A program made the position numbers and the translations under genes. Below, piece by piece: positions 1 to 64,000 of a DNA stretch of 64,000 nt. The stretch comes from Aquimarina agarivorans (lineage in GTDB: Bacteria > Bacteroidota > Bacteroidia > Flavobacteriales > Flavobacteriaceae), in the NCBI RefSeq assembly GCF_000218485.1, contig NZ_AFPB01000181.1, positions 1 to 64,000 on the forward strand, in the 5' to 3' direction. Under the pieces are notes generated by a model. That model was not told the DNA's origin and ran no database searches. It saw only the letters and a list, made by a program, of their open reading frames with translations. Position 1 is the stretch's first letter. Each line of letters starts with the position of its first letter.

Positions 1-6
1 TAAAAA

Positions 7-36
7 GTAAAGCCACTTTTTGCAAAGTGACTTTAC
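7..36 (-). terminator. Hairpin terminator downstream of the metalloprotease gene
   Basis: A 13-bp stem with one mismatch and a TTGC loop is followed on the minus strand by a short T run. It lies about 160 bp beyond the stop codon of the minus-strand metalloprotease gene, so it probably ends that transcript. The long distance and the short T run make it a moderate call. Confidence 0.5.
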
Positions 37-192
37 ATCGCCTACGAATTTTAAATTTTTATTTGAAATAGTTTTTTTTCGCTTGAAACTTTAAAATAAA
101 ACAACAACTTGCCTAAGAGTACATTTGTTTTTTCTTTCTGATTCAAACAGAAATCTTAATTTTATTTAAGTAATTATAAATCAAAAATGCTA

Positions 193-2787
193 TTACTCTT
201 TTATTAAAGTGGCTTTGTAGGTGTTTTTGTGAGTATGCATTAGCGTGATATAAGATCCTTTTTTTAAACCATTCAAATTTAATTTTAATTCCCGTTGTTT
301 GGTGCCTTTAAACATCCCAACAAATTTTCCAAAACTATTATGTAGTATTACTTTAGTAATAATTTCAGGTGCACTAAAAACTACATCGGCAATTGAAGGA
401 TTTGGATAAATACTAACATTATTTTCCTCAGTAATTGAATTTGAGTTATTGGCAGGCAGCTGAAAGGCTGTGGCTGCAGTAATATTAATTTTATCAATAT
501 TAAAACCACCAGTTAAAGAGGTGAATCGTAAAATTTTTTGTCCCGCGGTCAGTAAAATATTTTCTTGTGAAATGGTTTCAAAGTTTTCCCAGTCACCTGT
601 ATTTGGTACGTCATATTGCTGACCTACAACAACTCCATCAATTGTTAATTCAAAATTCCTTTCGGAAAAAATAGACGAAATTACAGCATTAATATTATAA
701 TTCCCTGTTTGTTCAATGTTTATGGTATATTCAATCCATTCATCCTTTTGTATCCATGCCACTATACCTGCATACATATCTACATCATCGGTTCTTAAAT
801 AATTACCATTATTTCCTGTGTCCTTATCATTATAAGCAACTCCTTGACCTCCAACATCGTAAAATTCCATTTCAATCGTACCTGGAATAGTTTGAGCAAT
901 GCCATTGTAGGGCAATTGTTCGGGTATTGAAGAATTTAATGAAAAATCTAGTTTGTCAAAATTAAATCTGCCAGAAGCTGTTTCAAATCGCAGTACTTGA
1001 CGACCAGCAGTCAAACTAATATTTGAAATCGCAGTTTCTTGGTATGATTGCCAATTTCCAGTATTTGGCACCTTAAAATTTTCGCCTAATTTGTTATCGT
1101 TCATATAAAGTGTAAACGTATTATTGTTTGTAAGTGAAGCTACATTAGCAAAAATTGTATAATTCCCAGTTTCTTTCACTTCAACAGTATACTCCATCCA
1201 TTCATTAGCATTAATCCAACCGACATTACCGTTAACTGATCCTTTTTCAACATCAACATCGTCAATTCTTAAATAATTACCATTATTACCATTACTAGTA
1301 TCATAGTAAGCCACTCCTTGACCACCTAAGTCGTAAAATTCAGCCTCAATACTACCAGGAATGGTTTGAGCAACCCCATTGTAAGGTAATTGCACTTTCG
1401 TTTTAGGCGGTAATGATGATTTACTAAAGCTTAATTTATCGATATTAAAACCCCCAGTATTACTGGTGAATCGTAATGTTTTTATGCCTGCTTCTAACGG
1501 GATGTTTGGTTGACTTACGTTTTGATAATTTTCCCAGTTTATTGTATTTGGAACAATAAAATCATTTCCAATAACGGTATCATCAATACTCAATGTAAAT
1601 GAACTACTATCAAAAACTGAAGCAATGTTTGCATTGACGGTAAAATTGCCTGATTCCTCAATATTTACAGTATATTCTAGCCATTCACCAGCTTGAATCC
1701 AGGCAACGCTACCTCCAGTAATGTCAACATCATCGTTTCGTAGCTGATTGCCATTATTACCAGTATCAGTATCATTGTAGGCTATTTCTTGTCCCCCCAA
1801 ATCATAAAATTCCATTTCAATAATTCCTGGAATGGATTGCGTAACTCCATTGTAAGGGGATTGACTATTGGTTGGGATTTTTTTGAGATCATTTCTGTAA
1901 TTTTCGGTCGTGAATCGAGCTTTTTCTAGTTGTTGTGGTGATAATTTTGTTCTGCAACTGTGTCTGGAGTAACTCATGATATTGCTAGTATCTGGATTGT
2001 ATACATCTCCATTGCTATCCGTTTCAAAAAACGTATAGTTACAGTTAGTATTTACTTTGGCAAAAGATAATTGAGGGTCTGCGGGAGTGTCACAGATAAG
2101 ATCCCCCGTGGTAGAACAATTTGTTCCATTGACATACTCGCTTCCACGGAAAGTTTCATGCGTGTGAAATAAATCTAAATAGTGACCAATTTCATGAGTA
2201 AATGTAGTTTCAGGAAAACCACCCATGCAGTCGTTATCCATAAAAATACGATTTAAATCATTTTCAAGATCCGATGGATTGGGAAAATAAGCGTAGCCAC
2301 AATAACTACCGCCGTTAGCATTTAGGATACTATTTGCAAAAAATAAGTTTAAAACCTGATCTACTTCGTACGCATTGGTAATGGCAGTTTCATCGTTCAT
2401 TATAAAATCGTAAAATTGATCTGAATTTATGTATTTAGGACTTTGATACTCCTTTAATTCTACACCTATATTGGCAAAAAAATCATTGGTGTATCGTATG
2501 CCTTCATTTATTTTTTTTAAAGATATGCCACCTGTGCCATCAGCTCTGGTGATAATTTGAGAAATAAAGGGAATAATAATTTTAGCTCTCGGTAAAGGAT
2601 TTCCATTATGTAGGGTACGTTGTTGTAACTTTTGAGAGTCTATTGCTGCATTAATTAACAGTGCGTTGTCATAGTCTTTTTGAGTAACTTTTGTAGCACA
2701 GCCTTGGCTGTAAATTAAAATTGGTTTAGCTAATAAAAAAACGATAATCATCATTGTGTGTTTTAATGATTGTTTTAGTAAGTTCAT
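193..2787 (-). CDS. Secreted M43-type zinc metalloprotease with three CBM6-like modules and a T9SS sorting domain
   Basis: 864 aa. An N-terminal hydrophobic signal segment (about residues 10-27) is followed by a metalloprotease domain with the zinc site H198-E-I-G-H202 and a third His at 208, and a downstream Met-turn N-I-M-S-Y. This matches the M43 (pappalysin) family, whose usual pattern is HExxHxxGxxH; here the glycine position holds Asp. Three related modules of about 140-155 residues start near residues 309, 464 and 624. Each opens with P-Y-N-G-(V/I)-x-Q-(S/T)-I-P-G-x-I-E and resembles the CBM6 carbohydrate-binding fold. The last ~75 residues (Y-P-N-P-S then a beta-rich tail ending K-A-T-L-I-K-E) look like a type A T9SS sorting signal. 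I infer an exported enzyme acting on glycoprotein or polysaccharide-associated protein. The substrate is unknown. Confidence 0.85.
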   Translation of the reverse strand: MNLLKQSLKHTMMIIVFLLAKPILIYSQGCATKVTQKDYDNALLINAAIDSQKLQQRTLHNGNPLPRAKIIIPFISQIITRADGTGGISLKKINEGIRYTNDFFANIGVELKEYQSPKYINSDQFYDFIMNDETAITNAYEVDQVLNLFFANSILNANGGSYCGYAYFPNPSDLENDLNRIFMDNDCMGGFPETTFTHEIGHYLDLFHTHETFRGSEYVNGTNCSTTGDLICDTPADPQLSFAKVNTNCNYTFFETDSNGDVYNPDTSNIMSYSRHSCRTKLSPQQLEKARFTTENYRNDLKKIPTNSQSPYNGVTQSIPGIIEMEFYDLGGQEIAYNDTDTGNNGNQLRNDDVDITGGSVAWIQAGEWLEYTVNIEESGNFTVNANIASVFDSSSFTLSIDDTVIGNDFIVPNTINWENYQNVSQPNIPLEAGIKTLRFTSNTGGFNIDKLSFSKSSLPPKTKVQLPYNGVAQTIPGSIEAEFYDLGGQGVAYYDTSNGNNGNYLRIDDVDVEKGSVNGNVGWINANEWMEYTVEVKETGNYTIFANVASLTNNNTFTLYMNDNKLGENFKVPNTGNWQSYQETAISNISLTAGRQVLRFETASGRFNFDKLDFSLNSSIPEQLPYNGIAQTIPGTIEMEFYDVGGQGVAYNDKDTGNNGNYLRTDDVDMYAGIVAWIQKDEWIEYTINIEQTGNYNINAVISSIFSERNFELTIDGVVVGQQYDVPNTGDWENFETISQENILLTAGQKILRFTSLTGGFNIDKINITAATAFQLPANNSNSITEENNVSIYPNPSIADVVFSAPEIITKVILHNSFGKFVGMFKGTKQRELKLNLNGLKKGSYITLMHTHKNTYKATLIKE

Positions 2788-3344
2788 TTTTAAGTAGTTT
2801 TATAGTTTATTTAGTGACGTTCATGTATCATTTTTTGAGCTACTTGAAACTACTTTATTGCATTTTTTTTTAAAATTGAGGCGTGATAAATTAAGGTTAC
2901 GAAATTCGTTTTGTGAATTTTACAAAAAAAAAGGTTGAATTTTTTTAAGAAATCCTTTGAATAAATTTGAGGACTAGCGATTTGTTAAAATTTATATAAT
3001 TAATTTATAAATCTGATTTTTAGCATTTTGTAAATTTTATACCAAAACTCATGAAAGTTATGAAAACGTTAAAATTATTATAAGAATTGGATTACAAAAT
3101 AAATTTGAAAAATCCTGTCGATCTATTTTGTAGCGCATAAAGTTTTCAAAATGAGCATATTTATAAAGCCATTTTTTAAAGCTTTTCTAATAAAAAAGAA
3201 TCTCGTTTTTAATAGCGCTTTGAAGATTTTTTTATAACGTAAGGCAGCGTTTCATTGACCTATTGAGTCATAAACAATTGCTTTAAAAAACGCTCTTTTA
3301 GCCTACTAAATAATACTAGTTGTGAATTAAAAAGCTGTTGAAAA
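2788..3344. other. Intergenic region without a recognisable gene
   Basis: 556 bp of very AT-rich sequence between two minus-strand genes. It must hold the metalloprotease promoter and any terminator of the kinase gene. I see no ORF with coding character, no strong hairpin plus T run, and no nitrate-type palindrome. Confidence 0.5.
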
Positions 3345-5141
3345 TTATTGAATAGGATAATTAATCACCACTCTAGTGCCGTTACTTGGAGTGGAATTTA
3401 AAAACACGCGACCATTGATATATTCCATGCGCTCTTTCATAAAAAATAGCCCCATACCACCTTCGGAACTATCTTTTGGGGATTCGGGCATTTTTGAAGC
3501 ATCAAATCCTTTGCCATTATCAGTGATTGAAATACTTAATAATTGATCTGTTTTTTTCATTGAAACTAAAATATAGGTAGCCTCAGCGTATTTTATAGCG
3601 TTATTGATCGATTCTTGAGTTACTCTATATAAGTTGGTTTCTACTAAGGTTTCAAATCGAAAATTGTCTTCAACATTGTTTTCAAATAATATTTCGGTTC
3701 GGGTAAATTTGTTAAGTTGATTGGTCATTTTTTGAATGGCAGTAGTGATCCCATAATCCAACAATTCAGGCGGAGTCAAATTAAAGGTAGCCATGCGGAC
3801 TCCTAAAATGATATTTTTTGTTTGGTCCTTTAAAACATTAATTTTTTCGGTTAATTTTTTTCCTTGCGAAAGGTCAAGGGATTCAATATTAAATTTTAAA
3901 GCTGTAAGCATTTGTCCAATACTATCATGAATATCTTTAGCAATTCGCTTACGTTCTTCCTCCTGAGCTTCTACAATTAAGCTAGCCTTTGATTTTTGTA
4001 TTGCAGATTCTGTTTTTAATTTATCTTCTCTAAGGATATCAATTTTTTCTTGAGCTTTTTTTCGTTTTGTAATGTCCAGACAAACAATTAAATATTCAAC
4101 AACTCCTTTATTTTTAATTATAGGAAAAATGGAAATGTCCATCCATTTAATCGGTGTATGTTTAAACGATACTTCAAATTCATGATTTAAAATAGTTCCC
4201 TTTCTTGCGTTTATAAGTTGTTTCAACTCTTGCTGTTGTACTATATTTAATCCCAAATTTTCATAAATAATATGCTTAAGGTTACCTTTTTCTTTATTAA
4301 TTATCTCCTGCATTTTTTTTCCGCTGGAAATTATTGTACCGTCCTGATCAATTCTAGTAAAAAATAAATTTTGATTAATTGCTTTTTGTAGCACTTGCAA
4401 CTCTTCTAACGTTTCATTTTTAAGTTTAACGGCTGTATTGGCTTTGTCAGCCATTTTAACAGCGTTATCTTTTGAATGTATTAATTCGGAAATAGTACTT
4501 CTAATTTTACTAGTAACGGGTCTAAATAACAAAAAGAATTCGGCCAATAATAAAAGGAATAAAAGGAAAAAAGCAACATATTCAATTTTTTTTATGGAAC
4601 TCATTTTCCATGAAACATAAGATTCGTAGGCATACACATAATTATTCATGGTTGCCAAAAAACTAGGTTCTTTTTTTATAAAAGCGGTTATCCATTTAGT
4701 GGCTTCAGTTTCATTTCCGTATATGGAGGCTTGTATATTTTTGCTAATCTTTAATAATTCTTCAATTTGAAGATTGACTTCAAAAAAAATGTTTTCTAGA
4801 TTTTTTTTGCGAGAAGATTTAGGGAGTTTTTTAAGGTTGTTTTTTAAAAGAAGATGCGCCTCAGACCACTCTTTTAAAGCATCATTCAATTCAGCATTAT
4901 TATCCCGCGTGATATTAAGTGGTGCGTTCCAAAGTAAAATACTTTTACTGATTTTTTGACTCAGCATTCGTTGTTTACCAGCAATATTGATTATTTGTGC
5001 ATCATAATCATTATTTGATAAAGCCCTTTGAATAAAAATTTGCGTTATAATGACTAAAAAAGCAATAAAGCCTAAAGCAATAACATAAACCTTACTTAAG
5101 GAGCTAAATGTTTTAGCATCTAAAGATTCTTTGGTGTTCAT
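3345..5141 (-). CDS. Membrane sensor histidine kinase with NarX/PilJ-like sensor, PAS and HisKA_3 domains
   Basis: 598 aa. Transmembrane helix 1 (about residues 16-38) and helix 2 (about 188-208) enclose a periplasmic helical sensor containing N-I-A-G-K-Q-R-M-L-S-Q (GKQRMLSQ at 55-62). This resembles the P-box of NarX and the PilJ/type IV pili sensor family. A coiled coil and a PAS-like segment (about 250-360) follow, then the HisKA_3 box E-E-E-R-K-R-I-A-K-D-I-H with phospho-acceptor H405. The HATPase domain has an N box near residue 500 and glycine boxes D-N-G-K-G-F and G-G-M-G-L. This architecture pairs with NarL/FixJ regulators; the only one in the window is at 15182-15874. The ATG overlaps the DUF4202 stop by one base (TAATG), implying translational coupling. 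Nitrate or nitrite as ligand is inferred from the motif and the neighbourhood. Confidence 0.88.
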   Translation of the reverse strand: MNTKESLDAKTFSSLSKVYVIALGFIAFLVIITQIFIQRALSNNDYDAQIINIAGKQRMLSQKISKSILLWNAPLNITRDNNAELNDALKEWSEAHLLLKNNLKKLPKSSRKKNLENIFFEVNLQIEELLKISKNIQASIYGNETEATKWITAFIKKEPSFLATMNNYVYAYESYVSWKMSSIKKIEYVAFFLLFLLLLAEFFLLFRPVTSKIRSTISELIHSKDNAVKMADKANTAVKLKNETLEELQVLQKAINQNLFFTRIDQDGTIISSGKKMQEIINKEKGNLKHIIYENLGLNIVQQQELKQLINARKGTILNHEFEVSFKHTPIKWMDISIFPIIKNKGVVEYLIVCLDITKRKKAQEKIDILREDKLKTESAIQKSKASLIVEAQEEERKRIAKDIHDSIGQMLTALKFNIESLDLSQGKKLTEKINVLKDQTKNIILGVRMATFNLTPPELLDYGITTAIQKMTNQLNKFTRTEILFENNVEDNFRFETLVETNLYRVTQESINNAIKYAEATYILVSMKKTDQLLSISITDNGKGFDASKMPESPKDSSEGGMGLFFMKERMEYINGRVFLNSTPSNGTRVVINYPIQ

Positions 5142-5725
5142 TAAGCAATAGCTTTTTGTATTAAAGCTAAACCTTGTTCAGAATATAAAATTGCAAGAGC
5201 AGCTTGATGTCCAGTTTTAGACATTTTTTTCCAGGTTTTTTTTACAATATCGATTACTTTTTCATCAGTGTGTTTTTGCCTAAAAGTTTCGTAATAATAG
5301 TTAAGAAAAACCAGACATATAACATCCTCTAAAGTTTGAGTGTCATTATCTTTTTTTAAGTGTTTTTTTTCCAACAAAAAGGCAACTCGTTCAATAATTG
5401 TTTGCTCAAAATTCAACCTATTCAAAATATCGGAGGCAATTTTTGCATGAAATTTTTTTAATTCAGTACGCCACTTTAAATACCCAACTCTGTTCATTTC
5501 ATAAGCACTTCGAGGTATTTCCCAGCGGCAAATATGTTGACTGCGCGCAGCCAAGCGTAATGCTACGTTCGCATCTGGAGCAAAATCATTTAACACTTTC
5601 GTCATTCGCTGACCGTAAATTAATTCTTTAGATACTGATTTTCCATCAACAATTTCAGTATTTGGATCTTTTTTATTAGCGTGGTCAAATGCCTCGTAAG
5701 CTTTGTTAATTTGAAGTGTATTCAT
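5141..5725 (-). CDS. DUF4202 family protein
   Basis: 194 aa, soluble, no signal peptide, full length for the family as I recognise it. Visible conserved features are A-A-R-S-Q-H-I-C-R-W-E-I-P-R (about residues 59-72), then Y-L-K-W-R and K-K-F-H-A, and a C-terminal R-Q-K-H-T-D...K-T-W-K-K-M-S motif. The His and acidic residues are reminiscent of HD-type helical domains, but no function is established to my knowledge. It is the first gene of a two-gene operon with the NarX-like kinase, whose start overlaps its stop by one base. A role in the same signalling or nitrogen context is plausible but inferred only from position. Confidence 0.8.
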   Translation of the reverse strand: MNTLQINKAYEAFDHANKKDPNTEIVDGKSVSKELIYGQRMTKVLNDFAPDANVALRLAARSQHICRWEIPRSAYEMNRVGYLKWRTELKKFHAKIASDILNRLNFEQTIIERVAFLLEKKHLKKDNDTQTLEDVICLVFLNYYYETFRQKHTDEKVIDIVKKTWKKMSKTGHQAALAILYSEQGLALIQKAIA

Positions 5726-5811
5726 GCTTGTAAAAGTATAGCAAATTGAATTTAAAATAAAATTTTAAAACTTTTAACTATTTATGTAATCTATTTTTTG
5801 ATTTCTACTGC

Positions 5812-5846
5812 GTCAGTTGTCAGTTGTCAGTTGTCAGTTGTCAGTT
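5812..5846. repeat. Five tandem copies of the heptamer GTCAGTT
   Basis: Five exact head-to-tail copies of GTCAGTT, followed by a degenerate tail (TTCTGTTGTGAATTGTCAGTG). It lies between the DUF4202 gene start and the 3' end of the SRPBCC gene. The same heptamer in the other orientation (AACTGAT-AACTGAC-AACC) occurs at 27159-27175, upstream of an nrt ATPase gene. Confidence 0.9.
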
Positions 5847-5980
5847 TTCTGTTGTGAATTGTCAGTGGAGATTTTCATAGATTCTAAGTCCTTCAGGTCT
5901 TAAGTCAGTTAATGCTCAAGAAAAGTCTATTCCTTATCATCTATAAATGTAGTGGTCAATATTTTTAATGTAATAAGTTA

Positions 5981-6522
5981 TTATTTGTTTTCCAAAATCT
6001 GTTTTAGGTTGCTGAGTCCTTTACTAAAATCTTCGCCAATTGTCTTTTCAAAATTCATTATTAAAATTAAAGCATTAAATGGGTAATCCATGTGTCCATC
6101 AGAGCCCCAAGTTACTTTAGTTTGATTCTCAGTAATGGCACTTGTCAATAAATATCCATGGTCATCTGATTTAAATGGCTCAAAAAAGCGCAGTTTAAAG
6201 TCAATACTTTCTCCTTCAACAATTTTTTCAATCTCTTGCTCGCCTACACCAACATCTTTATGTGTGCTTGACCATGCCGACACAAAACCTTCGGTTCCAT
6301 CTGTACCTTGGTAAGTTTGTTTCATATTAGGATCTATTTTGGCCCAAGGACTATAATTGTCCATGTTTTTTAAATATTTGATGTAGTTGAAAACTTCGTT
6401 TTTCGGTTTATTAATTGTAATTGATTTTTGAATTTGATAATCTTTTTTTAAGAAAAGCGCAACTATAAAAGGTAAGGCAATTAGGATAGCTACTACAACT
6501 AGAATTTTTTTGAGAGTTTCAT
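5981..6522 (-). CDS. SRPBCC-family membrane-anchored protein, frameshifted near its N terminus
   Basis: The open frame (5981-6364, 127 aa) starts inside the domain. Reading upstream in the same frame adds a transmembrane anchor (I-L-V-V-V-A-I-L-I-A-L-P-F-I-V-A-L-F) and the typical SRPBCC opening K-S-I-T-I-N-K-P-K-N-E-V-F-N-Y-I-K-Y-L-K-N. A plausible start M-K-L-S-K-K at 6522 is out of frame by one base at an A7 run (6505-6511 on the plus strand). Eight A's would restore a continuous ~180 aa protein. The family (polyketide cyclase/START-like) binds hydrophobic ligands; the function here is unknown. The frameshift is either a consensus error, transcript slippage or a real mutation. It is separated from the DUF4202 gene by a heptamer repeat and is not obviously part of an operon. 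Confidence 0.8.
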
Positions 6523-6959
6523 GATGTTGTAATTAGGGTTAGCACTAAGTAAAAACTGACGTAAGATTTTTTCTAAAAAATTGTATTATAAATTTACGAA
6601 AAAGTTAAAAAATAATGAATATTTTACAATAAATATTTAATTATTATGATTTTACTACAATAGTATACTTTTTTTCATCAATTATTGTAAACTGTCTCTT
6701 TTGGAATTTTAGCTGTAAATTTTAGTAATTTTGTTTCTTGTTTTTGTTTGATTAAGGCATCCAGATTTGGTTTGTAAAGCTATTGATATAATGATTTAAA
6801 AATTAGTTTTGGATGTTAAGTGTGCAGCATTTTGTAAAGGTGTTCCTTGTAATATAATATGTGCAATGCAACAATAAAAGCCAGAAAATTAGATGACGAT
6901 TTTAGGTTAACTGGGGGTATTTATGTACAACGTAATATTTAGTTTTAAAAATACATTCA
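6523..6959. other. Divergent intergenic region, no gene seen
   Basis: 437 bp, very AT-rich, between the minus-strand SRPBCC gene and the plus-strand membrane-protein gene. It should hold both promoters. I see no structured RNA, no repeat and no copy of the nitrate-region palindrome. Confidence 0.5.
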
Positions 6960-7604
6960 ATGAATATTAAAGTATTCCTTACCCTATTGTGCGGAATTTG
7001 TTGGACGGTTACCTATGTAGAATGTATCCGAATTGGTTTCAAACATAAAATTCATGCCATGCCCTTTGTGGCTTTAGTGCTAAATATTACTTGGGAAGCT
7101 TTTAATACATATCAAGGAGGATTTTTAGCAGGTTGGTCGCATATTTCTACATTGTTTGATGGATTGTGGTTTTTATTGGATGGAGCAATTCTTTACACTT
7201 ACTTTGTTTATGGAAGAAATCCAAAAACTTCGTCAATACGTTTTTACGGTAAGGTATTGCTTGTTTTAATTTTGAGTTTTTTGTTCCATTATACACTCAG
7301 CGTACAGTTTGGTTTTATACCAGGTGCATTGTATTCCAGTTCTTTTATGGGGGTGTTAATGTCTTTGTTATTTATTAAAATGTATTTTGATAGAAAGGGC
7401 TCACGTGGACAATCATTAATCATTGCAATAAATAAGTGCATAGGAACTTTATCAGCAAGTGTATTAGTAGGCTTGGTAGGCGTAAATAGTTTGGGTGGTG
7501 CATACAGGAGTATTTTGTATGTAGGTATTGTGATTTTCATTATAGATCTGTATTATATTTTATTGCTGCGCAAAGAAAAGTATTTGGAAAAATCAATTTC
7601 TTAA
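6960..7604 (+). CDS. Seven-helix membrane protein resembling PaxB/Pyr4-type transmembrane terpene cyclases
   Basis: 214 aa with about seven hydrophobic segments and little else. The first 60 residues contain W-T-V-T-Y, then G-F-K-H-K-I-H-A-M-P-F-V-A-L-V-L-N-I-T-W-E (W-E at about residues 45-46). This closely follows the pattern I know from the fungal PaxB/Pyr4 terpene-cyclase family (G-x-R-D-r-t-y-g-M-P-x-x-A-L-x-x-N-x-x-W-E), where the Glu is functionally important. A second conserved-looking acidic position is F-D-G-L-W-F-L-L-D-G near residue 75. No prenyltransferase or other terpenoid gene is adjacent, so the reaction is unknown. The next gene, metF, follows after 59 bp in the same direction. 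Family assignment is from pattern memory and moderate; a role in terpenoid cyclisation is inference only. Confidence 0.6.
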   Translation: MNIKVFLTLLCGICWTVTYVECIRIGFKHKIHAMPFVALVLNITWEAFNTYQGGFLAGWSHISTLFDGLWFLLDGAILYTYFVYGRNPKTSSIRFYGKVLLVLILSFLFHYTLSVQFGFIPGALYSSSFMGVLMSLLFIKMYFDRKGSRGQSLIIAINKCIGTLSASVLVGLVGVNSLGGAYRSILYVGIVIFIIDLYYILLLRKEKYLEKSIS

Positions 7605-7663
7605 GCTAATTATTAGCAAGGTTCAACTCTTCAAGTTATTTTTGTGACCGATTAAAAGTAATC

Positions 7664-8617
7664 ATGAAAGTAACTGAGCACATTGAGAAAACATCAGGGA
7701 AAACCCTGTTTTCGTTTGAAATAGTACCACCGCAAAAAGGGAGTAATATTAACGATTTATATGCCAATATAGATCCATTAATGGAATTTAATCCTCCTTT
7801 TATTGATGTAACCACATCCCGAGAAGAATATGTTTATATAGAAAAGGACGGTTTATTTGATCGCAAAATTACGCGCATGCGTCCTGGAACAGTTGGTATT
7901 TGTGCTTCATTACAATATAAATACGGAGTAGATGCTATACCGCACGTATTGTGTGGCGGATTTACTAAAGAGGAAACGGAGTATCTATTGGTTGACTGTC
8001 ATTATTTAGGTATTGATAACCTGGTAGCTTTACGGGGTGATCCTATGAAAGGTGAAAAGTATTTTGTTCCTGCTAAAGGTGGAAATACTTATGCTATTGA
8101 TTTGGTAAAACAAATAAAGCAGATGAATGAAGGGCAATTTTTACATGGTAACGTAGCTATGAAAAACAAACCAGATTTTTGCATAGGCGTAGCTGGGTAC
8201 CCTGAAAAACATATCGAAGCTCCAAGCATGGAGGCTGATTTAAAACGGCTGAAAGAAAAGGTTGAGGCTGGAGCGGATTATGTAGTAACACAGATGTTTT
8301 TTGACAATCAACGTTATTTTAAGTTTGTTGAAGCAGCCAGAAAAATTGGTATTACTGTACCCATTATACCGGGAATTAAACCAGTGGCGGTAAAAAGGCA
8401 TTTACAAATATTACCTCAAGTTTTTTGGTTAGATATGCCACAAGCATTAATAACTGAAATTGAAAACGCTAAGGATAATAAAGCAGTGCGTCAAATTGGT
8501 ATTGAATTTGGAATTCAGCAATCTAAGGAATTGTTAAACTACGGAGTCCCTTGTTTGCATTACTACTCTATGGGGAAATCAGATAATGTAAAGGCTATTG
8601 CCGAAGGAGTTTTTTAA
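7664..8617 (+). CDS. metF: 5,10-methylenetetrahydrofolate reductase
   Basis: 317 aa, close to the usual length of bacterial MetF. It reduces 5,10-methylene-THF to 5-methyl-THF with NAD(P)H and FAD, supplying the methyl group for methionine synthesis. Diagnostic stretches are F-S-F-E-I-V-P-P (catalytic Glu region, about residues 16-23), D-V-T-T-S, the folate/FAD segment N-L-V-A-L-R-G-D-P, G-V-A-G-Y-P-E-K-H and A-G-A-D-Y-V-V-T-Q-M-F-F-D. The ATG at 7664 begins a family-typical N terminus. It converges on nirD. Confidence 0.95.
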   Translation: MKVTEHIEKTSGKTLFSFEIVPPQKGSNINDLYANIDPLMEFNPPFIDVTTSREEYVYIEKDGLFDRKITRMRPGTVGICASLQYKYGVDAIPHVLCGGFTKEETEYLLVDCHYLGIDNLVALRGDPMKGEKYFVPAKGGNTYAIDLVKQIKQMNEGQFLHGNVAMKNKPDFCIGVAGYPEKHIEAPSMEADLKRLKEKVEAGADYVVTQMFFDNQRYFKFVEAARKIGITVPIIPGIKPVAVKRHLQILPQVFWLDMPQALITEIENAKDNKAVRQIGIEFGIQQSKELLNYGVPCLHYYSMGKSDNVKAIAEGVF

Positions 8618-8623
8618 AATTAC

Positions 8624-8652
8624 AAAAAAAGGTCGTTACAAATGTAACGACC
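8624..8652 (-). terminator. Rho-independent terminator between nirD and metF
   Basis: A 10-bp perfect inverted repeat (GGTCGTTACA/TGTAACGACC) is followed on the minus strand by seven T's. It therefore ends the nirBD transcript. On the plus strand no T run follows, though the hairpin could still serve metF. Confidence 0.85.
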
Positions 8653-8702
8653 CTAGAAAAACAAAAATCAAAATTAATTGATTATTTACGGATTACTAAT
8701 AG

Positions 8703-9080
8703 CTATTCAGCAAATCCAATAAATACAGTATCCCCTTCAACTTTTACAGGGTATGTGGCAATAGGTGCAATATCACCGTTTAGGTTTTCTCCATTTTCTA
8801 ATGAAAATGTTTTTTTGTGTAAGGGGCATGCTACTTTAGGAGTACCTTTGTCATCACCAATCATACCACGGCTCAATACCATTTCCATTTTATGTGGGCA
8901 TACATTTTGGCAGGCATACCACTTATTTGTTCTTGTAAAATTAAACACCGCTATTTGCTTGTCTTTGTATTTTACGCAAGCACCACCATCAATAGGGAAA
9001 TCGCTTATTTTTGCGGCTTCAAACCAAACTTTAACTTCGTCTAATGAAGTACTATTATATCTATCTAGAATTGCTTCCAT
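8703..9080 (-). CDS. nirD: Nitrite reductase (NAD(P)H) small subunit, Rieske-type
   Basis: 125 aa. It has the Rieske [2Fe-2S] ligand pattern C-P-H (about residues 61-63) and C-P-L-H (about 84-87), with the flanking A-C-P-L-H-K-K-T-F-S-L-E-N-G typical of NirD. NirD is the small partner of NirB in assimilatory, cytoplasmic nitrite reduction to ammonium. The gene follows nirB after 64 bp and shares its terminator, so the two are almost certainly co-transcribed. Confidence 0.93.
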   Translation of the reverse strand: MEAILDRYNSTSLDEVKVWFEAAKISDFPIDGGACVKYKDKQIAVFNFTRTNKWYACQNVCPHKMEMVLSRGMIGDDKGTPKVACPLHKKTFSLENGENLNGDIAPIATYPVKVEGDTVFIGFAE

Positions 9081-9144
9081 ACTTTAAATTCTTGTTACAT
9101 TAATTGCGTTAAAACGCGGAAATCATTTTGTTAATTGACTAGTA

Positions 9145-11664
9145 TTATTTCCAGTGTTCTGGCATTTTTTGATCCCTTAACGGAACAAATACCAAATTAT
9201 CATCCGATTCATCACTATTTACAAAGTGGCTGAAACGCTTCATCATTTCTGGACTTTCAATTGCTTGTTTCCACTCGCATTCAAATTTATTAACAAGAGT
9301 TTCCATCTCTTTGTCAAGGTCTGCAGCAATTCCTAATTTATCTTCAATAATTACTTCTTTTAGGTATTCAATACCACCTTCTAAACGGTCTTGCCATGCG
9401 GCAGTACGTTGTAAAGGTTTAGCCGTACGCATATAGTACATTAAGTATCGATCTAAGTATTTTACTACTGCTTCATTATCAATTTGTTCGGCCAGCAACT
9501 CAGCATGACGCGGTGTAGCACCACCATTTCCACCAACATATAAATTCCAGCCACCGTCCACAGCAATTAAACCAAAGTCTTTTCCACGAGCTTCCGCACA
9601 TTCGCGGATACATCCAGAAACACCTCCTTTAATTTTGTGTGGAGAGCGCATTCCTCGGTAACGATTTTCTAATTCAATACCAAAACTTACGCTTTCATCC
9701 ATTCCGTAACGGCACCATGTAGAACCTACACACGTTTTTACAGTACGTAATGATTTACCATAGGCATGACCACTTTCAAAACCGTAATCTACCAATTCTT
9801 TCCATATTTGTGGTAATTGATTTAGTGTAGCTCCAAACATATCGATACGTACACCACCAGTTATTTTAGTGTACAAATCATATTTTTTAGCAATTTCACC
9901 TAAAGCAATTAATTTATCAGGAGTAATTTCTCCTCCAGGAATTCTTGGTACCACTGAATACGTACCATTTCGTTGAATGTTGGCTAAAAAACGATCGTTA
10001 GAATCCTGAATTGCATATTCTTTATTGGCAGTGTCTGCATGAATTGTTGCCATTAATGAAGCCACTAAAGGCTTACATAATTCACATCCATGCCCACCAT
10101 TCCCATGATGATCCAAAACCTCATTAAAAGTTGTATATCCTTTTACTTGAATAAGGTCATAGAGTTCTTGACGGTTGTAGTCAAAATGTTCACACACATT
10201 GTCCTTTACCACACGTCCTAATGATTTTAAGATAGCATCAACTAAATCTTTCACCATGGGTTTACAACCACCGCAACCCGTTCCTGCCTTAGTACAGGTA
10301 ACAACATCGCCTAAATCATTAGCCTCGCCACTTTCAATAGCATTACATATTTGTCCTTTACTTACGCTTTCGCAAGAACAAATTTGAGCATCATCTGGTA
10401 AGTCCATAACATCACCTAATAATGATCCACCTTCGCCACCTCGACTGCCCAAAATTAAATCTTCAGGCTCTTCGGGTAGCTTCATTCCGTTACTATAAAT
10501 TTGGAACAATGAGTTGTAGTCAGAAGAATCACCAACTAGGATACCGCCCAATAATTTTTTTCCGTCCTTAGTAACATTTATTTTTTTATAAATTCCATTA
10601 CGTTTATTAACATAGGTAATTTCGTCTAAATCTTCTTTAGCATCATTCAAAGCGTCACCAAAACTAGCCACTTCAGTACCAATAAGTTTTAATTGAGTAG
10701 ACATGTCAATATACTCAGGCATTGCATTATCATTGCCTGTAATTTGATCAACAGCAACTTCGGCCATATCATAACCTGGAGCCACCAAGCCATAAATCAT
10801 GCTATTTAACAAGGCACATTCGCCAATGGCATAAATATTAGGATCGGAAGTAAGCATTTGTTGGTTTACAACAATACCACCTCGGGTACCCACTTCCAAA
10901 CCACATTCGCGAGCCACTTCATCTCTTGGTCTAATACCAGCTGAAACTACTAGCATATCCACTTTTAGTTCCGTGCCATCAACATACTGAAGTCCTTCAA
11001 TAGCTTTATCACCTTGTATATGTTGTGTTTGTTTTGATAAATGCACCTGTAATCCCAGACTTTCTATTTTTGCCTGTAGCATATCACTTGCGCCTTTGTC
11101 CAGCTGTCTTGGCATAAGGCGAGGAGCAAATTCTACTACGTGAGCGTTTAGTCCAAGGTTTTTAACTGCATTGGCAGCCTCTAAACCTAAAAGCCCACCA
11201 CCTAATACAGCAGCATCAGTTTTGCCGGCAGCTTTTAATTTTTTAGCATAAGCTTCGGTCGCTTCCAAATCTTCAATAGTACGGTATACAAAAACACCTT
11301 CCTTTTCCACTCCGGGAATAGGAGGAACAAAGGCAGAAGATCCGGTGGCTAGTACCAAATAATCATACGCGTATTTATCACCACGATGATTGGCAACAGT
11401 TTTATTAACGCGATCAATTTCGGTAATCATTTCCGAAACATGAAGATCAATATTATTTTCAGTATACCAAGTTGCTGAGGACATACTTAAATCTTCAGCC
11501 GTTTTGCCATCATAAAATTCACTTAAATGTACACGATCGTAAGCGCGTCTAGGTTCTTCGCCAAATACAACAAGTTTAAAATCTGAATAGTTTGGGTGAG
11601 CGGCAAGTTTTTCGCAAAACTTATACCCAACCATACCATTTCCAATAACTATTACTTTCTTCAT
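9145..11664 (-). CDS. nirB: Nitrite reductase (NAD(P)H) large subunit
   Basis: 839 aa from M-K-K-V-I-V-I-G-N-G-M-V-G. Domain order: FAD/NAD(P)-binding (GxGxxG at the N terminus; second dinucleotide fold G-G-G-L-L-G-L-E near residue 150), BFD-like [2Fe-2S] (I-C-S-C-E-S...C-T-K-A-G-T-G-C-G-G-C), then the nitrite/sulfite reductase repeats. The siroheme-4Fe4S ligands are C-V-G-S-T-W-C and C-I-R-E-C. It reduces nitrite to ammonium with six electrons. An upstream in-frame ATG at 11703 lies upstream of the inferred start of transcription, inside the operator array, so the start at 11664 is preferred; 11682 is a less likely alternative. Siroheme is required, but no siroheme gene is in the window. Confidence 0.95.
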   Translation of the reverse strand: MKKVIVIGNGMVGYKFCEKLAAHPNYSDFKLVVFGEEPRRAYDRVHLSEFYDGKTAEDLSMSSATWYTENNIDLHVSEMITEIDRVNKTVANHRGDKYAYDYLVLATGSSAFVPPIPGVEKEGVFVYRTIEDLEATEAYAKKLKAAGKTDAAVLGGGLLGLEAANAVKNLGLNAHVVEFAPRLMPRQLDKGASDMLQAKIESLGLQVHLSKQTQHIQGDKAIEGLQYVDGTELKVDMLVVSAGIRPRDEVARECGLEVGTRGGIVVNQQMLTSDPNIYAIGECALLNSMIYGLVAPGYDMAEVAVDQITGNDNAMPEYIDMSTQLKLIGTEVASFGDALNDAKEDLDEITYVNKRNGIYKKINVTKDGKKLLGGILVGDSSDYNSLFQIYSNGMKLPEEPEDLILGSRGGEGGSLLGDVMDLPDDAQICSCESVSKGQICNAIESGEANDLGDVVTCTKAGTGCGGCKPMVKDLVDAILKSLGRVVKDNVCEHFDYNRQELYDLIQVKGYTTFNEVLDHHGNGGHGCELCKPLVASLMATIHADTANKEYAIQDSNDRFLANIQRNGTYSVVPRIPGGEITPDKLIALGEIAKKYDLYTKITGGVRIDMFGATLNQLPQIWKELVDYGFESGHAYGKSLRTVKTCVGSTWCRYGMDESVSFGIELENRYRGMRSPHKIKGGVSGCIRECAEARGKDFGLIAVDGGWNLYVGGNGGATPRHAELLAEQIDNEAVVKYLDRYLMYYMRTAKPLQRTAAWQDRLEGGIEYLKEVIIEDKLGIAADLDKEMETLVNKFECEWKQAIESPEMMKRFSHFVNSDESDDNLVFVPLRDQKMPEHWK

Positions 11665-11684
11665 TTTAATTTGTTTTTCCATGA

Positions 11685-11726
11685 CAAAAATACGTATTTG
11701 CACTTAAATCTAAGTATAAATACGTA
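11685..11726 (-). promoter_or_regulatory. nirB promoter with two nitrate-region palindromes
   Basis: On the minus strand a -7 box TATTTTTG (plus 11685-11692) is overlapped by palindrome 1 (11691-11706, TACGTA-TTTG-CACTTA on the plus strand). Palindrome 2 follows at 11711-11726 (TAAGTA-TAAA-TACGTA). The two sites are exactly 20 bp apart, i.e. centred near -20 and -40 of the inferred start. Overlap with the -7 box suggests repression at the near site; the -40 position suits an activator. Confidence 0.7.
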
Positions 11727-11762
11727 TTTTTTTACTGATTTAGTTTAAAATCTAAAAAATCC

Positions 11763-13115
11763 TTACGAAGTTGCTAGAGTGTCGATTCTTTTTTGGAGGT
11801 TTTCTAATTTTGATTGCTCATCTTTAGCAATTTGCTCTTCTTCAGGGGTAAATCGAACTAACAGGCCTAAGAATCCTACAGCGGCTACTATAAATCCAAA
11901 TGCAAAAAATGCTTCTTGAAGACTAGCGCCACTTCTTAATAAATATTGCGCATAAAGTACTGCTCCTACGTTACCACCTGCGCCAACGATTCCGGCTACA
12001 GCACCTAAAGCTTTTCTGTTGATAAATGGAACAACTGAATAGGTAGCACCTTCAGCCATTTGAACAAATAGAGAGAAAAACACCATTGATGTTACCGCTA
12101 AACTTAATGAATTCATTTGCGAAAATAACAGTAAGGCTAACCCTTCAGCAACTACTACGTATACCAAAATTTTTACCCTTCCGTTAAGTCCTGAGTTTTT
12201 TCCGAATTTATCAGCAATCCACCCCCCAGTGGAACGGGCAAATAAGTTCATTGCACCAAAGAATAGTACAATAAATCCAGCAGTTTCTTGACTTAGGCTA
12301 AATTTTTCTTGATAATAGGTAGAAGCCTTCCCGGTAACAAATAATTCCATTCCGAAACATCCTGCGTACATTAAGAATAAAATCCATACTCTTTTATCCG
12401 AAGCTGCAGCCATGAAAGAACCTTTTTCACCTTTTTTGGTTTGCGGTCTTTCTTCCGGAAGGTCTTCATAATTCCCTTTTGGGCAATCTGTTGTGTATTT
12501 CCAGTATAAAAATGCGACTAGTAACATAATTGCAGCAGGGATATACATCGCAATTCTCCATGATGATGTAGCTTCAGCTAAGCCTAAGGCGGTAACACCA
12601 GCGGCTATTAATGGCATAGTAGCGTTGGTAACACCACCACCTAAATTACCCCAACCAGCAGTAGTTGCATTGGCTATACCAATTACATTGGGGGCAAACA
12701 TAACTGAAGTGTGATATTGCGTAATTACAAAAGATGCACCAATAACACCAATTGCCAAACGAGAAAGCAAATAAGTTTCCCATGTATTAGCAAATGAAGA
12801 CCCCGCAACAGCTAAGGCACCAAAAATTAGCAAGTATACGTAACTTTTTCGTGGTCCAATTTTATCACATAAAGGACCAATAAGTAAACGGGCAAAAATG
12901 GTAACCCCTACCGATGCAATAAATGCTAATGTAGTTTGTGCTTTGGTTAATGCCAAATCTGGTGCAATAGTTGATTTCATTAATGGCGCATGAGAGAACC
13001 ATCCGAAGAAACATAAAAAGAAAGCGATCCAACTCAAATGGAAGGTTCGCATTTGTACACTTTTAAAATCTGTAAGCTTTATTTTAGTAGCTTTACTAGT
13101 AGTTAAATTTTTCAT
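11763..13115 (-). CDS. narK: MFS nitrate/nitrite transporter NarK
   Basis: 450 aa from M-K-N-L-T-T-S-K. Twelve hydrophobic segments are expected. Both nitrate-signature glycine motifs of the NNP family are visible: G-W-G-N-L-G-G-G-V-T-N and A-G-I-V-G-A-G-G-N-V-G-A-V. The substrate-binding arginine contexts F-A-R-L-L-I-G-P-L-C-D-K and L-F-A-R-S-T-G-G-W-I-A-D are also visible. It moves nitrate in or exchanges nitrate and nitrite across the inner membrane. It lies upstream of nirB with about 100 bp between, and each has its own operator. The longer frame from 13148 would start at the -7 box, so 13115 is preferred. Confidence 0.93.
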   Translation of the reverse strand: MKNLTTSKATKIKLTDFKSVQMRTFHLSWIAFFLCFFGWFSHAPLMKSTIAPDLALTKAQTTLAFIASVGVTIFARLLIGPLCDKIGPRKSYVYLLIFGALAVAGSSFANTWETYLLSRLAIGVIGASFVITQYHTSVMFAPNVIGIANATTAGWGNLGGGVTNATMPLIAAGVTALGLAEATSSWRIAMYIPAAIMLLVAFLYWKYTTDCPKGNYEDLPEERPQTKKGEKGSFMAAASDKRVWILFLMYAGCFGMELFVTGKASTYYQEKFSLSQETAGFIVLFFGAMNLFARSTGGWIADKFGKNSGLNGRVKILVYVVVAEGLALLLFSQMNSLSLAVTSMVFFSLFVQMAEGATYSVVPFINRKALGAVAGIVGAGGNVGAVLYAQYLLRSGASLQEAFFAFGFIVAAVGFLGLLVRFTPEEEQIAKDEQSKLENLQKRIDTLATS

Positions 13116-13145
13116 AATTTTAGGAAGTATTGAATAAATCGACCG

Positions 13146-13191
13146 CAAAAGTAAGCGTATTTTTTTTTAAATACGTAAGTATTTGTACTTA
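13146..13191 (-). promoter_or_regulatory. narK promoter with nitrate-region palindrome
   Basis: A -7 box TACTTTTG on the minus strand (plus 13146-13153) is preceded by the perfect palindrome TAAGTA-TTTG-TACTTA at 13176-13191. Its centre is about -44 from the inferred start, an activator-like position. A further TACGTA half-site abuts it at 13172-13177. Confidence 0.7.
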
Positions 13192-13223
13192 TTATTTTGA
13201 ATTGCGTAATTAAGGTTTAATGC

Positions 13224-13253
13224 AAAAAAAAGCTTGCCGATTGATCGACAAGC
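13224..13253 (-). terminator. Rho-independent terminator of the porin gene
   Basis: A 10-bp stem with one wobble (GCTTGTCGAT/ATCGGCAAGC on the minus strand) is followed by eight T's. It sits between the porin stop codon and the narK promoter, so narK is not simply transcribed through from the porin gene. Confidence 0.85.
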
Positions 13254-13300
13254 CTTTTTGTTGTAATAAAGTTAGTATTCAGTTAAGTGCTTTATATATG

Positions 13301-14725
13301 TTATTTAGCTTCTGGAGCAGCTTCTTTTTTCCATTTAAAAATGTTAGGGTTAACAGTAATCATTACCCATCCCCAACTTTGGTTACTGTCAGCTTCTAAA
13401 GGGATATCATTACCTCTACTTGCTCTTGCATTAGCAAAGTCATCTCCAAGAAACGACTGAGAATATCCAACTTTAATGTTAGCATATGGTGTGATTCCTT
13501 GCACATAAACTAAATCAACAGAAGTTCCAAGGTTTGAATCCATTCCATCACGCGCATCAGCAGCACTGAAATTATGAACAAAACCAATAAGTTTAGATTT
13601 AGCACCAGTTTTTATTACAGATTTAAGGTGGATGTCGATTAAACCAACATCATTGGCGTGTCTTCCAACATAAAAGAAATCCTGAAATCCGTTAAATTTG
13701 TGGTTTGTACCAAATAAAGGAAAGAACGCGGTAGTTTCTCCTCCGCCAACGCCATCTTTGTCGCCACTTAGGATTTCAGCTCCTAAACCAATTAATTTGA
13801 ATGCGCCACTGCTTGGTTTATAGCCCGCAAATAAAGAAGCTTGATATGCAGAAATGTCTACATTTTTATTGAATTTCCCAAATTGGTAATAGACACTACC
13901 TGTTAAAGTGAAATTAGGGACATTGTATGCTCCGTAAAAACCAGTAGTTTGTCTTGATGATGTTCCATCTGTTGTTACTGATCTAGCAGGTGATGCAGGT
14001 GTTGGAAGTACTATTGGGAAAGACGTAAGGTTACCAGGAGTGGCTTCTACAGCAGGAATTGTTTCTCTATCCTGAAAAGTATTATTCATGAAAAGAAAGC
14101 TCCCTTTAAAATTTTCTGATAGTTTTCCTGACAAGTGTGCAAATTGCATTGCTTTATATTGAAAAATTTGTCCTCCAAGGCCTCTACCATTAAAAATTGT
14201 ATTAAAATTGTTTCCACCATCTCTTTCTTGATTGAAAGCAAAACCAACATCTAATTTTAGACTAGATTTTTTATATCTAAACAAAGCAACGTCATGAGTT
14301 CTCTGTTGTTGTGCCCATCCAAGTCCTCCAAGAATCCTTTGGTCGTCATAGCTTAATAATTGACGTCCTAATTTTGTAGACCATCCTTTATTTCCTAATT
14401 TAATTTCAGCCCAAGCTTGATTAACTAAGAAACCAGTTTGATTAGTTGGGTCATCATTTGCTGATAATTGAGGGCGATCTCCCCATACACTTACATCCTG
14501 AAAATCTAAAAAGGCAGTAATTTTGCTATCAGAATATTTTACTAATAATGACGATCTTTGTGAAACGAAAGCCGCAGGCTCTACACCATCAGGTGCTACG
14601 TCTTGAAAACCATGTCTATATTCAAAACGCGGTCTAATCATTGCATCAATAGATAACTCTTGTGCTGATGCACTATAAAGCCCTAATCCTAAAAGAGCAC
14701 TAATAAGTAAATGTGATTTTTTCAT
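13301..14725 (-). CDS. Outer-membrane porin, alginate-export-family type, probably for nitrate
   Basis: 474 aa. Signal peptide M-K-K-S-H-L-L-I-S-A-L-L-G-L-G-L-Y-S-A-S-A-Q, then a protein rich in alternating aromatic/polar strands ending I-F-K-W-K. The opening I-D-A-M-I-R-P-R-F-E-Y-R-H-G and the segment S-W-S-T-K-L-G-R-Q-L-L-S-Y-D-D-Q-R match the alginate-export (PF13372-like) beta-barrel family as I know it. Placement next to narK and nirBD, and a nitrate-type palindrome in its promoter, argue for passage of nitrate/nitrite rather than alginate. That substrate is inferred. It is transcribed away from the response-regulator gene. Confidence 0.82.
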   Translation of the reverse strand: MKKSHLLISALLGLGLYSASAQELSIDAMIRPRFEYRHGFQDVAPDGVEPAAFVSQRSSLLVKYSDSKITAFLDFQDVSVWGDRPQLSANDDPTNQTGFLVNQAWAEIKLGNKGWSTKLGRQLLSYDDQRILGGLGWAQQQRTHDVALFRYKKSSLKLDVGFAFNQERDGGNNFNTIFNGRGLGGQIFQYKAMQFAHLSGKLSENFKGSFLFMNNTFQDRETIPAVEATPGNLTSFPIVLPTPASPARSVTTDGTSSRQTTGFYGAYNVPNFTLTGSVYYQFGKFNKNVDISAYQASLFAGYKPSSGAFKLIGLGAEILSGDKDGVGGGETTAFFPLFGTNHKFNGFQDFFYVGRHANDVGLIDIHLKSVIKTGAKSKLIGFVHNFSAADARDGMDSNLGTSVDLVYVQGITPYANIKVGYSQSFLGDDFANARASRGNDIPLEADSNQSWGWVMITVNPNIFKWKKEAAPEAK

Positions 14726-14758
14726 AAAATTTAGTTATGGTTATAAATAACAACGAGA

Positions 14759-14799
14759 CAAATATAAGTATTAATACTTAGTTGATATCTAAGTATTTT
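14759..14799 (-). promoter_or_regulatory. Porin promoter with nitrate-region palindrome
   Basis: A minus-strand -7 box TATATTTG (plus 14759-14766) abuts the perfect palindrome TAAGTA-TTAA-TACTTA (14765-14780), centred near -20. A second TAAGTA half-site lies at 14790-14795 with a weak partner. The gap TACTTAG-TTGATAT-CTAAGTA between them is itself symmetrical at its ends. Confidence 0.68.
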
Positions 14800-14910
14800 T
14801 ATTTTTTTTGTATAAAAGTTTATTTTTTGAAACGAGTAAGATCAGTAAAAGAGAGGTGTTATACTGTGTGTTTAGGTTTAATATATTTACTATCATTTAT
14901 TTAGTATTCA

Positions 14911-14939
14911 AAAATACGTATTTTAAGTATAGGTACGTA
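14911..14939. promoter_or_regulatory. Pair of nitrate-region palindromes between porin and response-regulator genes
   Basis: The perfect palindrome AAAATACGTATTTT (14911-14924) is joined directly to TAAGTA-TAGG-TACGTA (14924-14939). It is about 190 bp from the porin start and 240 bp from the response-regulator start, so it could act on either gene from a distance. No good -7 box is adjacent. Confidence 0.55.
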
Positions 14940-15124
14940 TTGTAAAATATTGTTAAAATTTAAAAAATTGGTACGCTCAGAAGCCTATTTAAAAACAAAA
15001 TAGAATTCAAATATCTGTTTTTGCTACTAGAATTATCCGATTTTTTGTTATTGCATTATTTTGTTAGCTCAAATAGAAAAATTTATAGTATTATCATATT
15101 TTGGATTACTTATAAAAAAAGAAT

Positions 15125-15154
15125 TTTGTATATTTCATTACTTAGTTATTTTTG
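15125..15154 (+). promoter_or_regulatory. Promoter of the response-regulator gene
   Basis: A -33 TTTG (15125-15128) and a -7 box TATTTTTG (15147-15154), 18 bp apart, precede the ATG by about 28 bp. A single TACTTA half-site lies between the boxes (15139-15144). Confidence 0.6.
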
Positions 15155-15181
15155 TACTTTTTTATAAATAGAAAATTTTAA

Positions 15182-15874
15182 ATGCATATAAATAAAATTT
15201 TACTTGTTGATGATCACTCCTTAGTGCGTGATGGAATTAAATCCTTGTTGGAGAATGAATCTGATTTAGAAGTTGTAGGAGAGGCTTCAAATGGTGAAGA
15301 GGCTATTCAGGCAACAGATACATTTAAACCTGACTTAGTCATTTGTGATATTCGAATGCCAAAAAAAACGGGTATTGAGGCAGTATCCTATTTAACTAAG
15401 CAGCATCCTACAATTAAATTTATCATGCTATCCATGCATGATTCTGAAGAATATATTTTGCAATCCATCCAAGCAGGTGCTCATGGATACTTGCTTAAGG
15501 ATGCAGGTAAGGATGAAGTATTGAAAGCTATACATTCCGTTTTGGATGGAGGGAAGTATTTTAGTGGCGATGTTTCATCAATTTTGGTAAATAATCTTGT
15601 AAGTGGCGGATTAAACGTAAAGACAATTAAGCCAACAGAACCAGAAGCCAATACATCAGATGGTGTAGCCAATTTTAATTTAACCAAACGAGAAAAGCAA
15701 ATTTTAGAAAAAGCCGTTGCAGGATTAAGTAATAAAGAAATTGCGGAGGAATTAGGTATCAGTAAACGTACAACCGAGGTGCATCGTTTTAATTTGATGA
15801 AAAAATTAAACGTTAAAAATATTCTAGATTTAAGTAACAAAGCTCGTAAATATGGGCTACTTGATGAGAAGTAA
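15182..15874 (+). CDS. NarL/FixJ-family response regulator
   Basis: 230 aa. The receiver domain (about 1-120) has the acidic pair D10-D11, phospho-acceptor D56 in D-L-V-I-C-D-I-R-M-P, and K106 in L-L-K-D-A. A ~25-residue linker leads to a LuxR-type helix-turn-helix (L-T-K-R-E-K-Q-I-L-E...G-L-S-N-K-E-I-A-E-E-L-G-I-S-K-R-T-T-E-V-H-R, about residues 165-215). This class is activated by HisKA_3 kinases such as the one at 3345-5141. It is the only DNA-binding regulator in the nitrate region and the first candidate to bind the TA[AC]GTA-N4-TAC[GT]TA palindromes. It stands alone between its own promoter and terminator. Confidence 0.92.
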   Translation: MHINKILLVDDHSLVRDGIKSLLENESDLEVVGEASNGEEAIQATDTFKPDLVICDIRMPKKTGIEAVSYLTKQHPTIKFIMLSMHDSEEYILQSIQAGAHGYLLKDAGKDEVLKAIHSVLDGGKYFSGDVSSILVNNLVSGGLNVKTIKPTEPEANTSDGVANFNLTKREKQILEKAVAGLSNKEIAEELGISKRTTEVHRFNLMKKLNVKNILDLSNKARKYGLLDEK

Positions 15875-15929
15875 AATTAAATTAAGTAAACTGAGATTTA
15901 TTAGTATACGTATTGATTCAAAAATACTT

Positions 15930-15960
15930 AAAAAGCCATATCAAGTTATATGGCTTTTTT
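15930..15960 (+). terminator. Rho-independent terminator of the response-regulator gene
   Basis: A stem AAAAAGCCATAT/ATATGGCTTTTT with a six-base loop and a six-T tail, 56 bp after the stop codon. Confidence 0.9.
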
Positions 15961-16126
15961 GTTTTAGCATGTTATTTTTATTTAAAGTTTCCAAATAAAA
16001 CTAAATTGTAGTTAGAGAGACCTATGTTTTTAGATTCAACAAAAATTCATAATTTTAATTTGAGTAATTTAAAATATAACTGGTAGTACTTATTATACAA
16101 AAAATGATAAAATATTTACTGACTTA

Positions 16127-17890
16127 TTACTGTATGCGTTTCCATCTAATTTTTGCAAATACAGCTATTAAAATTAAAATAGGTACAACTATAAAAATCC
16201 ACGTTGGTATAGGAACTGGGTTACCTTTGGCGTAGGAGTGAAGTCCTGATAAGTAATAATTCACTCCAAAAAAAGTCATTATCAAGCTGCTTAAGGCAAA
16301 TAAGCTAAAAACATTATAAGTGTACAAAAAGTTGCTTTTAAAAATAATTCTTATGTGTAACACAAAAGAATAAATAATAATACTAATTAAAGCCCAGGTT
16401 TCTTTAGGATCCCAACCCCAATACCTGCCCCAAGACTCGTTAGCCCAAACACCTCCTAAAAATGTACCAACACTTAACATAAACAGACCAATTGTGGTGG
16501 TTTTTTCATTTATTTTGGTGAGCTCAATAATTTTTGGATGAATACGTTGTTTTTGGGCTTTTGAAATAAAGAGCATGCAAATTAATACGATTAGCGCCAG
16601 TAAAGACCCCATGGTTAAAAAACCATAACTTCCTGTAATAACAGCTACGTGAATCATCAACCAATAGGATTTTAATACGGGGACTAAATTGGTAATTTCG
16701 GGATTCATTAAATTTCCATGGGCAATTCCCATAAGGCAAACAGCAATGAGTGCAGTAGCAGCTGCTGGTAGTTTGGATTTTTTACTAAATGCAATTCCTG
16801 CAAGGACAGCTATCCATGAGATAAAAATTGTGGCTTCATATCCGTTACTCCATGGTGCATGACCTGAAACGTACCAGCGTAAAATAATTCCAAATCCATG
16901 GTAGGCAAAAATTGCAATTACTCCTATGAATCCAATTTTTCCGATAACAAAAATCCATTTTTTGTCAAAAAATAACTCAAAAAAACCGGCAATAAGGAGT
17001 ATGATGCCCACTAACGTGTAAGCCATCATGCTTTTAAAAAAAATATGCTGTTTGTTATAGCTAATTTCCCAAGCAATTTTATTAGGAGATATTAGTAAAT
17101 TTGGAGCATTCTTTTTCTGAAACGCAGTAAGTATGTCAATAGTTTCGTTGGCCGCGGTCCAGTTGTTACTAGTTTTTGCTTTTTGCAATTGCAGTAAATA
17201 ATTTGGAATTATTTTATTGTATACTAATTGATCATCGCCAATAAAATTAGCCTCTTCTTTAGGAGCATACCAAGTATTATTTTCCGCAATAGGACTTGGA
17301 AAAATTTTTAAAAATTGTCCATTAAAAATAGCCCATATAATATTCAGGCGTTCATCAATTTTGATAATACTTTTATCCAGCGTGTTGCGTTTACCTTCTA
17401 CTTTAGCATAAGCATCAGTAACTAAGGGTTTAATTAGGTAATTCCCATCAAAACTAAAAAATTGTGCAGGTTTTGCATATCCTTTATCGGATATGGGTAG
17501 GAGGTTGCTTATAGTGTCATGAACTGTTTTTTCGATCTTAATACAAGGTAGTAACTGCCAGGAGTCAGGTTTAAATTGCATTCCTAGAAAAGCCTGAGTA
17601 GCGGTTACTTTTTTTATCTTGTTGGATTGATCTTTATACTTAAAATTATCCTTTCCGTAAATTTTACGGAGCAAATCTACAGCAAGTGTATGCACAGGTT
17701 TTATGCGTCCTTGAAAGTCCTGTATTTGAATTTTTGCAAAATTTTCGGCGTGATCTGCATCAATAAGCTGGCGATTTATTAATTCATAAGGGGCTAATTT
17801 ATGGAGCTGCTGCGCCACAGTAATTTGAATTTGTAAGCTAAAGATTAGTACAAATACAGTTAAAATTTGATGTTTTCTATTTGATTTCAT
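16127..17890 (-). CDS. ccsA: Cytochrome c maturation protein CcsA (System II), with extended N-terminal region
   Basis: 587 aa. A leading hydrophobic signal/anchor is followed by a ~260-residue soluble periplasmic region. About eight transmembrane helices (residues ~283-585) then carry the haem-handling WWD motif R-Y-W-G-W-D-P-K-E-T-W near residues 486-496. Conserved His residues flank it (e.g. in L-M-I-H-V-A and F-V-L-H-I-R). CcsA delivers and attaches haem to CXXCH motifs in exported cytochromes together with CcsB. Its start overlaps the ccsB stop by 4 bp (ATGA). It is the last gene of an operon that also encodes the cytochromes it would mature. Confidence 0.9.
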   Translation of the reverse strand: MKSNRKHQILTVFVLIFSLQIQITVAQQLHKLAPYELINRQLIDADHAENFAKIQIQDFQGRIKPVHTLAVDLLRKIYGKDNFKYKDQSNKIKKVTATQAFLGMQFKPDSWQLLPCIKIEKTVHDTISNLLPISDKGYAKPAQFFSFDGNYLIKPLVTDAYAKVEGKRNTLDKSIIKIDERLNIIWAIFNGQFLKIFPSPIAENNTWYAPKEEANFIGDDQLVYNKIIPNYLLQLQKAKTSNNWTAANETIDILTAFQKKNAPNLLISPNKIAWEISYNKQHIFFKSMMAYTLVGIILLIAGFFELFFDKKWIFVIGKIGFIGVIAIFAYHGFGIILRWYVSGHAPWSNGYEATIFISWIAVLAGIAFSKKSKLPAAATALIAVCLMGIAHGNLMNPEITNLVPVLKSYWLMIHVAVITGSYGFLTMGSLLALIVLICMLFISKAQKQRIHPKIIELTKINEKTTTIGLFMLSVGTFLGGVWANESWGRYWGWDPKETWALISIIIYSFVLHIRIIFKSNFLYTYNVFSLFALSSLIMTFFGVNYYLSGLHSYAKGNPVPIPTWIFIVVPILILIAVFAKIRWKRIQ

Positions 17891-19284
17891 ACCATGTTGG
17901 TTTTAGGGATGAAAGCAAATAATTGGGTGTTCCACAACAAGCTACAAAACATACCTAAGGCGAGTAATGCATAACCAATGTAAGTGACAAAAGTGCCCCA
18001 ATAATCGTGATTTACAGATAATATAGTACCACTTTCGTCAGGCAAATATGCCGACTGAAAAAATCGATATCCTTTGTAATCCAATACATTATTCATAAAA
18101 ATTTGATAGTCCAATGTATCAGATGGGCTTGTAAGCTGTAAATCGCTATAAAAAGCTGATGGACTGTCCGAGCCCGGATAACGTTCCAAAGTAAAATTCT
18201 TTAATCTTACGGAAAAGGGTAAATGAATAGGGCGGGATCCGTACCGAAGTTTTAAATGCATATTGTTGATATATAAAGTGGTATTCGGATTCATGTATCC
18301 TTTTCCTCCAAATAATGTTAATTCTTTACTTTCAGTACCTGAAGTTACTTGAATTTTAATTGCGGATTCTGGATTTTTTACCTTTGGGTCAATCTCTTTT
18401 TGGATTAATTGTAGTGTCTTGTTATTTTCAACGCTATTGAAAACAATTGGCACCTTATTAATTTCGCTAAGCGCCTTAAATTTTAATGGGGTAAATGTAT
18501 TTTTTTTATAAGAACCCGCTTTATTTTCAAGCATTGAAAAATAATTAGTGGTTTCAGGAAAACGTGCTACAACTGCAGAATCGGTTGTTTTAATATAGAT
18601 TTCATTTAACAACTCATATGGGGTTTCAAAAGCAATGGTTAATCCATAAAAGTTTTTTCGGGTTCCTTTTTTTAAATAAAAGTCCTTGCGCTGAGCATCA
18701 TCAGCAATAACAAGGTGTAAAAAATCATCCCCATTTTTAGCATCCTTTAACACGTAGGCAGCTCTAGGTATAAATTTATTGAGTGTTACATTAATTTTTT
18801 TGTCTTGAAAAGTGTAATTCTCATTTATATGGTTAAATCCAAGCTGACTCATTATTACAGGAGTGGGACTATAATTTTTAGTAAACTTTTCATCATCTGC
18901 CTGTAGTTGTAAAAAACTATCAATACTTAAAATACGGTTGGTATTTTCATTTTCCTTAATAGTTACCAATGCCTCAAAACCACGGTATTTAGTAATTCCA
19001 GCTCCAATAATTATAATAATGAATGCTAAATGTAACAGTAAAACAGGAGCCTTTTCCCAACTAACTAAATTGTATTTGGCTATATTTCCCATAAAATTAA
19101 CACCTAATAATACTATAATAATCTCAAACCATTTGGCTCCATAAATTAAAGCTTTACTAGTTTCCGTTCCGTAATCATTTTCAATAAATGTGGCTATAGC
19201 CATGGCTAATGCAAAAATGATAAGTAAAACACCAGTAAGTTTAGTGGAAAAAAAGAATTTTAGAATAGTATTCAACAAGCGCAT
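17887..19284 (-). CDS. ccsB: Cytochrome c maturation protein CcsB/ResB
   Basis: 465 aa. Three N-terminal transmembrane helices (about residues 12-33, 47-66, 76-98), a large periplasmic domain, and a C-terminal helix (about 437-455) give the ResB/CcsB layout. Family-like sequences include G-A-K-W-F-E-I-I-I-V-L-L-G-V-N-F and the ending F-V-T-Y-I-G-Y-A-L-L-A-L-G-M-F. It is the partner of CcsA in System II haem delivery. It follows the monohaem cytochrome gene after 32 bp. Confidence 0.88.
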   Translation of the reverse strand: MRLLNTILKFFFSTKLTGVLLIIFALAMAIATFIENDYGTETSKALIYGAKWFEIIIVLLGVNFMGNIAKYNLVSWEKAPVLLLHLAFIIIIIGAGITKYRGFEALVTIKENENTNRILSIDSFLQLQADDEKFTKNYSPTPVIMSQLGFNHINENYTFQDKKINVTLNKFIPRAAYVLKDAKNGDDFLHLVIADDAQRKDFYLKKGTRKNFYGLTIAFETPYELLNEIYIKTTDSAVVARFPETTNYFSMLENKAGSYKKNTFTPLKFKALSEINKVPIVFNSVENNKTLQLIQKEIDPKVKNPESAIKIQVTSGTESKELTLFGGKGYMNPNTTLYINNMHLKLRYGSRPIHLPFSVRLKNFTLERYPGSDSPSAFYSDLQLTSPSDTLDYQIFMNNVLDYKGYRFFQSAYLPDESGTILSVNHDYWGTFVTYIGYALLALGMFCSLLWNTQLFAFIPKTNMV

Positions 19285-19316
19285 ATATCAGAAGGGAAAA
19301 GATTGGAAGGTGAAAA

Positions 19317-19700
19317 TTACTTTTTCATTCCTGTGGAAATCCAAGACGAAATCAGGGCTATGGAACAAGTATCTATTTTTTTATTTGCTTTATAAGGCAT
19401 TGGAACAAAACCTCTTTTATGTGTTAATGCACCCAATAGAAAGCCACTTTCGGCCATTTTTTTTAAATTCTGATAATCGTATATTTTATTTCGCGATGCC
19501 TTTTGTTTGTATACATCTGGCGCATGGCATTTAAAACATTTTTCTTCAATTACAGCCGCTACGTCATTAGTATATGTAATTTGTTCGGAGGTATTGCAAT
19601 TCACTTTAGGCTTGTTGTTGCAAGCCATTAAAAAGAGGCCTATAACACTATAAATTAACACGAATAATTTGGTTGCAGATGGGAATTTTAAAGTTTTCAT
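19317..19700 (-). CDS. Monohaem c-type cytochrome lipoprotein
   Basis: 127 aa. Lipoprotein signal with lipobox L-F-L-M-A-C27, then a single haem-attachment site C55-F-K-C-H59 and downstream methionines (P-M-P-Y, near residue 100) that could be the sixth ligand. The segment V-A-A-V-I-E-E-K-C-F-K-C-H-A-P is typical of small cytochromes fused to or partnering membrane oxidoreductases. It probably sits on the outer face of the inner membrane and passes electrons from the pentahaem protein encoded 3 bp upstream. Confidence 0.85.
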   Translation of the reverse strand: MKTLKFPSATKLFVLIYSVIGLFLMACNNKPKVNCNTSEQITYTNDVAAVIEEKCFKCHAPDVYKQKASRNKIYDYQNLKKMAESGFLLGALTHKRGFVPMPYKANKKIDTCSIALISSWISTGMKK

Positions 19701-19703
19701 AAG

Positions 19704-20420
19704 CTACTTTTTATACTTTGATTTAATTTTTTTCCACTCTTCTTCACTTAAAGGTAAATGTTTCTTATTTTTGGTAAAAGGATCATCGCCTCCAGCTAAG
19801 TAATCTTGTATTTTGGTAAGGGCTATAGTATCTTTAATTTTTTCGGCAGTTTTGTAAATATGATTTCCATGGAAATCATGACATTGCAAACAAGTACTCC
19901 ATTGTTCATTAGCAATTAATTGACTATGAGGAACATCAATAGGGTCATTTTTAACCTTAAGATCATAGTGGCAATTTACGCAAAAGGTAGCATCGGCAAG
20001 TACAACTCGGGTATCGTTATGCTCACGGTGACAAGTTTCACATTGGGTAGCATCAATTTTGGCAATGGCATCTTTAAATTTAGGTTCAAAAAAACGATGC
20101 GTAGGGTGCCTATCATTAGGCCTGTCATGACATTCTAAACATTTTTTTGTATCCACATTTTCGGTTCCAAAATCCACAGGTTTTTTACGTGTGCCAAAAG
20201 TAAAAGCAACGTTAGCTTGTATTTGTTGCATTAAATTTCCTTTAGCATCAGTGTGGCAAGCATCACATGATAGTCCTTCATGTCCAGTGTTCATTGGACC
20301 CAGGCTTAAAAAATCTTCTGTAGCCTTTTGGGGCAGAATGATAAAAATAAGTAAGCCGATACCAATGCCAATTAATGAACCTATGTATTGTCTTTTACGA
20401 AGTGGATTTTTATTAAACAT
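19704..20420 (-). CDS. Membrane-anchored pentahaem c-type cytochrome
   Basis: 238 aa. One N-terminal transmembrane anchor (about residues 12-30), then five CXXCH sites starting at Cys 52, 94, 127, 147 and 177, with many additional His residues for bis-His ligation. It resembles the cytochrome c3 / NapC-NirT-like class, but I cannot assign it to a named family. Such proteins carry electrons from the membrane to periplasmic acceptors. The flavoprotein reductase gene precedes it by 14 bp and the monohaem gene follows by 3 bp, so all three are co-transcribed. Confidence 0.85.
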   Translation of the reverse strand: MFNKNPLRKRQYIGSLIGIGIGLLIFIILPQKATEDFLSLGPMNTGHEGLSCDACHTDAKGNLMQQIQANVAFTFGTRKKPVDFGTENVDTKKCLECHDRPNDRHPTHRFFEPKFKDAIAKIDATQCETCHREHNDTRVVLADATFCVNCHYDLKVKNDPIDVPHSQLIANEQWSTCLQCHDFHGNHIYKTAEKIKDTIALTKIQDYLAGGDDPFTKNKKHLPLSEEEWKKIKSKYKK

Positions 20421-20434
20421 GAATTAAATTTACA

Positions 20435-21472
20435 TTATTGAGGAAGCGTGATCGCTACATTTTCAGATGTAGGGAAACTGATACAAGTCAAAATATAACC
20501 TTCGGCAATTTCATTTTCGGGTAACAAATGACCATCTAACATTTTAACACTACCCGATGTACATTTTGCTTTGCAAGAGCTGCACATTCCTGATCTGCAT
20601 GAATATGGAATTTCGACATTACTATCCAAAGCAGCTTTTAGAATTGTTTCACCTTTGTTAACAGTAATGGTAGAGTCAAATCCTACACCACTTAATGTTA
20701 CCGAGGATGCATCAACACTTTCTGCTTCCATTTTGGAAAGGTCAGCCGTAAAGGCTTCCAGCATTATTTTATTTTCAGGAACACCGTTATTTGTAAGTAT
20801 AGCTACTGCGGCATCCATAAATCCCTGAGGGCCACATAGCATGAATTTACCAGTACTATAAGCAATACCTTTGGTTTGAAGTATTTCATTTAATTTAGTT
20901 TCATTTAACCTTCCTTCATAATAATGCTTTTCAGGAGTGTCCACAGATTCTAAAAAATGGTGCATTACAATACGATCTGGGTATTTTTGAAGCAATGCTT
21001 CAAGCTCCTTTTTGAAAATGATCGTATTTTTATTTTGGTTAGCGTAAATTAATAAAATACTTGATTTGGGTTCTTTTTCAAGTACCGATAGAATAATTGA
21101 ATATATTGGTGTAATACCACTACCGCCAGCAAGTAATATATATTGATTAGCTTCTTTTTTATTGGGAACTACAAAAAAGTTTCCCATGGGTTTATCAATT
21201 TCAATTTTTTGACCTTCCTTAAGTTGATCGCATATATAATTTGAAACCAAACCATCTTTTACTTTTTTTACAGTAATACGTAAATATTTGTGTAACCAAG
21301 GGCTGCTACTTAGGGAGTAGGATCTATTTTCGATTCTGTTTTTAACCGGAACTTTTAAAGTTAAAAATTGTCCAGATTTATATTTAATCGAACTAAAAAA
21401 GCCAGGTTTTTTAAAAATGACACTTACCGCATCATCGGTTTCTTGTACTATTTTGTCAACTGTTAATAGCAT
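20435..21472 (-). CDS. FAD/NAD(P)H reductase with C-terminal plant-type [2Fe-2S] ferredoxin domain
   Basis: 345 aa. Ferredoxin-NADP reductase-like FAD motif R-S-Y-S-L-S-S-S (about 51-58). Pyridine-nucleotide motif G-G-S-G-I-T-P-I near residues 115-122 and C-G-P-Q-G-F-M near 215. C-terminal ferredoxin with C-R-S-G-M-C-S-S-C...C ligands (about 290-330). This is the layout of class IA-type oxygenase/HMP reductases. No oxygenase is nearby. The next gene upstream (25 bp) is a haem-b-like membrane protein, so it probably feeds electrons from cytoplasmic NAD(P)H into the membrane. Confidence 0.88.
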   Translation of the reverse strand: MLLTVDKIVQETDDAVSVIFKKPGFFSSIKYKSGQFLTLKVPVKNRIENRSYSLSSSPWLHKYLRITVKKVKDGLVSNYICDQLKEGQKIEIDKPMGNFFVVPNKKEANQYILLAGGSGITPIYSIILSVLEKEPKSSILLIYANQNKNTIIFKKELEALLQKYPDRIVMHHFLESVDTPEKHYYEGRLNETKLNEILQTKGIAYSTGKFMLCGPQGFMDAAVAILTNNGVPENKIMLEAFTADLSKMEAESVDASSVTLSGVGFDSTITVNKGETILKAALDSNVEIPYSCRSGMCSSCKAKCTSGSVKMLDGHLLPENEIAEGYILTCISFPTSENVAITLPQ

Positions 21473-21497
21473 GCCTTTTAAGTATTTGTTAAACTAG

Positions 21498-21980
21498 TTA
21501 TTCGTAATAAAAGACTACTCCAATGTGGAATAGACTAACAAATGTGATAATTATTGAAAAAGCAACATGGGTGATCATCCAGGATTGGAATACCCAGTTT
21601 TTTTTGGATTTTATGATATCTAAATTGACAACACCTAATAACATATTTGTAAAAAACAAATAGGAGAGTAGTGCTAAATACCCATACCCAAACTCCATAA
21701 CATGTACGTAAAATAGTATGGGAGAAAAAGCCCCTATCCATTTGTGGATGGTGGTTAATTTTACGGAATATTTCCAAAGTCGCTTCCAAACTCTAGAAAT
21801 AGTTAAAACCCATTGAAAAACAATAAGCAAAAATACTGCAAGACCTGACCAGCGCTTATACATTTGATTGTGTTCCTGCAATTCATAAAGCCACATCCAT
21901 TTTACAGGTAAAAAGTATTGTACAATGTATAATACGAATAAAAAGATACCGATATTAAAAAAAGAAAACACTCGTTTCAT
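21498..21980 (-). CDS. Ferric-reductase-like / cytochrome b-type membrane protein
   Basis: 160 aa with four or five transmembrane helices. Histidines sit within or beside the helices in positions suited to haem binding: T-I-H-K-W, F-Y-V-H-V-M, M-I-T-H-V-A-F and S-L-F-H-I-G. Together with the adjacent NAD(P)H reductase it looks like the membrane half of a ferric-reductase-like transmembrane electron carrier. I do not recognise a precise family. It is the first gene of the tight cytochrome/ccs cluster, although the Tll0287-like cytochrome gene 165 bp upstream may be co-transcribed with it. Confidence 0.7.
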   Translation of the reverse strand: MKRVFSFFNIGIFLFVLYIVQYFLPVKWMWLYELQEHNQMYKRWSGLAVFLLIVFQWVLTISRVWKRLWKYSVKLTTIHKWIGAFSPILFYVHVMEFGYGYLALLSYLFFTNMLLGVVNLDIIKSKKNWVFQSWMITHVAFSIIITFVSLFHIGVVFYYE

Positions 21981-22033
21981 AGCAATTAGGATGTTCTTGT
22001 TTTACCCTTTTTTGGGATTTGTTTTTCAGGAGT

Positions 22034-22068
22034 AAACCTTCGAATTTGCAGTAGTGCTTCGAAGGTTT
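22034..22068. other. Perfect 11-bp inverted repeat between the Tll0287-like and cytochrome b-like genes
   Basis: AAACCTTCGAA...TTCGAAGGTTT with a 13-base loop. No T run follows on either strand, so it is not a standard terminator. Candidates are an RNA processing/stability element or a protein-binding site. Confidence 0.75.
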
Positions 22069-22145
22069 AATTCTGATTCAAGCGCTAACATAAAATGCAT
22101 GCAATTTTTTTTATGCAAATTATTTTAGAAAAAAAATTGTTTTAT

Positions 22146-22988
22146 TTAATTTGAAGCTACTGGAACTCCTTTTTTAACCAATATTTCAAGTGATTTATAT
22201 GATGTTAACTTACGTACACTATCAATAAATACTTCTGCTGTTGGTAAATTAAATCCTTTTGAAGGCCATGTATTACCAATTGCTGGTTTTGGACTGTTTT
22301 TAAAGTTGGCAATTTCAGCTAAATAAGCGTTGTAAATTGCTTTGGTTCCATTTCGGTAAGCGTTCAGTACACCTATAGCTTCTTTGTATGATAAAGAATC
22401 GGAAGGATATTGCCATGTTGTAGCTCCCATTACATCACCTAACTTCCAATCTTTTTTTGTAGTATTTTTATGATCATTGTGGCAATTTACACAAGGGGCA
22501 GCCATGGCCATATCAGCAAACATTGCCGTGTGTAATTTTTGTGATTCATCATAAAAAAATTGAGGCTTTTGGTTTGCTTTAATTTTTTTGAATAATTCGG
22601 CTTGCTTACCCTCTAATTTGTTGGATGCATTAATCGGAAAATCAGAACCTAAGTATAAGCCTAGCGGCACACTACTTTTTCTTATGTCTGATGAGATTCC
22701 TCTTAAAAATAAAGCAGGTAATGGTCCGGCTTCAACTTCATCATCTTGCCAGTCCTCATCAAATTTTAAACCTTGTTTTTTGCCAGCGCCTACGATACCT
22801 TTTGTATAAAGTGTTCTTGTAACATCGTTTTCTGATGCTACCATTTCTAAAACCTCTTCAACAGAAAAAGCTTTGTCATTAATAGCTATTTCTGTTGCAC
22901 TTTCTTCAGGCATACTACCACCACATGATGTTAGTATTTTAGTCAAACTTAATACTAGTGCAAATTTTGTAAACTTTAGATTTTTCAT
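22146..22988 (-). CDS. Tll0287-like (DUF3365) haem lipoprotein
   Basis: 280 aa from M-K-N-L-K-F, with lipobox I-L-T-S-C22. A single C-V-N-C-H-N-D-H site near residue 165, followed by K-K-D-W-K-L-G-D-V-M-G-A, is the hallmark I know for DUF3365/Tll0287-like proteins, a PAS-like haem domain that may sense or transfer electrons. The TTG-initiated longer frame (22994) adds only two residues. A perfect nitrate-region palindrome lies about 85 bp upstream of the start. The electron-transfer operon lies downstream in the same direction, so this may be its first gene. Confidence 0.85.
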   Translation of the reverse strand: MKNLKFTKFALVLSLTKILTSCGGSMPEESATEIAINDKAFSVEEVLEMVASENDVTRTLYTKGIVGAGKKQGLKFDEDWQDDEVEAGPLPALFLRGISSDIRKSSVPLGLYLGSDFPINASNKLEGKQAELFKKIKANQKPQFFYDESQKLHTAMFADMAMAAPCVNCHNDHKNTTKKDWKLGDVMGATTWQYPSDSLSYKEAIGVLNAYRNGTKAIYNAYLAEIANFKNSPKPAIGNTWPSKGFNLPTAEVFIDSVRKLTSYKSLEILVKKGVPVASN

Positions 22989-23067
22989 AAACAAATGAAT
23001 TTAATGGATTTTTATGTTAACAACTATGTAGGGAGTGTGCACATGATTTCAACAATAAATTCAATAT

Positions 23068-23088
23068 CAAACTAAGTACAAATACTTA
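23068..23088 (-). promoter_or_regulatory. Promoter of the Tll0287-like gene with nitrate-region palindrome
   Basis: The perfect palindrome TAAGTA-CAAA-TACTTA (23073-23088, extended by matching AC/GT on both flanks) overlaps a near-consensus -7 box TTAGTTTG on the minus strand (plus 23068-23075). The centre is about -20 from the inferred start. A weaker site, TAAGTA-ATAG-TATCTA, lies at 23107-23122. Confidence 0.65.
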
Positions 23089-23227
23089 GTTATTTTTTGG
23101 TAAAAATAAGTAATAGTATCTAAATAGAATGTATGATTGTATTTTTTTTTCGCTGAAAAGTAAAGTTTTGATAATTGTTCATTTTTTAAAATCATTATTG
23201 CTTATTATGCAATAGCATTTAAAACCC

Positions 23228-23263
23228 AAAAAAGGGATTACCTTTACAGTAATCCCTTTTTTT
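23228..23263 (-). terminator. Terminator of the double NarX/PilJ-like gene
   Basis: GGGATTAC/GTAATCCC stem, 7-base loop, flanked by an A run on the left and a T run on the right, so it works in either direction. It lies about 70 bp beyond the minus-strand gene's stop and upstream of the next operator. Confidence 0.88.
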
Positions 23264-23332
23264 AATTATCATTTATTAGTTAAATATCAATAAAAATAGT
23301 CTCTATGTAATTTTTAAGTGTTTTAAATTGTG

Positions 23333-24169
23333 TTATAATGAAGTATACTGACCGGTAATAATATTGTATAAATTGGTAATTTTATTACTCAGCATCATTA
23401 TTTTTGATAGTGGTATTTTATTATTGAAAAAATCTCTTTTATTGTCTTCAATTTGGTTAAATAAAGTTAGCACCTCGCCAATTTTTTGTTCAATAGTAAA
23501 AGTGTTTAAATCATTTATAAGTAATGAATTTAAGGAGTTATTCATTTCTGCATAAATTTTTTCAACTTCAACACACAATCCTTTGTAATTTAGTTTTTCT
23601 TTTCTGAAAACCCTACATGCGGTGTAGTATAAGCATAGCCGTTGTGATAGCATGCGTTGTTTTCCAGATAAATTGACAGTTTCCACTTTTAACTGATCTT
23701 CGTTGTTGCTTTCAGAAAACTCTTTGCTGTATTTTGAGTCTTCTTCAATAGCTAATACTAAAGAGTGGCAGCGTTTCAATAATTCGTTTGAAGATGTCAT
23801 TACATTGTTCAAGTTTTTGTTGGACCTGTTATTAATGATGTTTTTGAACGTTTCCCATTGTTCTTTTTCTCTTTTGACTGCTGCACGTACCTTTGGAGAT
23901 GATTTTTTGGAATTCGTTTCAAGTATACTCAGGTTACGTTGAAATAATTGCAAACTTGAATTGTATTCGCTATTCACTTCATTTCCATTGGCTCCAGCCA
24001 AACGTAATAAGTAAATTTTTGCAATACGCTGTGACAGCATGCGTTGTTTTCCTGAAATATTTGTAGCTTTTTCATAACTAATATTTCCAAATTTTTCTTG
24101 CTCGTTAGCAAAACTAAAATTAATAACACAAAGTAGTGTTATTGTAGAAAGGGTAATTAACTTTTGCAT
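23333..24169 (-). CDS. Periplasmic protein with two NarX/PilJ-like sensor repeats and no output domain
   Basis: 278 aa. Signal peptide about residues 1-21 (ending F-S-F-A). Two helical repeats each carry the motif N-x-S-G-K-Q-R-M-L-S-Q-R (GKQRMLSQ at 40-47 and 169-176). It is identical over eight residues to that in the histidine kinase at 3345-5141 and resembles the NarX nitrate-binding P-box. There is no transmembrane anchor, kinase, chemotaxis or enzyme domain. It could be a soluble nitrate/nitrite-binding partner, buffer or competitor for the kinase. The gene is divergent from nrtA and shares a control region with it. Confidence 0.78.
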   Translation of the reverse strand: MQKLITLSTITLLCVINFSFANEQEKFGNISYEKATNISGKQRMLSQRIAKIYLLRLAGANGNEVNSEYNSSLQLFQRNLSILETNSKKSSPKVRAAVKREKEQWETFKNIINNRSNKNLNNVMTSSNELLKRCHSLVLAIEEDSKYSKEFSESNNEDQLKVETVNLSGKQRMLSQRLCLYYTACRVFRKEKLNYKGLCVEVEKIYAEMNNSLNSLLINDLNTFTIEQKIGEVLTLFNQIEDNKRDFFNNKIPLSKIMMLSNKITNLYNIITGQYTSL

Positions 24170-24205
24170 TTGTTATAAATTGGGGGTTGTATTTATTTTT
24201 TTTCA

Positions 24206-24240
24206 CAAATTTAAGTAATACTTATCTATAGAACTAAGTA
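24206..24240 (-). promoter_or_regulatory. Promoter of the double NarX/PilJ-like gene
   Basis: A minus-strand -7 box TAAATTTG (plus 24206-24213) sits beside TAAGTA-A-TACTTA (24212-24224, only one base between half-sites). Another TAAGTA follows at 24235-24240. The half-sites match the nitrate-region motif but the spacing is different, so membership in the regulon is uncertain. Confidence 0.5.
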
Positions 24241-24356
24241 TTTTGTGTAAAAGTAAGTATTAAATGTATTAAAAAAGATCTTTACTGACTTTTTTTGTAG
24301 AAAATATCTTACATAAATATTTATTTAACAGTTAATTGAGTATTTATTTTAAAAAA

Positions 24357-24401
24357 ATAAGTATTATCTACGTATTAATACGTAATTAATACTTATGTTT
24401 G
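24357..24401 (+). promoter_or_regulatory. nrtA promoter with nested 40-bp near-perfect palindrome
   Basis: Outer arms ATAAGTATT (24357-24365) and AATACTTAT (24388-24396) are exact reverse complements. The core TACGTATTAATACGTA (24369-24384) is itself a perfect 16-bp palindrome. The -7 box TATGTTTG (24394-24401) overlaps the right arm. Read as pairs, half-sites fall near -42 and -21 of the inferred start, as at nirB. Confidence 0.75.
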
Positions 24402-24433
24402 TGGTGTTAAAGAAAATAATCAATCCTATATTT

Positions 24434-25816
24434 ATGAAAAAAACATATTTACATATAGCAGCAGTAACTTTTGCAGCTATGCTAGTTTCTTGCGGAGGCG
24501 AAAAGAAAAAGAAGGCTTCAACGGAATCAACTCCAGAGCCAGAGTCAAATAGTGAGCAGTTAGTTATTGAAAAGCCACAGTTAAAGTTTGGTTTTATTAA
24601 ACTGACAGATATGGCGCCTTTGGCAATTGCTAAAGAAAAAGGATTTTTTGAAGATGAAGGGTTGTTTGTTTCTGTGGAAGCACAATCAAACTGGAAAAAC
24701 ATTTTAGATCGTGTAATTGATGGTCAGTTGGATGGATCACATATGTTAGCAGGTCAACCTATTGCTGCTCAAGCAGGTTTTGGTCGTCAGGCAGAATTAA
24801 TTACTCCCTATTCCATGGATTTAAATGGTAATGGTATTACCGTATCTAACGATGTTTGGGCTAAAATGAAACCTAATGTAAAAAAGGACGGAAATGGTAA
24901 GCCAGTGCATCCAATTTCAGCTGAATCTTTAAAGCCAGTAATTTCTGAATATAAAAAAGGTGGTAAGGCATTTAAAATGGGAATGGTATTTCCAGTATCT
25001 ACGCATAACTACGAAATCCGTTATTGGTTAGCTGCAGCAGGAATTAATCCTGGAATGTATACAGCAGAAAATATTCAAGGGCAGGTAGATGCTGAGGTAT
25101 TGTTATCAGTAACTCCTCCACCACAAATGCCAGCTACTTTAGAATCTGGTACTATTTATGGATACTGTGTAGGGGAGCCTTGGAATCAGCAAGCTGTATT
25201 TAAAGGTATTGGAGTTCCAGTGACTACAAATTATGATATCTGGAAAAATAATCCTGAAAAAGTATTTGTAATGACTAAAGAGTTTACTGAAAAGTATCCA
25301 AATACTACAGTGGCAATTACAAAAGCGCTAATTAGAGCAGGAAAATGGTTAGATACACCTGGTAACAGACCAGAAGCGGTTGAAATTTTATCACGTCCTG
25401 AATATGTAGGTGCACCAGTGAAAGTATTAGCAAACTCAATGACAGGTACCTTTGAATTTGAAAAAGGCGATAAAAGAGAGATGCCAGATTTTAATGTGTT
25501 CTACCGTTATAACGCAACTTATCCTTTTTATTCTGATGCAGTTTGGTTTTTAACACAAATGCGTCGTTGGGGGCAAATTCCTGAAGGGAAGCCGGCAGAT
25601 TGGTATGCAAGCAAAGCAAAAGATATTTACAAGCCTGAAATTTGGAAAAAAGCAGCTGAATTGTTAGTGGCTGAGGGTAAAATACCAGCTACTGATATTC
25701 CTCAAACTGATGGGTATAAGCCAGCTACAACTGAGTTTATTGATGGTAATAAGTACGACGGTAAAGATCCAATAGGGTATATCAATAGTTTCAAGATTGG
25801 AAACAAGGATAAATAA
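24434..25816 (+). CDS. nrtA: ABC transporter nitrate-binding lipoprotein NrtA
   Basis: 460 aa from M-K-K-T-Y-L-H-I, with lipobox M-L-V-S-C20. After an acidic/Ser linker the mature protein has NrtA/CmpA-type features: [17 protein letters not shown], then S-H-M-L-A-G-Q-P-I, then [10 protein letters not shown], and [11 protein letters not shown]. It binds nitrate (or nitrite) outside the inner membrane and hands it to NrtB. A longer frame from 24395 starts within the -7 box and is rejected. Bicarbonate (CmpA-like) is the main alternative ligand; the neighbouring nir genes favour nitrate. Confidence 0.9.
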
Positions 25817-25826
25817 TTTAGGGAGT

Positions 25827-25896
25827 GTTGAATTTTTTTAACACGTGAATTTGGAGGGGTTGTGATACGCTCCTCCATTTTCTTCAAAAATTCAAC
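25827..25896 (+). other. Long-range stem enclosing a hairpin between nrtA and nrtB
   Basis: An 11-bp perfect stem GTTGAATTTTT (25827-25837) / AAAAATTCAAC (25886-25896) encloses a second stem GGAGG (25853-25857) / CCTCC (25872-25876). No T run follows. It may protect or process the nrtA message so that the binding protein is made in excess over the membrane and ATPase subunits. Confidence 0.6.
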
Positions 25897-25993
25897 AACC
25901 TATAATAGTGTAATCAAATTTTTAATATTATTTAATTTTTAAATAATTCAATACTCGATATCAGTCAGATATTAATCCCTAAAAATATATATT

Positions 25994-27079
25994 ATGAAAG
26001 ATAAATCGATCAATCTTTTAAACTTTGTTGGCTTAGGTATTTTTGAGCCAGTAGTTAGATTAGCAAGTGGCGAAGAGGTTAAAAAAAACCTTTCGCAGCT
26101 AATGAAAAGTATTGTATTTCCGATACTTTCAATTCTTTTGTTTTTGCTTTTATGGCATGTAGGTGCTAATGCACTTTACAATACAGAAAAAGAATTTAAA
26201 ATTGAATCAGCTCGTGAATCAGGAGGCGAAGCAGCTGTAAAAAGAGAGTTAGCCCGAATTGATTCTGGCGAAAGCTCAATAAACTCGTTACCATCGCCAA
26301 TAGCGGTAGTTGGAGCGTTTAAAACACTAATTGCAGATCACAAAGAAATTAGTGCAAAAAAGTCAGCTTTTTTAGAAAAAACTGCAGCAATGAATGAAAA
26401 GCGCGAAGCCCAAGGTTTGGCGCCAATTACATATACAGGTAGGCCGTCATTTATAGATCAAGTACTCACTAGTTTAAAAACAGTTTTTGCTGGATTCTTT
26501 TTGGCGTTGTTTTTAGCAGTACCTATTGGTATGATTTTAGGGTTGAGTGAATCTTTAAGAGCTTCATTCAACTGGCTCATCCAAATTTTTAAACCAGTAT
26601 CACCCGTAGTTTGGTTTTTATTGGTGTATATGATTGTTAAATCATTAACCCTTACTTATGATGGAGATGTATCTTTTATCATTTCATTTATTGCAGTTGG
26701 ATTATGTGCTATGTGGGCTACATTGGTAAATACTACTTTAGGGGTATCATCAGTGGATCAGGATTACATAAACGTTGCTAAAGTATTGAATTTAAGTGTA
26801 GGTCAAAAGGTGTTTAAAATTGTATTACCATCAGCATTTCCATTAATATTTACAGGTTTACGTATTACGGTTTCTGTGGCTTGGATGGTACTTATCGCTA
26901 TTGAGTTATTATCGCAAAGTCCAGGACTAGGAACATTTGTTTGGGAAGAATTTCAAAATGGAGCAAACGATTCAAATGCAAAAATAATTGCAGCTATGTT
27001 TGTCATCGGTATTATCGGTTTCTTGTTGGATAGGTTAATGTTTTCTGTACAGAAATTAATGACGTTCACTGAAGCTTAA
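25994..27079 (+). CDS. nrtB: ABC transporter nitrate permease NrtB
   Basis: 361 aa. Cytoplasmic N terminus, first helix about residues 37-53, a ~90-residue charged periplasmic loop, then the BPD-type permease core with five helices. The EAA-like loop reads K-V-L-N-L-S-V-G-Q-K-V-F-K-I-V-L-P-S-A, followed by I-A-I-E-L-L and G-L-G-T-F-V-W-E-E-F-Q-N-G, as in NrtB/SsuC-type permeases. It forms the channel with two ATPase subunits. It lies 177 bp after nrtA. Confidence 0.88.
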   Translation: MKDKSINLLNFVGLGIFEPVVRLASGEEVKKNLSQLMKSIVFPILSILLFLLLWHVGANALYNTEKEFKIESARESGGEAAVKRELARIDSGESSINSLPSPIAVVGAFKTLIADHKEISAKKSAFLEKTAAMNEKREAQGLAPITYTGRPSFIDQVLTSLKTVFAGFFLALFLAVPIGMILGLSESLRASFNWLIQIFKPVSPVVWFLLVYMIVKSLTLTYDGDVSFIISFIAVGLCAMWATLVNTTLGVSSVDQDYINVAKVLNLSVGQKVFKIVLPSAFPLIFTGLRITVSVAWMVLIAIELLSQSPGLGTFVWEEFQNGANDSNAKIIAAMFVIGIIGFLLDRLMFSVQKLMTFTEA

Positions 27080-27158
27080 TCGGTTATTAGTTGATCATTT
27101 GTAAGCCGTATGATTGGTTCTTTAAAAAAAGTTAAAAATAAATAACCAATAGGCGAAT

Positions 27159-27175
27159 AACTGATAACTGACAAC
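27159..27175. repeat. Short copy of the AACTGAC/GTCAGTT heptamer repeat
   Basis: AACTGAT-AACTGAC-AAC, about two and a half units, 15 bp before the nrt ATPase start. It is the reverse complement of the array unit at 5812-5846. Confidence 0.6.
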
Positions 27176-27190
27176 CATAAACTAAAATTT

Positions 27191-28054
27191 ATGGCAGCAC
27201 ATATTGAATTAAGAAATGTATCAAAGTCTTATGGAGAAGGTGATGATAGAGTAGAGGTGTTACGAAATATCAATTTAGTAATTGAAGAAGGAGAGTTTGT
27301 AGCAATTGTAGGTTTTTCTGGTAGTGGAAAAACAACGTTAATAAAATTGATTTCTGGATTAGAATTTCCTGATGAAGGAGAGGTGCTTTATAAAGGAGCT
27401 CCTGTGACTGGTCCAAGTTTAGATAGAGGTGTTATCTTTCAGAATTATTCTTTATTGCCGTGGTTAAATGTTAGGAATAATGTAGGAATGGCGGTAAAGG
27501 AAAAATTCAAAAAATGGACTAAAAGTCAGGTAGGATCTCATGTTGAAAAATATGTTGATATGGTAAGTTTATCGCATGCGATAAACAAACTACCTAAAGC
27601 TCTCTCGGGTGGGATGCGCCAAAGGGTGTCAGTTACCAGAGCATTATCTTTAAGCCCTGATGTTATTTTAATGGATGAACCTTTAAGTGCATTAGATGCG
27701 CTTACCAGAGGTACGTTGCAAGATGAAATTTTAAATATTTGGAGTAAGGATAAAAAAACTGCGTTATTAATTACTAATGATGTTGATGAGGGTATTTATA
27801 TGGCTGATCGTATTATACCATTGCGTCCAGGACCAAAGGCAACTCTTGGGCCCATATTTGAAGTAAATATTGAGCGTCCAAGAGATAAAACGGAATTGAA
27901 TAATAACGATAATTTTAAAAAATTACGTAATTCAATTTTGGAATATTTAATTAAAATAGGTTCGGAGCGGGCAGCTAAACTGACTAATGAATATACGTTA
28001 CCTGATTTAAAGCCAATTCCAAAGGGTAGGTTGTTTCAGGGAACAAGAGCTTAA
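27191..28054 (+). CDS. nrtC: ABC transporter ATPase subunit (NrtC-like), H-loop His replaced
   Basis: 287 aa. Walker A G-F-S-G-S-G-K-T-T-L (about residues 43-52), Q-loop I-F-Q-N-Y, signature L-S-G-G-M-R-Q-R-V-S, Walker B V-I-L-M-D-E-P. The switch region reads I-T-N-D-V-D-E-G, where the family normally has T-H-D; the H-loop His is therefore Asn. The C-terminal ~40 residues extend beyond the ATPase core, but the NrtA-like domain of cyanobacterial NrtC is absent. It probably pairs with the second ATPase at 28367-29188. The gene is followed by a tRNA gene on the other strand. Confidence 0.88.
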   Translation: MAAHIELRNVSKSYGEGDDRVEVLRNINLVIEEGEFVAIVGFSGSGKTTLIKLISGLEFPDEGEVLYKGAPVTGPSLDRGVIFQNYSLLPWLNVRNNVGMAVKEKFKKWTKSQVGSHVEKYVDMVSLSHAINKLPKALSGGMRQRVSVTRALSLSPDVILMDEPLSALDALTRGTLQDEILNIWSKDKKTALLITNDVDEGIYMADRIIPLRPGPKATLGPIFEVNIERPRDKTELNNNDNFKKLRNSILEYLIKIGSERAAKLTNEYTLPDLKPIPKGRLFQGTRA

Positions 28055-28100
28055 TGAGCTGTAAAGAGGTAATAAATTTATTTTAAGTATTATTTAAAAT

Positions 28101-28134
28101 AAAAAAATCTCGTAAATAACTATCTACGAGATTT
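28101..28134 (-). terminator. Terminator of tRNA-Gly
   Basis: Stem AAATCTCGTA/TACGAGATTT with a T run on the minus strand, starting 7 bp from the tRNA 3' end. A further AT-rich inverted repeat (28079-28103) adjoins it and could slow nrt transcription in the other direction. Confidence 0.85.
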
Positions 28135-28140
28135 GTTTCG

Positions 28141-28213
28141 AGCGGGAGACCAGGTTCGAACTGGCGACATTCAGCTTGGAAGGCTGACGCTCTACCAACT
28201 GAGCTACTCCCGC
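28141..28213 (-). tRNA. tRNA-Gly (anticodon TCC)
   Basis: 73 nt without an encoded CCA. Acceptor stem GCGGGAG/CTCCCGC, D arm GCTC-AGTTGGTA-GAGC, anticodon arm TCAGC-CTTCCAA-GCTGA, T loop TTCGAAC. The anticodon TCC reads GGA/GGG glycine codons. It lies between two nrt ATPase genes and is transcribed against them. Confidence 0.96.
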
Positions 28214-28238
28214 ATACGCTTATATAATTAAGCGGTTG

Positions 28239-28246
28239 CAAAAATA
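28239..28246 (-). promoter_or_regulatory. tRNA-Gly promoter -7 box
   Basis: TATTTTTG on the minus strand, 26 bp upstream of the tRNA 5' end, matching TAnnTTTG. It shows that the tRNA has its own promoter inside the nrt locus. Confidence 0.6.
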
Positions 28247-28366
28247 CACTTTTTCTTCAATTTTAAAGGAGAAAACAAACTTTATTTGATAAAAAGTATA
28301 ACAAGCAGTTTAATAAGTCAATTGTAAGTTTTTTATACTTTTTATAAAAATTTAAAGACACTAAAA

Positions 28367-29188
28367 ATGGCAGAAACAACAATAAATAAAGAATCTCGAA
28401 TAGATAATGGTTTATTTAGCAACGAGATTATGTTAGATATAAATCAATTAACTAAAATATACCCTACTCCTAAAGGAGATTATGTTGTTTTAGATGATTT
28501 GGATTTAAAAGTAAAAAGAGAAGAGTTTATTTCAATTATTGGGCATTCAGGTTGTGGTAAAAGTACCTTGTTAACAATGATTGCTGGGTTAAATGAAATT
28601 TCCAGAGGAACCATTGTTGCCGATAATACCACGGTAACTGGTCCTGGTCCTGATAGGGGTGTAATTTTTCAATCTCCTAGTTTATTACCTTGGTTAAGTG
28701 CTTATGACAATGTAATGCTTGGTGTAAAGCAAGTATTTGCGCACGGAACTAAAAAAGACCGCGATGATATTGTAAAGTATTACTTGGCTAAAGTTGGTTT
28801 GGAAGATGCAATGTTTAAAAAAGCCAAAGACCTTTCACAAGGAATGCAGCAACGTGTGGGTATTGCTCGTGCTTTTGCATTAAAACCTAAAGTATTATTA
28901 TTGGATGAGCCTTTTGGAATGTTGGATTCATTAACTAGAGGTGAATTACAGGATGTATTGGTTGAAGTTTGGAATCAGGAAAAAATTACTGCAATTATGA
29001 TCACGCATGATGTTGATGAATCTATTTTATTAGCTGACCGTGTTATTATGATGACTTCAGGTCCTAGAGCTAAAGTGGGTGATATCCTAGAAATTGATTT
29101 TGAACGTCCTCGTAATCGTGCAGAATTAATTGAGCATCCAGATTATTACAAATACCGTGAGCATTTAATTAATTTCTTAGAACATTAA
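28367..29188 (+). CDS. nrtD: ABC transporter ATPase subunit (NrtD-like)
   Basis: 273 aa. Walker A G-H-S-G-C-G-K-S-T-L (about residues 63-72), Q-loop I-F-Q-S-P, signature L-S-Q-G-M-Q-Q-R-V-G (third position Gln rather than Gly), Walker B V-L-L-L-D-E-P, intact H-loop I-T-H-D-V-D-E-S. It is the canonical-switch partner of the first ATPase. The 312-bp gap with an opposing tRNA raises the question of whether it is transcribed from its own promoter; I find no clear TAnnTTTG box in front of it. Confidence 0.9.
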   Translation: MAETTINKESRIDNGLFSNEIMLDINQLTKIYPTPKGDYVVLDDLDLKVKREEFISIIGHSGCGKSTLLTMIAGLNEISRGTIVADNTTVTGPGPDRGVIFQSPSLLPWLSAYDNVMLGVKQVFAHGTKKDRDDIVKYYLAKVGLEDAMFKKAKDLSQGMQQRVGIARAFALKPKVLLLDEPFGMLDSLTRGELQDVLVEVWNQEKITAIMITHDVDESILLADRVIMMTSGPRAKVGDILEIDFERPRNRAELIEHPDYYKYREHLINFLEH

Positions 29189-29203
29189 GATAAATAGTTG
29201 ATT

Positions 29204-29282
29204 ATCCCGTTAGTGTTTTTAGTTAAAATTTTCATGATAGTAGCAAACGCTTTATAAGTTAGAAATCTGACGGGATTTTTTT
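29204..29282 (+). terminator. Long-loop terminator after the nrt ATPase gene
   Basis: A 10-bp stem ATCCCGTTAG/CTGACGGGAT (one wobble) with a ~53-base loop, followed by seven T's, 15 bp after the stop codon. Confidence 0.7.
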
Positions 29283-29392
29283 AAATAACTAAGTATGTAA
29301 ATAGATCTATTTTTTTTTATTATTTACTACTCTATAAGTTAAGAATATAATAGCTTAGCTAGCCAATTTGGGTTATCATATTTTAAGTCTGT

Positions 29393-29428
29393 ACCAATGC
29401 GAACCTTTTTGATTGCGTTGGTTTTTTT
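29393..29428 (+). terminator. Orphan hairpin with T run
   Basis: ACCAATGC...GCGTTGGT (one wobble) followed by seven T's in the non-coding stretch between nrtD and moeA. No ORF precedes it, so it may be a second nrt terminator or the end of a short RNA. Confidence 0.5.
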
Positions 29429-29905
29429 ATGTCCTTTGTTTGGTTTGGTATTTTTTTTACTTCAAGTAGCTAAGGCTTAAGGCTGAAGATCTTATAAAAA
29501 GTTAAATACGTTATATTGATACAAGAATGTAGAATGGAGGTATTAAAACTATGTTTGTGATTACTTCATTTTACAAGTCATTTATTTATACGCCTGAAGT
29601 AGTGGGCGTGACCAATAAAGTAAAAATATAACTGATACTTCCTATTTCTAAAACGTTACTATCTGTTTAATTACGATTTTTTTTTTGCAATTAGCTCAGT
29701 TTCATTTTTAGAATAACTGATAGTATAAAAGTTTATTAATAAATGATTTCTATAGAAAATTACTGTTATTAAAAGCGAGTAATTTGCAGTTTATTTTACA
29801 TATATCCATCTAATTACGCTGTTTATGTATATAATTTTGTGTAAAATGATTGATTTTTTAAATTTTAATAAAAAATAAGAAAATAGTTAAATACTTATTT
29901 TTTAT

Positions 29906-29927
29906 TAAGTATTAATGCGTAATTTTG
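29906..29927 (+). promoter_or_regulatory. Nitrate-region palindrome with -7 box and no ORF downstream
   Basis: TAAGTA-TTAA-TGCGTA (29906-29921) overlaps a plus-strand -7 box TAATTTTG (29920-29927), centred near -20 of the inferred start as in the other promoters. Two TACGTA motifs follow (29937-29942, 29949-29954). No plus-strand gene lies downstream before the end of moeA on the other strand. Confidence 0.6.
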
Positions 29928-29933
29928 AGATAG

Positions 29934-30055
29934 ATTTACGTATAAGATTACGTAAGAAAAATACTATAAAATAGTATCCCTGTTTATTAGAATATTGTTA
30001 GTATTCAAAATAGTTAAGCTTTGACTCGTTTTGCAACAGGGATACTTGTTTTTTT
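29934..30055 (+). ncRNA. Candidate small RNA controlled by the nitrate-region palindrome
   Basis: From the inferred start after the -7 box, the RNA would contain a small hairpin TTACGTA/TACGTAA, a second ATACTA/TAGTAT, and a 12-bp stem AGTATCCCTGTT/AACAGGGATACT (about 29975-30046). It ends in a T-rich tail (G-T7-ATT). The last stem is symmetrical and could instead, or also, terminate moeA. No Rfam family is recognised. The call rests on promoter, operator and terminator geometry only. Confidence 0.35.
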
Positions 30056-30056
30056 A

Positions 30057-31231
30057 TTATTTAGGAAGTAAAATCACTTCTACTTTTTCAAATGATTTGA
30101 TAAAATTAGTGTTTTCAGGTATAAAAACCAAAGCATTCGCATTGTTGAAGCCCTGAATCATTGCAGAGCTTTGATAGCCTACTATTTCCACATTTTTTTT
30201 GTTACTATTGCTTTTAAAAATTGAGCTCGTACGCCTTTTACTTGGTAGTCATGACTTATTATCTTTTCTGTTTTGGGTAAATGAATTTGATGGTGTTGAG
30301 AAAAATTTCGTAGTAATGGAAGGGCATAAATATAAAAGCAAGTTAATGCTGAAGCAGGATTTCCCGGTAAGGCAAAAATATAAGTATGGTCTTTTTTTCC
30401 AAAAAATAGCGGCTTGCCAGGTTTCTGTTTGATTTTGTAAAAAATTTCAGTCGTGTTCAAATTTCTTAAAGCTTTTCCTACAAAATCATAATCTCCTACC
30501 GATATTCCACCGCTCACTAAAACAAAATCATTTTCAGCAATTACTTTACTCAATAAATCTTTAGTACTTTGATAATCATCTTTTACTTTATAAATACTGT
30601 AATCATGAATGTGATCATTTTCTAATGTAGTACTCAGTAGTATGGAATTACTTTCGTATATTTTACCTGCTGGAAGTGTTTTTCCTGGAGTAACAAGTTC
30701 GCTACCAGTTATTACAATGCCAACTTTAGGTTTTGGATAAACGTTTAGTTCGGCGATGCCCAAGCTGGCCAAAAAACTTAATTTTGATGGGGTTAACTTA
30801 CTTCTTTCTGCCAAAGCAAGTGCTCCTTTTTTTATTTGTTCTCCTAAAGGGCGAATATTTTGTTCGTCAACAGGTGGTTCTTGCACTTGTAAGGCTCCTT
30901 TAACAACTTCGGTTTTTTCTTGCATAATTACTGCGTTGGCACTGTTAGGTACAGCAGCTCCAGTAAATATACGAACAGCATCTCCTACATTTAGTTGTAC
31001 ATCAGCAGCGTCTCCCGCTTTTATTTCGCCAATTATATTGTAAATATTTGTTTCATTAGTGTTTACGGCGTAACCATCCATTGCAGATTGCCTAAATGGG
31101 GGCATATTTATCAAAGCATGCACATTTTCAGCGGTAGTATAATTTAAGCATTTTGAAATAGGTAGCCTTATTGGAGTAGCTTTTTGTTTGTGAGCTTCTA
31201 TTTTTTGTAAAGCTTCAGCAACTGAAATCAT
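30057..31231 (-). CDS. moeA: Molybdopterin molybdenumtransferase MoeA, with an apparent frameshift
   Basis: The uninterrupted frame (ending at 30182) gives domains I-III: N-terminal M-P-P-F-R-Q-S-A-M-D-G-Y-A, G-A-A-V-P-N-S-A-N-A-V-I-M-Q-E, K-V-G-I-V-I-T-G-S-E-L, G-G-I-S-V-G-D-Y-D and L-P-G-N-P-A-S-A. It then ends abruptly after K-A-I-V-T-K-K. At that point there is an A8 run (plus 30183-30190); one more A would continue into V-E-I-V-G-Y-Q-S-S-A-M-I-Q-G-F-N-N-A-N-A, the expected C-terminal domain IV, ending at 30057. MoeA inserts molybdate into molybdopterin. An error in the consensus, transcript slippage or a true mutation would all fit. M-I-S-V-A-E-A-L at 31231 is the likely start (31258 also possible). 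Confidence 0.88.
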
Positions 31232-31258
31232 GGTATAATTTTTTGTAAAAATACGCAA

Positions 31259-31591
31259 TGCTATGCATAACTTAAACAGACTAGATATTGAATTTTTTTT
31301 CTAGTGCAATGTTGATATGTCAATAATTAAAGGTACTGAGGTGTAAAGTTATTTTTTTGTGCTTAAGGCTACTCTAACGTGAATAAAATATTAATAGCTA
31401 TTTCACAGTACGGATTAAAATTAGTAGCTACAAAATAATAAAGTGCGAATTTGCTTTGTATTTTTTTATTACACTTTGGGGCGAAATGTTGCTACTAAAG
31501 TTGAGCAATACAAACAAAAACGCACTTGTTTTAGGTTAAGTTTTTTATGGGGTAAATGAGCAATAAAAACGTTAGTTTTTTGAAGAGGTGA
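31259..31591. other. Intergenic region, no gene seen
   Basis: 333 bp upstream of moeA and downstream of a minus-strand gene. It probably contains the moeA promoter. No palindrome of the nitrate type and no terminator-like hairpin were found. Confidence 0.45.
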
Positions 31592-32422
31592 TTAAAATCC
31601 TGAAGCACAGTTAGAAAAAAGTAACATAGCCTTTTCAGATATTTCATTTAATTTTTCGGTATATCTGAATTTAGTATCGTTTAACTTTTCAACTTTTAGT
31701 TGTTGTTGAGTAAAGGTGTAGTTTTGTTTTGCGGCTCTATAAGCTTGTTCGCAGCCAAGCGTTTTGGCTAATTTGGTGTAAGCACTTTCAATTTGAGCTA
31801 AGGCAGCTTCGGCGTTTGATTTTATAGATAATTGTTTTTGTAATTCTAAATGTTTTTCCTGTTTAAGTTTTAGCTCTTCTTGTTTTTTTAATTCAAGCTT
31901 TTGTTTTAGCTCTTTTTGAAGTCTAACTAGTTCTTCCTGCTCTGCCAATAATTCATCCCGTTCAGCGGCTATGTTGTCAAAATCATCATCGTAGCTATTG
32001 TCAGCTACTGCAAAGTTGTCCAAAGATTCACTTCTGTTTTTGTATTTGGAAACGTCTGTGTTAGCACATATGGATAATGCATCGATCATTTTTTTAGCTT
32101 TTTCTCTAGCTCTTTTGGCGTAAAAACGACTGCGTTCCCAAGTATTTTCTTCCAAAGATTTTTCAGCGGCTACAATTCCTTCGTAAGCATAATTTGAAGC
32201 ATCATTACAACCACAATTTGCAGTTACTTGTTCAACTTCACTCAACGTTTCAATAGCTTTTTCAGTCCATTCTTGGACATGATCCGTATTGGTAGCCTCG
32301 TAGGCGTTGTTTGTATGTGCTACACTATAGTTAGCTGCACTAAAGGCATCATTACATTCCGATTGGCTGTAAATATTTACAAAAAAAAGTAGACTAATGA
32401 TTAAAATTGAAAAATTTTTCAT
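31592..32422 (-). CDS. Secreted coiled-coil protein of unknown function
   Basis: 276 aa. Signal peptide M-K-N-F-S-I-L-I-I-S-L-L-F-F-V-N-I-Y-S-Q. The rest is mostly alpha-helical. Residues ~40-120 are rich in Ala/Glu with several Cys (C-G-C near 70, C near 117 and at the end), and a strongly charged coiled coil (E-E-Q-E-E-L-V-R-L-Q...K-Q-E-E-L-K-L-K-Q-E) spans about 150-205. I do not recognise a family. It stands alone with its own flanking non-coding DNA. Confidence 0.7.
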   Translation of the reverse strand: MKNFSILIISLLFFVNIYSQSECNDAFSAANYSVAHTNNAYEATNTDHVQEWTEKAIETLSEVEQVTANCGCNDASNYAYEGIVAAEKSLEENTWERSRFYAKRAREKAKKMIDALSICANTDVSKYKNRSESLDNFAVADNSYDDDFDNIAAERDELLAEQEELVRLQKELKQKLELKKQEELKLKQEKHLELQKQLSIKSNAEAALAQIESAYTKLAKTLGCEQAYRAAKQNYTFTQQQLKVEKLNDTKFRYTEKLNEISEKAMLLFSNCASGF

Positions 32423-32590
32423 GCTATTAGGTTGATTTAATTTTATTTGTGTTTTACAAAGATAATATAATTTTGCATTTAATCGAATAAAAATGCTTTT
32501 AATCCATTATTTAATATGTTAAAATTTTCCAAAAAATAATTTAACTTACTTTAACTTAGTAGTTAATTTTATAATAAGTATATTTAAATT

Positions 32591-33100
32591 ATGAGATCAG
32601 CCATAGTATCAGCAATCAATCAACATTTAAATCAAGCTAGTTTATTACTAGATGTAATTACTAATCAACAATATACTGATGAGAGTGTAGGCCCTTATTA
32701 CTCAAGTGTTGGCTCGCACCTTCGACATACTCTTGACTTTTTTAATTGCGTTATTGACGGTTTGGATCATAATCAAATTGACTTAACGGCTCGTAAACGG
32801 CAAGAAGAGGTGGCTACTGATAAAGAAGTTGCTAAATTGCATATTGCAAGAATTCAAGAAACTCTTGTAAGTTTTTTGGATATAAATACCGATTATCTGC
32901 TACATGTTACCGATAATCTAGGGCAAGGGAATGTAACAGTCAATTATACACTTGACAGTATTATGGCGCACGCAAACAGTCACGCAGTGCATCATTTTGC
33001 AACTATAGGGTATGTTTTGCATCAATTAAATGTGGAACATACCATAAAAGGTTTTGGATACAATCCTACAACGCCAATAGAAAAAAGAAAGGGGATTTAA
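32591..33100 (+). CDS. DinB-like four-helix protein
   Basis: 169 aa. Metal-ligand-like histidines are placed as in DinB/YfiT proteins: H-L-R-H-T-L-D-F-F near residue 40, and S-I-M-A-H-A-N-S-H-A-V-H-H-F-A near 130-140. These are divalent-metal proteins, often thiol-dependent transferases or of unknown role. The final 4 bp overlap the end of a convergent small membrane-protein gene. Confidence 0.75.
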   Translation: MRSAIVSAINQHLNQASLLLDVITNQQYTDESVGPYYSSVGSHLRHTLDFFNCVIDGLDHNQIDLTARKRQEEVATDKEVAKLHIARIQETLVSFLDINTDYLLHVTDNLGQGNVTVNYTLDSIMAHANSHAVHHFATIGYVLHQLNVEHTIKGFGYNPTTPIEKRKGI

Positions 33101-33327
33101 TCAAAAAAACTTTTTAGCATAAGATTCAATCCTTTTAATATAAGGAATATGGCTAAAAACATGATCAGGACTCCTGGTATAAGTACGACTAAAAACCAAG
33201 GGTGATCTTTATTCATAAAAGCATTATATACAATTACTGGCCCCAAGGCAATAGCGCCTAAAGCCATTACTAAGGTTTTTACGCCTTTTGCCAGTAATTC
33301 TTTGTTGGTTTTTTTTTGATTTTGCAT
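33097..33327 (-). CDS. Small two-helix membrane protein (DUF6095-like)
   Basis: 76 aa. Two hydrophobic helices (about residues 14-34 and 43-66) with a short loop (N-K-D-H-P-W-F) between them. It is recognisable as a small conserved Bacteroidetes membrane protein, but its function is unknown. It begins 2 bp after the murQ stop, so it is in the murQ operon. Confidence 0.7.
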   Translation of the reverse strand: MQNQKKTNKELLAKGVKTLVMALGAIALGPVIVYNAFMNKDHPWFLVVLIPGVLIMFLAIFLILKGLNLMLKSFFD

Positions 33328-33329
33328 AG

Positions 33330-34139
33330 TTATTTTAGGGATTCTAGTGCTTTTCTTACATTACCATATTTACTAATAAGTTTTTTTGCTTCAATGTGTG
33401 GGATATTTGCAGTATCTACAAGCATTTGAATGGCTCTTTCCACTAATTTGTCGTTGCTTAGTTGCATATCAACCATTCGGTTTCCTTTTATTTTGCCAAG
33501 TAATACCATTGTGGCAGTTGAAATCATATTTAAGGTCATTTTTTGAGCGGTACCCGCTTTCATCCTGGAGCTGCCAGTCACAAATTCAGGACCTACGTTA
33601 ATTTCAATAGGGAATTGCGCTTCTAACGCAAGTGGACTATCAGGATTGCAAGTAATGCAAGCAGTAGTTATTTGATTGTTATTGCATTTTTTTAATGCAT
33701 GAATCACATAAGGCGTTGTACCCGATGCAGCAATACCTATAACAATATCTTTAGAGGTTATTTTTTTTTGTTGAAGATCTAACCACCCCTGAATGATATC
33801 ATCTTCGGCATTTTCAACAGCTTTTCTAATAGCGGTATCTCCACCAGCAATTAAACCTTGTACCAATTCGTGAGAAACACCAAAAGTAGGTGGGCACTCG
33901 CTAGCATCTACAACACCCAGTCGGCCACTGGTACCTGCACCAATATAAAAAATTCGCCCCTCTTGCTTTAGCAAAAGCGCAGCGCGTTCAATAACACTAC
34001 TAATTTGAGGAAGTGCTTTTTCAACCGCAAAGGCAACAGTTTTATCTTCATTATTTATACTCTTTATCAACTCAAGAGCAGTCATGTGCTCTAAATTTGA
34101 ATAATTGGATTCTTGCTCTGTTATTTTTTTAAAAGACAT
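33330..34139 (-). CDS. murQ: N-acetylmuramic acid 6-phosphate etherase
   Basis: 269 aa. It cleaves the lactyl ether of MurNAc-6-phosphate during cell-wall recycling. The SIS-domain sugar-phosphate motif I-G-A-G-T-S-G-R-L-G-V-V-D-A-S-E-C-P-P-T-F-G is diagnostic, as are I-A-A-S-G-T-T-P-Y-V and G-S-S-R-M-K-A-G-T-A-Q-K. Length is slightly short for the family (about 300 aa in E. coli) because the C-terminal part is trimmed. Confidence 0.95.
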   Translation of the reverse strand: MSFKKITEQESNYSNLEHMTALELIKSINNEDKTVAFAVEKALPQISSVIERAALLLKQEGRIFYIGAGTSGRLGVVDASECPPTFGVSHELVQGLIAGGDTAIRKAVENAEDDIIQGWLDLQQKKITSKDIVIGIAASGTTPYVIHALKKCNNNQITTACITCNPDSPLALEAQFPIEINVGPEFVTGSSRMKAGTAQKMTLNMISTATMVLLGKIKGNRMVDMQLSNDKLVERAIQMLVDTANIPHIEAKKLISKYGNVRKALESLK

Positions 34140-34533
34140 ATATGCAAAGGTATTTAACCTTTTATAAATACGTTGATGCTTCGTGTAAATTTTCGAAATT
34201 GTGCTTGTAATTTTTTTTAATTTCTTTTACTCATATTGAAAAGATGCTACACGAAAAACATTAAATAACAATCGGTATCATACTTTTTTGATTTTCAAAT
34301 TTTTAAAAACATTTCATTAATAAAGGGACATTTTTTCTGTAAATAAATAGAAAATAATTAAATTAAAGATTGTAACAATTTGATTTGTAGGGGCTGTTTT
34401 TTATACCTTAAGTGAAATGGTTATTATTTTTAAAATTTCAAATGCTAGTGATTTTGAGTAAATTTTTTGGGGTGTAGCATTTATACCTTTTTAAAATAAT
34501 GCGCTTTAAGTTGAAATTATTTGCTTTGAATTA
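34140..34533. other. Intergenic region, no gene seen
   Basis: 394 bp, very AT-rich, upstream of murQ and beyond the DUF4249 stop. Contents are presumably the murQ promoter. No repeat or clear terminator was found. Confidence 0.45.
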
Positions 34534-35382
34534 CTACTCTAGTTGGTTGTTTGGAATAAGGGAAACATCTTTAGTAAATACCTCGTTGACACGGAAGTAT
34601 CCAAAGGGAAAATCATCAGGATCAGTGGTGTTTGCGATATTACCACGCGCATCAAATGGGGTGGTAGCAAATGGGCCGTTGCTTGATTCGCCAGATAATT
34701 CAATAATAGCGTTTACGTAACTATGAAAACGCTTGTCGGACCCCAAAAATCTAATTTTAAAAACATCTCCTTTAATTTCCTCGAAAAACTGAGTGGTAGG
34801 TGTTTGTGCACCGTCCTGAAAAAAATCCTCATGTTCAATGGCTTGCAAATTACCCCAGCCAAAATCGAAAACATAAAAATTTTCCATGTTAGGAATATCT
34901 GTATACTTAATTTCTACAGCAAATTCATCTGTATCAAAATCACTTTCCCGTTTTACTTGTACTGCTGAATCAATAGGAGTGGAGGGATTCAATTGCTCGG
35001 TACTTTCATAGGTGATATTATTATGTACTACTGTAAGCTTGTACGCACTATTGGGGTCAATAACAAGATTGTCACTAGGTGCATTTTTGTAAAGACCTTC
35101 ATTAAAAGGAGTATTCAGTAAATTAAATATTTGACCTGTATTCAGGTGGGTAATGGAAACCGAAGCGTTTTCGACATAATTAGGCGCTGTAGAAAAAAAG
35201 GGAGTGCTAAATGATATTCTTACTCTGGCCTGGTCTTCAAACGTGTTGTTGGTTTCATAAACTCGCTCTAAAGCTGCGTTTATAACCAACCTCGCAGGAG
35301 ATTTAGGGAGGTCAACATCAATAACTTCTTCGCAACCAAATAGTGCAAAAAATATAATGAAAAGTGAGCTTATTTTTTTCAT
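34534..35382 (-). CDS. DUF4249 lipoprotein, partner of the TonB receptor
   Basis: 282 aa. Lipoprotein signal with lipobox F-A-L-F-G-C (Cys 17) followed by E-E-V-I-D-V-D-L-P, the usual DUF4249 opening. Beta-rich body without catalytic motifs. DUF4249 genes are regularly coupled to TonB-dependent receptors in Bacteroidetes. Here the ATG lies 2 bp after the receptor stop, so it is likely an outer-membrane accessory protein. Confidence 0.85.
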   Translation of the reverse strand: MKKISSLFIIFFALFGCEEVIDVDLPKSPARLVINAALERVYETNNTFEDQARVRISFSTPFFSTAPNYVENASVSITHLNTGQIFNLLNTPFNEGLYKNAPSDNLVIDPNSAYKLTVVHNNITYESTEQLNPSTPIDSAVQVKRESDFDTDEFAVEIKYTDIPNMENFYVFDFGWGNLQAIEHEDFFQDGAQTPTTQFFEEIKGDVFKIRFLGSDKRFHSYVNAIIELSGESSNGPFATTPFDARGNIANTTDPDDFPFGYFRVNEVFTKDVSLIPNNQLE

Positions 35383-35384
35383 AA

Positions 35385-37760
35385 TTAAAAATTGAAATTA
35401 TACGTAATCGAAGGAACAATCCCAAAAATAGCTAATCTGGTGGCTTCATTTTGTAAGGTTTCATTGTTAAAACCAAAACTAATGCTTGTTGCATTTTTTC
35501 GGTCATAGGCATTATAAACACTTAAAACCCATTCGCTTTTCAATCTTTTTTTAGAATCAGGTTTAGGGGTGTACCCTAAAGAAAAATCCAATCTATGGAA
35601 GCTGGGGAATCTACTTGAATTACGTTCTTCAAAATCGGGCACGATCACTCCATCTAATGGTTCAAATTGATTCGTGGGAAAAGCGGTAGGCAAACCAGTT
35701 TGAAAATTAAATGCAGCGTTGGCTTTAAATTTTTTACTTAGGCTGTAGGATGCAGTTAATGATATGTCGTGAGTTTTATCAAAATTAGTAACAAACCATT
35801 TGCCATTGTTGATGCCAGGTTCAATGGGTGTGCGGCCTTTTATTTGTTGTTCGGTTCTTGATAGTGTATAGGCTAGCCAACCTTTAAATCGACCTTTATT
35901 TTTTTGGAATAAAAATTCCAATCCATAGGAACGACCGATGCCATTTAACAACACTCTTTCGATGGCTTTATTGGCAATAATATTTGCGCCATCAATGTAA
36001 TTAATTCGGTTTTTAATTGTTTTAAAATAGGATTCCACTGATAGACTATAAATATCATCTTTCAAGTTTTTGAAATATCCAACAGCAAATTGATTACTTA
36101 ATTGCGGTTTTACAAATTGACCACTCGGTTCCCATATATCTAATGGAGTAGGGGCAGTTGTATTGGATATTAAATGAATGTATTGTGCTGTACGTTGGTA
36201 GCTCGTTTTTATAGATGTGTTATCGCCAAAACTCATTGAAAAGCTTAGTCGTGGTTCCAGATTGGCAAAAGACTCAGTAACTTTTCTTCTTGAAACGGAG
36301 GTAATACCAATTTCTTCAGCTTCTTCATATTTTCCTAGTTCTTCATTAAAAACCACCGCTTCATCGTTAGCGTATTGAAAAATTTGATTTTGTCCTAGTC
36401 TTAAAAAGGTACTAAGCCGTAAGCCTGCATTCATGGTTATTCTTTTGCTAAAATCAACTTCTGCCTCAGCGTAATATGCAGATTCAATAGCGAATTTTTT
36501 AGTTAGCTGTTCCTCGCGTATTGCAGAATCTTCAGTACTTGGGGCAATTTTACCAGGATTAAAATCGTAGTAAAGCTGATTGGTTCCAAATCTAAAAGTA
36601 GTAGCATTGTTCTTATAATTTACGAAATCATATTTAAAATTCAAATTCGAAATCCCAGAATTCCACGTAAAACCAACAAAATCTAAATCTAATTGATAAT
36701 TGTAATTGGTGTAAATTAATGAAGCATTAGAAAATAAATTATTATGGAAAGTATTATTCCATCTTAAATTGACAAAACTATTTCCGTACTGATTAAAAAA
36801 TTGACCGTTAAATTCGAAAATGTCGTTTCCTAAATAAGACGACAGGTATAATTTATTTTTGTCGTTAATTATATGTTTAAGTTTTAGGTTAACATCGTAA
36901 AAGAGCGCTCGATTATTAATATTAAATAATGGTAGAAAAAGATGAACGTATGAACTGCGTCCACCTAAAAGAAATGAGGTTTTTTCTTTTGCCAGTGGGC
37001 CTTCAATTAATAATCGGCTGGATACAAGACCAATTCCTCCTTTGGTGTGAAATTCTTTATTGTTACCATCTTTTTGAGAAATTTCTAAAACAGAGGCGAT
37101 ACGTCCACCATAGCGACTTGGAATACCTCCTTTATATAGCTTTAGGTCCTTTATAGCATCGGGGTTAAAAATTGAAAATACGCCAAATAAATGCGAAGAG
37201 CTAAATAGTGTAGCTTCATCAAGTAAGATTAAGTTTTGGTCTGTTGATCCGCCTCTAACATTAAATCCGGATGAACCCTCGCTGGAAGTGCTTACTCCTG
37301 GTAACTGAGTTAATGCTTTAATAACATCAACCTCCCCAAGTACAGCAGGCAGATCCTTTATTGTTTTTATAGAAAGTTTGTTGACACTCATTTCAGGAGT
37401 TTTTATTTTAAACTGTTTTGGAGTATTTTCAACAATAACTTCTTTTAACGTTTGTCTGTCTTTTATTAATTTGATATTAACATTTCTGTCAGCATTCAAA
37501 CTCACTTGAACTTCATTAGTTTCATAACCAATGTAGCTGTAATTAATGATATGAGTGCCTGAGGGAATAGTAATTGAAAAAAAACCGTATTTGTTTGTTA
37601 CAGTACCTTTGTCCAAATCTGTAATGTAGATAGTTACTCCAATTAAAGCTTCATTACTATCCGCATCAGCTATAGTTCCACTTAGTGTAACTTTTTGTGC
37701 TAAAATTAGTAACGGGAAAGTAAAAAAAAGAAAACCTAAAAAGGAACTTTTAAGATTCAT
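35385..37760 (-). CDS. TonB-dependent outer-membrane receptor with carboxypeptidase-like N-terminal domain
   Basis: 791 aa. Signal peptide, then a carboxypeptidase-regulatory-like beta sandwich (V-T-L-S-G-T-I-A-D-A-D-S-N-E-A-L-I-G-V-T, about residues 22-110). The plug domain (L-P-A-V-L-G-E-V-D-V-I-K-A-L-T-Q-L-P-G-V, then G-F-N-V-R-G-G-S-T-D-Q-N-L) and a beta barrel follow, ending in an aromatic-rich strand I-T-Y-N-F-N-F. No SusD partner follows; the partner is DUF4249. The substrate is unknown. Confidence 0.9.
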   Translation of the reverse strand: MNLKSSFLGFLFFTFPLLILAQKVTLSGTIADADSNEALIGVTIYITDLDKGTVTNKYGFFSITIPSGTHIINYSYIGYETNEVQVSLNADRNVNIKLIKDRQTLKEVIVENTPKQFKIKTPEMSVNKLSIKTIKDLPAVLGEVDVIKALTQLPGVSTSSEGSSGFNVRGGSTDQNLILLDEATLFSSSHLFGVFSIFNPDAIKDLKLYKGGIPSRYGGRIASVLEISQKDGNNKEFHTKGGIGLVSSRLLIEGPLAKEKTSFLLGGRSSYVHLFLPLFNINNRALFYDVNLKLKHIINDKNKLYLSSYLGNDIFEFNGQFFNQYGNSFVNLRWNNTFHNNLFSNASLIYTNYNYQLDLDFVGFTWNSGISNLNFKYDFVNYKNNATTFRFGTNQLYYDFNPGKIAPSTEDSAIREEQLTKKFAIESAYYAEAEVDFSKRITMNAGLRLSTFLRLGQNQIFQYANDEAVVFNEELGKYEEAEEIGITSVSRRKVTESFANLEPRLSFSMSFGDNTSIKTSYQRTAQYIHLISNTTAPTPLDIWEPSGQFVKPQLSNQFAVGYFKNLKDDIYSLSVESYFKTIKNRINYIDGANIIANKAIERVLLNGIGRSYGLEFLFQKNKGRFKGWLAYTLSRTEQQIKGRTPIEPGINNGKWFVTNFDKTHDISLTASYSLSKKFKANAAFNFQTGLPTAFPTNQFEPLDGVIVPDFEERNSSRFPSFHRLDFSLGYTPKPDSKKRLKSEWVLSVYNAYDRKNATSISFGFNNETLQNEATRLAIFGIVPSITYNFNF

Positions 37761-38223
37761 GAAGGTTTGATTTATATAGTTACTAAGGTACTATTTGATT
37801 TTTTATTAATAAGGATCGTTACTGTTTTAAATTGACTTTATAAAGTAATTGTTGACTGAACCGAATAACGGTAGCTAACTTAAATGTGCTAGCAACCTAA
37901 TAATTTCAGTAATTACTATTTATTTTAATTAAAACAATTTAAAATCATCAGTAATATTACTAATAATGCAGACGTATTATTTTGCGATTTGTTACAATCA
38001 AAGTTGATTTTAAATTATTGGTAAAGGTTTTTAGTGTTGTTAAATTTGTAGCATCATTTATAAAAAAATAAAACAGCTCATTTTTTACTTGATATTCAAA
38101 AATAGAACAACATCGTAGTTAGGGCTATGCTTATGGTTTCTTGCTCATTAAAACAAAAAGCCACTAACTTTATTTGAGCAACTTAAAATCAGGACTAGTA
38201 AAGTGATTTAACGGGGTAAAAAT
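37761..38223. other. Intergenic region upstream of the TonB receptor, no gene seen
   Basis: About 460 bp. AT-rich, no ORF with coding character, and no palindrome of the nitrate type. Confidence 0.45.
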
Positions 38224-38257
38224 AACAAAGCCAAATCAAAATAGATTTGGCTTTGTT
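38224..38257 (-). terminator. Terminator of icd
   Basis: A 14-bp perfect stem AACAAAGCCAAATC/GATTTGGCTTTGTT with a 6-base loop and T-rich downstream sequence on the minus strand, 23 bp after the icd stop. Confidence 0.85.
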
Positions 38258-38279
38258 GTAAAGTTAAAGTGTTCATTTT

Positions 38280-40902
<2,623 letters not shown>

Positions 40903-40930
40903 AAAAAAGGCTACCAAATGGGGTAGCCTT
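40903..40930 (-). terminator. Terminator of rplS
   Basis: Stem GGCTACC/GGTAGCC extended by A-T pairs, with six T's on the minus strand, 28 bp after the rplS stop. Confidence 0.88.
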
Positions 40931-40957
40931 TCTAATATATTTGAAGATGTGGGATAA

Positions 40958-41308
40958 TTACCCTCTTCTCTCTTTAATACGTGCTTTTTTACCTGTAAGT
41001 TCTCTAAAGTAAAAAATACGAGCTCTACGCACTTTACCTCTTTTATTTACTTCAATTTTTTGAATTGCAGGTAAATTGATTGGGAATATACGTTCTACTC
41101 CAACAGTTCCAGACATTTTACGAATAGTAAAAGTTTCAGATGTTCCTGAACCTCTTCTTTGTATTACTACTCCTCTAAAAAACTGTGTACGTGATTTTTC
41201 ACCTTCTTTAATTTCGTAGTATACTGTAATTGTATCACCAGCAGAAAATTCAGGCAATTCATTTTTTGTTACAAATTCGTTTTGAACAAATTTAATTAAG
41301 CTTTCCAT
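40958..41308 (-). CDS. rplS: 50S ribosomal protein L19
   Basis: 116 aa, normal length. Conserved [28 protein letters not shown] and [11 protein letters not shown] identify L19. It is transcribed alone from a strong promoter. Confidence 0.97.
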
Positions 41309-41377
41309 AAATGGGTGTTATAAATGTTTTTTTAAACAACATTCACGATTTTCGCCAGAGGTTGGATAATTATTTTG

Positions 41378-41408
41378 CAAAAGTAATGGTTTTTTTAGAG
41401 CTACCAAA
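41378..41408 (-). promoter_or_regulatory. rplS promoter
   Basis: On the minus strand, -33 TTTG (plus 41405-41408) and -7 TACTTTTG (plus 41378-41385) are separated by 19 bp, a textbook Bacteroidetes housekeeping promoter. No nitrate-type palindrome is present, which serves as a useful contrast. Confidence 0.75.
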
Positions 41409-42176
41409 ACGATTTATGCAAGTTCTTTGTATATAAACTTCTGCAACGAATTTAATAGGCTGACTAACATTAATTTTTTATTTGAATGATGCTTTTACAC
41501 TTAACTTAAAATAAAAAATGTGTTTTAGGCTTGTATTTAAGTTTTTTCCTTGTTCAGAGAAAAAATTTCTAATTTTTTTAGTGTGCGGACTATCTTAAAA
41601 TAACTATTAAAGTCTGGAGAGGGTTTAGAAGATGGAAGCTTGATATGCTTAAATTATAATTGCAAATAGCAGCATTTCAATAAGCTAGTCTAATTAAGAT
41701 CAGAATAAAAAGAATCGGTAAGTATTATATTTTTTATGAAATCATCTGCATAACTTTAATAAGTTCATTCAATTTGGGAGTACGTAAATGTTACACCGAG
41801 GCAAGGATTGTGAAAATATAGTATAAATGCAATAGTACTGTCAGATAATTCGGATTGTTTTTTGATTTAGGGGTATGGCAAATTTTTTTATACAAACATA
41901 AAAAAGAGGAAGTTAGTTAAAAAAATTAACATTTATATTTTTAAAAAAAACTTTGTAGTGTAATACTAAAACGGCAAAATACCGTTTTACTAAATAGGAC
42001 TTTTTTTTTATTATTTTATCGATAAAAACTAACTCTTTAACGATATTTTTACTTTTTATTCGTAAATTTTAATTTTTGGCAAGCTTTATGGATTGAAATA
42101 GATGTTAAATATTTGTAAAATACACTAATTAAATTAACCTGAATATAATACTAAAACTAAACACACAATTACAATT
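41409..42176. other. Long intergenic region between rplS and a secreted-protein gene
   Basis: About 770 bp, very AT-rich. The only structure seen is AAAACGG...CCGTTTT at 41968-41988, followed after 12 bp by a long T run (42001 on), which could end a short plus-strand RNA. No ORF is convincing. Confidence 0.4.
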
Positions 42177-42593
42177 ATGAGATTAACAAAAATTTTAAGT
42201 TCAGCCCTGCTAGTAGTAAGTTTGTTGTTCCTATGCTCATGGAGCGCTAAAGAAAGCACTGATGGATATAGTATTCAAAAGAAAAAAGAAAATGTGGTAT
42301 ACATTGGTAGTAAAACATTTGATATCAGTCGTCAATTGCAATTTCAACTACAGTATACAGCTAAAAGAAACAGAGAAGTTGTAGTAGCATTAAAACGTAA
42401 AGGAGTCTGGATTGCCAATGGGGTAGTTTCCGTTAAAAAAGGATCTGGAATTATAAAAGTTCCTATAAGCTTAACATCGAGGCTTAAGCGAAGTAAAAAA
42501 TACGAAATCGATTTTTACATTCGTCCAGAGGGAACAACATGGAAGGAAGCCGTAACAAGCATTAATAATATGCCTAACATCACTATTGAATAA
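42177..42593 (+). CDS. Small secreted beta-rich protein of unknown function
   Basis: 138 aa. Signal peptide M-R-L-T-K-I-L-S-S-A-L-L-V-V-S-L-L-F-L-C. The mature part is basic and beta-rich (V-V-Y-I-G-S-K-T-F-D-I; R-E-V-V-V-A-L-K-R-K-G-V-W-I-A-N-G; K-K-Y-E-I-D-F-Y-I-R-P-E-G), suggesting an Ig-like or C2-like sandwich. I do not recognise a family. It ends 66 bp before a very strong palindrome and is transcribed towards ftsK. Confidence 0.7.
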   Translation: MRLTKILSSALLVVSLLFLCSWSAKESTDGYSIQKKKENVVYIGSKTFDISRQLQFQLQYTAKRNREVVVALKRKGVWIANGVVSVKKGSGIIKVPISLTSRLKRSKKYEIDFYIRPEGTTWKEAVTSINNMPNITIE

Positions 42594-42658
42594 AACTACG
42601 ATACTGTAAACAATACGTACGGTTATTTTAGTAACTGTTAACATTAATAAATACGATG

Positions 42659-42704
42659 AAACTTTGTGTTGAGTATACTCAACACAAAGTTTTTCTTTTT
42701 TATA
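42659..42704 (+). terminator. Loopless 34-bp perfect inverted repeat with T run
   Basis: Two 17-bp arms centred between 42675 and 42676 (AACTTTGTGTTGAGTA and its complement), followed by T5-C-T6. It is a terminator for the preceding secreted-protein gene and lies immediately before the ftsK start. Confidence 0.8.
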
Positions 42705-42724
42705 TTTGGCTATATTTTTTTTCA

Positions 42725-45205
42725 ATGGCTTTAAAAAAATCTTCAACTAAAACAACTTCCAAAAAGGCAAAAAAGCCTACTACAAAAAAAGTAGTTGTAA
42801 AAAAACAATTAACAGATAAGCAACGTCTTTTACTTGGCAGTGGTTTTTTATTGTTAGGAATAGGTGTCTTTATCTCGTTGGTTTCTTATTTTTTTTCATG
42901 GAAAGCGGATCAAAGTGTATTAGATAGTTTGGATAGAAATACGGTGGCTAAAAATTTATTACAAAAATTTGGCGCTTTTGTTGGGGATCTTTTGGTGTTT
43001 AAGGGTTTTGGGATCATGGCCTTTGTTTTTTCGGCATTACTTATATTAACTGGAGTATCATATTTTTTCGGAATTGGGAAAAAACAACTCAAAGAACGTT
43101 GGTTTTGGGGGTTGTATCTGATGCTATTAGGAAGCATTATTTTTGGTTTTTTTGACAACTATTACGGATTATTGTCTGGTACCGTAGGTTTTGAAGTTAA
43201 TGATTTTTTACAGGATTATGTTGGCAAAGTTGGCGCTATTTTATTAGTAGTATTTTTTGGATTGTTGTATTTTATTTTTAGATTAAATTTTAGTCCAAAA
43301 GCGGTTAGTACCTTATTTTATAAAGCAAAGGATAATATAAAAGAAGATCTAAAAACAAGTGCTGCTGAGGGTGTATCCTTTAGCGAAGAAACCTCACTCG
43401 ATAAAAAACGAAATGATGTTGTAAAAACTGAAGATTCAAATTTTGAGATAGCTCAAGTTACGAATACTACAGAAGAGGTTAAAGAAACAGAAATGTCGGA
43501 ATTGAAAGTTTCTGTTACTGAGCCAGAAACTAGTTTGGATGATTTTGTAGAAAGAAAATCAAATTCTGGAGTAGGTAAAGATTCATTTTCCGTAGAAATA
43601 CCAAAAGAAGAACCTTTGGGAATTGAAGTAGAACAGGTAGTTCAGGAGGAAGAAGAAACTGAAAATTTAAGCAAAAAACTGGTTGAAGATTTTGGAGAAT
43701 TTGATCCAAAGCTAGAATTGGGGAATTACAAGTTTCCAACCATAGAGTTGTTGAAAGATTATACATCGGGGCAAAACAACATCACTATAGATCAAGGTGA
43801 ATTAGAAGAAAATAAGAACAAAATTGTTGAAACGCTTAAAAATTATAAAATAGAGATAGCTCACATAAAAGCTACTATTGGTCCTACAGTTACGCTTTAT
43901 GAAATTGTCCCAGAGGCAGGTGTGCGTATTTCTAAAATTAAAAATTTAGAAGATGATATTGCGTTGTCCTTAGCCGCTTTAGGGATTCGAATTATTGCTC
44001 CAATTCCTGGTAAAGGAACCATTGGTATTGAGGTGCCCAATAAAAAATCAACCATAGTATCCATGCGCTCTGCTATTGCATCAGCAAAATTTCAAAATGC
44101 TGAAATGGAGTTGCCCATTTCATTTGGAAAAACAATTTCAAATGAAACCTTTGTAGTTGACTTGGCAAAAATGCCACATTTACTTATGGCAGGTGCTACG
44201 GGTCAGGGTAAGTCAGTTGGGTTGAATGCTATTTTAACATCATTATTATACAAAAAACACCCCGCAGAAGTAAAATTTGTTTTGGTTGATCCAAAAAAGG
44301 TAGAGCTTACGCTGTTCAATAAAATTGAGCGCCATTTTTTAGCAAAACTCCCAGACTCTGATGAAGCTATTATTACCGATAATACTAAAGTAATTAATAC
44401 ATTAAATTCACTTTGTATTGAAATGGACGCGCGTTATGAATTGCTTAAAAATGCATTTGTACGTAATATTAAAGAGTATAACACAAAATTTAAATCCAGA
44501 AAGTTAAATCCAGAAAGTGGACATCGATTTTTACCTTATATTGTGTTAGTAATTGATGAATTTGCAGATTTAATTATGACAGCAGGTAAAGAGGTGGAAA
44601 TTCCAATAGCGCGTTTAGCGCAATTGGCGCGTGCCATAGGTATTCATTTAATAATTGCTACGCAACGTCCTTCTGTAAATGTAATTACAGGTATGATAAA
44701 AGCAAACTTTCCTGCGCGTTTGGCGTTTAGGGTGATGTCTAAAATTGATTCACGTACCATTTTAGATACTGGAGGAGCAGATCAACTCATTGGACGTGGT
44801 GATATGTTGTATAATAACGGGAACAATGTTATTCGAGTGCAATGTGCTTTTGTAGATACACCCGAAGTGGAACGTATTACAAATTACATTGGTGCCCAAA
44901 AAGCATATCCCGACGCACATTTATTGCCTGAGTACGTTGGTGAAGAAAGTGGCACAAATCTTGATATTGATGCTAAAGATCGCGATGCTCTTTTTAGGGA
45001 TGCCGCCGAAGTTATTGTCACAGCGCAACAAGGTTCAACGTCTTTACTTCAGCGTAAGCTAAAGTTAGGTTACAACAGGGCTGGACGTATTATTGATCAA
45101 TTGGAGGCAGCTGGAATTGTAGGTCCGTTTGAAGGGAGTAAAGCTAGACAAGTATTAATAACAGACTTGGTTGCTTTGGAGCAATTTCTTTCGGAAGGGA
45201 ACTAA
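42725..45205 (+). CDS. ftsK: DNA translocase FtsK
   Basis: 826 aa from M-A-L-K-K-S-S-T-K. Lys-rich cytoplasmic start, four or five transmembrane helices (about residues 35-185), acidic linker (about 200-330), then the motor. Walker A is G-A-T-G-Q-G-K-S-V-G, Walker B Y-I-V-L-V-I-D-E-F-A-D, with T-Q-R-P-S-V-N-V-I-T-G following. The C-terminal winged-helix gamma domain (Q-G-S-T-S-L-L-Q-R-K-L-K-L-G-Y-N-R-A) would read chromosome polarity sequences. The longer frame from 42656 runs through the terminator palindrome and is rejected. Confidence 0.95.
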   Translation: MALKKSSTKTTSKKAKKPTTKKVVVKKQLTDKQRLLLGSGFLLLGIGVFISLVSYFFSWKADQSVLDSLDRNTVAKNLLQKFGAFVGDLLVFKGFGIMAFVFSALLILTGVSYFFGIGKKQLKERWFWGLYLMLLGSIIFGFFDNYYGLLSGTVGFEVNDFLQDYVGKVGAILLVVFFGLLYFIFRLNFSPKAVSTLFYKAKDNIKEDLKTSAAEGVSFSEETSLDKKRNDVVKTEDSNFEIAQVTNTTEEVKETEMSELKVSVTEPETSLDDFVERKSNSGVGKDSFSVEIPKEEPLGIEVEQVVQEEEETENLSKKLVEDFGEFDPKLELGNYKFPTIELLKDYTSGQNNITIDQGELEENKNKIVETLKNYKIEIAHIKATIGPTVTLYEIVPEAGVRISKIKNLEDDIALSLAALGIRIIAPIPGKGTIGIEVPNKKSTIVSMRSAIASAKFQNAEMELPISFGKTISNETFVVDLAKMPHLLMAGATGQGKSVGLNAILTSLLYKKHPAEVKFVLVDPKKVELTLFNKIERHFLAKLPDSDEAIITDNTKVINTLNSLCIEMDARYELLKNAFVRNIKEYNTKFKSRKLNPESGHRFLPYIVLVIDEFADLIMTAGKEVEIPIARLAQLARAIGIHLIIATQRPSVNVITGMIKANFPARLAFRVMSKIDSRTILDTGGADQLIGRGDMLYNNGNNVIRVQCAFVDTPEVERITNYIGAQKAYPDAHLLPEYVGEESGTNLDIDAKDRDALFRDAAEVIVTAQQGSTSLLQRKLKLGYNRAGRIIDQLEAAGIVGPFEGSKARQVLITDLVALEQFLSEGN

Positions 45206-45279
45206 TTAGAATAATCGCACTACAATTAATTGGTAAATTCAGACAGGACACAGTATTTTTGTCTAAAAAAAAACACAAT

Positions 45280-45909
45280 ATGAAAAGATTTTTTTTATTA
45301 GGTACTTTATTTTTTTTCACTTTAGCTACACACGCACAGTCAGCAAAAACCTTGTTGGATGAAGTTTCTGAAAAAGTGAAATCATACTCCAATATTGTCA
45401 TTGATTTTAAATACACAATCAGTAATAATTCTGCCAATTTAGAGCAAGAAACTAGGGGGGATGTTACTTTAGAAGGAGAGAAATATGTACTTAATTTAAT
45501 GGGTACTAAACAGATTTATGACGGAAAAAAATTACACGTTATAGTGCCAGAAGATGAAGAAATATCGATTTCTACACCAACTGCAGAAGAGGGATTAACG
45601 CCATCAAAAATGCTTACTTTTTACAAAAAAGGATATACTGCAACTATGGATATTGTGCAAAATGTAAATGGGCGTAAAATCCAGTATGTTAAATTAGTGC
45701 CAGAGCAAAAATCAGGAGATATTACATCCATTTTATTGGGTATTGATAGTGAAACAAAACATATTTATAAGCAAATTTTAAAGCAAACTAATGGTACGGA
45801 AATTTATGTTACTGTAAACCAATTTAAAACAAATCAGCCCCTTTCTAACACATTGTTTGTATTTGATGAAACCAAATACAGCGATTATTATATTAATCGT
45901 TTAGATTAG
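45280..45909 (+). CDS. lolA: Outer-membrane lipoprotein carrier protein LolA
   Basis: 209 aa. Signal peptide M-K-R-F-F-L-L-G-T-L-F-F-F-T-L-A-T-H-A-Q-S. The beta-rich body is of LolA type (Y-S-N-I-V-I-D-F-K-Y-T, then T-R-G-D-V-T-L-E-G-E-K-Y-V-L-N). It ferries lipoproteins across the periplasm. It lies between ftsK and an lptF-like gene. An upstream in-frame TTG exists at 45259 but the ATG fits the signal peptide better. Confidence 0.88.
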   Translation: MKRFFLLGTLFFFTLATHAQSAKTLLDEVSEKVKSYSNIVIDFKYTISNNSANLEQETRGDVTLEGEKYVLNLMGTKQIYDGKKLHVIVPEDEEISISTPTAEEGLTPSKMLTFYKKGYTATMDIVQNVNGRKIQYVKLVPEQKSGDITSILLGIDSETKHIYKQILKQTNGTEIYVTVNQFKTNQPLSNTLFVFDETKYSDYYINRLD

Positions 45910-45915
45910 GATATT

Positions 45916-47367
45916 TTGAAAATTATAGATAGGTATATATTTAACAGGTTTTTACAAACTTTTTTTGTAGTATTCTTAATTGTAATGTTTGTTATGATTT
46001 TGCAAATGATTTGGCTTTATATAGCCGAACTTGCAGGTAAAGACTTGGAATTTTCTGTAATTGTTAAGTTCATCGTATATGCTTCGCCAACATTGATACC
46101 GCTAACATTGCCGTTATCTATTTTAATTGCTTCAATCATGGTATTCGGAGAATTTTCCGAGCATTATGAGTTTGCAGCAATGAAATCCACGGGGATTTCA
46201 TTACAACGCGCTATCCGCTATTTAATAGTCTTCATGATTTTTTTGAGCATAGGGACTTTCTTTTTTGCGAATAATGTCATTCCTGCTTCACAACGAAAAT
46301 TTATTGGGCTTAGGCGCAATATTGTACGGTTAAAACCTGCCGTAGCTATTACTGAAAATCAGTTTAACGAAGTTGGTGATATAAATATTAAGGTAGCTAG
46401 CAAATATGGGGATAATGATCAGTATTTGGATGATGTTATTATTCATAAACAAAAAGCCAATTTAAAGGGGAATTATACGGTTATAAAATCGAAATCAGGA
46501 GAATTGGTTAGTGGTAAAGACTCCGATGTATTGTCGTTAATTTTACGTGATGGATTTTATTATGATGAAGTAGTTCCAAAAAAAATTAAAAATCAAAAGA
46601 AGCATCCGTTTGTTAAAAGCGATTTTAAGGAATATGCCATTAACTTGGACTTAAGTTCATTTAACGATGTTGATATGTCTAAGAATGACTATATAAAAAA
46701 TCGTAAAATGCTAAATGTAAATTTACTGCGAAAAGATATTGATTCTTTCTCAGTAAAATTAAATAAGGATAGGGAGGATTTTGCCAAACGAACAGTACAG
46801 CGATTAAAAATTGGTACCATTGGCGGAGGAATAAATTTTCCATGTTATACTTCGACATATCCCGAGTCTATTGAGCATATTTTACAGTACGAAAAGCAAC
46901 TTATGGTACTAAATGAGGCAAATCGGTTAATAAAAAGTAATTTAAATAGGATAAGACAAGAGGGAACTGATGTGCAGCGCAATAAGGAAAATCTCAACAA
47001 GTTTGAAATTGCATTACACGAAAAGTATGCACTTGCGTTTGCTTGTATTGTATTGTTTTTCATAGGTGCTCCTCTTGGGGCAATAATTCGAAAAGGAGGG
47101 TTGGGGTTACCATTGCTGTATGCAGTCGGTATTTTTTTGGCGTATCATTTTATTGGAATTTTTGCAAAGTCAAGTGCCGAAAATGGGGCGATAAGTCCAT
47201 TTTTATCAAGTTGGTTATCTACATTAATTATTCTTCCTTTAGGGGTTTTACTAACTTATAAAGCAACGACTGAAAAGAATTTGATCACATTAAATTTCGG
47301 AAAATTTAAATGGGTTGAAATTTTAGATCGGTTTTTTATAACTATTTTCAAGAAAAAGAAGGAGTAG
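45916..47367 (+). CDS. LptF/LptG-family lipopolysaccharide export permease
   Basis: 483 aa, TTG start 6 bp after lolA. N-terminal helices (I-D-R-Y-I-F-N-R-F-L-Q-T-F-F-V-V-F, the usual YjgP/YjgQ opening), a large beta-jellyroll periplasmic region (about 130-330), and three C-terminal helices. The family forms the LptB2FG extractor that moves LPS from the inner membrane. Whether it corresponds to LptF or LptG is not decided. Confidence 0.88.
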   Translation: MKIIDRYIFNRFLQTFFVVFLIVMFVMILQMIWLYIAELAGKDLEFSVIVKFIVYASPTLIPLTLPLSILIASIMVFGEFSEHYEFAAMKSTGISLQRAIRYLIVFMIFLSIGTFFFANNVIPASQRKFIGLRRNIVRLKPAVAITENQFNEVGDINIKVASKYGDNDQYLDDVIIHKQKANLKGNYTVIKSKSGELVSGKDSDVLSLILRDGFYYDEVVPKKIKNQKKHPFVKSDFKEYAINLDLSSFNDVDMSKNDYIKNRKMLNVNLLRKDIDSFSVKLNKDREDFAKRTVQRLKIGTIGGGINFPCYTSTYPESIEHILQYEKQLMVLNEANRLIKSNLNRIRQEGTDVQRNKENLNKFEIALHEKYALAFACIVLFFIGAPLGAIIRKGGLGLPLLYAVGIFLAYHFIGIFAKSSAENGAISPFLSSWLSTLIILPLGVLLTYKATTEKNLITLNFGKFKWVEILDRFFITIFKKKKE

Positions 47368-47444
47368 CACGATAAAGTATTTCTCGCTTAAGCGAAATAG
47401 AAATCAAAGTAATATATTTACATAGAATTTCAACACCCTAAAAT

Positions 47445-48590
47445 TTGAATTTAGCACAGCACGCCAATTTTAAGCTGGATACTATTGAGTCAGCTATTAC
47501 TGATATACGAGCAGGTAAGATTATCATTGTTGTAGATGATGAAAATCGTGAAAATGAAGGGGACTTTGTAGCAGCTGCAGAAAAAGTAACACCTGAGATG
47601 ATTAATTTTATGGCAACCCATGGTAAAGGTTTAATTTGCACACCTTTAACTGAGCAGCGTTGCGATGATTTAAAATTAAGTATGATGGTAGGGGATAATA
47701 CTGATCCTATGCAAACAGCATTTACGGTTTCAGTAGATTTAAATGGAAAAGGAGTTACTACAGGAATTTCAGCGGCAGATAGGGCTAAAACTATTCAAGC
47801 TTTAGTAGATTCAAATACAAAGCCGCATGAGTTGTCCCGACCTGGTCATATTTTTCCATTAAGGGCAAAAGAAGGCGGAGTGCTCCGAAGAACTGGCCAT
47901 ACCGAAGCAGCTATTGATTTTGCCCGTTTAGCGGGTTTTCATCCTGCTGGTGTAATTGTTGAAATTATGAATAACGACGGTTCCATGGCTAGGGTTCCAG
48001 AATTGCTTGAAATTGCAATAAGATTTGACCTAAAAATAGTTTCTATTGAATCCTTGGTGTCCTACAGGATGCAACATGATTCTTTAATTATTAAAGAAGA
48101 GGACTTTAATATTAATACGCGTTTTGGGATTTATAGGTTACGGGCATACAAGCAAACTACAAATAATCAAATACATATTGCGCTTACTAAAGGTTCGTGG
48201 AATACGGGCGATGAAGTGCCAACCCGAATAAATTCTACCTTATTTAATAATGATATTTTAGGAACGTTAACCAATAATGCTGACGAACGTTTGGAAAAGA
48301 TGTTTTCTGTCATTGATGAAAAAGGCTTTGGAGCCATTGTTTTTATAAATCAAGAAACACAGTCTTTAAATGTATTAAATAGATTAAAAGCATTAAGAGA
48401 AACACAAAAAGATACCGAAATAGCCCGACCTCCAAAACTTACCATGGATGCCAAAGATTTTGGAATTGGAGCTCAAATTTTACATGATTTAGATATATCA
48501 AAAGTGAGTTTAATTTCCAATAGTATTCAAAAAAAGCGAGTAGGGATGATGGGTTATGGTTTGGAAATTTGTAATTACATTAAATATTAA
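47445..48590 (+). CDS. ribB: 3,4-dihydroxy-2-butanone-4-phosphate synthase with degenerate GTP cyclohydrolase II-like domain
   Basis: 381 aa, TTG start. N-terminal RibB domain (about 1-205) is complete: V-D-D-E-N-R-E-N-E-G-D, R-P-G-H-I-F-P-L-R-A and R-T-G-H-T-E-A-A-I-D. It makes the four-carbon precursor of riboflavin from ribulose-5-phosphate. The C-terminal ~170 residues align with the GTP cyclohydrolase II fold. However, the zinc cysteine cluster (normally C-L-T-G-D...C-D-C-G) reads W-N-T-G-D-E-V-P...F-N-N-D-I-L-G, without any Cys, so that activity should be absent. Confidence 0.92.
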   Translation: MNLAQHANFKLDTIESAITDIRAGKIIIVVDDENRENEGDFVAAAEKVTPEMINFMATHGKGLICTPLTEQRCDDLKLSMMVGDNTDPMQTAFTVSVDLNGKGVTTGISAADRAKTIQALVDSNTKPHELSRPGHIFPLRAKEGGVLRRTGHTEAAIDFARLAGFHPAGVIVEIMNNDGSMARVPELLEIAIRFDLKIVSIESLVSYRMQHDSLIIKEEDFNINTRFGIYRLRAYKQTTNNQIHIALTKGSWNTGDEVPTRINSTLFNNDILGTLTNNADERLEKMFSVIDEKGFGAIVFINQETQSLNVLNRLKALRETQKDTEIARPPKLTMDAKDFGIGAQILHDLDISKVSLISNSIQKKRVGMMGYGLEICNYIKY

Positions 48591-48660
48591 CGTTGTTTGT
48601 CTTTTGAAAAGTTAAAATATTCAAAATAATATCACGTTACTAGTATTCATCGTATAATAA

Positions 48661-49689
48661 ATGAAAAAAAGCTTAGTAGTATTCTTCTTTATCACATTAT
48701 GCTTTTCTGCGCAAGCACAAATAGGTGGTAGGGCTACTTATCAATTTTTGAATTTAGAATCCTCAGCAAGGCAAGTTGCGCTTGGCGGAAAAATTGTTAC
48801 GGATTTTAAAAAAGATCCAACTTCAGGTTTATTCAATCCGGCCACTATTAATAGAACGATGAATAAAAATTATGCTATTAATTATGTAAATTATTTAGCA
48901 GATATAAATTACGGTTCCGCAGCTGCGGCATTTAGGTTAGGAAGGACTGAAAAAATGGTTCATTTTGGGGTGATATATGCAAATTACGGAAAATTTGATG
49001 GCTTTGATTTGTTAGGAAATGAAACTGGGGAGTTTTCTGCAGCGGAAACTGCTGTTTCTTTTGGGTATGCGCAACAAATTCCAAAAACAGATTTTTATTT
49101 GGGATCTAACTTAAAATTTATCAGTTCAAGACTGGAACAGTATACCTCTTTAGGCATTGCTGCTGATTTTGGTATTTTATACTATAAGGAAGATACGGAT
49201 TTGAATATAGGGTTGGTTATTCGTAATGTAGGCACACAAATAACAACGTTTGCCGATACCAGAGAAAAATTGCCGTTAGAAATAAATGCGGGTATTTCTC
49301 AAATACCTAAGCATGTTCCAGTACGTTGGTTTGTAACATTGCAAAATCTTCAATTTTGGAATTTGGCATTTTCAAATACAAATAGGAACACTGATAATTT
49401 ACTACGAGGAGAATCTGAAGTAGATGACCCAAGTTTTCTGAATAATGTGTTAAGGCATGTAAATTTGGGGGCTGAACTATTTCCAAGGGGAGGTTTCAAT
49501 TTGCGAATTGGCTATAATTTTCGTAGGTCTGAAGAATTAAGCATACAAGATCAAAGGTCTTTTGCTGGTATTTCGGCCGGATTTTCTATAAAAATGCGTA
49601 AGCTTACGTTCAGTTATGGATATGCCCGCTATAATTTGGCGGGATCATCAAGTGTATTTGGTTTAAATTTGAATTTGGGTGAGTACTAA
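48661..49689 (+). CDS. porQ: Type IX secretion system protein PorQ
   Basis: 342 aa. Signal peptide ending F-S-A-Q-A-Q. The PorQ opening G-G-R-A-T-Y-Q-F-L-N-L-E-S-S-A-R-Q-V-A-L-G-G is diagnostic to my knowledge, followed by an outer-membrane beta-barrel pattern ending G-L-N-L-N-L-G-E-Y. In P. gingivalis PorQ helps anchor the PorZ/PorU attachment complex for T9SS cargo. The stop overlaps the cmk start by 11 bp. Confidence 0.9.
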   Translation: MKKSLVVFFFITLCFSAQAQIGGRATYQFLNLESSARQVALGGKIVTDFKKDPTSGLFNPATINRTMNKNYAINYVNYLADINYGSAAAAFRLGRTEKMVHFGVIYANYGKFDGFDLLGNETGEFSAAETAVSFGYAQQIPKTDFYLGSNLKFISSRLEQYTSLGIAADFGILYYKEDTDLNIGLVIRNVGTQITTFADTREKLPLEINAGISQIPKHVPVRWFVTLQNLQFWNLAFSNTNRNTDNLLRGESEVDDPSFLNNVLRHVNLGAELFPRGGFNLRIGYNFRRSEELSIQDQRSFAGISAGFSIKMRKLTFSYGYARYNLAGSSSVFGLNLNLGEY

Positions 49690-50368
49690 AATTATTATTG
49701 CAATCGATGGACACTCTTCCACTGGAAAAAGTACTGTGGCTAAGCAGTTGGCCAAACATTTAGGGTACACTTATGTTGATACGGGTGCAATGTACCGATC
49801 TGTAACTTGGTACGCTATACAGCACGAGATAATATCTGCAAATGAATTAGATGTAGAATTACTTATAAAATCACTACCCAAAATCACACTTCGATTTAAA
49901 TTAAATACTGAAACGGGTTATGCAGATGCGCATATAAATGGTGAAAATGTGGAAAAAGAAATCCGCTCGTTAAAAGTTTCAGGTTGGGTAAGTAAAGTGG
50001 CTGCTATTTCAGAAGTCAGAAAAAAATTAGTTGAGCAACAACAACAGATGGGTAAGGAAAAAGCCTTGGTCATGGATGGGAGAGATATAGGGACAGTGGT
50101 ATTTCCTGATGCCGAGCTTAAAATATTTATGACTGCGTCTCCTGAGGAGAGAGCCAATCGTCGTTTTCTTGAAATGATAGCCAATGGGGAGCAGGTAAGT
50201 TATGATGAAGTTTTGCAAAATGTGAAAGAAAGGGATTATATTGATACCACCCGACAGGATTCTCCATTAATAAAGGCTGAAGATGCTATAGTAATCGATA
50301 ATTCCACAATGTCTAAAGAAACACAATTCAAAAAATTAGTAGCTTTAGCCGAAAATTTAATTAACTAA
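49679..50368 (+). CDS. cmk: (d)CMP kinase
   Basis: 229 aa, GTG start inside the end of porQ. P-loop G-H-S-S-T-G-K-S-T-V (about residues 11-20), then G-A-M-Y-R-S-V-T and D-G-R-D-I-G-T-V-V-F-P-D-A identify cytidylate kinase, which phosphorylates CMP/dCMP. Confidence 0.95.
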   Translation: MSTKIIIAIDGHSSTGKSTVAKQLAKHLGYTYVDTGAMYRSVTWYAIQHEIISANELDVELLIKSLPKITLRFKLNTETGYADAHINGENVEKEIRSLKVSGWVSKVAAISEVRKKLVEQQQQMGKEKALVMDGRDIGTVVFPDAELKIFMTASPEERANRRFLEMIANGEQVSYDEVLQNVKERDYIDTTRQDSPLIKAEDAIVIDNSTMSKETQFKKLVALAENLIN

Positions 50369-50471
50369 TTTTTAATAAAAATTATATTTTTCTCTTATTG
50401 TTTTAATAAAATATAATAATTTATTATATTTTATGCCGTTATATTTATTAATCACCCCAAATTAAAAGTAT

Positions 50472-51926
50472 ATGGCAACGTGTAATATTAGCTCGTTATT
50501 ACCTTATGTGCCCAACGCTACAAAACCTTGGAACAGGACAAGGGCACAACACTTATATAGGCGACTTACTTATGGTGCATCACCAACAACAATAACTGAA
50601 GCGTTGAGCCAAAATCCACAGGAACTCATTGATCAGTTAATGGATGAGGCTATGGCAATTGCGCCTACGGCAGCACCGTCATGGGCATTTAAAGGGAAAC
50701 AGGAAGTAGAAGATGAAGGTTTGGATTTTGAAGAAACCAATCAGGAAAACCTGATGGAATGGCGTGTCAGAACTGTAAATGATCAATCTGCTAATGGGTT
50801 ACAATCCTTACTAACTATATTTTGGCATAATCATTTTGTAACACAACTCAGCACTTACAATTGTGCTCATTTTGTTTTTGAGTATTACAATATGCTTCAA
50901 AAACATTGCCTTGGCAATTTTAAAACTTTTGTGAATGAAATTGGATTGACAAGCGCTATGTTAATGTTTTTAAATGGAAAGGATAATAAAAAAAATAAGC
51001 CCAATGAAAATTATGCGCGCGAGCTTTACGAATTATTTACCTTAGGAGAAAATAATGGATACACTCACGCTGATATTGTTGAAACTTCAAAAGCATTAAC
51101 TGGGTATAATGAAGGGAGGTATTGTGAATTTGTAACTTACAATCCTGATACTTTTAATAATGCTGAAAAAACAATTTTTGGAAGAACAGGAAATTGGAAT
51201 TACAATGATGTAATTGATATTCTTTTTGATGAGAAACCACTGGAAATTGCCCAATTTATCGTTGCTAAATTGTATCGCTTTTTCGTGAGTCCAAGCGAAA
51301 GTGAAAATATAATAAATGAACTAGCAATTGATTTTGCCAAGGATTTTGAAATAGCCCCATTACTGAGAAAATTATTCAAGAGCGAGCATTTTTTTGATGA
51401 CAACGCTATAGGAACTTTAATTAAAAGTCCTTACGATATAAATTTAAATTTTTTAAAGACCATTTCTTATGAATTGGACGATGAAAAAAAATTGAATTTA
51501 TTTTGGCAATCAGGCGCAGCAGGACAAAGCTTTTATCAACCTGTTGACGTGGCAGGTTGGCAAGGAGATTATGACTGGATAAATACAAGTACGTTAACTG
51601 CTAGGTGGTCCTTTAATGATAATTTGACATGGCAATTGTGGGATAGTGAAACAGGAGACAGGGAAAAGTTTAGAAGTTTTGCAAAAGAAGCCTCCAACAA
51701 TAGTAAGGATGTTTATACCGTAGTAAAAAACATTGTGGATACGTTACTGCCAAGGGGGCTAAATACGGAGTCTGATTACGCTATTGCTACAGATATATTT
51801 ATGGCAAACGTTCCCGAAAATTACTTTACTGATGGTACCTGGAATTTGGATTTTGAATCTGTACCATGGCAAGTAGTTTTATTATTGCAACATATTTTTA
51901 GATCACCCGAATTTCAACTTAAATAA
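50472..51926 (+). CDS. DUF1800 family protein
   Basis: 484 aa. Recognisable DUF1800 features are H-L-Y-R-R-L-T-Y-G-A-S-P, then F-W-H-N-H-F-V-T, N-E-N-Y-A-R-E-L-Y-E-L-F-T-L-G and P-V-D-V-A-G-W-Q-G. No classical signal peptide is visible at the annotated N terminus, whose opening (M-A-T-C-N-I-S-S) is unusual for an exported protein. DUF1800 and DUF1501 genes usually occur as pairs, as here (7 bp apart). Their function is unknown. Confidence 0.85.
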   Translation: MATCNISSLLPYVPNATKPWNRTRAQHLYRRLTYGASPTTITEALSQNPQELIDQLMDEAMAIAPTAAPSWAFKGKQEVEDEGLDFEETNQENLMEWRVRTVNDQSANGLQSLLTIFWHNHFVTQLSTYNCAHFVFEYYNMLQKHCLGNFKTFVNEIGLTSAMLMFLNGKDNKKNKPNENYARELYELFTLGENNGYTHADIVETSKALTGYNEGRYCEFVTYNPDTFNNAEKTIFGRTGNWNYNDVIDILFDEKPLEIAQFIVAKLYRFFVSPSESENIINELAIDFAKDFEIAPLLRKLFKSEHFFDDNAIGTLIKSPYDINLNFLKTISYELDDEKKLNLFWQSGAAGQSFYQPVDVAGWQGDYDWINTSTLTARWSFNDNLTWQLWDSETGDREKFRSFAKEASNNSKDVYTVVKNIVDTLLPRGLNTESDYAIATDIFMANVPENYFTDGTWNLDFESVPWQVVLLLQHIFRSPEFQLK

Positions 51927-51933
51927 CTTACTT

Positions 51934-53571
51934 ATGTGTACAAACCATATAAAAAAACATACGGCTAAGCCAGGTTCAGATATACACAGGCAAGAGCATG
52001 AACGTTGGAATCGCAGGTCTTTTTTGCAAGCCTTGGGGTTAGCAGGTGGAGGAACAATGATGTTGGCAAATACAAATATTACAGCTTCAAAACCATCTGA
52101 ACTTACAGCTGCGATTGCAGCGGCGGATACTGAAAATATTTTAGTGTTAATACGCTTAAAAGGGGGTAATGACGGACTTAATACAATAGTACCAATTTAC
52201 GATTATGATACCTATGCTAATTTAAGACCTACCTTAAAAATACCCGAGAGCCAGTTGTACAAATTAAATGATGATTTTGGTATCCCTCCAGCAATGAAAG
52301 ATTTTGAATACATGTGGGGTGAAGGTGCCATGAAAGTGATTCATGGAGTAGGGTATGAAAATCAAGACCTTTCCCATTTTAAGTCATCCAACATTTGGGC
52401 AAATTCTGATCCTGAAGATATTGAGGATTCTGGTTTTATGGGACGTTATTTTGAAGAACTTTATCCAGATTTTTTAGCCAATCCGCCTGAAATACCCGCA
52501 GCCATACAAATTGGAAGCATTGGGAATTTAATTTTTGATGGTCGTGGTGTAAGTAATTATGCTATTACTGTTGCCAATCCACGTCAATTGAGAAATATTG
52601 GTGAAAATGGAACACTACACGGTCTGAACGATATCCCTGATTGTACTTATGGTGATCGCCTTAAGTATTTACGAAGCGTTACTAATAATACATTTACCTA
52701 TGCAAAAAAAATTAGCAAAGCATTTGATCAGGCAGGGGAAGCTACGGTGCCCTATGAAGTTTTAGAGGAAGGTCAACGCGGAGGATTAGGGGAGCAACTA
52801 AAAATTGTAGCACGAATGATTCGAGGGGGTCTAGGGACAAAGGTATACATGGTGGCATTAGGGGGATTTGATACTCATGGCAACCAAGGAGAAACGCATC
52901 CAGATCTTTTAAAAAGCTTATCGAATTCTGTGAAAGTTTTTTTTGATGATTTAGCAACAGCAGGTTTAGAAAAAAATGTAATGGCAATGACTTTTTCAGA
53001 ATTTGGACGCAGGGCAGAAGAAAATGGCTCCAATGGAACTGATCACGGGCAGGCAGCACCAGTAATGTTATTTGGCCCAACATTAGATGATAACGGTTTT
53101 GTGGGTAGTCACCCTGATCTTAGCGATCTTGATGTTATTGGTAATTTAAAATATAACTTTGATTTTAGAGAAATTTATGCAGCCGTAATGAAGGATTGGT
53201 TATGTGTAGATGCCGATGCCGTGGATAGGGCACTTCTTTTAAAATCTCCTTTTGAAACCAAAAACTTTGGTTTTACCTGTAGGGCAATTGATGCTGAGGT
53301 AAATTCAGATTTGAATTTTTTTCATTCTACAAGTATCCAAAACGATCAAACTTTTTTGCATATTCAACAATTAGGTACTGCTCATATAAATATATCGCTT
53401 TATGATATGACAGGCGCTTTTATCAAGGTGGTAAAAAATTCAATGATGTTTGAAGGCAGTGAAACCATAAATCTTTCTGAAGTAGTTGGAAAAGGCTACA
53501 GTTTAGGAATCTATATTTACCGTATTCTCGTAGGCGATAAAAAGTTTAGTGCTAAAGTATTTATTAAGTAA
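51934..53571 (+). CDS. DUF1501 family protein with Tat-like signal and T9SS sorting domain
   Basis: 545 aa. Twin-arginine-like signal N-R-R-S-F-L-Q-A-L-G-L-A-G-G-G around residues 27-41, after a Cys/His-rich lead (M-C-T-N-H-I-K-K-H). DUF1501 body (sulfatase-like fold in related families) with L-K-G-G-N-D-G-L-N-T-I-V-P and M-T-F-S-E-F-G-R-R. The final ~75 residues (H-I-N-I-S-L-Y-D-M-T-G...S-A-K-V-F-I-K) look like a type A T9SS domain. A folded, possibly cofactor-bearing protein exported by Tat and then T9SS is inferred. Confidence 0.86.
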   Translation: MCTNHIKKHTAKPGSDIHRQEHERWNRRSFLQALGLAGGGTMMLANTNITASKPSELTAAIAAADTENILVLIRLKGGNDGLNTIVPIYDYDTYANLRPTLKIPESQLYKLNDDFGIPPAMKDFEYMWGEGAMKVIHGVGYENQDLSHFKSSNIWANSDPEDIEDSGFMGRYFEELYPDFLANPPEIPAAIQIGSIGNLIFDGRGVSNYAITVANPRQLRNIGENGTLHGLNDIPDCTYGDRLKYLRSVTNNTFTYAKKISKAFDQAGEATVPYEVLEEGQRGGLGEQLKIVARMIRGGLGTKVYMVALGGFDTHGNQGETHPDLLKSLSNSVKVFFDDLATAGLEKNVMAMTFSEFGRRAEENGSNGTDHGQAAPVMLFGPTLDDNGFVGSHPDLSDLDVIGNLKYNFDFREIYAAVMKDWLCVDADAVDRALLLKSPFETKNFGFTCRAIDAEVNSDLNFFHSTSIQNDQTFLHIQQLGTAHINISLYDMTGAFIKVVKNSMMFEGSETINLSEVVGKGYSLGIYIYRILVGDKKFSAKVFIK

Positions 53572-53669
53572 TAAATTACATGAATATGATTTAAGCGTTT
53601 TGTGAAAAATATTTTTTTTACACAAAGTTATTAACATTTTTTATATTTTCGCCGCTTAAACATGTAGTC

Positions 53670-56600
53670 TTGAATTTTATAAAAAAAAATTTACTTTTTT
53701 TTCTTACATTTTATTTCTCCTTTTCAACATACGGACAATGTAATGTAGAAGAAACTATTACCATTTGTAATATGGAATCTATCGATTTTGATTCTGATGG
53801 TGATCCCGATGGAATTATTAATTTAAATGATGAGTATGTCAGGCAAACAGGTACCACTTTAGAATCAGGTACTTGGTCAATTGGTGCAAGATTTCGTATA
53901 GCCCTTGATGAAGCATCGGGAAACGTTTCGTTATGGGCATTACAATCAGCTACTACTGATGAAAACGCAACAGATTACAGGTTTGAGTTATCCACTGCTT
54001 CTTGTGGTACTGATGTTGCAGCTACTGTTACTATTGTACTAGGGCCGTTTTCAGGTGTTCCCATATCATCGTTTGTGGTTGAAGCTTGTGATCGCGATCC
54101 TTATGATTTATTTGAAACCTTAGCCTCTAATCAAACTACACCACCACCTCATTTGAATGGCCAATGGACCTATAATGGTTCTAGCGCTAGTTTCCTTGGG
54201 TTTGTTGAAGAAGGTTCATCGGAATTTATTGCAAAAATACCATATCAGTCAGGATTGCCTTTGGTGGATCAGGAAGTTTTTGATTTTACCTACACGGTAA
54301 CAAGTAGCGCTACCTGTCAAATGGTGTCAAGTACTAATGTTAGTGTGTCTGTAGTGCGTCAGGTGAGTGCAGGTTTTGCATTTGATACGCCAGTATGTGA
54401 GAGTCAGATTTTGAATGGCGAATTTGATTCTGAAATTGATCTGAGAGATGATCAATATTTGATAGCTGAAGATCAGGAAGGTATTTGGAGGCAAGATCAA
54501 GACCCAACTGGAGAAATTGAAGATGAGTTGGATTCATTTATTGACTTAAAAAGAATTTATGAGGAACGCGTTATTAATGATGGTCCGCGATTTGGACATC
54601 GAGATTTTGAATTCGCTTACACCGTAGAGCAGCGTTCAGGTGTTTGTAGGGATAGTACAGCCAGAGTTTCATTTACCTTTTTTGAAAGCCTACGACCTTT
54701 CAGTCAAAGTACAACAAATAGTAGCTTTTGTTTAAATGACAATGCTCAGTCTTCAGTAAATTTATTAGACCTTATTGAATTTGCAAATGAAGATGGTACA
54801 GATTTTATTTATGATAATATTTCAGTACATACTACCTGGTCACAATTATCTGGACCCGAATCTATCGATATTCAGCCTGAAATAGGCACAGCGGGTATTG
54901 TTAATTTTAGAAAAGAAGGAGCAACTGGAAATAGCCCAAGTGCATTTATAAGTCCTGGAGAGTATGTTTTTAGGTATTCGGTTGATCCTTGGATTAATGC
55001 ACCAGATATAAGGGTGGCTTGTCTGGATGGTACAACGACTAGAGTCAATACATGTGTAAATCCTTGTCAACCTCAGTCGGCAGAAATTACTATTTCTATG
55101 CTTCCATTTGAGTATGCAGGTATTGGTACCAGTGGTTTAGAATTCTGTGAATCTGACGATCCAGTAAATTTAAGAAGCCTTTTGGAAACCAGTAATCCGA
55201 GCGATTCAATTTCAACAACTGGTGTATGGACAGATAATGAAGGGAACGTTGTGGCTAATGAGTTTGTATTTACTGAAATTGATGCGGATCAAAACCTCAC
55301 ATTGACTTACACAACGACGCATCCAACTAGTGGTTGTGTGGATACGGCTACTTTAAGTTTTACCATAAATGATAGGGATTCTTTGGGCGGAGCAGGCGAA
55401 AGTGTTGCAATTAATGTGTGTTCAAACAACAAAAATCTAAATTTATTTGATAAACTTGGCGGGAGTCCTGATGATGTAGGAAGCTGGTCAGGGCCTGATG
55501 ATTTTTCATCATCAGAACATGATTTTGAATTTCAGTTTAACAACGCTGATTTACCAAAATTACAAGCAGGTGTGTACACATACACCGTAGGAGGTGCCAC
55601 AAACTGCGAACTTGTAAACGAAGCAACGGTAACAGTTCAATTTGTTGATCCGGTCACTTTTAGTGCGCCTATTATGCGTTTTTTCTGTAAAAATGACGGT
55701 AACATTGATTTATTAACTGTAATTGAAAGCGCTTTACCTAATGACGGTACTTTTATTGATACAGATGCCTCTGGTGCTCTTGATGGGTCAACACTAAATG
55801 TGGATGCTTTGATTGGTGGGATATATAATTTTGAATATGTTTTTGATAATTCGCCGTGCGATTCCCCAGTAAGGGAGCTAATTATTGAAATTATTGACGA
55901 TGTAACTCCACCAACAGCTGGTATTGGTCCAGATGAACCTATACGGGTATGCTCAAGTAATTTAACAATCAATTTATTTGATCAATTAACAGGAAACCCA
56001 TCAATGTCTGGTAGGTGGAATGGGCCTTTTAGTTATGAGTCGGATAATTTTTTAGGTGAATTTGATAAGGATAATATTGAATTACCCATTTTAGGACCTG
56101 GTGTATATACCTATACCGTTGGTGGTAGGGGTGAATGTGGTATTCCAACACAAGTACAATCAAGGGTTCAAATTGAAATTGTTGATCCTATAAGCATAGG
56201 CGAAGATGTAAATGCATCTTTTTGTAAACTAGATGGTCGGGTAAATCTGTTTACATTATTGGATGAAGATACTACACGAACGGGAGCGTTTGTTGATATT
56301 GACAATACAAATGCATTGGATGCTGATGGAAACTTGGAGTTTGCTACTTTGGACTCTGGTATATACAATTTTCAATATGCAGTAACTAATGCAGCTCCAT
56401 GTGATGTTTCTTCACTTAACGTAGAAATTGATTTGGTATCCCTTCCAGTACCAGTCGTGGCAAACCCCACCTTTTGTATTTTGGACGGAAAGCGATTAGA
56501 AGATATTCCAGTAACAATTTTTGATAAAGACGGGAATATTATAGATGCCTTAAATTTAAATTGGTACGCAACATCGGAGACTTCGGAAAAAATAGTAAAT

Positions 56601-57065
56601 AATCCTAAACTTTTTGATGGAGATGTGTTTTATCTTGCCAATGGTGGTGTAGCGATCAATGATCAGGAATGTGAATCGGAAAGAGTTGCGGTAACTGTTA
56701 CTATATTAAATGTTGGTGAAACTGCTCAAAATGGTGCTATTATCTGTCCGTTAGATTTGCAGGATGGTGTTTCTCCAAACGGAGATAATCAGAATGATAC
56801 GTTTAAGTTGGTGCAAATGGGAGCACTTGTCAACGGAAAACAATTTAATATTCCCGAAGCATTTCCTGATTTTAATTTAGAAATTTACAACCGATACGGA
56901 GTTAAAGTTTACAAAGGAGAAATTAACACACCTGAGTTTAATGGCACCAGTAATCAATCCTTAAGCATTGGAAGTGATTTGCCAACGGGAGTTTACTTTT
57001 ACATCTTTAGTCCAAATTTTAAAAATAACGCGCCAATACAAGGTAGCTTCTACTTAAGCAAATAA
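53670..57065 (+). CDS. Large secreted adhesin-like protein with gliding-type C-terminal domain
   Basis: 1131 aa, TTG start. Signal peptide ending F-S-T-Y-G-Q. The body is acidic and Cys-containing. A ~177-179-residue unit is tandemly duplicated: segment A (V-C-S-x-N...N-L-F-D-x-L) begins near 55416 and 55947, and segment B (F-C-K-x-D-G) near 55683 and 56220. The last ~100 residues (D-G-V-S-P-N-G-D-N-Q-N-D-T-F, then E-I-Y-N-R-Y-G) form a gliding-motility-associated (CHU_C, type B) T9SS domain. Followed after 2 bp by PorP/SprF and then OmpA, the typical trio for such proteins. Confidence 0.88.
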   Translation: MNFIKKNLLFFLTFYFSFSTYGQCNVEETITICNMESIDFDSDGDPDGIINLNDEYVRQTGTTLESGTWSIGARFRIALDEASGNVSLWALQSATTDENATDYRFELSTASCGTDVAATVTIVLGPFSGVPISSFVVEACDRDPYDLFETLASNQTTPPPHLNGQWTYNGSSASFLGFVEEGSSEFIAKIPYQSGLPLVDQEVFDFTYTVTSSATCQMVSSTNVSVSVVRQVSAGFAFDTPVCESQILNGEFDSEIDLRDDQYLIAEDQEGIWRQDQDPTGEIEDELDSFIDLKRIYEERVINDGPRFGHRDFEFAYTVEQRSGVCRDSTARVSFTFFESLRPFSQSTTNSSFCLNDNAQSSVNLLDLIEFANEDGTDFIYDNISVHTTWSQLSGPESIDIQPEIGTAGIVNFRKEGATGNSPSAFISPGEYVFRYSVDPWINAPDIRVACLDGTTTRVNTCVNPCQPQSAEITISMLPFEYAGIGTSGLEFCESDDPVNLRSLLETSNPSDSISTTGVWTDNEGNVVANEFVFTEIDADQNLTLTYTTTHPTSGCVDTATLSFTINDRDSLGGAGESVAINVCSNNKNLNLFDKLGGSPDDVGSWSGPDDFSSSEHDFEFQFNNADLPKLQAGVYTYTVGGATNCELVNEATVTVQFVDPVTFSAPIMRFFCKNDGNIDLLTVIESALPNDGTFIDTDASGALDGSTLNVDALIGGIYNFEYVFDNSPCDSPVRELIIEIIDDVTPPTAGIGPDEPIRVCSSNLTINLFDQLTGNPSMSGRWNGPFSYESDNFLGEFDKDNIELPILGPGVYTYTVGGRGECGIPTQVQSRVQIEIVDPISIGEDVNASFCKLDGRVNLFTLLDEDTTRTGAFVDIDNTNALDADGNLEFATLDSGIYNFQYAVTNAAPCDVSSLNVEIDLVSLPVPVVANPTFCILDGKRLEDIPVTIFDKDGNIIDALNLNWYATSETSEKIVNNPKLFDGDVFYLANGGVAINDQECESERVAVTVTILNVGETAQNGAIICPLDLQDGVSPNGDNQNDTFKLVQMGALVNGKQFNIPEAFPDFNLEIYNRYGVKVYKGEINTPEFNGTSNQSLSIGSDLPTGVYFYIFSPNFKNNAPIQGSFYLSK

Positions 57066-57067
57066 CA

Positions 57068-57985
57068 ATGAGATTTAGTATATTTTTTATAATCGCACTG
57101 GTTTTTTGTACAGTAGCTACAGCACAGCAAGAACCACAGTATTCCCAGTATTTGTACAATATGAGTACGGTAAATCCGGCTTATGTAAAGGGGCAAGCAG
57201 GATTATTTTCATCAGGTATTTTATACCGAAAACAATGGCAAGGTATTGAAGGAGCTCCTGAAACAGCTAATATTTTTGGTAGTATTCCTTTTGGAGAAAA
57301 AATTGAAATGAGTGTTAATTATGTGCATGATGCTATTGGCGATGCTATACAAGTACGCAATGATTTTTTAAATGTGGATTTTGCCTACATTACAAACTTA
57401 TCCGAAAGTTTACGTCTATCCTATGGTTTAAAAGCGGGTATTAATAGTTTTAAACTAAATGCACTTGGATCAGATGTTGCTAGTGATCCAGCTTTTCAGG
57501 ACAATACTTCGCAACTAAATATGTCAATAGGGGCAGGGGTGTACTTATTTGATTCAAACTTTTATGCAGGGGTATCATCACCAAATTTATTACCAAGTGA
57601 TGCTACATTAAATACTATTAAAGTAACGCAAACAGCTATTCATTTATATGGGGTTTTTGGTTATGTTTTTGATATTTCGGACTCGGTAAAATTAAAGCCT
57701 TCAACCGTTATCAAGCAAGTAGTAGGAGCGCCAGTAACTTTTGATATTTCTGCAAATACTTTAATCTATAATCGTTTTGAGGTAGGAGCATCCTATCGTT
57801 ATCAAGATGCGTTTGTAGGGTTATTAGGTTTCAAAATTACTCCTGACTTGCGTATAGGATATGCTTACGATTTTAGCTTAAGTAATTTGAGTAGTACAAG
57901 TAATGGAAGTCATGAAATTATGTTATTGTTCGATTTTGATTTACTTCATTTAGGAAATAAATATACATCACCAAGATTCTTTTAA
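57068..57985 (+). CDS. PorP/SprF-family type IX secretion membrane protein
   Basis: 305 aa. Signal peptide ending V-A-T-A-Q-Q. Opening E-P-Q-Y-S-Q-Y-L-Y-N-M-S-T-V-N-P-A-Y is the family signature, followed by an outer-membrane beta barrel. SprF proteins help export a neighbouring type B cargo, which fits the large protein encoded 2 bp upstream. Confidence 0.92.
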   Translation: MRFSIFFIIALVFCTVATAQQEPQYSQYLYNMSTVNPAYVKGQAGLFSSGILYRKQWQGIEGAPETANIFGSIPFGEKIEMSVNYVHDAIGDAIQVRNDFLNVDFAYITNLSESLRLSYGLKAGINSFKLNALGSDVASDPAFQDNTSQLNMSIGAGVYLFDSNFYAGVSSPNLLPSDATLNTIKVTQTAIHLYGVFGYVFDISDSVKLKPSTVIKQVVGAPVTFDISANTLIYNRFEVGASYRYQDAFVGLLGFKITPDLRIGYAYDFSLSNLSSTSNGSHEIMLLFDFDLLHLGNKYTSPRFF

Positions 57986-57988
57986 GCC

Positions 57989-60013
57989 ATGAAATTAAGA
58001 CTAGTAACTACAATTGCCTTGTTGATTTCAATAGCAGCAATGGCACAAAAAAAGAGCAGAGGAGATCGTTATTTTAAGAATGGGGATTATTTAAATGCTA
58101 TTACTGAATATAAGAAACAGCTGAATAATAAAGAATATACAAAACATATTTTTGAAAATATTTCTACTGCTTACTACAACACTTTTCAATACCGAAAGGC
58201 CTACCGTACACTTAGAAGTTTGTTGAAAGGAAAATTTCAAGGAACTGATAAAACTTATGATAATGAGTTCAACTTTAAAATGCATCAAGTGTTGTCAGCT
58301 TTAGGCGAATATGATAAAGCAGTTGAATTTTTGGCTTTATATAAGAAAAATGAAACTGATGGTGTATTTGACAAGCAAGAAGCTATTTCAATTATTGAGG
58401 CTTTCAAGTTAAAGGATGAAGATTATAAAATAAAAAACGACAAATCACTTAATACAGCTTCAGCAGAATTTGGAGCAGTTAAAAAGGATAGTATGCTATA
58501 TTTTGTCTCGGACAGGTCGCCAAATGGTATTGAAGGAGTGCTTAATAAATTCAATAAAACATACCGTTGGACGCATCGTCCATTTTTAGATATTTACCAA
58601 GTAAGTGTGGATAGTTTAAATAAGCCAGTATCGGAAGTGACTCCATTTTCAAAAACAATAAATTCCAGTTTACATGAGGGTAATTTTTGCTTTTCAAAGG
58701 ATGGCAACACCCTGTATTTTTCAAAAAGTAATGCTGAGCGCGGAAGGAAAAAATTTGATACAATAAGAAATAATGCCATTCATCTGTACCGCTCCGTGTT
58801 GTCGGACAGTTTAAAAGTGTGGTCTAAGCCTGAAAAATTACCTTTTAATAATGTAAATTATTCCGTGGAGCATCCCTCCTTAAGCCCTGATGGAAAAAAG
58901 TTATATTTTGCCTCTAATATGCCTGGTGGATATGGAGATTTTGATCTTTACTACGTTGATATAACTGGGGAAAATACTTTTGGTGTTCCAGTAAATTTGG
59001 GTCAGGTAGTAAATACGGCAAGTAGAGACCAATTTCCATATATAAATGAACAGGGGAATTTGTTTTTTTCATCAAATGGCCATTTAGGATTAGGGATGAT
59101 GGATATTTTTGTATCTGAAAAAGTATCTGAAAATTTTACAAAACCTATAAATTTAGGAGCGCCTATCAACTCAAGTTATGATGATTTTTCGTTGACATAC
59201 AGTAATGAAACGGAAGGTTATTTTGCTTCAAACAGAAAAAAAACTGATGACATCTATCGATTTACTCAAATAGGAGAAATTTATTTAAGAAAATACAAAG
59301 CAAAATTTGAAGTGCGAGATGTTGAAACAAAAGAGTTTGTGGAAAATGTTGAAGTAAGTTTGTGGAACAAAGAGGAGGTTTATAATAAAATACTAACAAA
59401 TACTGCTGAATTTAGTTTGTCAATTTTTCCTGGGAAATATACTTTTAAAGCATCAGCCGAAGGGTACGAGTCTCAAACTAAACCTATATTAATTCAGGAA
59501 AAGGCAAATAAAATTTATGTGATTTATTTACAGAAAAAGGTGTTGACGGTTGCAGAAGTTAAAAAAAAGAAAGCAGAAGTAAATTCGCCGAAAGTAATTA
59601 AAAGTCAATTAATTAATGACAAGGTAGGTCCTCCAGTAACTGAACGTAATGGAAAATTATATTTTGATTTACCACCGATATATTTTGACTATGATAAATG
59701 GAATATTCGAGCCGACTCAAAAAAAGTACTCGAAGAATTTGCTTTAAAGTTGGAAAAGTATAAATCGGTATACATCAAAATTAGTTCACATACGGATAGT
59801 CGTGGTACAAAAACTTACAACCAATTACTTTCGGAAAAAAGAGCAGAGTCTACACGTAATTATTTGGCATTGGTTGGTTATGTAAATGCTCGTAGAATGC
59901 AATTTGAAGGCTTTGGTGAATCGGTGCCCTTAATTAGTTGTGATGGAAAAGTATGTTCCGAAGAAGAGCACCAAACCAATAGGCGTAGTGAGTTTGAAAT
60001 TATAAAGTATTAA
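57989..60013 (+). CDS. OmpA-family protein with TPR-like and WD40/PD40 repeats (PorE-like)
   Basis: 674 aa. Signal peptide M-K-L-R-L-V-T-T-I-A-L-L-I-S-I-A-A-M-A-Q. Helical repeats (about 25-150) resemble TPRs, then PD40-type beta-propeller units (E-H-P-S-L-S-P-D-G-K-K-L-Y-F-A-S-N). A carboxypeptidase-like sandwich (~430-510) and a C-terminal OmpA peptidoglycan-binding domain (Y-F-D-Y-D-K-W, then S-S-H-T-D-S-R-G-T) follow. It starts 3 bp after the PorP/SprF stop. It probably anchors the outer-membrane complex to peptidoglycan. Confidence 0.9.
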   Translation: MKLRLVTTIALLISIAAMAQKKSRGDRYFKNGDYLNAITEYKKQLNNKEYTKHIFENISTAYYNTFQYRKAYRTLRSLLKGKFQGTDKTYDNEFNFKMHQVLSALGEYDKAVEFLALYKKNETDGVFDKQEAISIIEAFKLKDEDYKIKNDKSLNTASAEFGAVKKDSMLYFVSDRSPNGIEGVLNKFNKTYRWTHRPFLDIYQVSVDSLNKPVSEVTPFSKTINSSLHEGNFCFSKDGNTLYFSKSNAERGRKKFDTIRNNAIHLYRSVLSDSLKVWSKPEKLPFNNVNYSVEHPSLSPDGKKLYFASNMPGGYGDFDLYYVDITGENTFGVPVNLGQVVNTASRDQFPYINEQGNLFFSSNGHLGLGMMDIFVSEKVSENFTKPINLGAPINSSYDDFSLTYSNETEGYFASNRKKTDDIYRFTQIGEIYLRKYKAKFEVRDVETKEFVENVEVSLWNKEEVYNKILTNTAEFSLSIFPGKYTFKASAEGYESQTKPILIQEKANKIYVIYLQKKVLTVAEVKKKKAEVNSPKVIKSQLINDKVGPPVTERNGKLYFDLPPIYFDYDKWNIRADSKKVLEEFALKLEKYKSVYIKISSHTDSRGTKTYNQLLSEKRAESTRNYLALVGYVNARRMQFEGFGESVPLISCDGKVCSEEEHQTNRRSEFEIIKY

Positions 60014-60127
60014 TGAGAATAATAGAACGGTATTTAATTTATTAAGGATAGCAGCTCCTTTGGGTGTTAACCATAATGTTTTATTAAAATCATTTTAATA
60101 GTGATTAAAAAAGTAAAAAATTCTTTG

Positions 60128-60135
60128 TACTTTTG
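60128..60135 (+). promoter_or_regulatory. rpsA promoter -7 box
   Basis: TACTTTTG, 109 bp before the rpsA ATG, identical to the rplS -7 box. The ~100-nt leader could carry autoregulation by S1, but no motif was recognised. Confidence 0.6.
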
Positions 60136-60244
60136 CACTCCATTTGTGGTGTTAGGTTAAACATTTGGAAATAAACTTTATAAAACGCTTTTACAACGTA
60201 GCCATAATTAACCTTATCGTTGTAAAATACAAATTTTATCTTCA

Positions 60245-62056
60245 ATGTCTGAAGAAACAAAAAACACAGAAGTTCAGGAAACTGAAGCTGTTGCTACTCC
60301 AGTAGTAGAAACTGTAAATCCTGAACAATTCCTTAAAGATTTTAACTGGCACAATTACGAAGAGGGTATCGATCCAATTGAGGATGATAAACTTGAAGAG
60401 TTTGAAAAGCTTGTAGCTGAAAACTTTGTGGATACGTTAAATGATGAGGTAGTTAACGGTACTGTAATTAACCTTACTGATCGTGATGCTATTATTGATA
60501 TCAATGCTAAATCTGAAGGTGTAATTTCGTTAAACGAATTCCGTTACAACCCAGATTTAAAAGTAGGTGATACTGTAGAGGTATTAATTGACATCCGTGA
60601 GGATGCTACAGGTCAATTAGTATTATCACACAGAAAAGCACGTGTAATCAAAGCTTGGGATCGAGTAAATAATGCACATGAAACTGGTGAAATCGTTAAT
60701 GGATTTGTTAAATGTCGTACTAAAGGTGGTATGATCGTTGACGTATTTGGTATTGAAGCTTTCTTACCAGGTTCTCAAATTGATGTGAAGCCAATTCGCG
60801 ATTACGATGTTTATGTTGGTAAAACAATGGAATTCAAAGTGGTTAAAATTAATCACGAATTCAAAAATGTGGTGGTTTCCCATAAAGCGCTTATCGAAGC
60901 AGATATCGAAGAGCAGAAAAAAGAAATTATCGGTCAGCTTGAAAAAGGTCAAGTTCTTGAAGGAACAGTTAAAAACATTACTTCATACGGAGTATTTGTT
61001 GATCTTGGAGGTGTAGACGGATTAGTACATATTACAGATCTTTCTTGGTCTCGTATCAACCACCCTAATGAAATGGTTGAATTAGATCAAAAATTAAACG
61101 TGGTAATTTTAGACTTTGATGAGGCTAAAACACGTATTCAATTAGGTCTTAAACAATTAAAGCCGCATCCATGGGAAGCACTTAATGGTGACCTAAAAGT
61201 TGGAGATAAAGTAAAAGGTAAAGTAGTTGTAATTGCAGATTACGGTGCATTTATTGAAGTTGAAGAAGGAGTGGAAGGATTAATTCACGTAAGTGAAATG
61301 AGCTGGTCTACACACTTGCGTTCTGCACAAGACTTTGTAAAAGTAGGTGATGAGGTAGATGCTGTAATTCTTACTTTAGATAGAGAAGAGCGTAAAATGT
61401 CACTTGGTATTAAGCAAATGACTCCAGATCCTTGGACTGATATTACAACTAAATACCCAGTAGGTTCTCGTCACACAGGTGTGGTTCGTAACTTTACTAA
61501 CTTCGGTGTTTTTGTTGAATTAGAAGAAGGAATTGACGGATTAATCTATATTTCAGACCTTTCTTGGACTAAGAAAGTGAAGCATCCATCTGATTTCTGT
61601 TCAGTTGGTGATAAATTAGAAGTTGTGGTTCTTGAATTAGATGTTGACGGACGTAAGTTAAGTTTAGGTCATAAGCAAACTGATGCAAATCCTTGGGATA
61701 AGTACGAAGGTGAATTTGCTGTAGGTACTAAGCATACTGCTGCTTTAGGTGATGTTAATGATAAAGGTGCGACTATTGAATTTAATGAGGATGTAGTAGC
61801 ATTTATTCCAAGTCGTCATTTAGAAAAAGAAGATGGTACAAAATTAGCTAAAGGAGACTCAGCAGAATTTGTTGTTATTGAATTTAACAAGGAATTTAAA
61901 AGAGTTGTAGCTTCTCATACGGCTATCTTTAAAGAAGAAGAAGTTAAGGCGGTTAAACAAGCAGCTAAAAAAGCTCAGTCTCAAGAAAAAACAACTCTTG
62001 GTGATTTAGATGCATTAGCAGAGTTAAAAGCCAAATTAGAAAAGGGAGGAAAATAA
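60245..62056 (+). CDS. rpsA: 30S ribosomal protein S1
   Basis: 603 aa with six S1-type OB repeats between about residues 65 and 560. The clearest are G-T-V-K-N-I-T-S-Y-G-V-F-V-D-L-G-G-V-D-G and G-V-V-R-N-F-T-N-F-G-V-F-V-E-L-E-E-G. An acidic N-terminal extension (E-E-T-K-N-T-E-V-Q-E-T-E) is usual for Bacteroidetes. S1 binds mRNA on the small subunit, and these bacteria rely little on Shine-Dalgarno pairing. Confidence 0.96.
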   Translation: MSEETKNTEVQETEAVATPVVETVNPEQFLKDFNWHNYEEGIDPIEDDKLEEFEKLVAENFVDTLNDEVVNGTVINLTDRDAIIDINAKSEGVISLNEFRYNPDLKVGDTVEVLIDIREDATGQLVLSHRKARVIKAWDRVNNAHETGEIVNGFVKCRTKGGMIVDVFGIEAFLPGSQIDVKPIRDYDVYVGKTMEFKVVKINHEFKNVVVSHKALIEADIEEQKKEIIGQLEKGQVLEGTVKNITSYGVFVDLGGVDGLVHITDLSWSRINHPNEMVELDQKLNVVILDFDEAKTRIQLGLKQLKPHPWEALNGDLKVGDKVKGKVVVIADYGAFIEVEEGVEGLIHVSEMSWSTHLRSAQDFVKVGDEVDAVILTLDREERKMSLGIKQMTPDPWTDITTKYPVGSRHTGVVRNFTNFGVFVELEEGIDGLIYISDLSWTKKVKHPSDFCSVGDKLEVVVLELDVDGRKLSLGHKQTDANPWDKYEGEFAVGTKHTAALGDVNDKGATIEFNEDVVAFIPSRHLEKEDGTKLAKGDSAEFVVIEFNKEFKRVVASHTAIFKEEEVKAVKQAAKKAQSQEKTTLGDLDALAELKAKLEKGGK

Positions 62057-62083
62057 TTTTAAACTATTTCTAATTCATATTTT

Positions 62084-62112
62084 AAAAGCTGCCCATTAAG
62101 GGCAGCTTTTTT
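62084..62112 (+). terminator. Terminator of rpsA
   Basis: Stem AAAAGCTGCCC/GGGCAGCTTTT with a 5-base loop and a T tail, 28 bp after the stop. Confidence 0.92.
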
Positions 62113-62333
62113 GTTTTATTATTTTAAAGGGAGGTGTTTTTTGTTGATATTTTTTAAAAGAGAACTTAATAAGGAGAACAGTAGCGTCAAATTTGTGAAT
62201 TTTTTAAGGATAACGGTATTAAAATTGAATTAGAATCAATTAATGTTACTCATTTGCCTTAATAAAATTTTCAATTATAAAAAATTATTAGAAAATTTTA
62301 ATAGATTTAGATCGTTATATCTATAAATAGTAT

Positions 62334-62341
62334 TATTTTTG
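62334..62341 (+). promoter_or_regulatory. Promoter -7 box for the leader/GNAT/argG transcript
   Basis: TATTTTTG, 57 bp before the leader ATG. Transcription would start near 62348, giving a ~50-nt untranslated stretch that includes the GC-rich AAGGGGCTTAGGCC. Confidence 0.6.
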
Positions 62342-62397
62342 CAACCTTAATATTAACGAAAGGGGCTTAGGCCGACGATTTAGAGTTAATAATTACT

Positions 62398-62502
62398 ATG
62401 GAAACTTCAGTGAAAACAGGAAACCACATATCAATTATTTCTTCCACTTTGGTAGTTGTTGCCAAAAGAATCGTTGTGCGTTTTCCGTTATGTCGCCCCT
62501 AG
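62398..62502 (+). CDS. Probable regulatory leader peptide, 34 aa
   Basis: A 34-codon ORF starting M-E-T-S-V-K-T-G-N-H and ending A-K-R-I-V-V-R-F-P-L-C-R-P-stop. Three Arg and one Cys codon lie within its last twelve codons. It sits in the 600-bp leader of a GNAT-argG transcript, just after a good -7 box. Its stop codon (TAG) is inside the palindrome CCCCTAGGGG (62496-62505). An upstream GGGGC (62361-62365) could pair with GCCCC (62495-62499), giving two alternative structures. This is the layout of ribosome-mediated attenuation. It has the strength of a pattern only: no homologue was searched, and arginine as the signal is inferred from the downstream gene. Confidence 0.6.
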   Translation: METSVKTGNHISIISSTLVVVAKRIVVRFPLCRP

Positions 62503-62544
62503 GGGTGGGTAAATTCAAATGTGAAAAGTAATCACTTTTCCACT
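62494..62544 (+). promoter_or_regulatory. GC-rich palindrome and hairpin after the leader peptide
   Basis: CCCCTAGGGG (62496-62505) overlaps the leader stop codon. A second hairpin, GTGAAAAGT/ACTTTTC-C-AC, lies at about 62521-62543. No long T run follows, so control may act on translation or rely on Rho rather than intrinsic termination. Confidence 0.5.
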
Positions 62545-62666
62545 TTCAGGTTAATTTTAAAAAAAACAAATTTAAGCGCAATTAGTGTGTTTGGTTGTTT
62601 TAAATGTAGTGTATTAAAATAAATTTGGTTGACAGCCTCAAGCTTGTTGCCATAAGCTGATAGATA

Positions 62667-63296
62667 TTGAGCAAAGTAGAAGTTATTATAGCAAATGAAA
62701 GTCATTTTAAGTTTGCGACTCAAATTTGTAAAGTGATTGAATCCTCAGCTAAGGATAGAGGAACGGGTATTGCTAAACGAACACCAGAGTATATTGAAAA
62801 AAAGATGAGCGCTGGCAATGCCGTTATTGCATTAGAAGGTGATGAATTTGCGGGGTTTTGTTACATCGAAGCTTGGAGTCATGGAAAATATGTGGCTCAT
62901 TCAGGTTTAATAGTACATCCAAATTTCAGAAAACAAGGTTTGGCAAAGCGTATTAAAGAATTTATTTTTAATTATTCATTAAAAAAATATCCGGAAGCAA
63001 AAATCTTTGGAATCACTACGGGTTTAGCAGTAATGAAGATCAATTCAAAACTAGGTTACAAACCAGTTACTTTTTCAGAATTAACTGATGATCCAAAATT
63101 TTGGGCTGGATGTAAAACATGTACAAATTTTGAGATTTTAAAATCTAAAGATTACAAAATGTGTATGTGTACGGGAATGTTATATAATCCTAATGATAAT
63201 GATGATTCTCATTTTGAATTAAATAAGGATAATTGGTTCAAGGAAAAAGTAATCAAACGATTAAAACGAATTAAACATTTAATGTTAAAACAATAA
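62667..63296 (+). CDS. GNAT-family N-acetyltransferase of the arginine cluster
   Basis: 209 aa, TTG start (the frame is closed just upstream by TAG at 62661). GNAT acetyl-CoA site V-H-P-N-F-R-K-Q-G-L-A-K-R-I (about residues 88-101) and G-F-C-Y-I-E-A-W. A Cys set C-K-T-C...C-M-C (about residues 150-170) could bind metal. The E-S-S-A-K-D-R-G-T-G-I-A-K-R-T-P-E-Y-I opening is shared by a Bacteroidetes family that precedes argG, so it may acetylate (or succinylate) glutamate at the first step of arginine synthesis. That role is inferred from position. Here argG follows after 105 bp. Confidence 0.85.
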   Translation: MSKVEVIIANESHFKFATQICKVIESSAKDRGTGIAKRTPEYIEKKMSAGNAVIALEGDEFAGFCYIEAWSHGKYVAHSGLIVHPNFRKQGLAKRIKEFIFNYSLKKYPEAKIFGITTGLAVMKINSKLGYKPVTFSELTDDPKFWAGCKTCTNFEILKSKDYKMCMCTGMLYNPNDNDDSHFELNKDNWFKEKVIKRLKRIKHLMLKQ

Positions 63297-63401
63297 TAAT
63301 GTATTGACCGTAAGGGTTTTAAAATAATATAATTAAAGAGTAATTAAAAGTGCTAAGTAATGTCTTACTAATTTGTACTTAATACTCTGTACTAATAACA
63401 T

Positions 63402-64000
63402 ATGGAAAAAGTAGTAGTTGCCTATAGTGGAGGTTTGGATACCACGTATTGTGTAAAATATTTAATGCATGAAAAAAATATGGAAGTGCACACGGTGTTA
63501 GTAAACACTGGTGGATTTTCAGATGAAGAGTTAAAAGCTACTGAAGAGCGCGCTTATGCCATTGGAAGTAAGTCTCATGCAAATCTTACTATCTTAGATA
63601 AATTTTATGATAAGGCAGTAAAATATTTGATTTACGGGAACGTATTAAAAAATAATACGTACCCATTATCGGTAAGTGCCGAGCGTATTTTTCAAGCAAT
63701 TGAGGTCATTGAATATGCAAAATCTGTAGGGGCAAAATATATAGCTCATGGTAGTACGGGCGCAGGAAATGACCAAATTCGATTTGATGTTATTTTTCAA
63801 ACTCTAGCACCAAGTATTGAAATTATTACCCCAATTCGTGATTTAAGTTTAACACGTCAGCAAGAGGTAGAATATTTGGAAAAATATGGGGTACATTATT
63901 CTTGGGAAAAAGCGCAATATTCCATTAATAAAGGAATCTGGGGAACAAGTGTTGGAGGGAAAGAAACCTTAACGTCCAATGAGGCCTTGCCAAGTGAAGC
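63402..64000 (+). CDS. argG: Argininosuccinate synthase, 5' part (cut by window end)
   Basis: 199 codons visible. ATP pyrophosphatase motif V-A-Y-S-G-G-L-D-T-T-Y (about residues 6-16) and A-H-G-S-T-G-A-G-N-D-Q-I-R-F-D, which ArgG uses to bind citrulline and aspartate. The frame is open at the window edge. It condenses citrulline and aspartate in arginine synthesis. Confidence 0.95.
   Translation, partial: MEKVVVAYSGGLDTTYCVKYLMHEKNMEVHTVLVNTGGFSDEELKATEERAYAIGSKSHANLTILDKFYDKAVKYLIYGNVLKNNTYPLSVSAERIFQAIEVIEYAKSVGAKYIAHGSTGAGNDQIRFDVIFQTLAPSIEIITPIRDLSLTRQQEVEYLEKYGVHYSWEKAQYSINKGIWGTSVGGKETLTSNEALPSE

Follow-up and report, generated by a model that had tools for sequence, protein, structure and literature searches.

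The window, a 64,000-nt stretch of an Aquimarina agarivorans contig (NZ_AFPB01000181.1), contains genes for nitrite reduction, nitrate/nitrite transport and a NarL-type two-component system (Table 1). By comparison with relatives, we shifted the nirB start from GTG 11703 to ATG 11664, and comparison with the related genome G007 favoured 24434 as the start of nrtA over the listed ATG at 24395. Little is known of how Bacteroidota regulate the assimilation of nitrate and nitrogen, and a literature search found no operator in print for it.

Table 1. Genes, palindrome sites and -7 boxes in the window. The offset is the start of the TAnnTTTG (-7) box relative to the motif end.
Feature	Coordinates	Strand	Offset	Remarks
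Sensor kinase (PilJ + HisKA_3 + HATPase_c)	3345..5141	-		proposed nitrate sensor
nirB, nitrite reductase large subunit	9145..11664	-
-7 box of proximal nirB site	11685..11692			TATTTTTG; last TA of site common to both
Proximal nirB site	11691..11706	-	-2	one mismatch; pattern match TAAGTGCAAATACGTA
Distal nirB site	11711..11726	-	18	perfect; TACGTATTTATACTTA; 20 bp upstream of proximal site
narK-type nitrate/nitrite transporter	11763..13148	-
narK site	13176..13191	-	22	perfect; -7 box TACTTTTG at 13146-13153
Outer-membrane porin (Alginate_exp family)	13301..14725	-
Porin site	14765..14780	-	-2	perfect; fused to -7 box TATATTTG at 14759-14766
Second site between porin and regulator genes	14924..14939			perfect; no strand assigned
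NarL-type response regulator (Response_reg + GerE)	15182..15874	+		proposed binder of the sites
Tll0287-like gene	22146..22994	-		heads cytochrome/ferric-reductase-like block
Site upstream of Tll0287-like gene	23073..23088	-		perfect
Stand-alone protein	23333..24169	-		two GKQR (PilJ-type) motifs, without kinase
nrtA site	24369..24384	+	9	perfect; -7 box TATGTTTG at 24394-24401
nrtA-type substrate-binding protein (NMT1_2)	24434..25816	+
Site upstream of candidate small RNA	29906..29921	+	-2	one mismatch; TAAGTATTAATGCGTA
-7 box fused to 29906 site	29920..29927	+		TAATTTTG
Candidate small RNA	~29932..30055	+		ends inferred; 12-bp closing stem, T-run

The palindrome TAMGTA-N4-TACKTA occurs in six perfect copies within 12.7 kb (11711, 13176, 14765, 14924, 23073 and 24369), and two further copies, at 11691 and 29906, carry one mismatch. 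Across 500 dinucleotide shuffles of the window, perfect matches averaged 0.022 and never exceeded one. The original prediction placed the motif in the promoters of nirB (two copies, 20 bp apart), narK, the porin, the Tll0287-like gene and nrtA, and a pattern search found all of these, with the nirB spacing exactly as described. Of two extra copies reported between the porin and regulator genes, that at 14924 is perfect, and the other candidate, at 14790, has two mismatches; the copy at 14765 is the porin promoter's own, and the 29906 site had been overlooked. The nrtA site is flanked on either side by further half-sites. With the -7 box at -12 to -5, as mapped in F. psychrophilum (PMC9723704), an offset of -2 places the middle of the site near -18.5, and offsets of 18-22 place it near -38 to -43, in line with the earlier description of most sites as lying some 20 and/or 40 bp upstream of the start. 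At the Tll0287-like gene, no exact TAnnTTTG box was found within 50 bp downstream of the site. Site 14924 has a minus-strand -7 box at offset 7, and none was found within 50 bp on the plus strand.

Across the genome, the perfect pattern occurs 16 times, always between genes (six sites in the window, ten outside), compared with two occurrences of the reversed pattern. The whole-genome scan proposed earlier thus sets the perfect sites apart but not the looser ones, as no enrichment was seen when up to one mismatch was allowed (68 places versus 105 for the reversed control). The latter count would suit an explanation of the palindrome by chance or by the composition of AT-rich intergenic DNA, yet such an explanation is vanishingly improbable in view of the fixed distance from site to -7 box and of the perfect-site counts in the window, in the genome and in 80 nirB loci (~1.65 Mb; 235 sites versus none for the reversed pattern). 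These counts rule out chance for the perfect sites, not for the one-mismatch set, and single weak sites may be due to chance.

With up to one mismatch, the same 80 loci hold 341 sites against 50 for the reversed pattern. A perfect site lies within 130 bp in 77 of 79 flavobacterial nirB promoters (fragment L195 was left out), and a site with at most one mismatch in all 79, so the conservation sought in related Flavobacteriaceae is there; judged from sequence, the palindrome is an old site. Its usual place in nirB promoters abuts the -7 box, and the -40 place is a second one. In 130 of 255 oriented contexts the box stands at offset -2, with the site fused to it and the TA common to both, while any other offset accounts for at most 8. 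The spacer's inner T and A are kept at 78% and 79% in 67 non-redundant promoters, and in-phase half-sites occur further upstream. The fused site and box also appeared once each in six class genomes, with 11 in the reversed control. The absence of a -33 TTG differs weakly from other TAnnTTTG promoters (1/46 versus 18/124, p = 0.026), too weakly for the missing element to serve as proof of activation.

We found a regulator orthologue in 24 of 56 relatives (E <= 2.5e-68; the next best matches, which are paralogues, reach 3.3e-38). Within the genus, genomes with the regulator have 6-16 perfect sites (n = 22) and those without it 1-5 (n = 11), a difference with p = 3.7e-6 against p = 0.43 for the reversed control, relatedness being ignored. 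One genome, G046, has the regulator, yet its sites equal the control (4 versus 4). The sites shared by G004, G020 and G030, which have no regulator, were discarded as located within an ORF. Of the 13 nirB loci without a full-length regulator, ten belong to genomes that were tested, and each of these has exactly one elsewhere. The kinase was found in every one of the 23 relatives that have nirB and also in G031, where the match is partial and two perfect sites lie by the PilJ gene; no regulator orthologue was found in this assembly (89% complete, 370 contigs).

Since nirB, kinase and regulator co-occur across the 56 relatives, this set alone cannot separate them, and the pattern there would also fit another transcription factor that is co-inherited with the nitrate genes and binds the palindrome, the NarL-type protein being a passenger. 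Among 19 nirB genomes from outside the genus, each of the six that encode a regulator orthologue shows three or more half-sites in front of nirB (G271 and G424 have half-sites without the perfect palindrome), whereas the 13 that lack an orthologue have none or one; the sites therefore follow the regulator rather than nirB. The 13 promoters without the motif rule out that it belongs to nirB itself. Moreover, 23 of the 24 regulator loci examined have perfect sites close to the regulator gene itself, and among 30 window proteins scanned between 3345 and 42593 we found no other DNA-binding protein. A passenger role is thus improbable, and the co-occurrence supports the NarL-type regulator as the candidate binder first put forward. 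The palindrome has the look of a genuine regulatory site that is shared widely and accompanies a NarL-like regulator.

The nearest solved structure to the regulator is E. coli NarL (1a04, E = 5.3e-33). Among NCBIfam models, the best E-value belongs to MctR and the next best to NarL, and the scores lie under the curated cut-offs for both NarL (153.6 bits, cut-off 250) and NarP (133.5, cut-off 343); by these matches the regulator is NarL-like, not NarL or NarP proper. The orthologues have conserved recognition-helix residues, from which the regulators of the 13 orthologue-less nirB genomes deviate. The original prediction named this protein as the only local candidate but overlooked the NarX-like PilJ/HisKA_3 kinase, which is likely its partner. 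The kinase matches PF13675 (E = 1.6e-10), PF07730 and PF02518, and carries GKQR at residue 55, an instance of the G-x-x-R motif of PilJ-type nitrate-sensing domains in NarXL-type systems, as defined in a 2021 review (PMC8199190).

The computation establishes the sites, their conservation, their fusion to the -7 box and their co-occurrence with regulator and kinase, and we infer the binder, the signal and an activating effect. We consider it probable that the palindrome serves as operator for a Flavobacteriaceae NarXL-like two-component system that works as follows. The PilJ domain of the kinase would sense periplasmic nitrate or nitrite, whereupon the kinase would phosphorylate the regulator. 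A regulator dimer would then occupy the palindrome, in which 10 bp separate the centres of the two half-sites. The principal operator would lie in the promoter spacer, sharing its TA with the sigma-A -7 box, and at a distance of two or three helical turns there would often be another dimer site or lone TACGTA half-sites. Bound there, the regulator would substitute for the missing -33 element, and nitrate would activate nirBD, narK, the porin, nrtABCD, nasC, globin and the regulator's own operon.

Repressor sites are commonly centred near -18.5, and this repressor-like centre of the usual site counts against the proposed activator. The opposite sign, in which the regulator represses on the core promoter until nitrate (or nitrogen shortage) releases it, draws on the fact that the usual site overlaps the -7 box at its TA, a place that RNA polymerase needs to occupy. 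However, the second sites near -40 in nirB and narK and the in-phase upstream half-sites resemble activator arrays. In E. coli, nitrate activates NarX and NarQ, and NarL binds DNA once it is phosphorylated (PMC7419079), so that a nitrate-dependent repression of nitrate genes would be odd; we therefore regard repression as unlikely. Activation of ogt by E. coli NarL takes place from -44.5, -67.5 or -77.5 (PMC7419079), positions unlike that of the usual site, which also counts against activation from there; the tandem sites here, about 33 bp apart, recall the -44.5 and -77.5 pair.

Like E. coli NarX-NarL and NarQ-NarP, the system proposed here pairs a PilJ-type sensor kinase carrying G-x-x-R with a NarL-family regulator, and, as in NarXL, inverted half-sites lie 10 bp apart and nirB and narK are among the targets. 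As noted in the original prediction, the half-site TACTTAT fits the NarL heptamer TACYYMT (PMC4886647), but the divergent arrangement with a 4-bp gap described there can be read in more than one way. Taken from the outside inwards, these 16 bp are TAMGTAT-NN-ATACKTA, which is the NarL 7-2-7 register with one disagreeing base per half; the palindrome does not match the NarL site TACYYMT-NN-AKRRGTA, as position 4 disagrees by construction of the pattern. Unlike E. coli NarL sites, the consensus here is TAAGTATTAATACTTA, with half-sites that diverge if read as TACTTA; the recognition helix also differs from that of E. coli NarL, and fusion with the -7 box is the usual arrangement. The 2021 review describes a Bacteroidetes kinase without HAMP and GAF and names the kinase/regulator pair narHK/narRR (PMC8199190). 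This is the same gene pair, as its Figure 3 legend lists JH651379.1 (Galbibacter orientalis), the record of our locus L220; the gene order nirB-nirD-DUF4202-kinase-regulator in, for example, L206 and L220 agrees with the linkage of narHK/narRR to nirB and nitrate genes. The passages of the review consulted here deal with sensors and gene order and give no operator or regulon, and the terms 'promoter' and '7-2-7' are absent from it.

Of the perfect sites elsewhere in the genome, two lie at a globin gene and others at nasC, glnA and gltB/PII. The globin gene of G007 is part of the nitrate cluster and has a site; that of A. agarivorans is found elsewhere, still with two sites. Twelve of the 15 perfect sites of G007 have counterparts here, two are inside ORFs and one is 249 bp from a gene; conversely, the sites at a SusC/TonB-type gene (C5), at sdhC (C9), at 14924 and one globin site have no counterpart among the G007 perfect sites. 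A perfect site at glnA was found in 4 of 21 regulator-bearing loci versus 0 of 9 others, and at PII/gltB in 3 of 21 versus 0 of 9, counts that in each case cover 30 loci, out of 36 genomes with matches for glnA and 33 for PII/gltB, and include three loci clipped at contig ends and possibly misplaced (L240, L265 and L282). They rule out a general nitrogen motif present in all genomes. The predicted palindrome-marked nitrate regulon is supported by the nirB conservation, by the globin sites and by those at other nitrogen genes, but because of the glnA and gltB/PII sites in this species group, 'nitrate' is too narrow a name; within the clade to which this genome belongs, the regulon appears to have expanded to glnA, gltB/PII and others.

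A palindrome upstream of nitrate and glnA genes is also reminiscent of NtcA and other CRP/FNR-type regulators. NtcA recognizes GTA-N8-TAC and FNR recognizes TTGAT-N4-ATCAA, from which the present sites differ in spacing or bases, and no CRP/FNR protein was found among the scanned window proteins. We tentatively suggest that a NarL-family activator acts inside the core promoter, through an operator that is welded to the -7 element and takes over from the -33 contact, and that within a single Aquimarina clade it has spread from nitrate genes to the whole nitrate-ammonium-glutamine/glutamate path (nasC, glnA, gltB, PII) and a structured small RNA, as a functional stand-in for NtrC/NtcA in Bacteroidota. 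The analysis offers a testable 22-bp operator-plus-promoter signature with a named regulator and sensor, and a predicted regulon with clade-specific growth into ammonium assimilation; it raises the question of how a NarL-type protein works adjoining the -7 box.

It also points to a candidate nitrogen-responsive small RNA, which is probably new and preceded by the one-mismatch site fused to its -7 box. The candidate had no Rfam match, and a covariance model found no further convincing match in 85 sequence sources, whose loci may not all extend past nrtD. Its 77-nt core (29971-30047) is identical in three genomes, namely A. agarivorans, G005 and G007.

The palindrome TAMGTA-N4-TACKTA occurs in the window as originally observed: six copies are perfect (at 11711, 13176, 14765, 14924, 23073 and 24369), against a mean of 0.022 in the shuffled window, and two more (11691 and 29906) have a single mismatch. 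The 4.07-Mb genome carrying it (182 contigs; closest relatives by nirB, among the matches listed, uncultured Aquimarina) has 16 perfect places vs 2 for the reversed pattern, the same motif read backwards as a control. With up to one mismatch the counts were 68 vs 105, and lone weak matches therefore carry no meaning; the motif's proposed rarity elsewhere held for perfect copies and failed for looser ones. Judged by our own ORF calls, the 16 are all intergenic once an ORF of 112 aa that runs antisense across the nrtA promoter (24364-24702) is discounted as spurious.

Species genomes were scanned with a nirB alignment, and the best 80 of 571 loci were kept, including some from Aquimarina, Polaribacter, Algibacter, Maribacter, Tenacibaculum, Winogradskyella, Flavobacterium, Galbibacter and Membranihabitans. 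Perfect sites in these 80 loci total 235, at least one in 78 of them, and the reversed pattern is absent. With one fragment omitted, a perfect site stands within 130 bp in 77 of the 79 nirB promoters of this set, and every one of the 79 has a site if one mismatch is allowed; this conservation supports the idea of a palindrome-marked regulon.

Sixteen of the 235 sites lie inside ORFs; the remainder gave 255 non-identical contexts once oriented, a site flanked by divergent genes being counted once for each. The -7 box TAnnTTTG starts at offset -2 in 130 of these (the runner-up offset accounts for 8 contexts), so that site and box have one TA in common. The loci are mutually related; those left after thinning to under 65% identity, 67 site-plus-box promoters, have the consensus TAAGTATTAATACTTA followed by nnTTTG, the spacer ending in T (78%) and A (79%). 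Single TACGTA half-sites in 46 promoters cluster at about 33 bp (15) and 22 bp (11) upstream and at about 31 bp (10) downstream, and are therefore in helical phase. A TTG at the -33 place occurs in 1/46 site promoters vs 18/124 other TAnnTTTG promoters (p 0.026), being uncommon in the latter as well. In the stretch 14905-14940 (minus strand), the 14924 site is accompanied by a -7 box at offset 7 that points at the porin some 180 bp off, possibly a second porin promoter or the start of a short transcript.

Within the window, the sites precede nirB, narK, the porin, the Tll0287-like gene with its cytochrome and reductase block, and nrtA. Outside it, perfect sites accompany a nasC-type molybdopterin nitrate reductase (26 bp downstream), glnA, an AraC-type regulator, a BBP2 porin, sdhC-like and SusC/TonB-type genes, and a two-match globin protein, which has a pair of sites 23 bp apart. 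Others lie in intervals that separate a gltB-like from a PII gene and an lpd-like gene from a lipoprotein. Pfam identified glnA, PII, globin, BBP2, AraC and nasC; gltB, lpd, sdhC and SusC were assigned solely by reading the sequence. The relative G007 has 15 perfect sites, 12 of them matched by one here, and its globin gene lies with a site inside the nitrate cluster; here the gene is on another contig, its sites kept. Sites at glnA (G000, G005, G007, G021) and PII/gltB (G000, G005, G007) were found nowhere else among the loci examined, whether or not the genome has the regulator, so that growth of the putative regulon to these genes is clade-specific.

The NarL-type regulator at 15182 comprises receiver and GerE domains; E. 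coli NarL is its best solved relative, although the regulator itself falls below the curated NarL and NarP cut-offs. Orthologues occur in 24 of 56 relatives (E <= 2.5e-68; next best match in any genome, 3.3e-38). nirB is present in 23, every one with the orthologue; the 24th, G021, has no nirB match in a 55% complete genome. The PilJ kinase is found in the same 23 plus G031. Within the genus, perfect sites number 6-16 per genome in 22 with the regulator vs 1-5 in 11 without, with no difference in the reversed control. A full-length regulator is missing from 13 of the best 80 of 571 nirB loci; ten of those genomes were checked, and each has exactly one (E 8.6e-66 or better). In a draw of 395 class genomes, nirB turned up in 19 that lie outside the genus. 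The orthologue (E <= 4.4e-67) is present in six of these, all with 3 to 7 half-sites within 150 bp upstream of nirB and four with a perfect palindrome; the other thirteen have a weaker regulator at most (best E 3.3e-55), and half-sites there number zero in 12 and one in 1 (Fisher, relatedness ignored: p 3.7e-5; perfect sites only, 0.0039). The orthologues' recognition helix, RT-E-HRF/Y, is substituted in the other regulators. Site plus box occurs 14 times in 10 of the 395 genomes, vs 11 listed rows for the reversed pattern; four of the seven genomes known to carry the regulator account for eight occurrences, and the other six are singletons in genomes not checked for the regulator.

Nitrate would be sensed by the kinase's PilJ domain, whose G-x-x-R motif is retained as GKQR, and the regulator would be phosphorylated and then bind DNA as a dimer. 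Given binding, we lean towards an activator: the in-phase arrays, positive autoregulation and kinases that nitrate activates favour one, although the site's position over the -7 box argues against activation. The originally noted fit of half-site TACTTAT to TACYYMT in divergent order holds; the same 16 bp also stand in 7-2-7 register with a different base at position 4, and both arrangements appear compatible with them. PMC8199190 names the pair narHK/narRR; we found no further paper using these names, and none on flavobacterial or Bacteroidetes nitrate operators in a search of freely accessible, non-preprint literature.

The one-mismatch site at 29906 is fused to TAATTTTG, with no downstream gene on the same strand. 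The sequence behind it folds at -31.3 vs a shuffle mean of -17.9 kcal/mol (z -4.6) and ends in a 12-bp stem and T-run, suggesting a structured small RNA; Rfam gave no match. Its 77-nt core (29971-30047) is identical in G005 and G007 (three genomes in all), compared with 85-86% identity in nrtD and 73-74% in the moeA region, and site and box are conserved as well. An identical core has no covariation, so the structure stays predicted and the comparison gives no proof. In relatives only a few bases separate the end of the stem from the stop of moeA, so the stem may double as moeA terminator. Here moeA (30182-31258, minus strand) is listed with 358 aa and a TTG start vs 390 (G007) and 392 aa (G005); similarity continues beyond the stop codon, which points to a possible change at the 3' end of the gene in this genome.

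Candidate small RNA and its counterparts in loci of other genomes
Feature	Location	Strand	Basis
Candidate structured small RNA, including site	window 29906-30055	+	fold; identity in relatives
Counterpart	L364 1754-1903		sequence identity
Counterpart	L365 3423-3576	-	sequence identity

A protein encoded near nrtA (23333-24169, minus strand) carries the PilJ-type motif GKQR twice, lacks a kinase domain and is possibly a periplasmic nitrate-binding protein; 11 sites were assigned upstream of it in relatives, among the best 80 of 571 loci. In G002, G016, G027 and G046 the kinase match begins only at about residue 180-196 and lies in open frames of 443-469 aa, and these kinases may differ at the N-terminus or be without the PilJ sensor. 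Directly before nirB in two genomes that share a genus (G354 and G450; loci L319 and L329) lies another palindrome-like stretch, TATAGTTA..ATTAACTAT, perhaps another operator type, adjoining a more distant NarL-type regulator with a different recognition helix.
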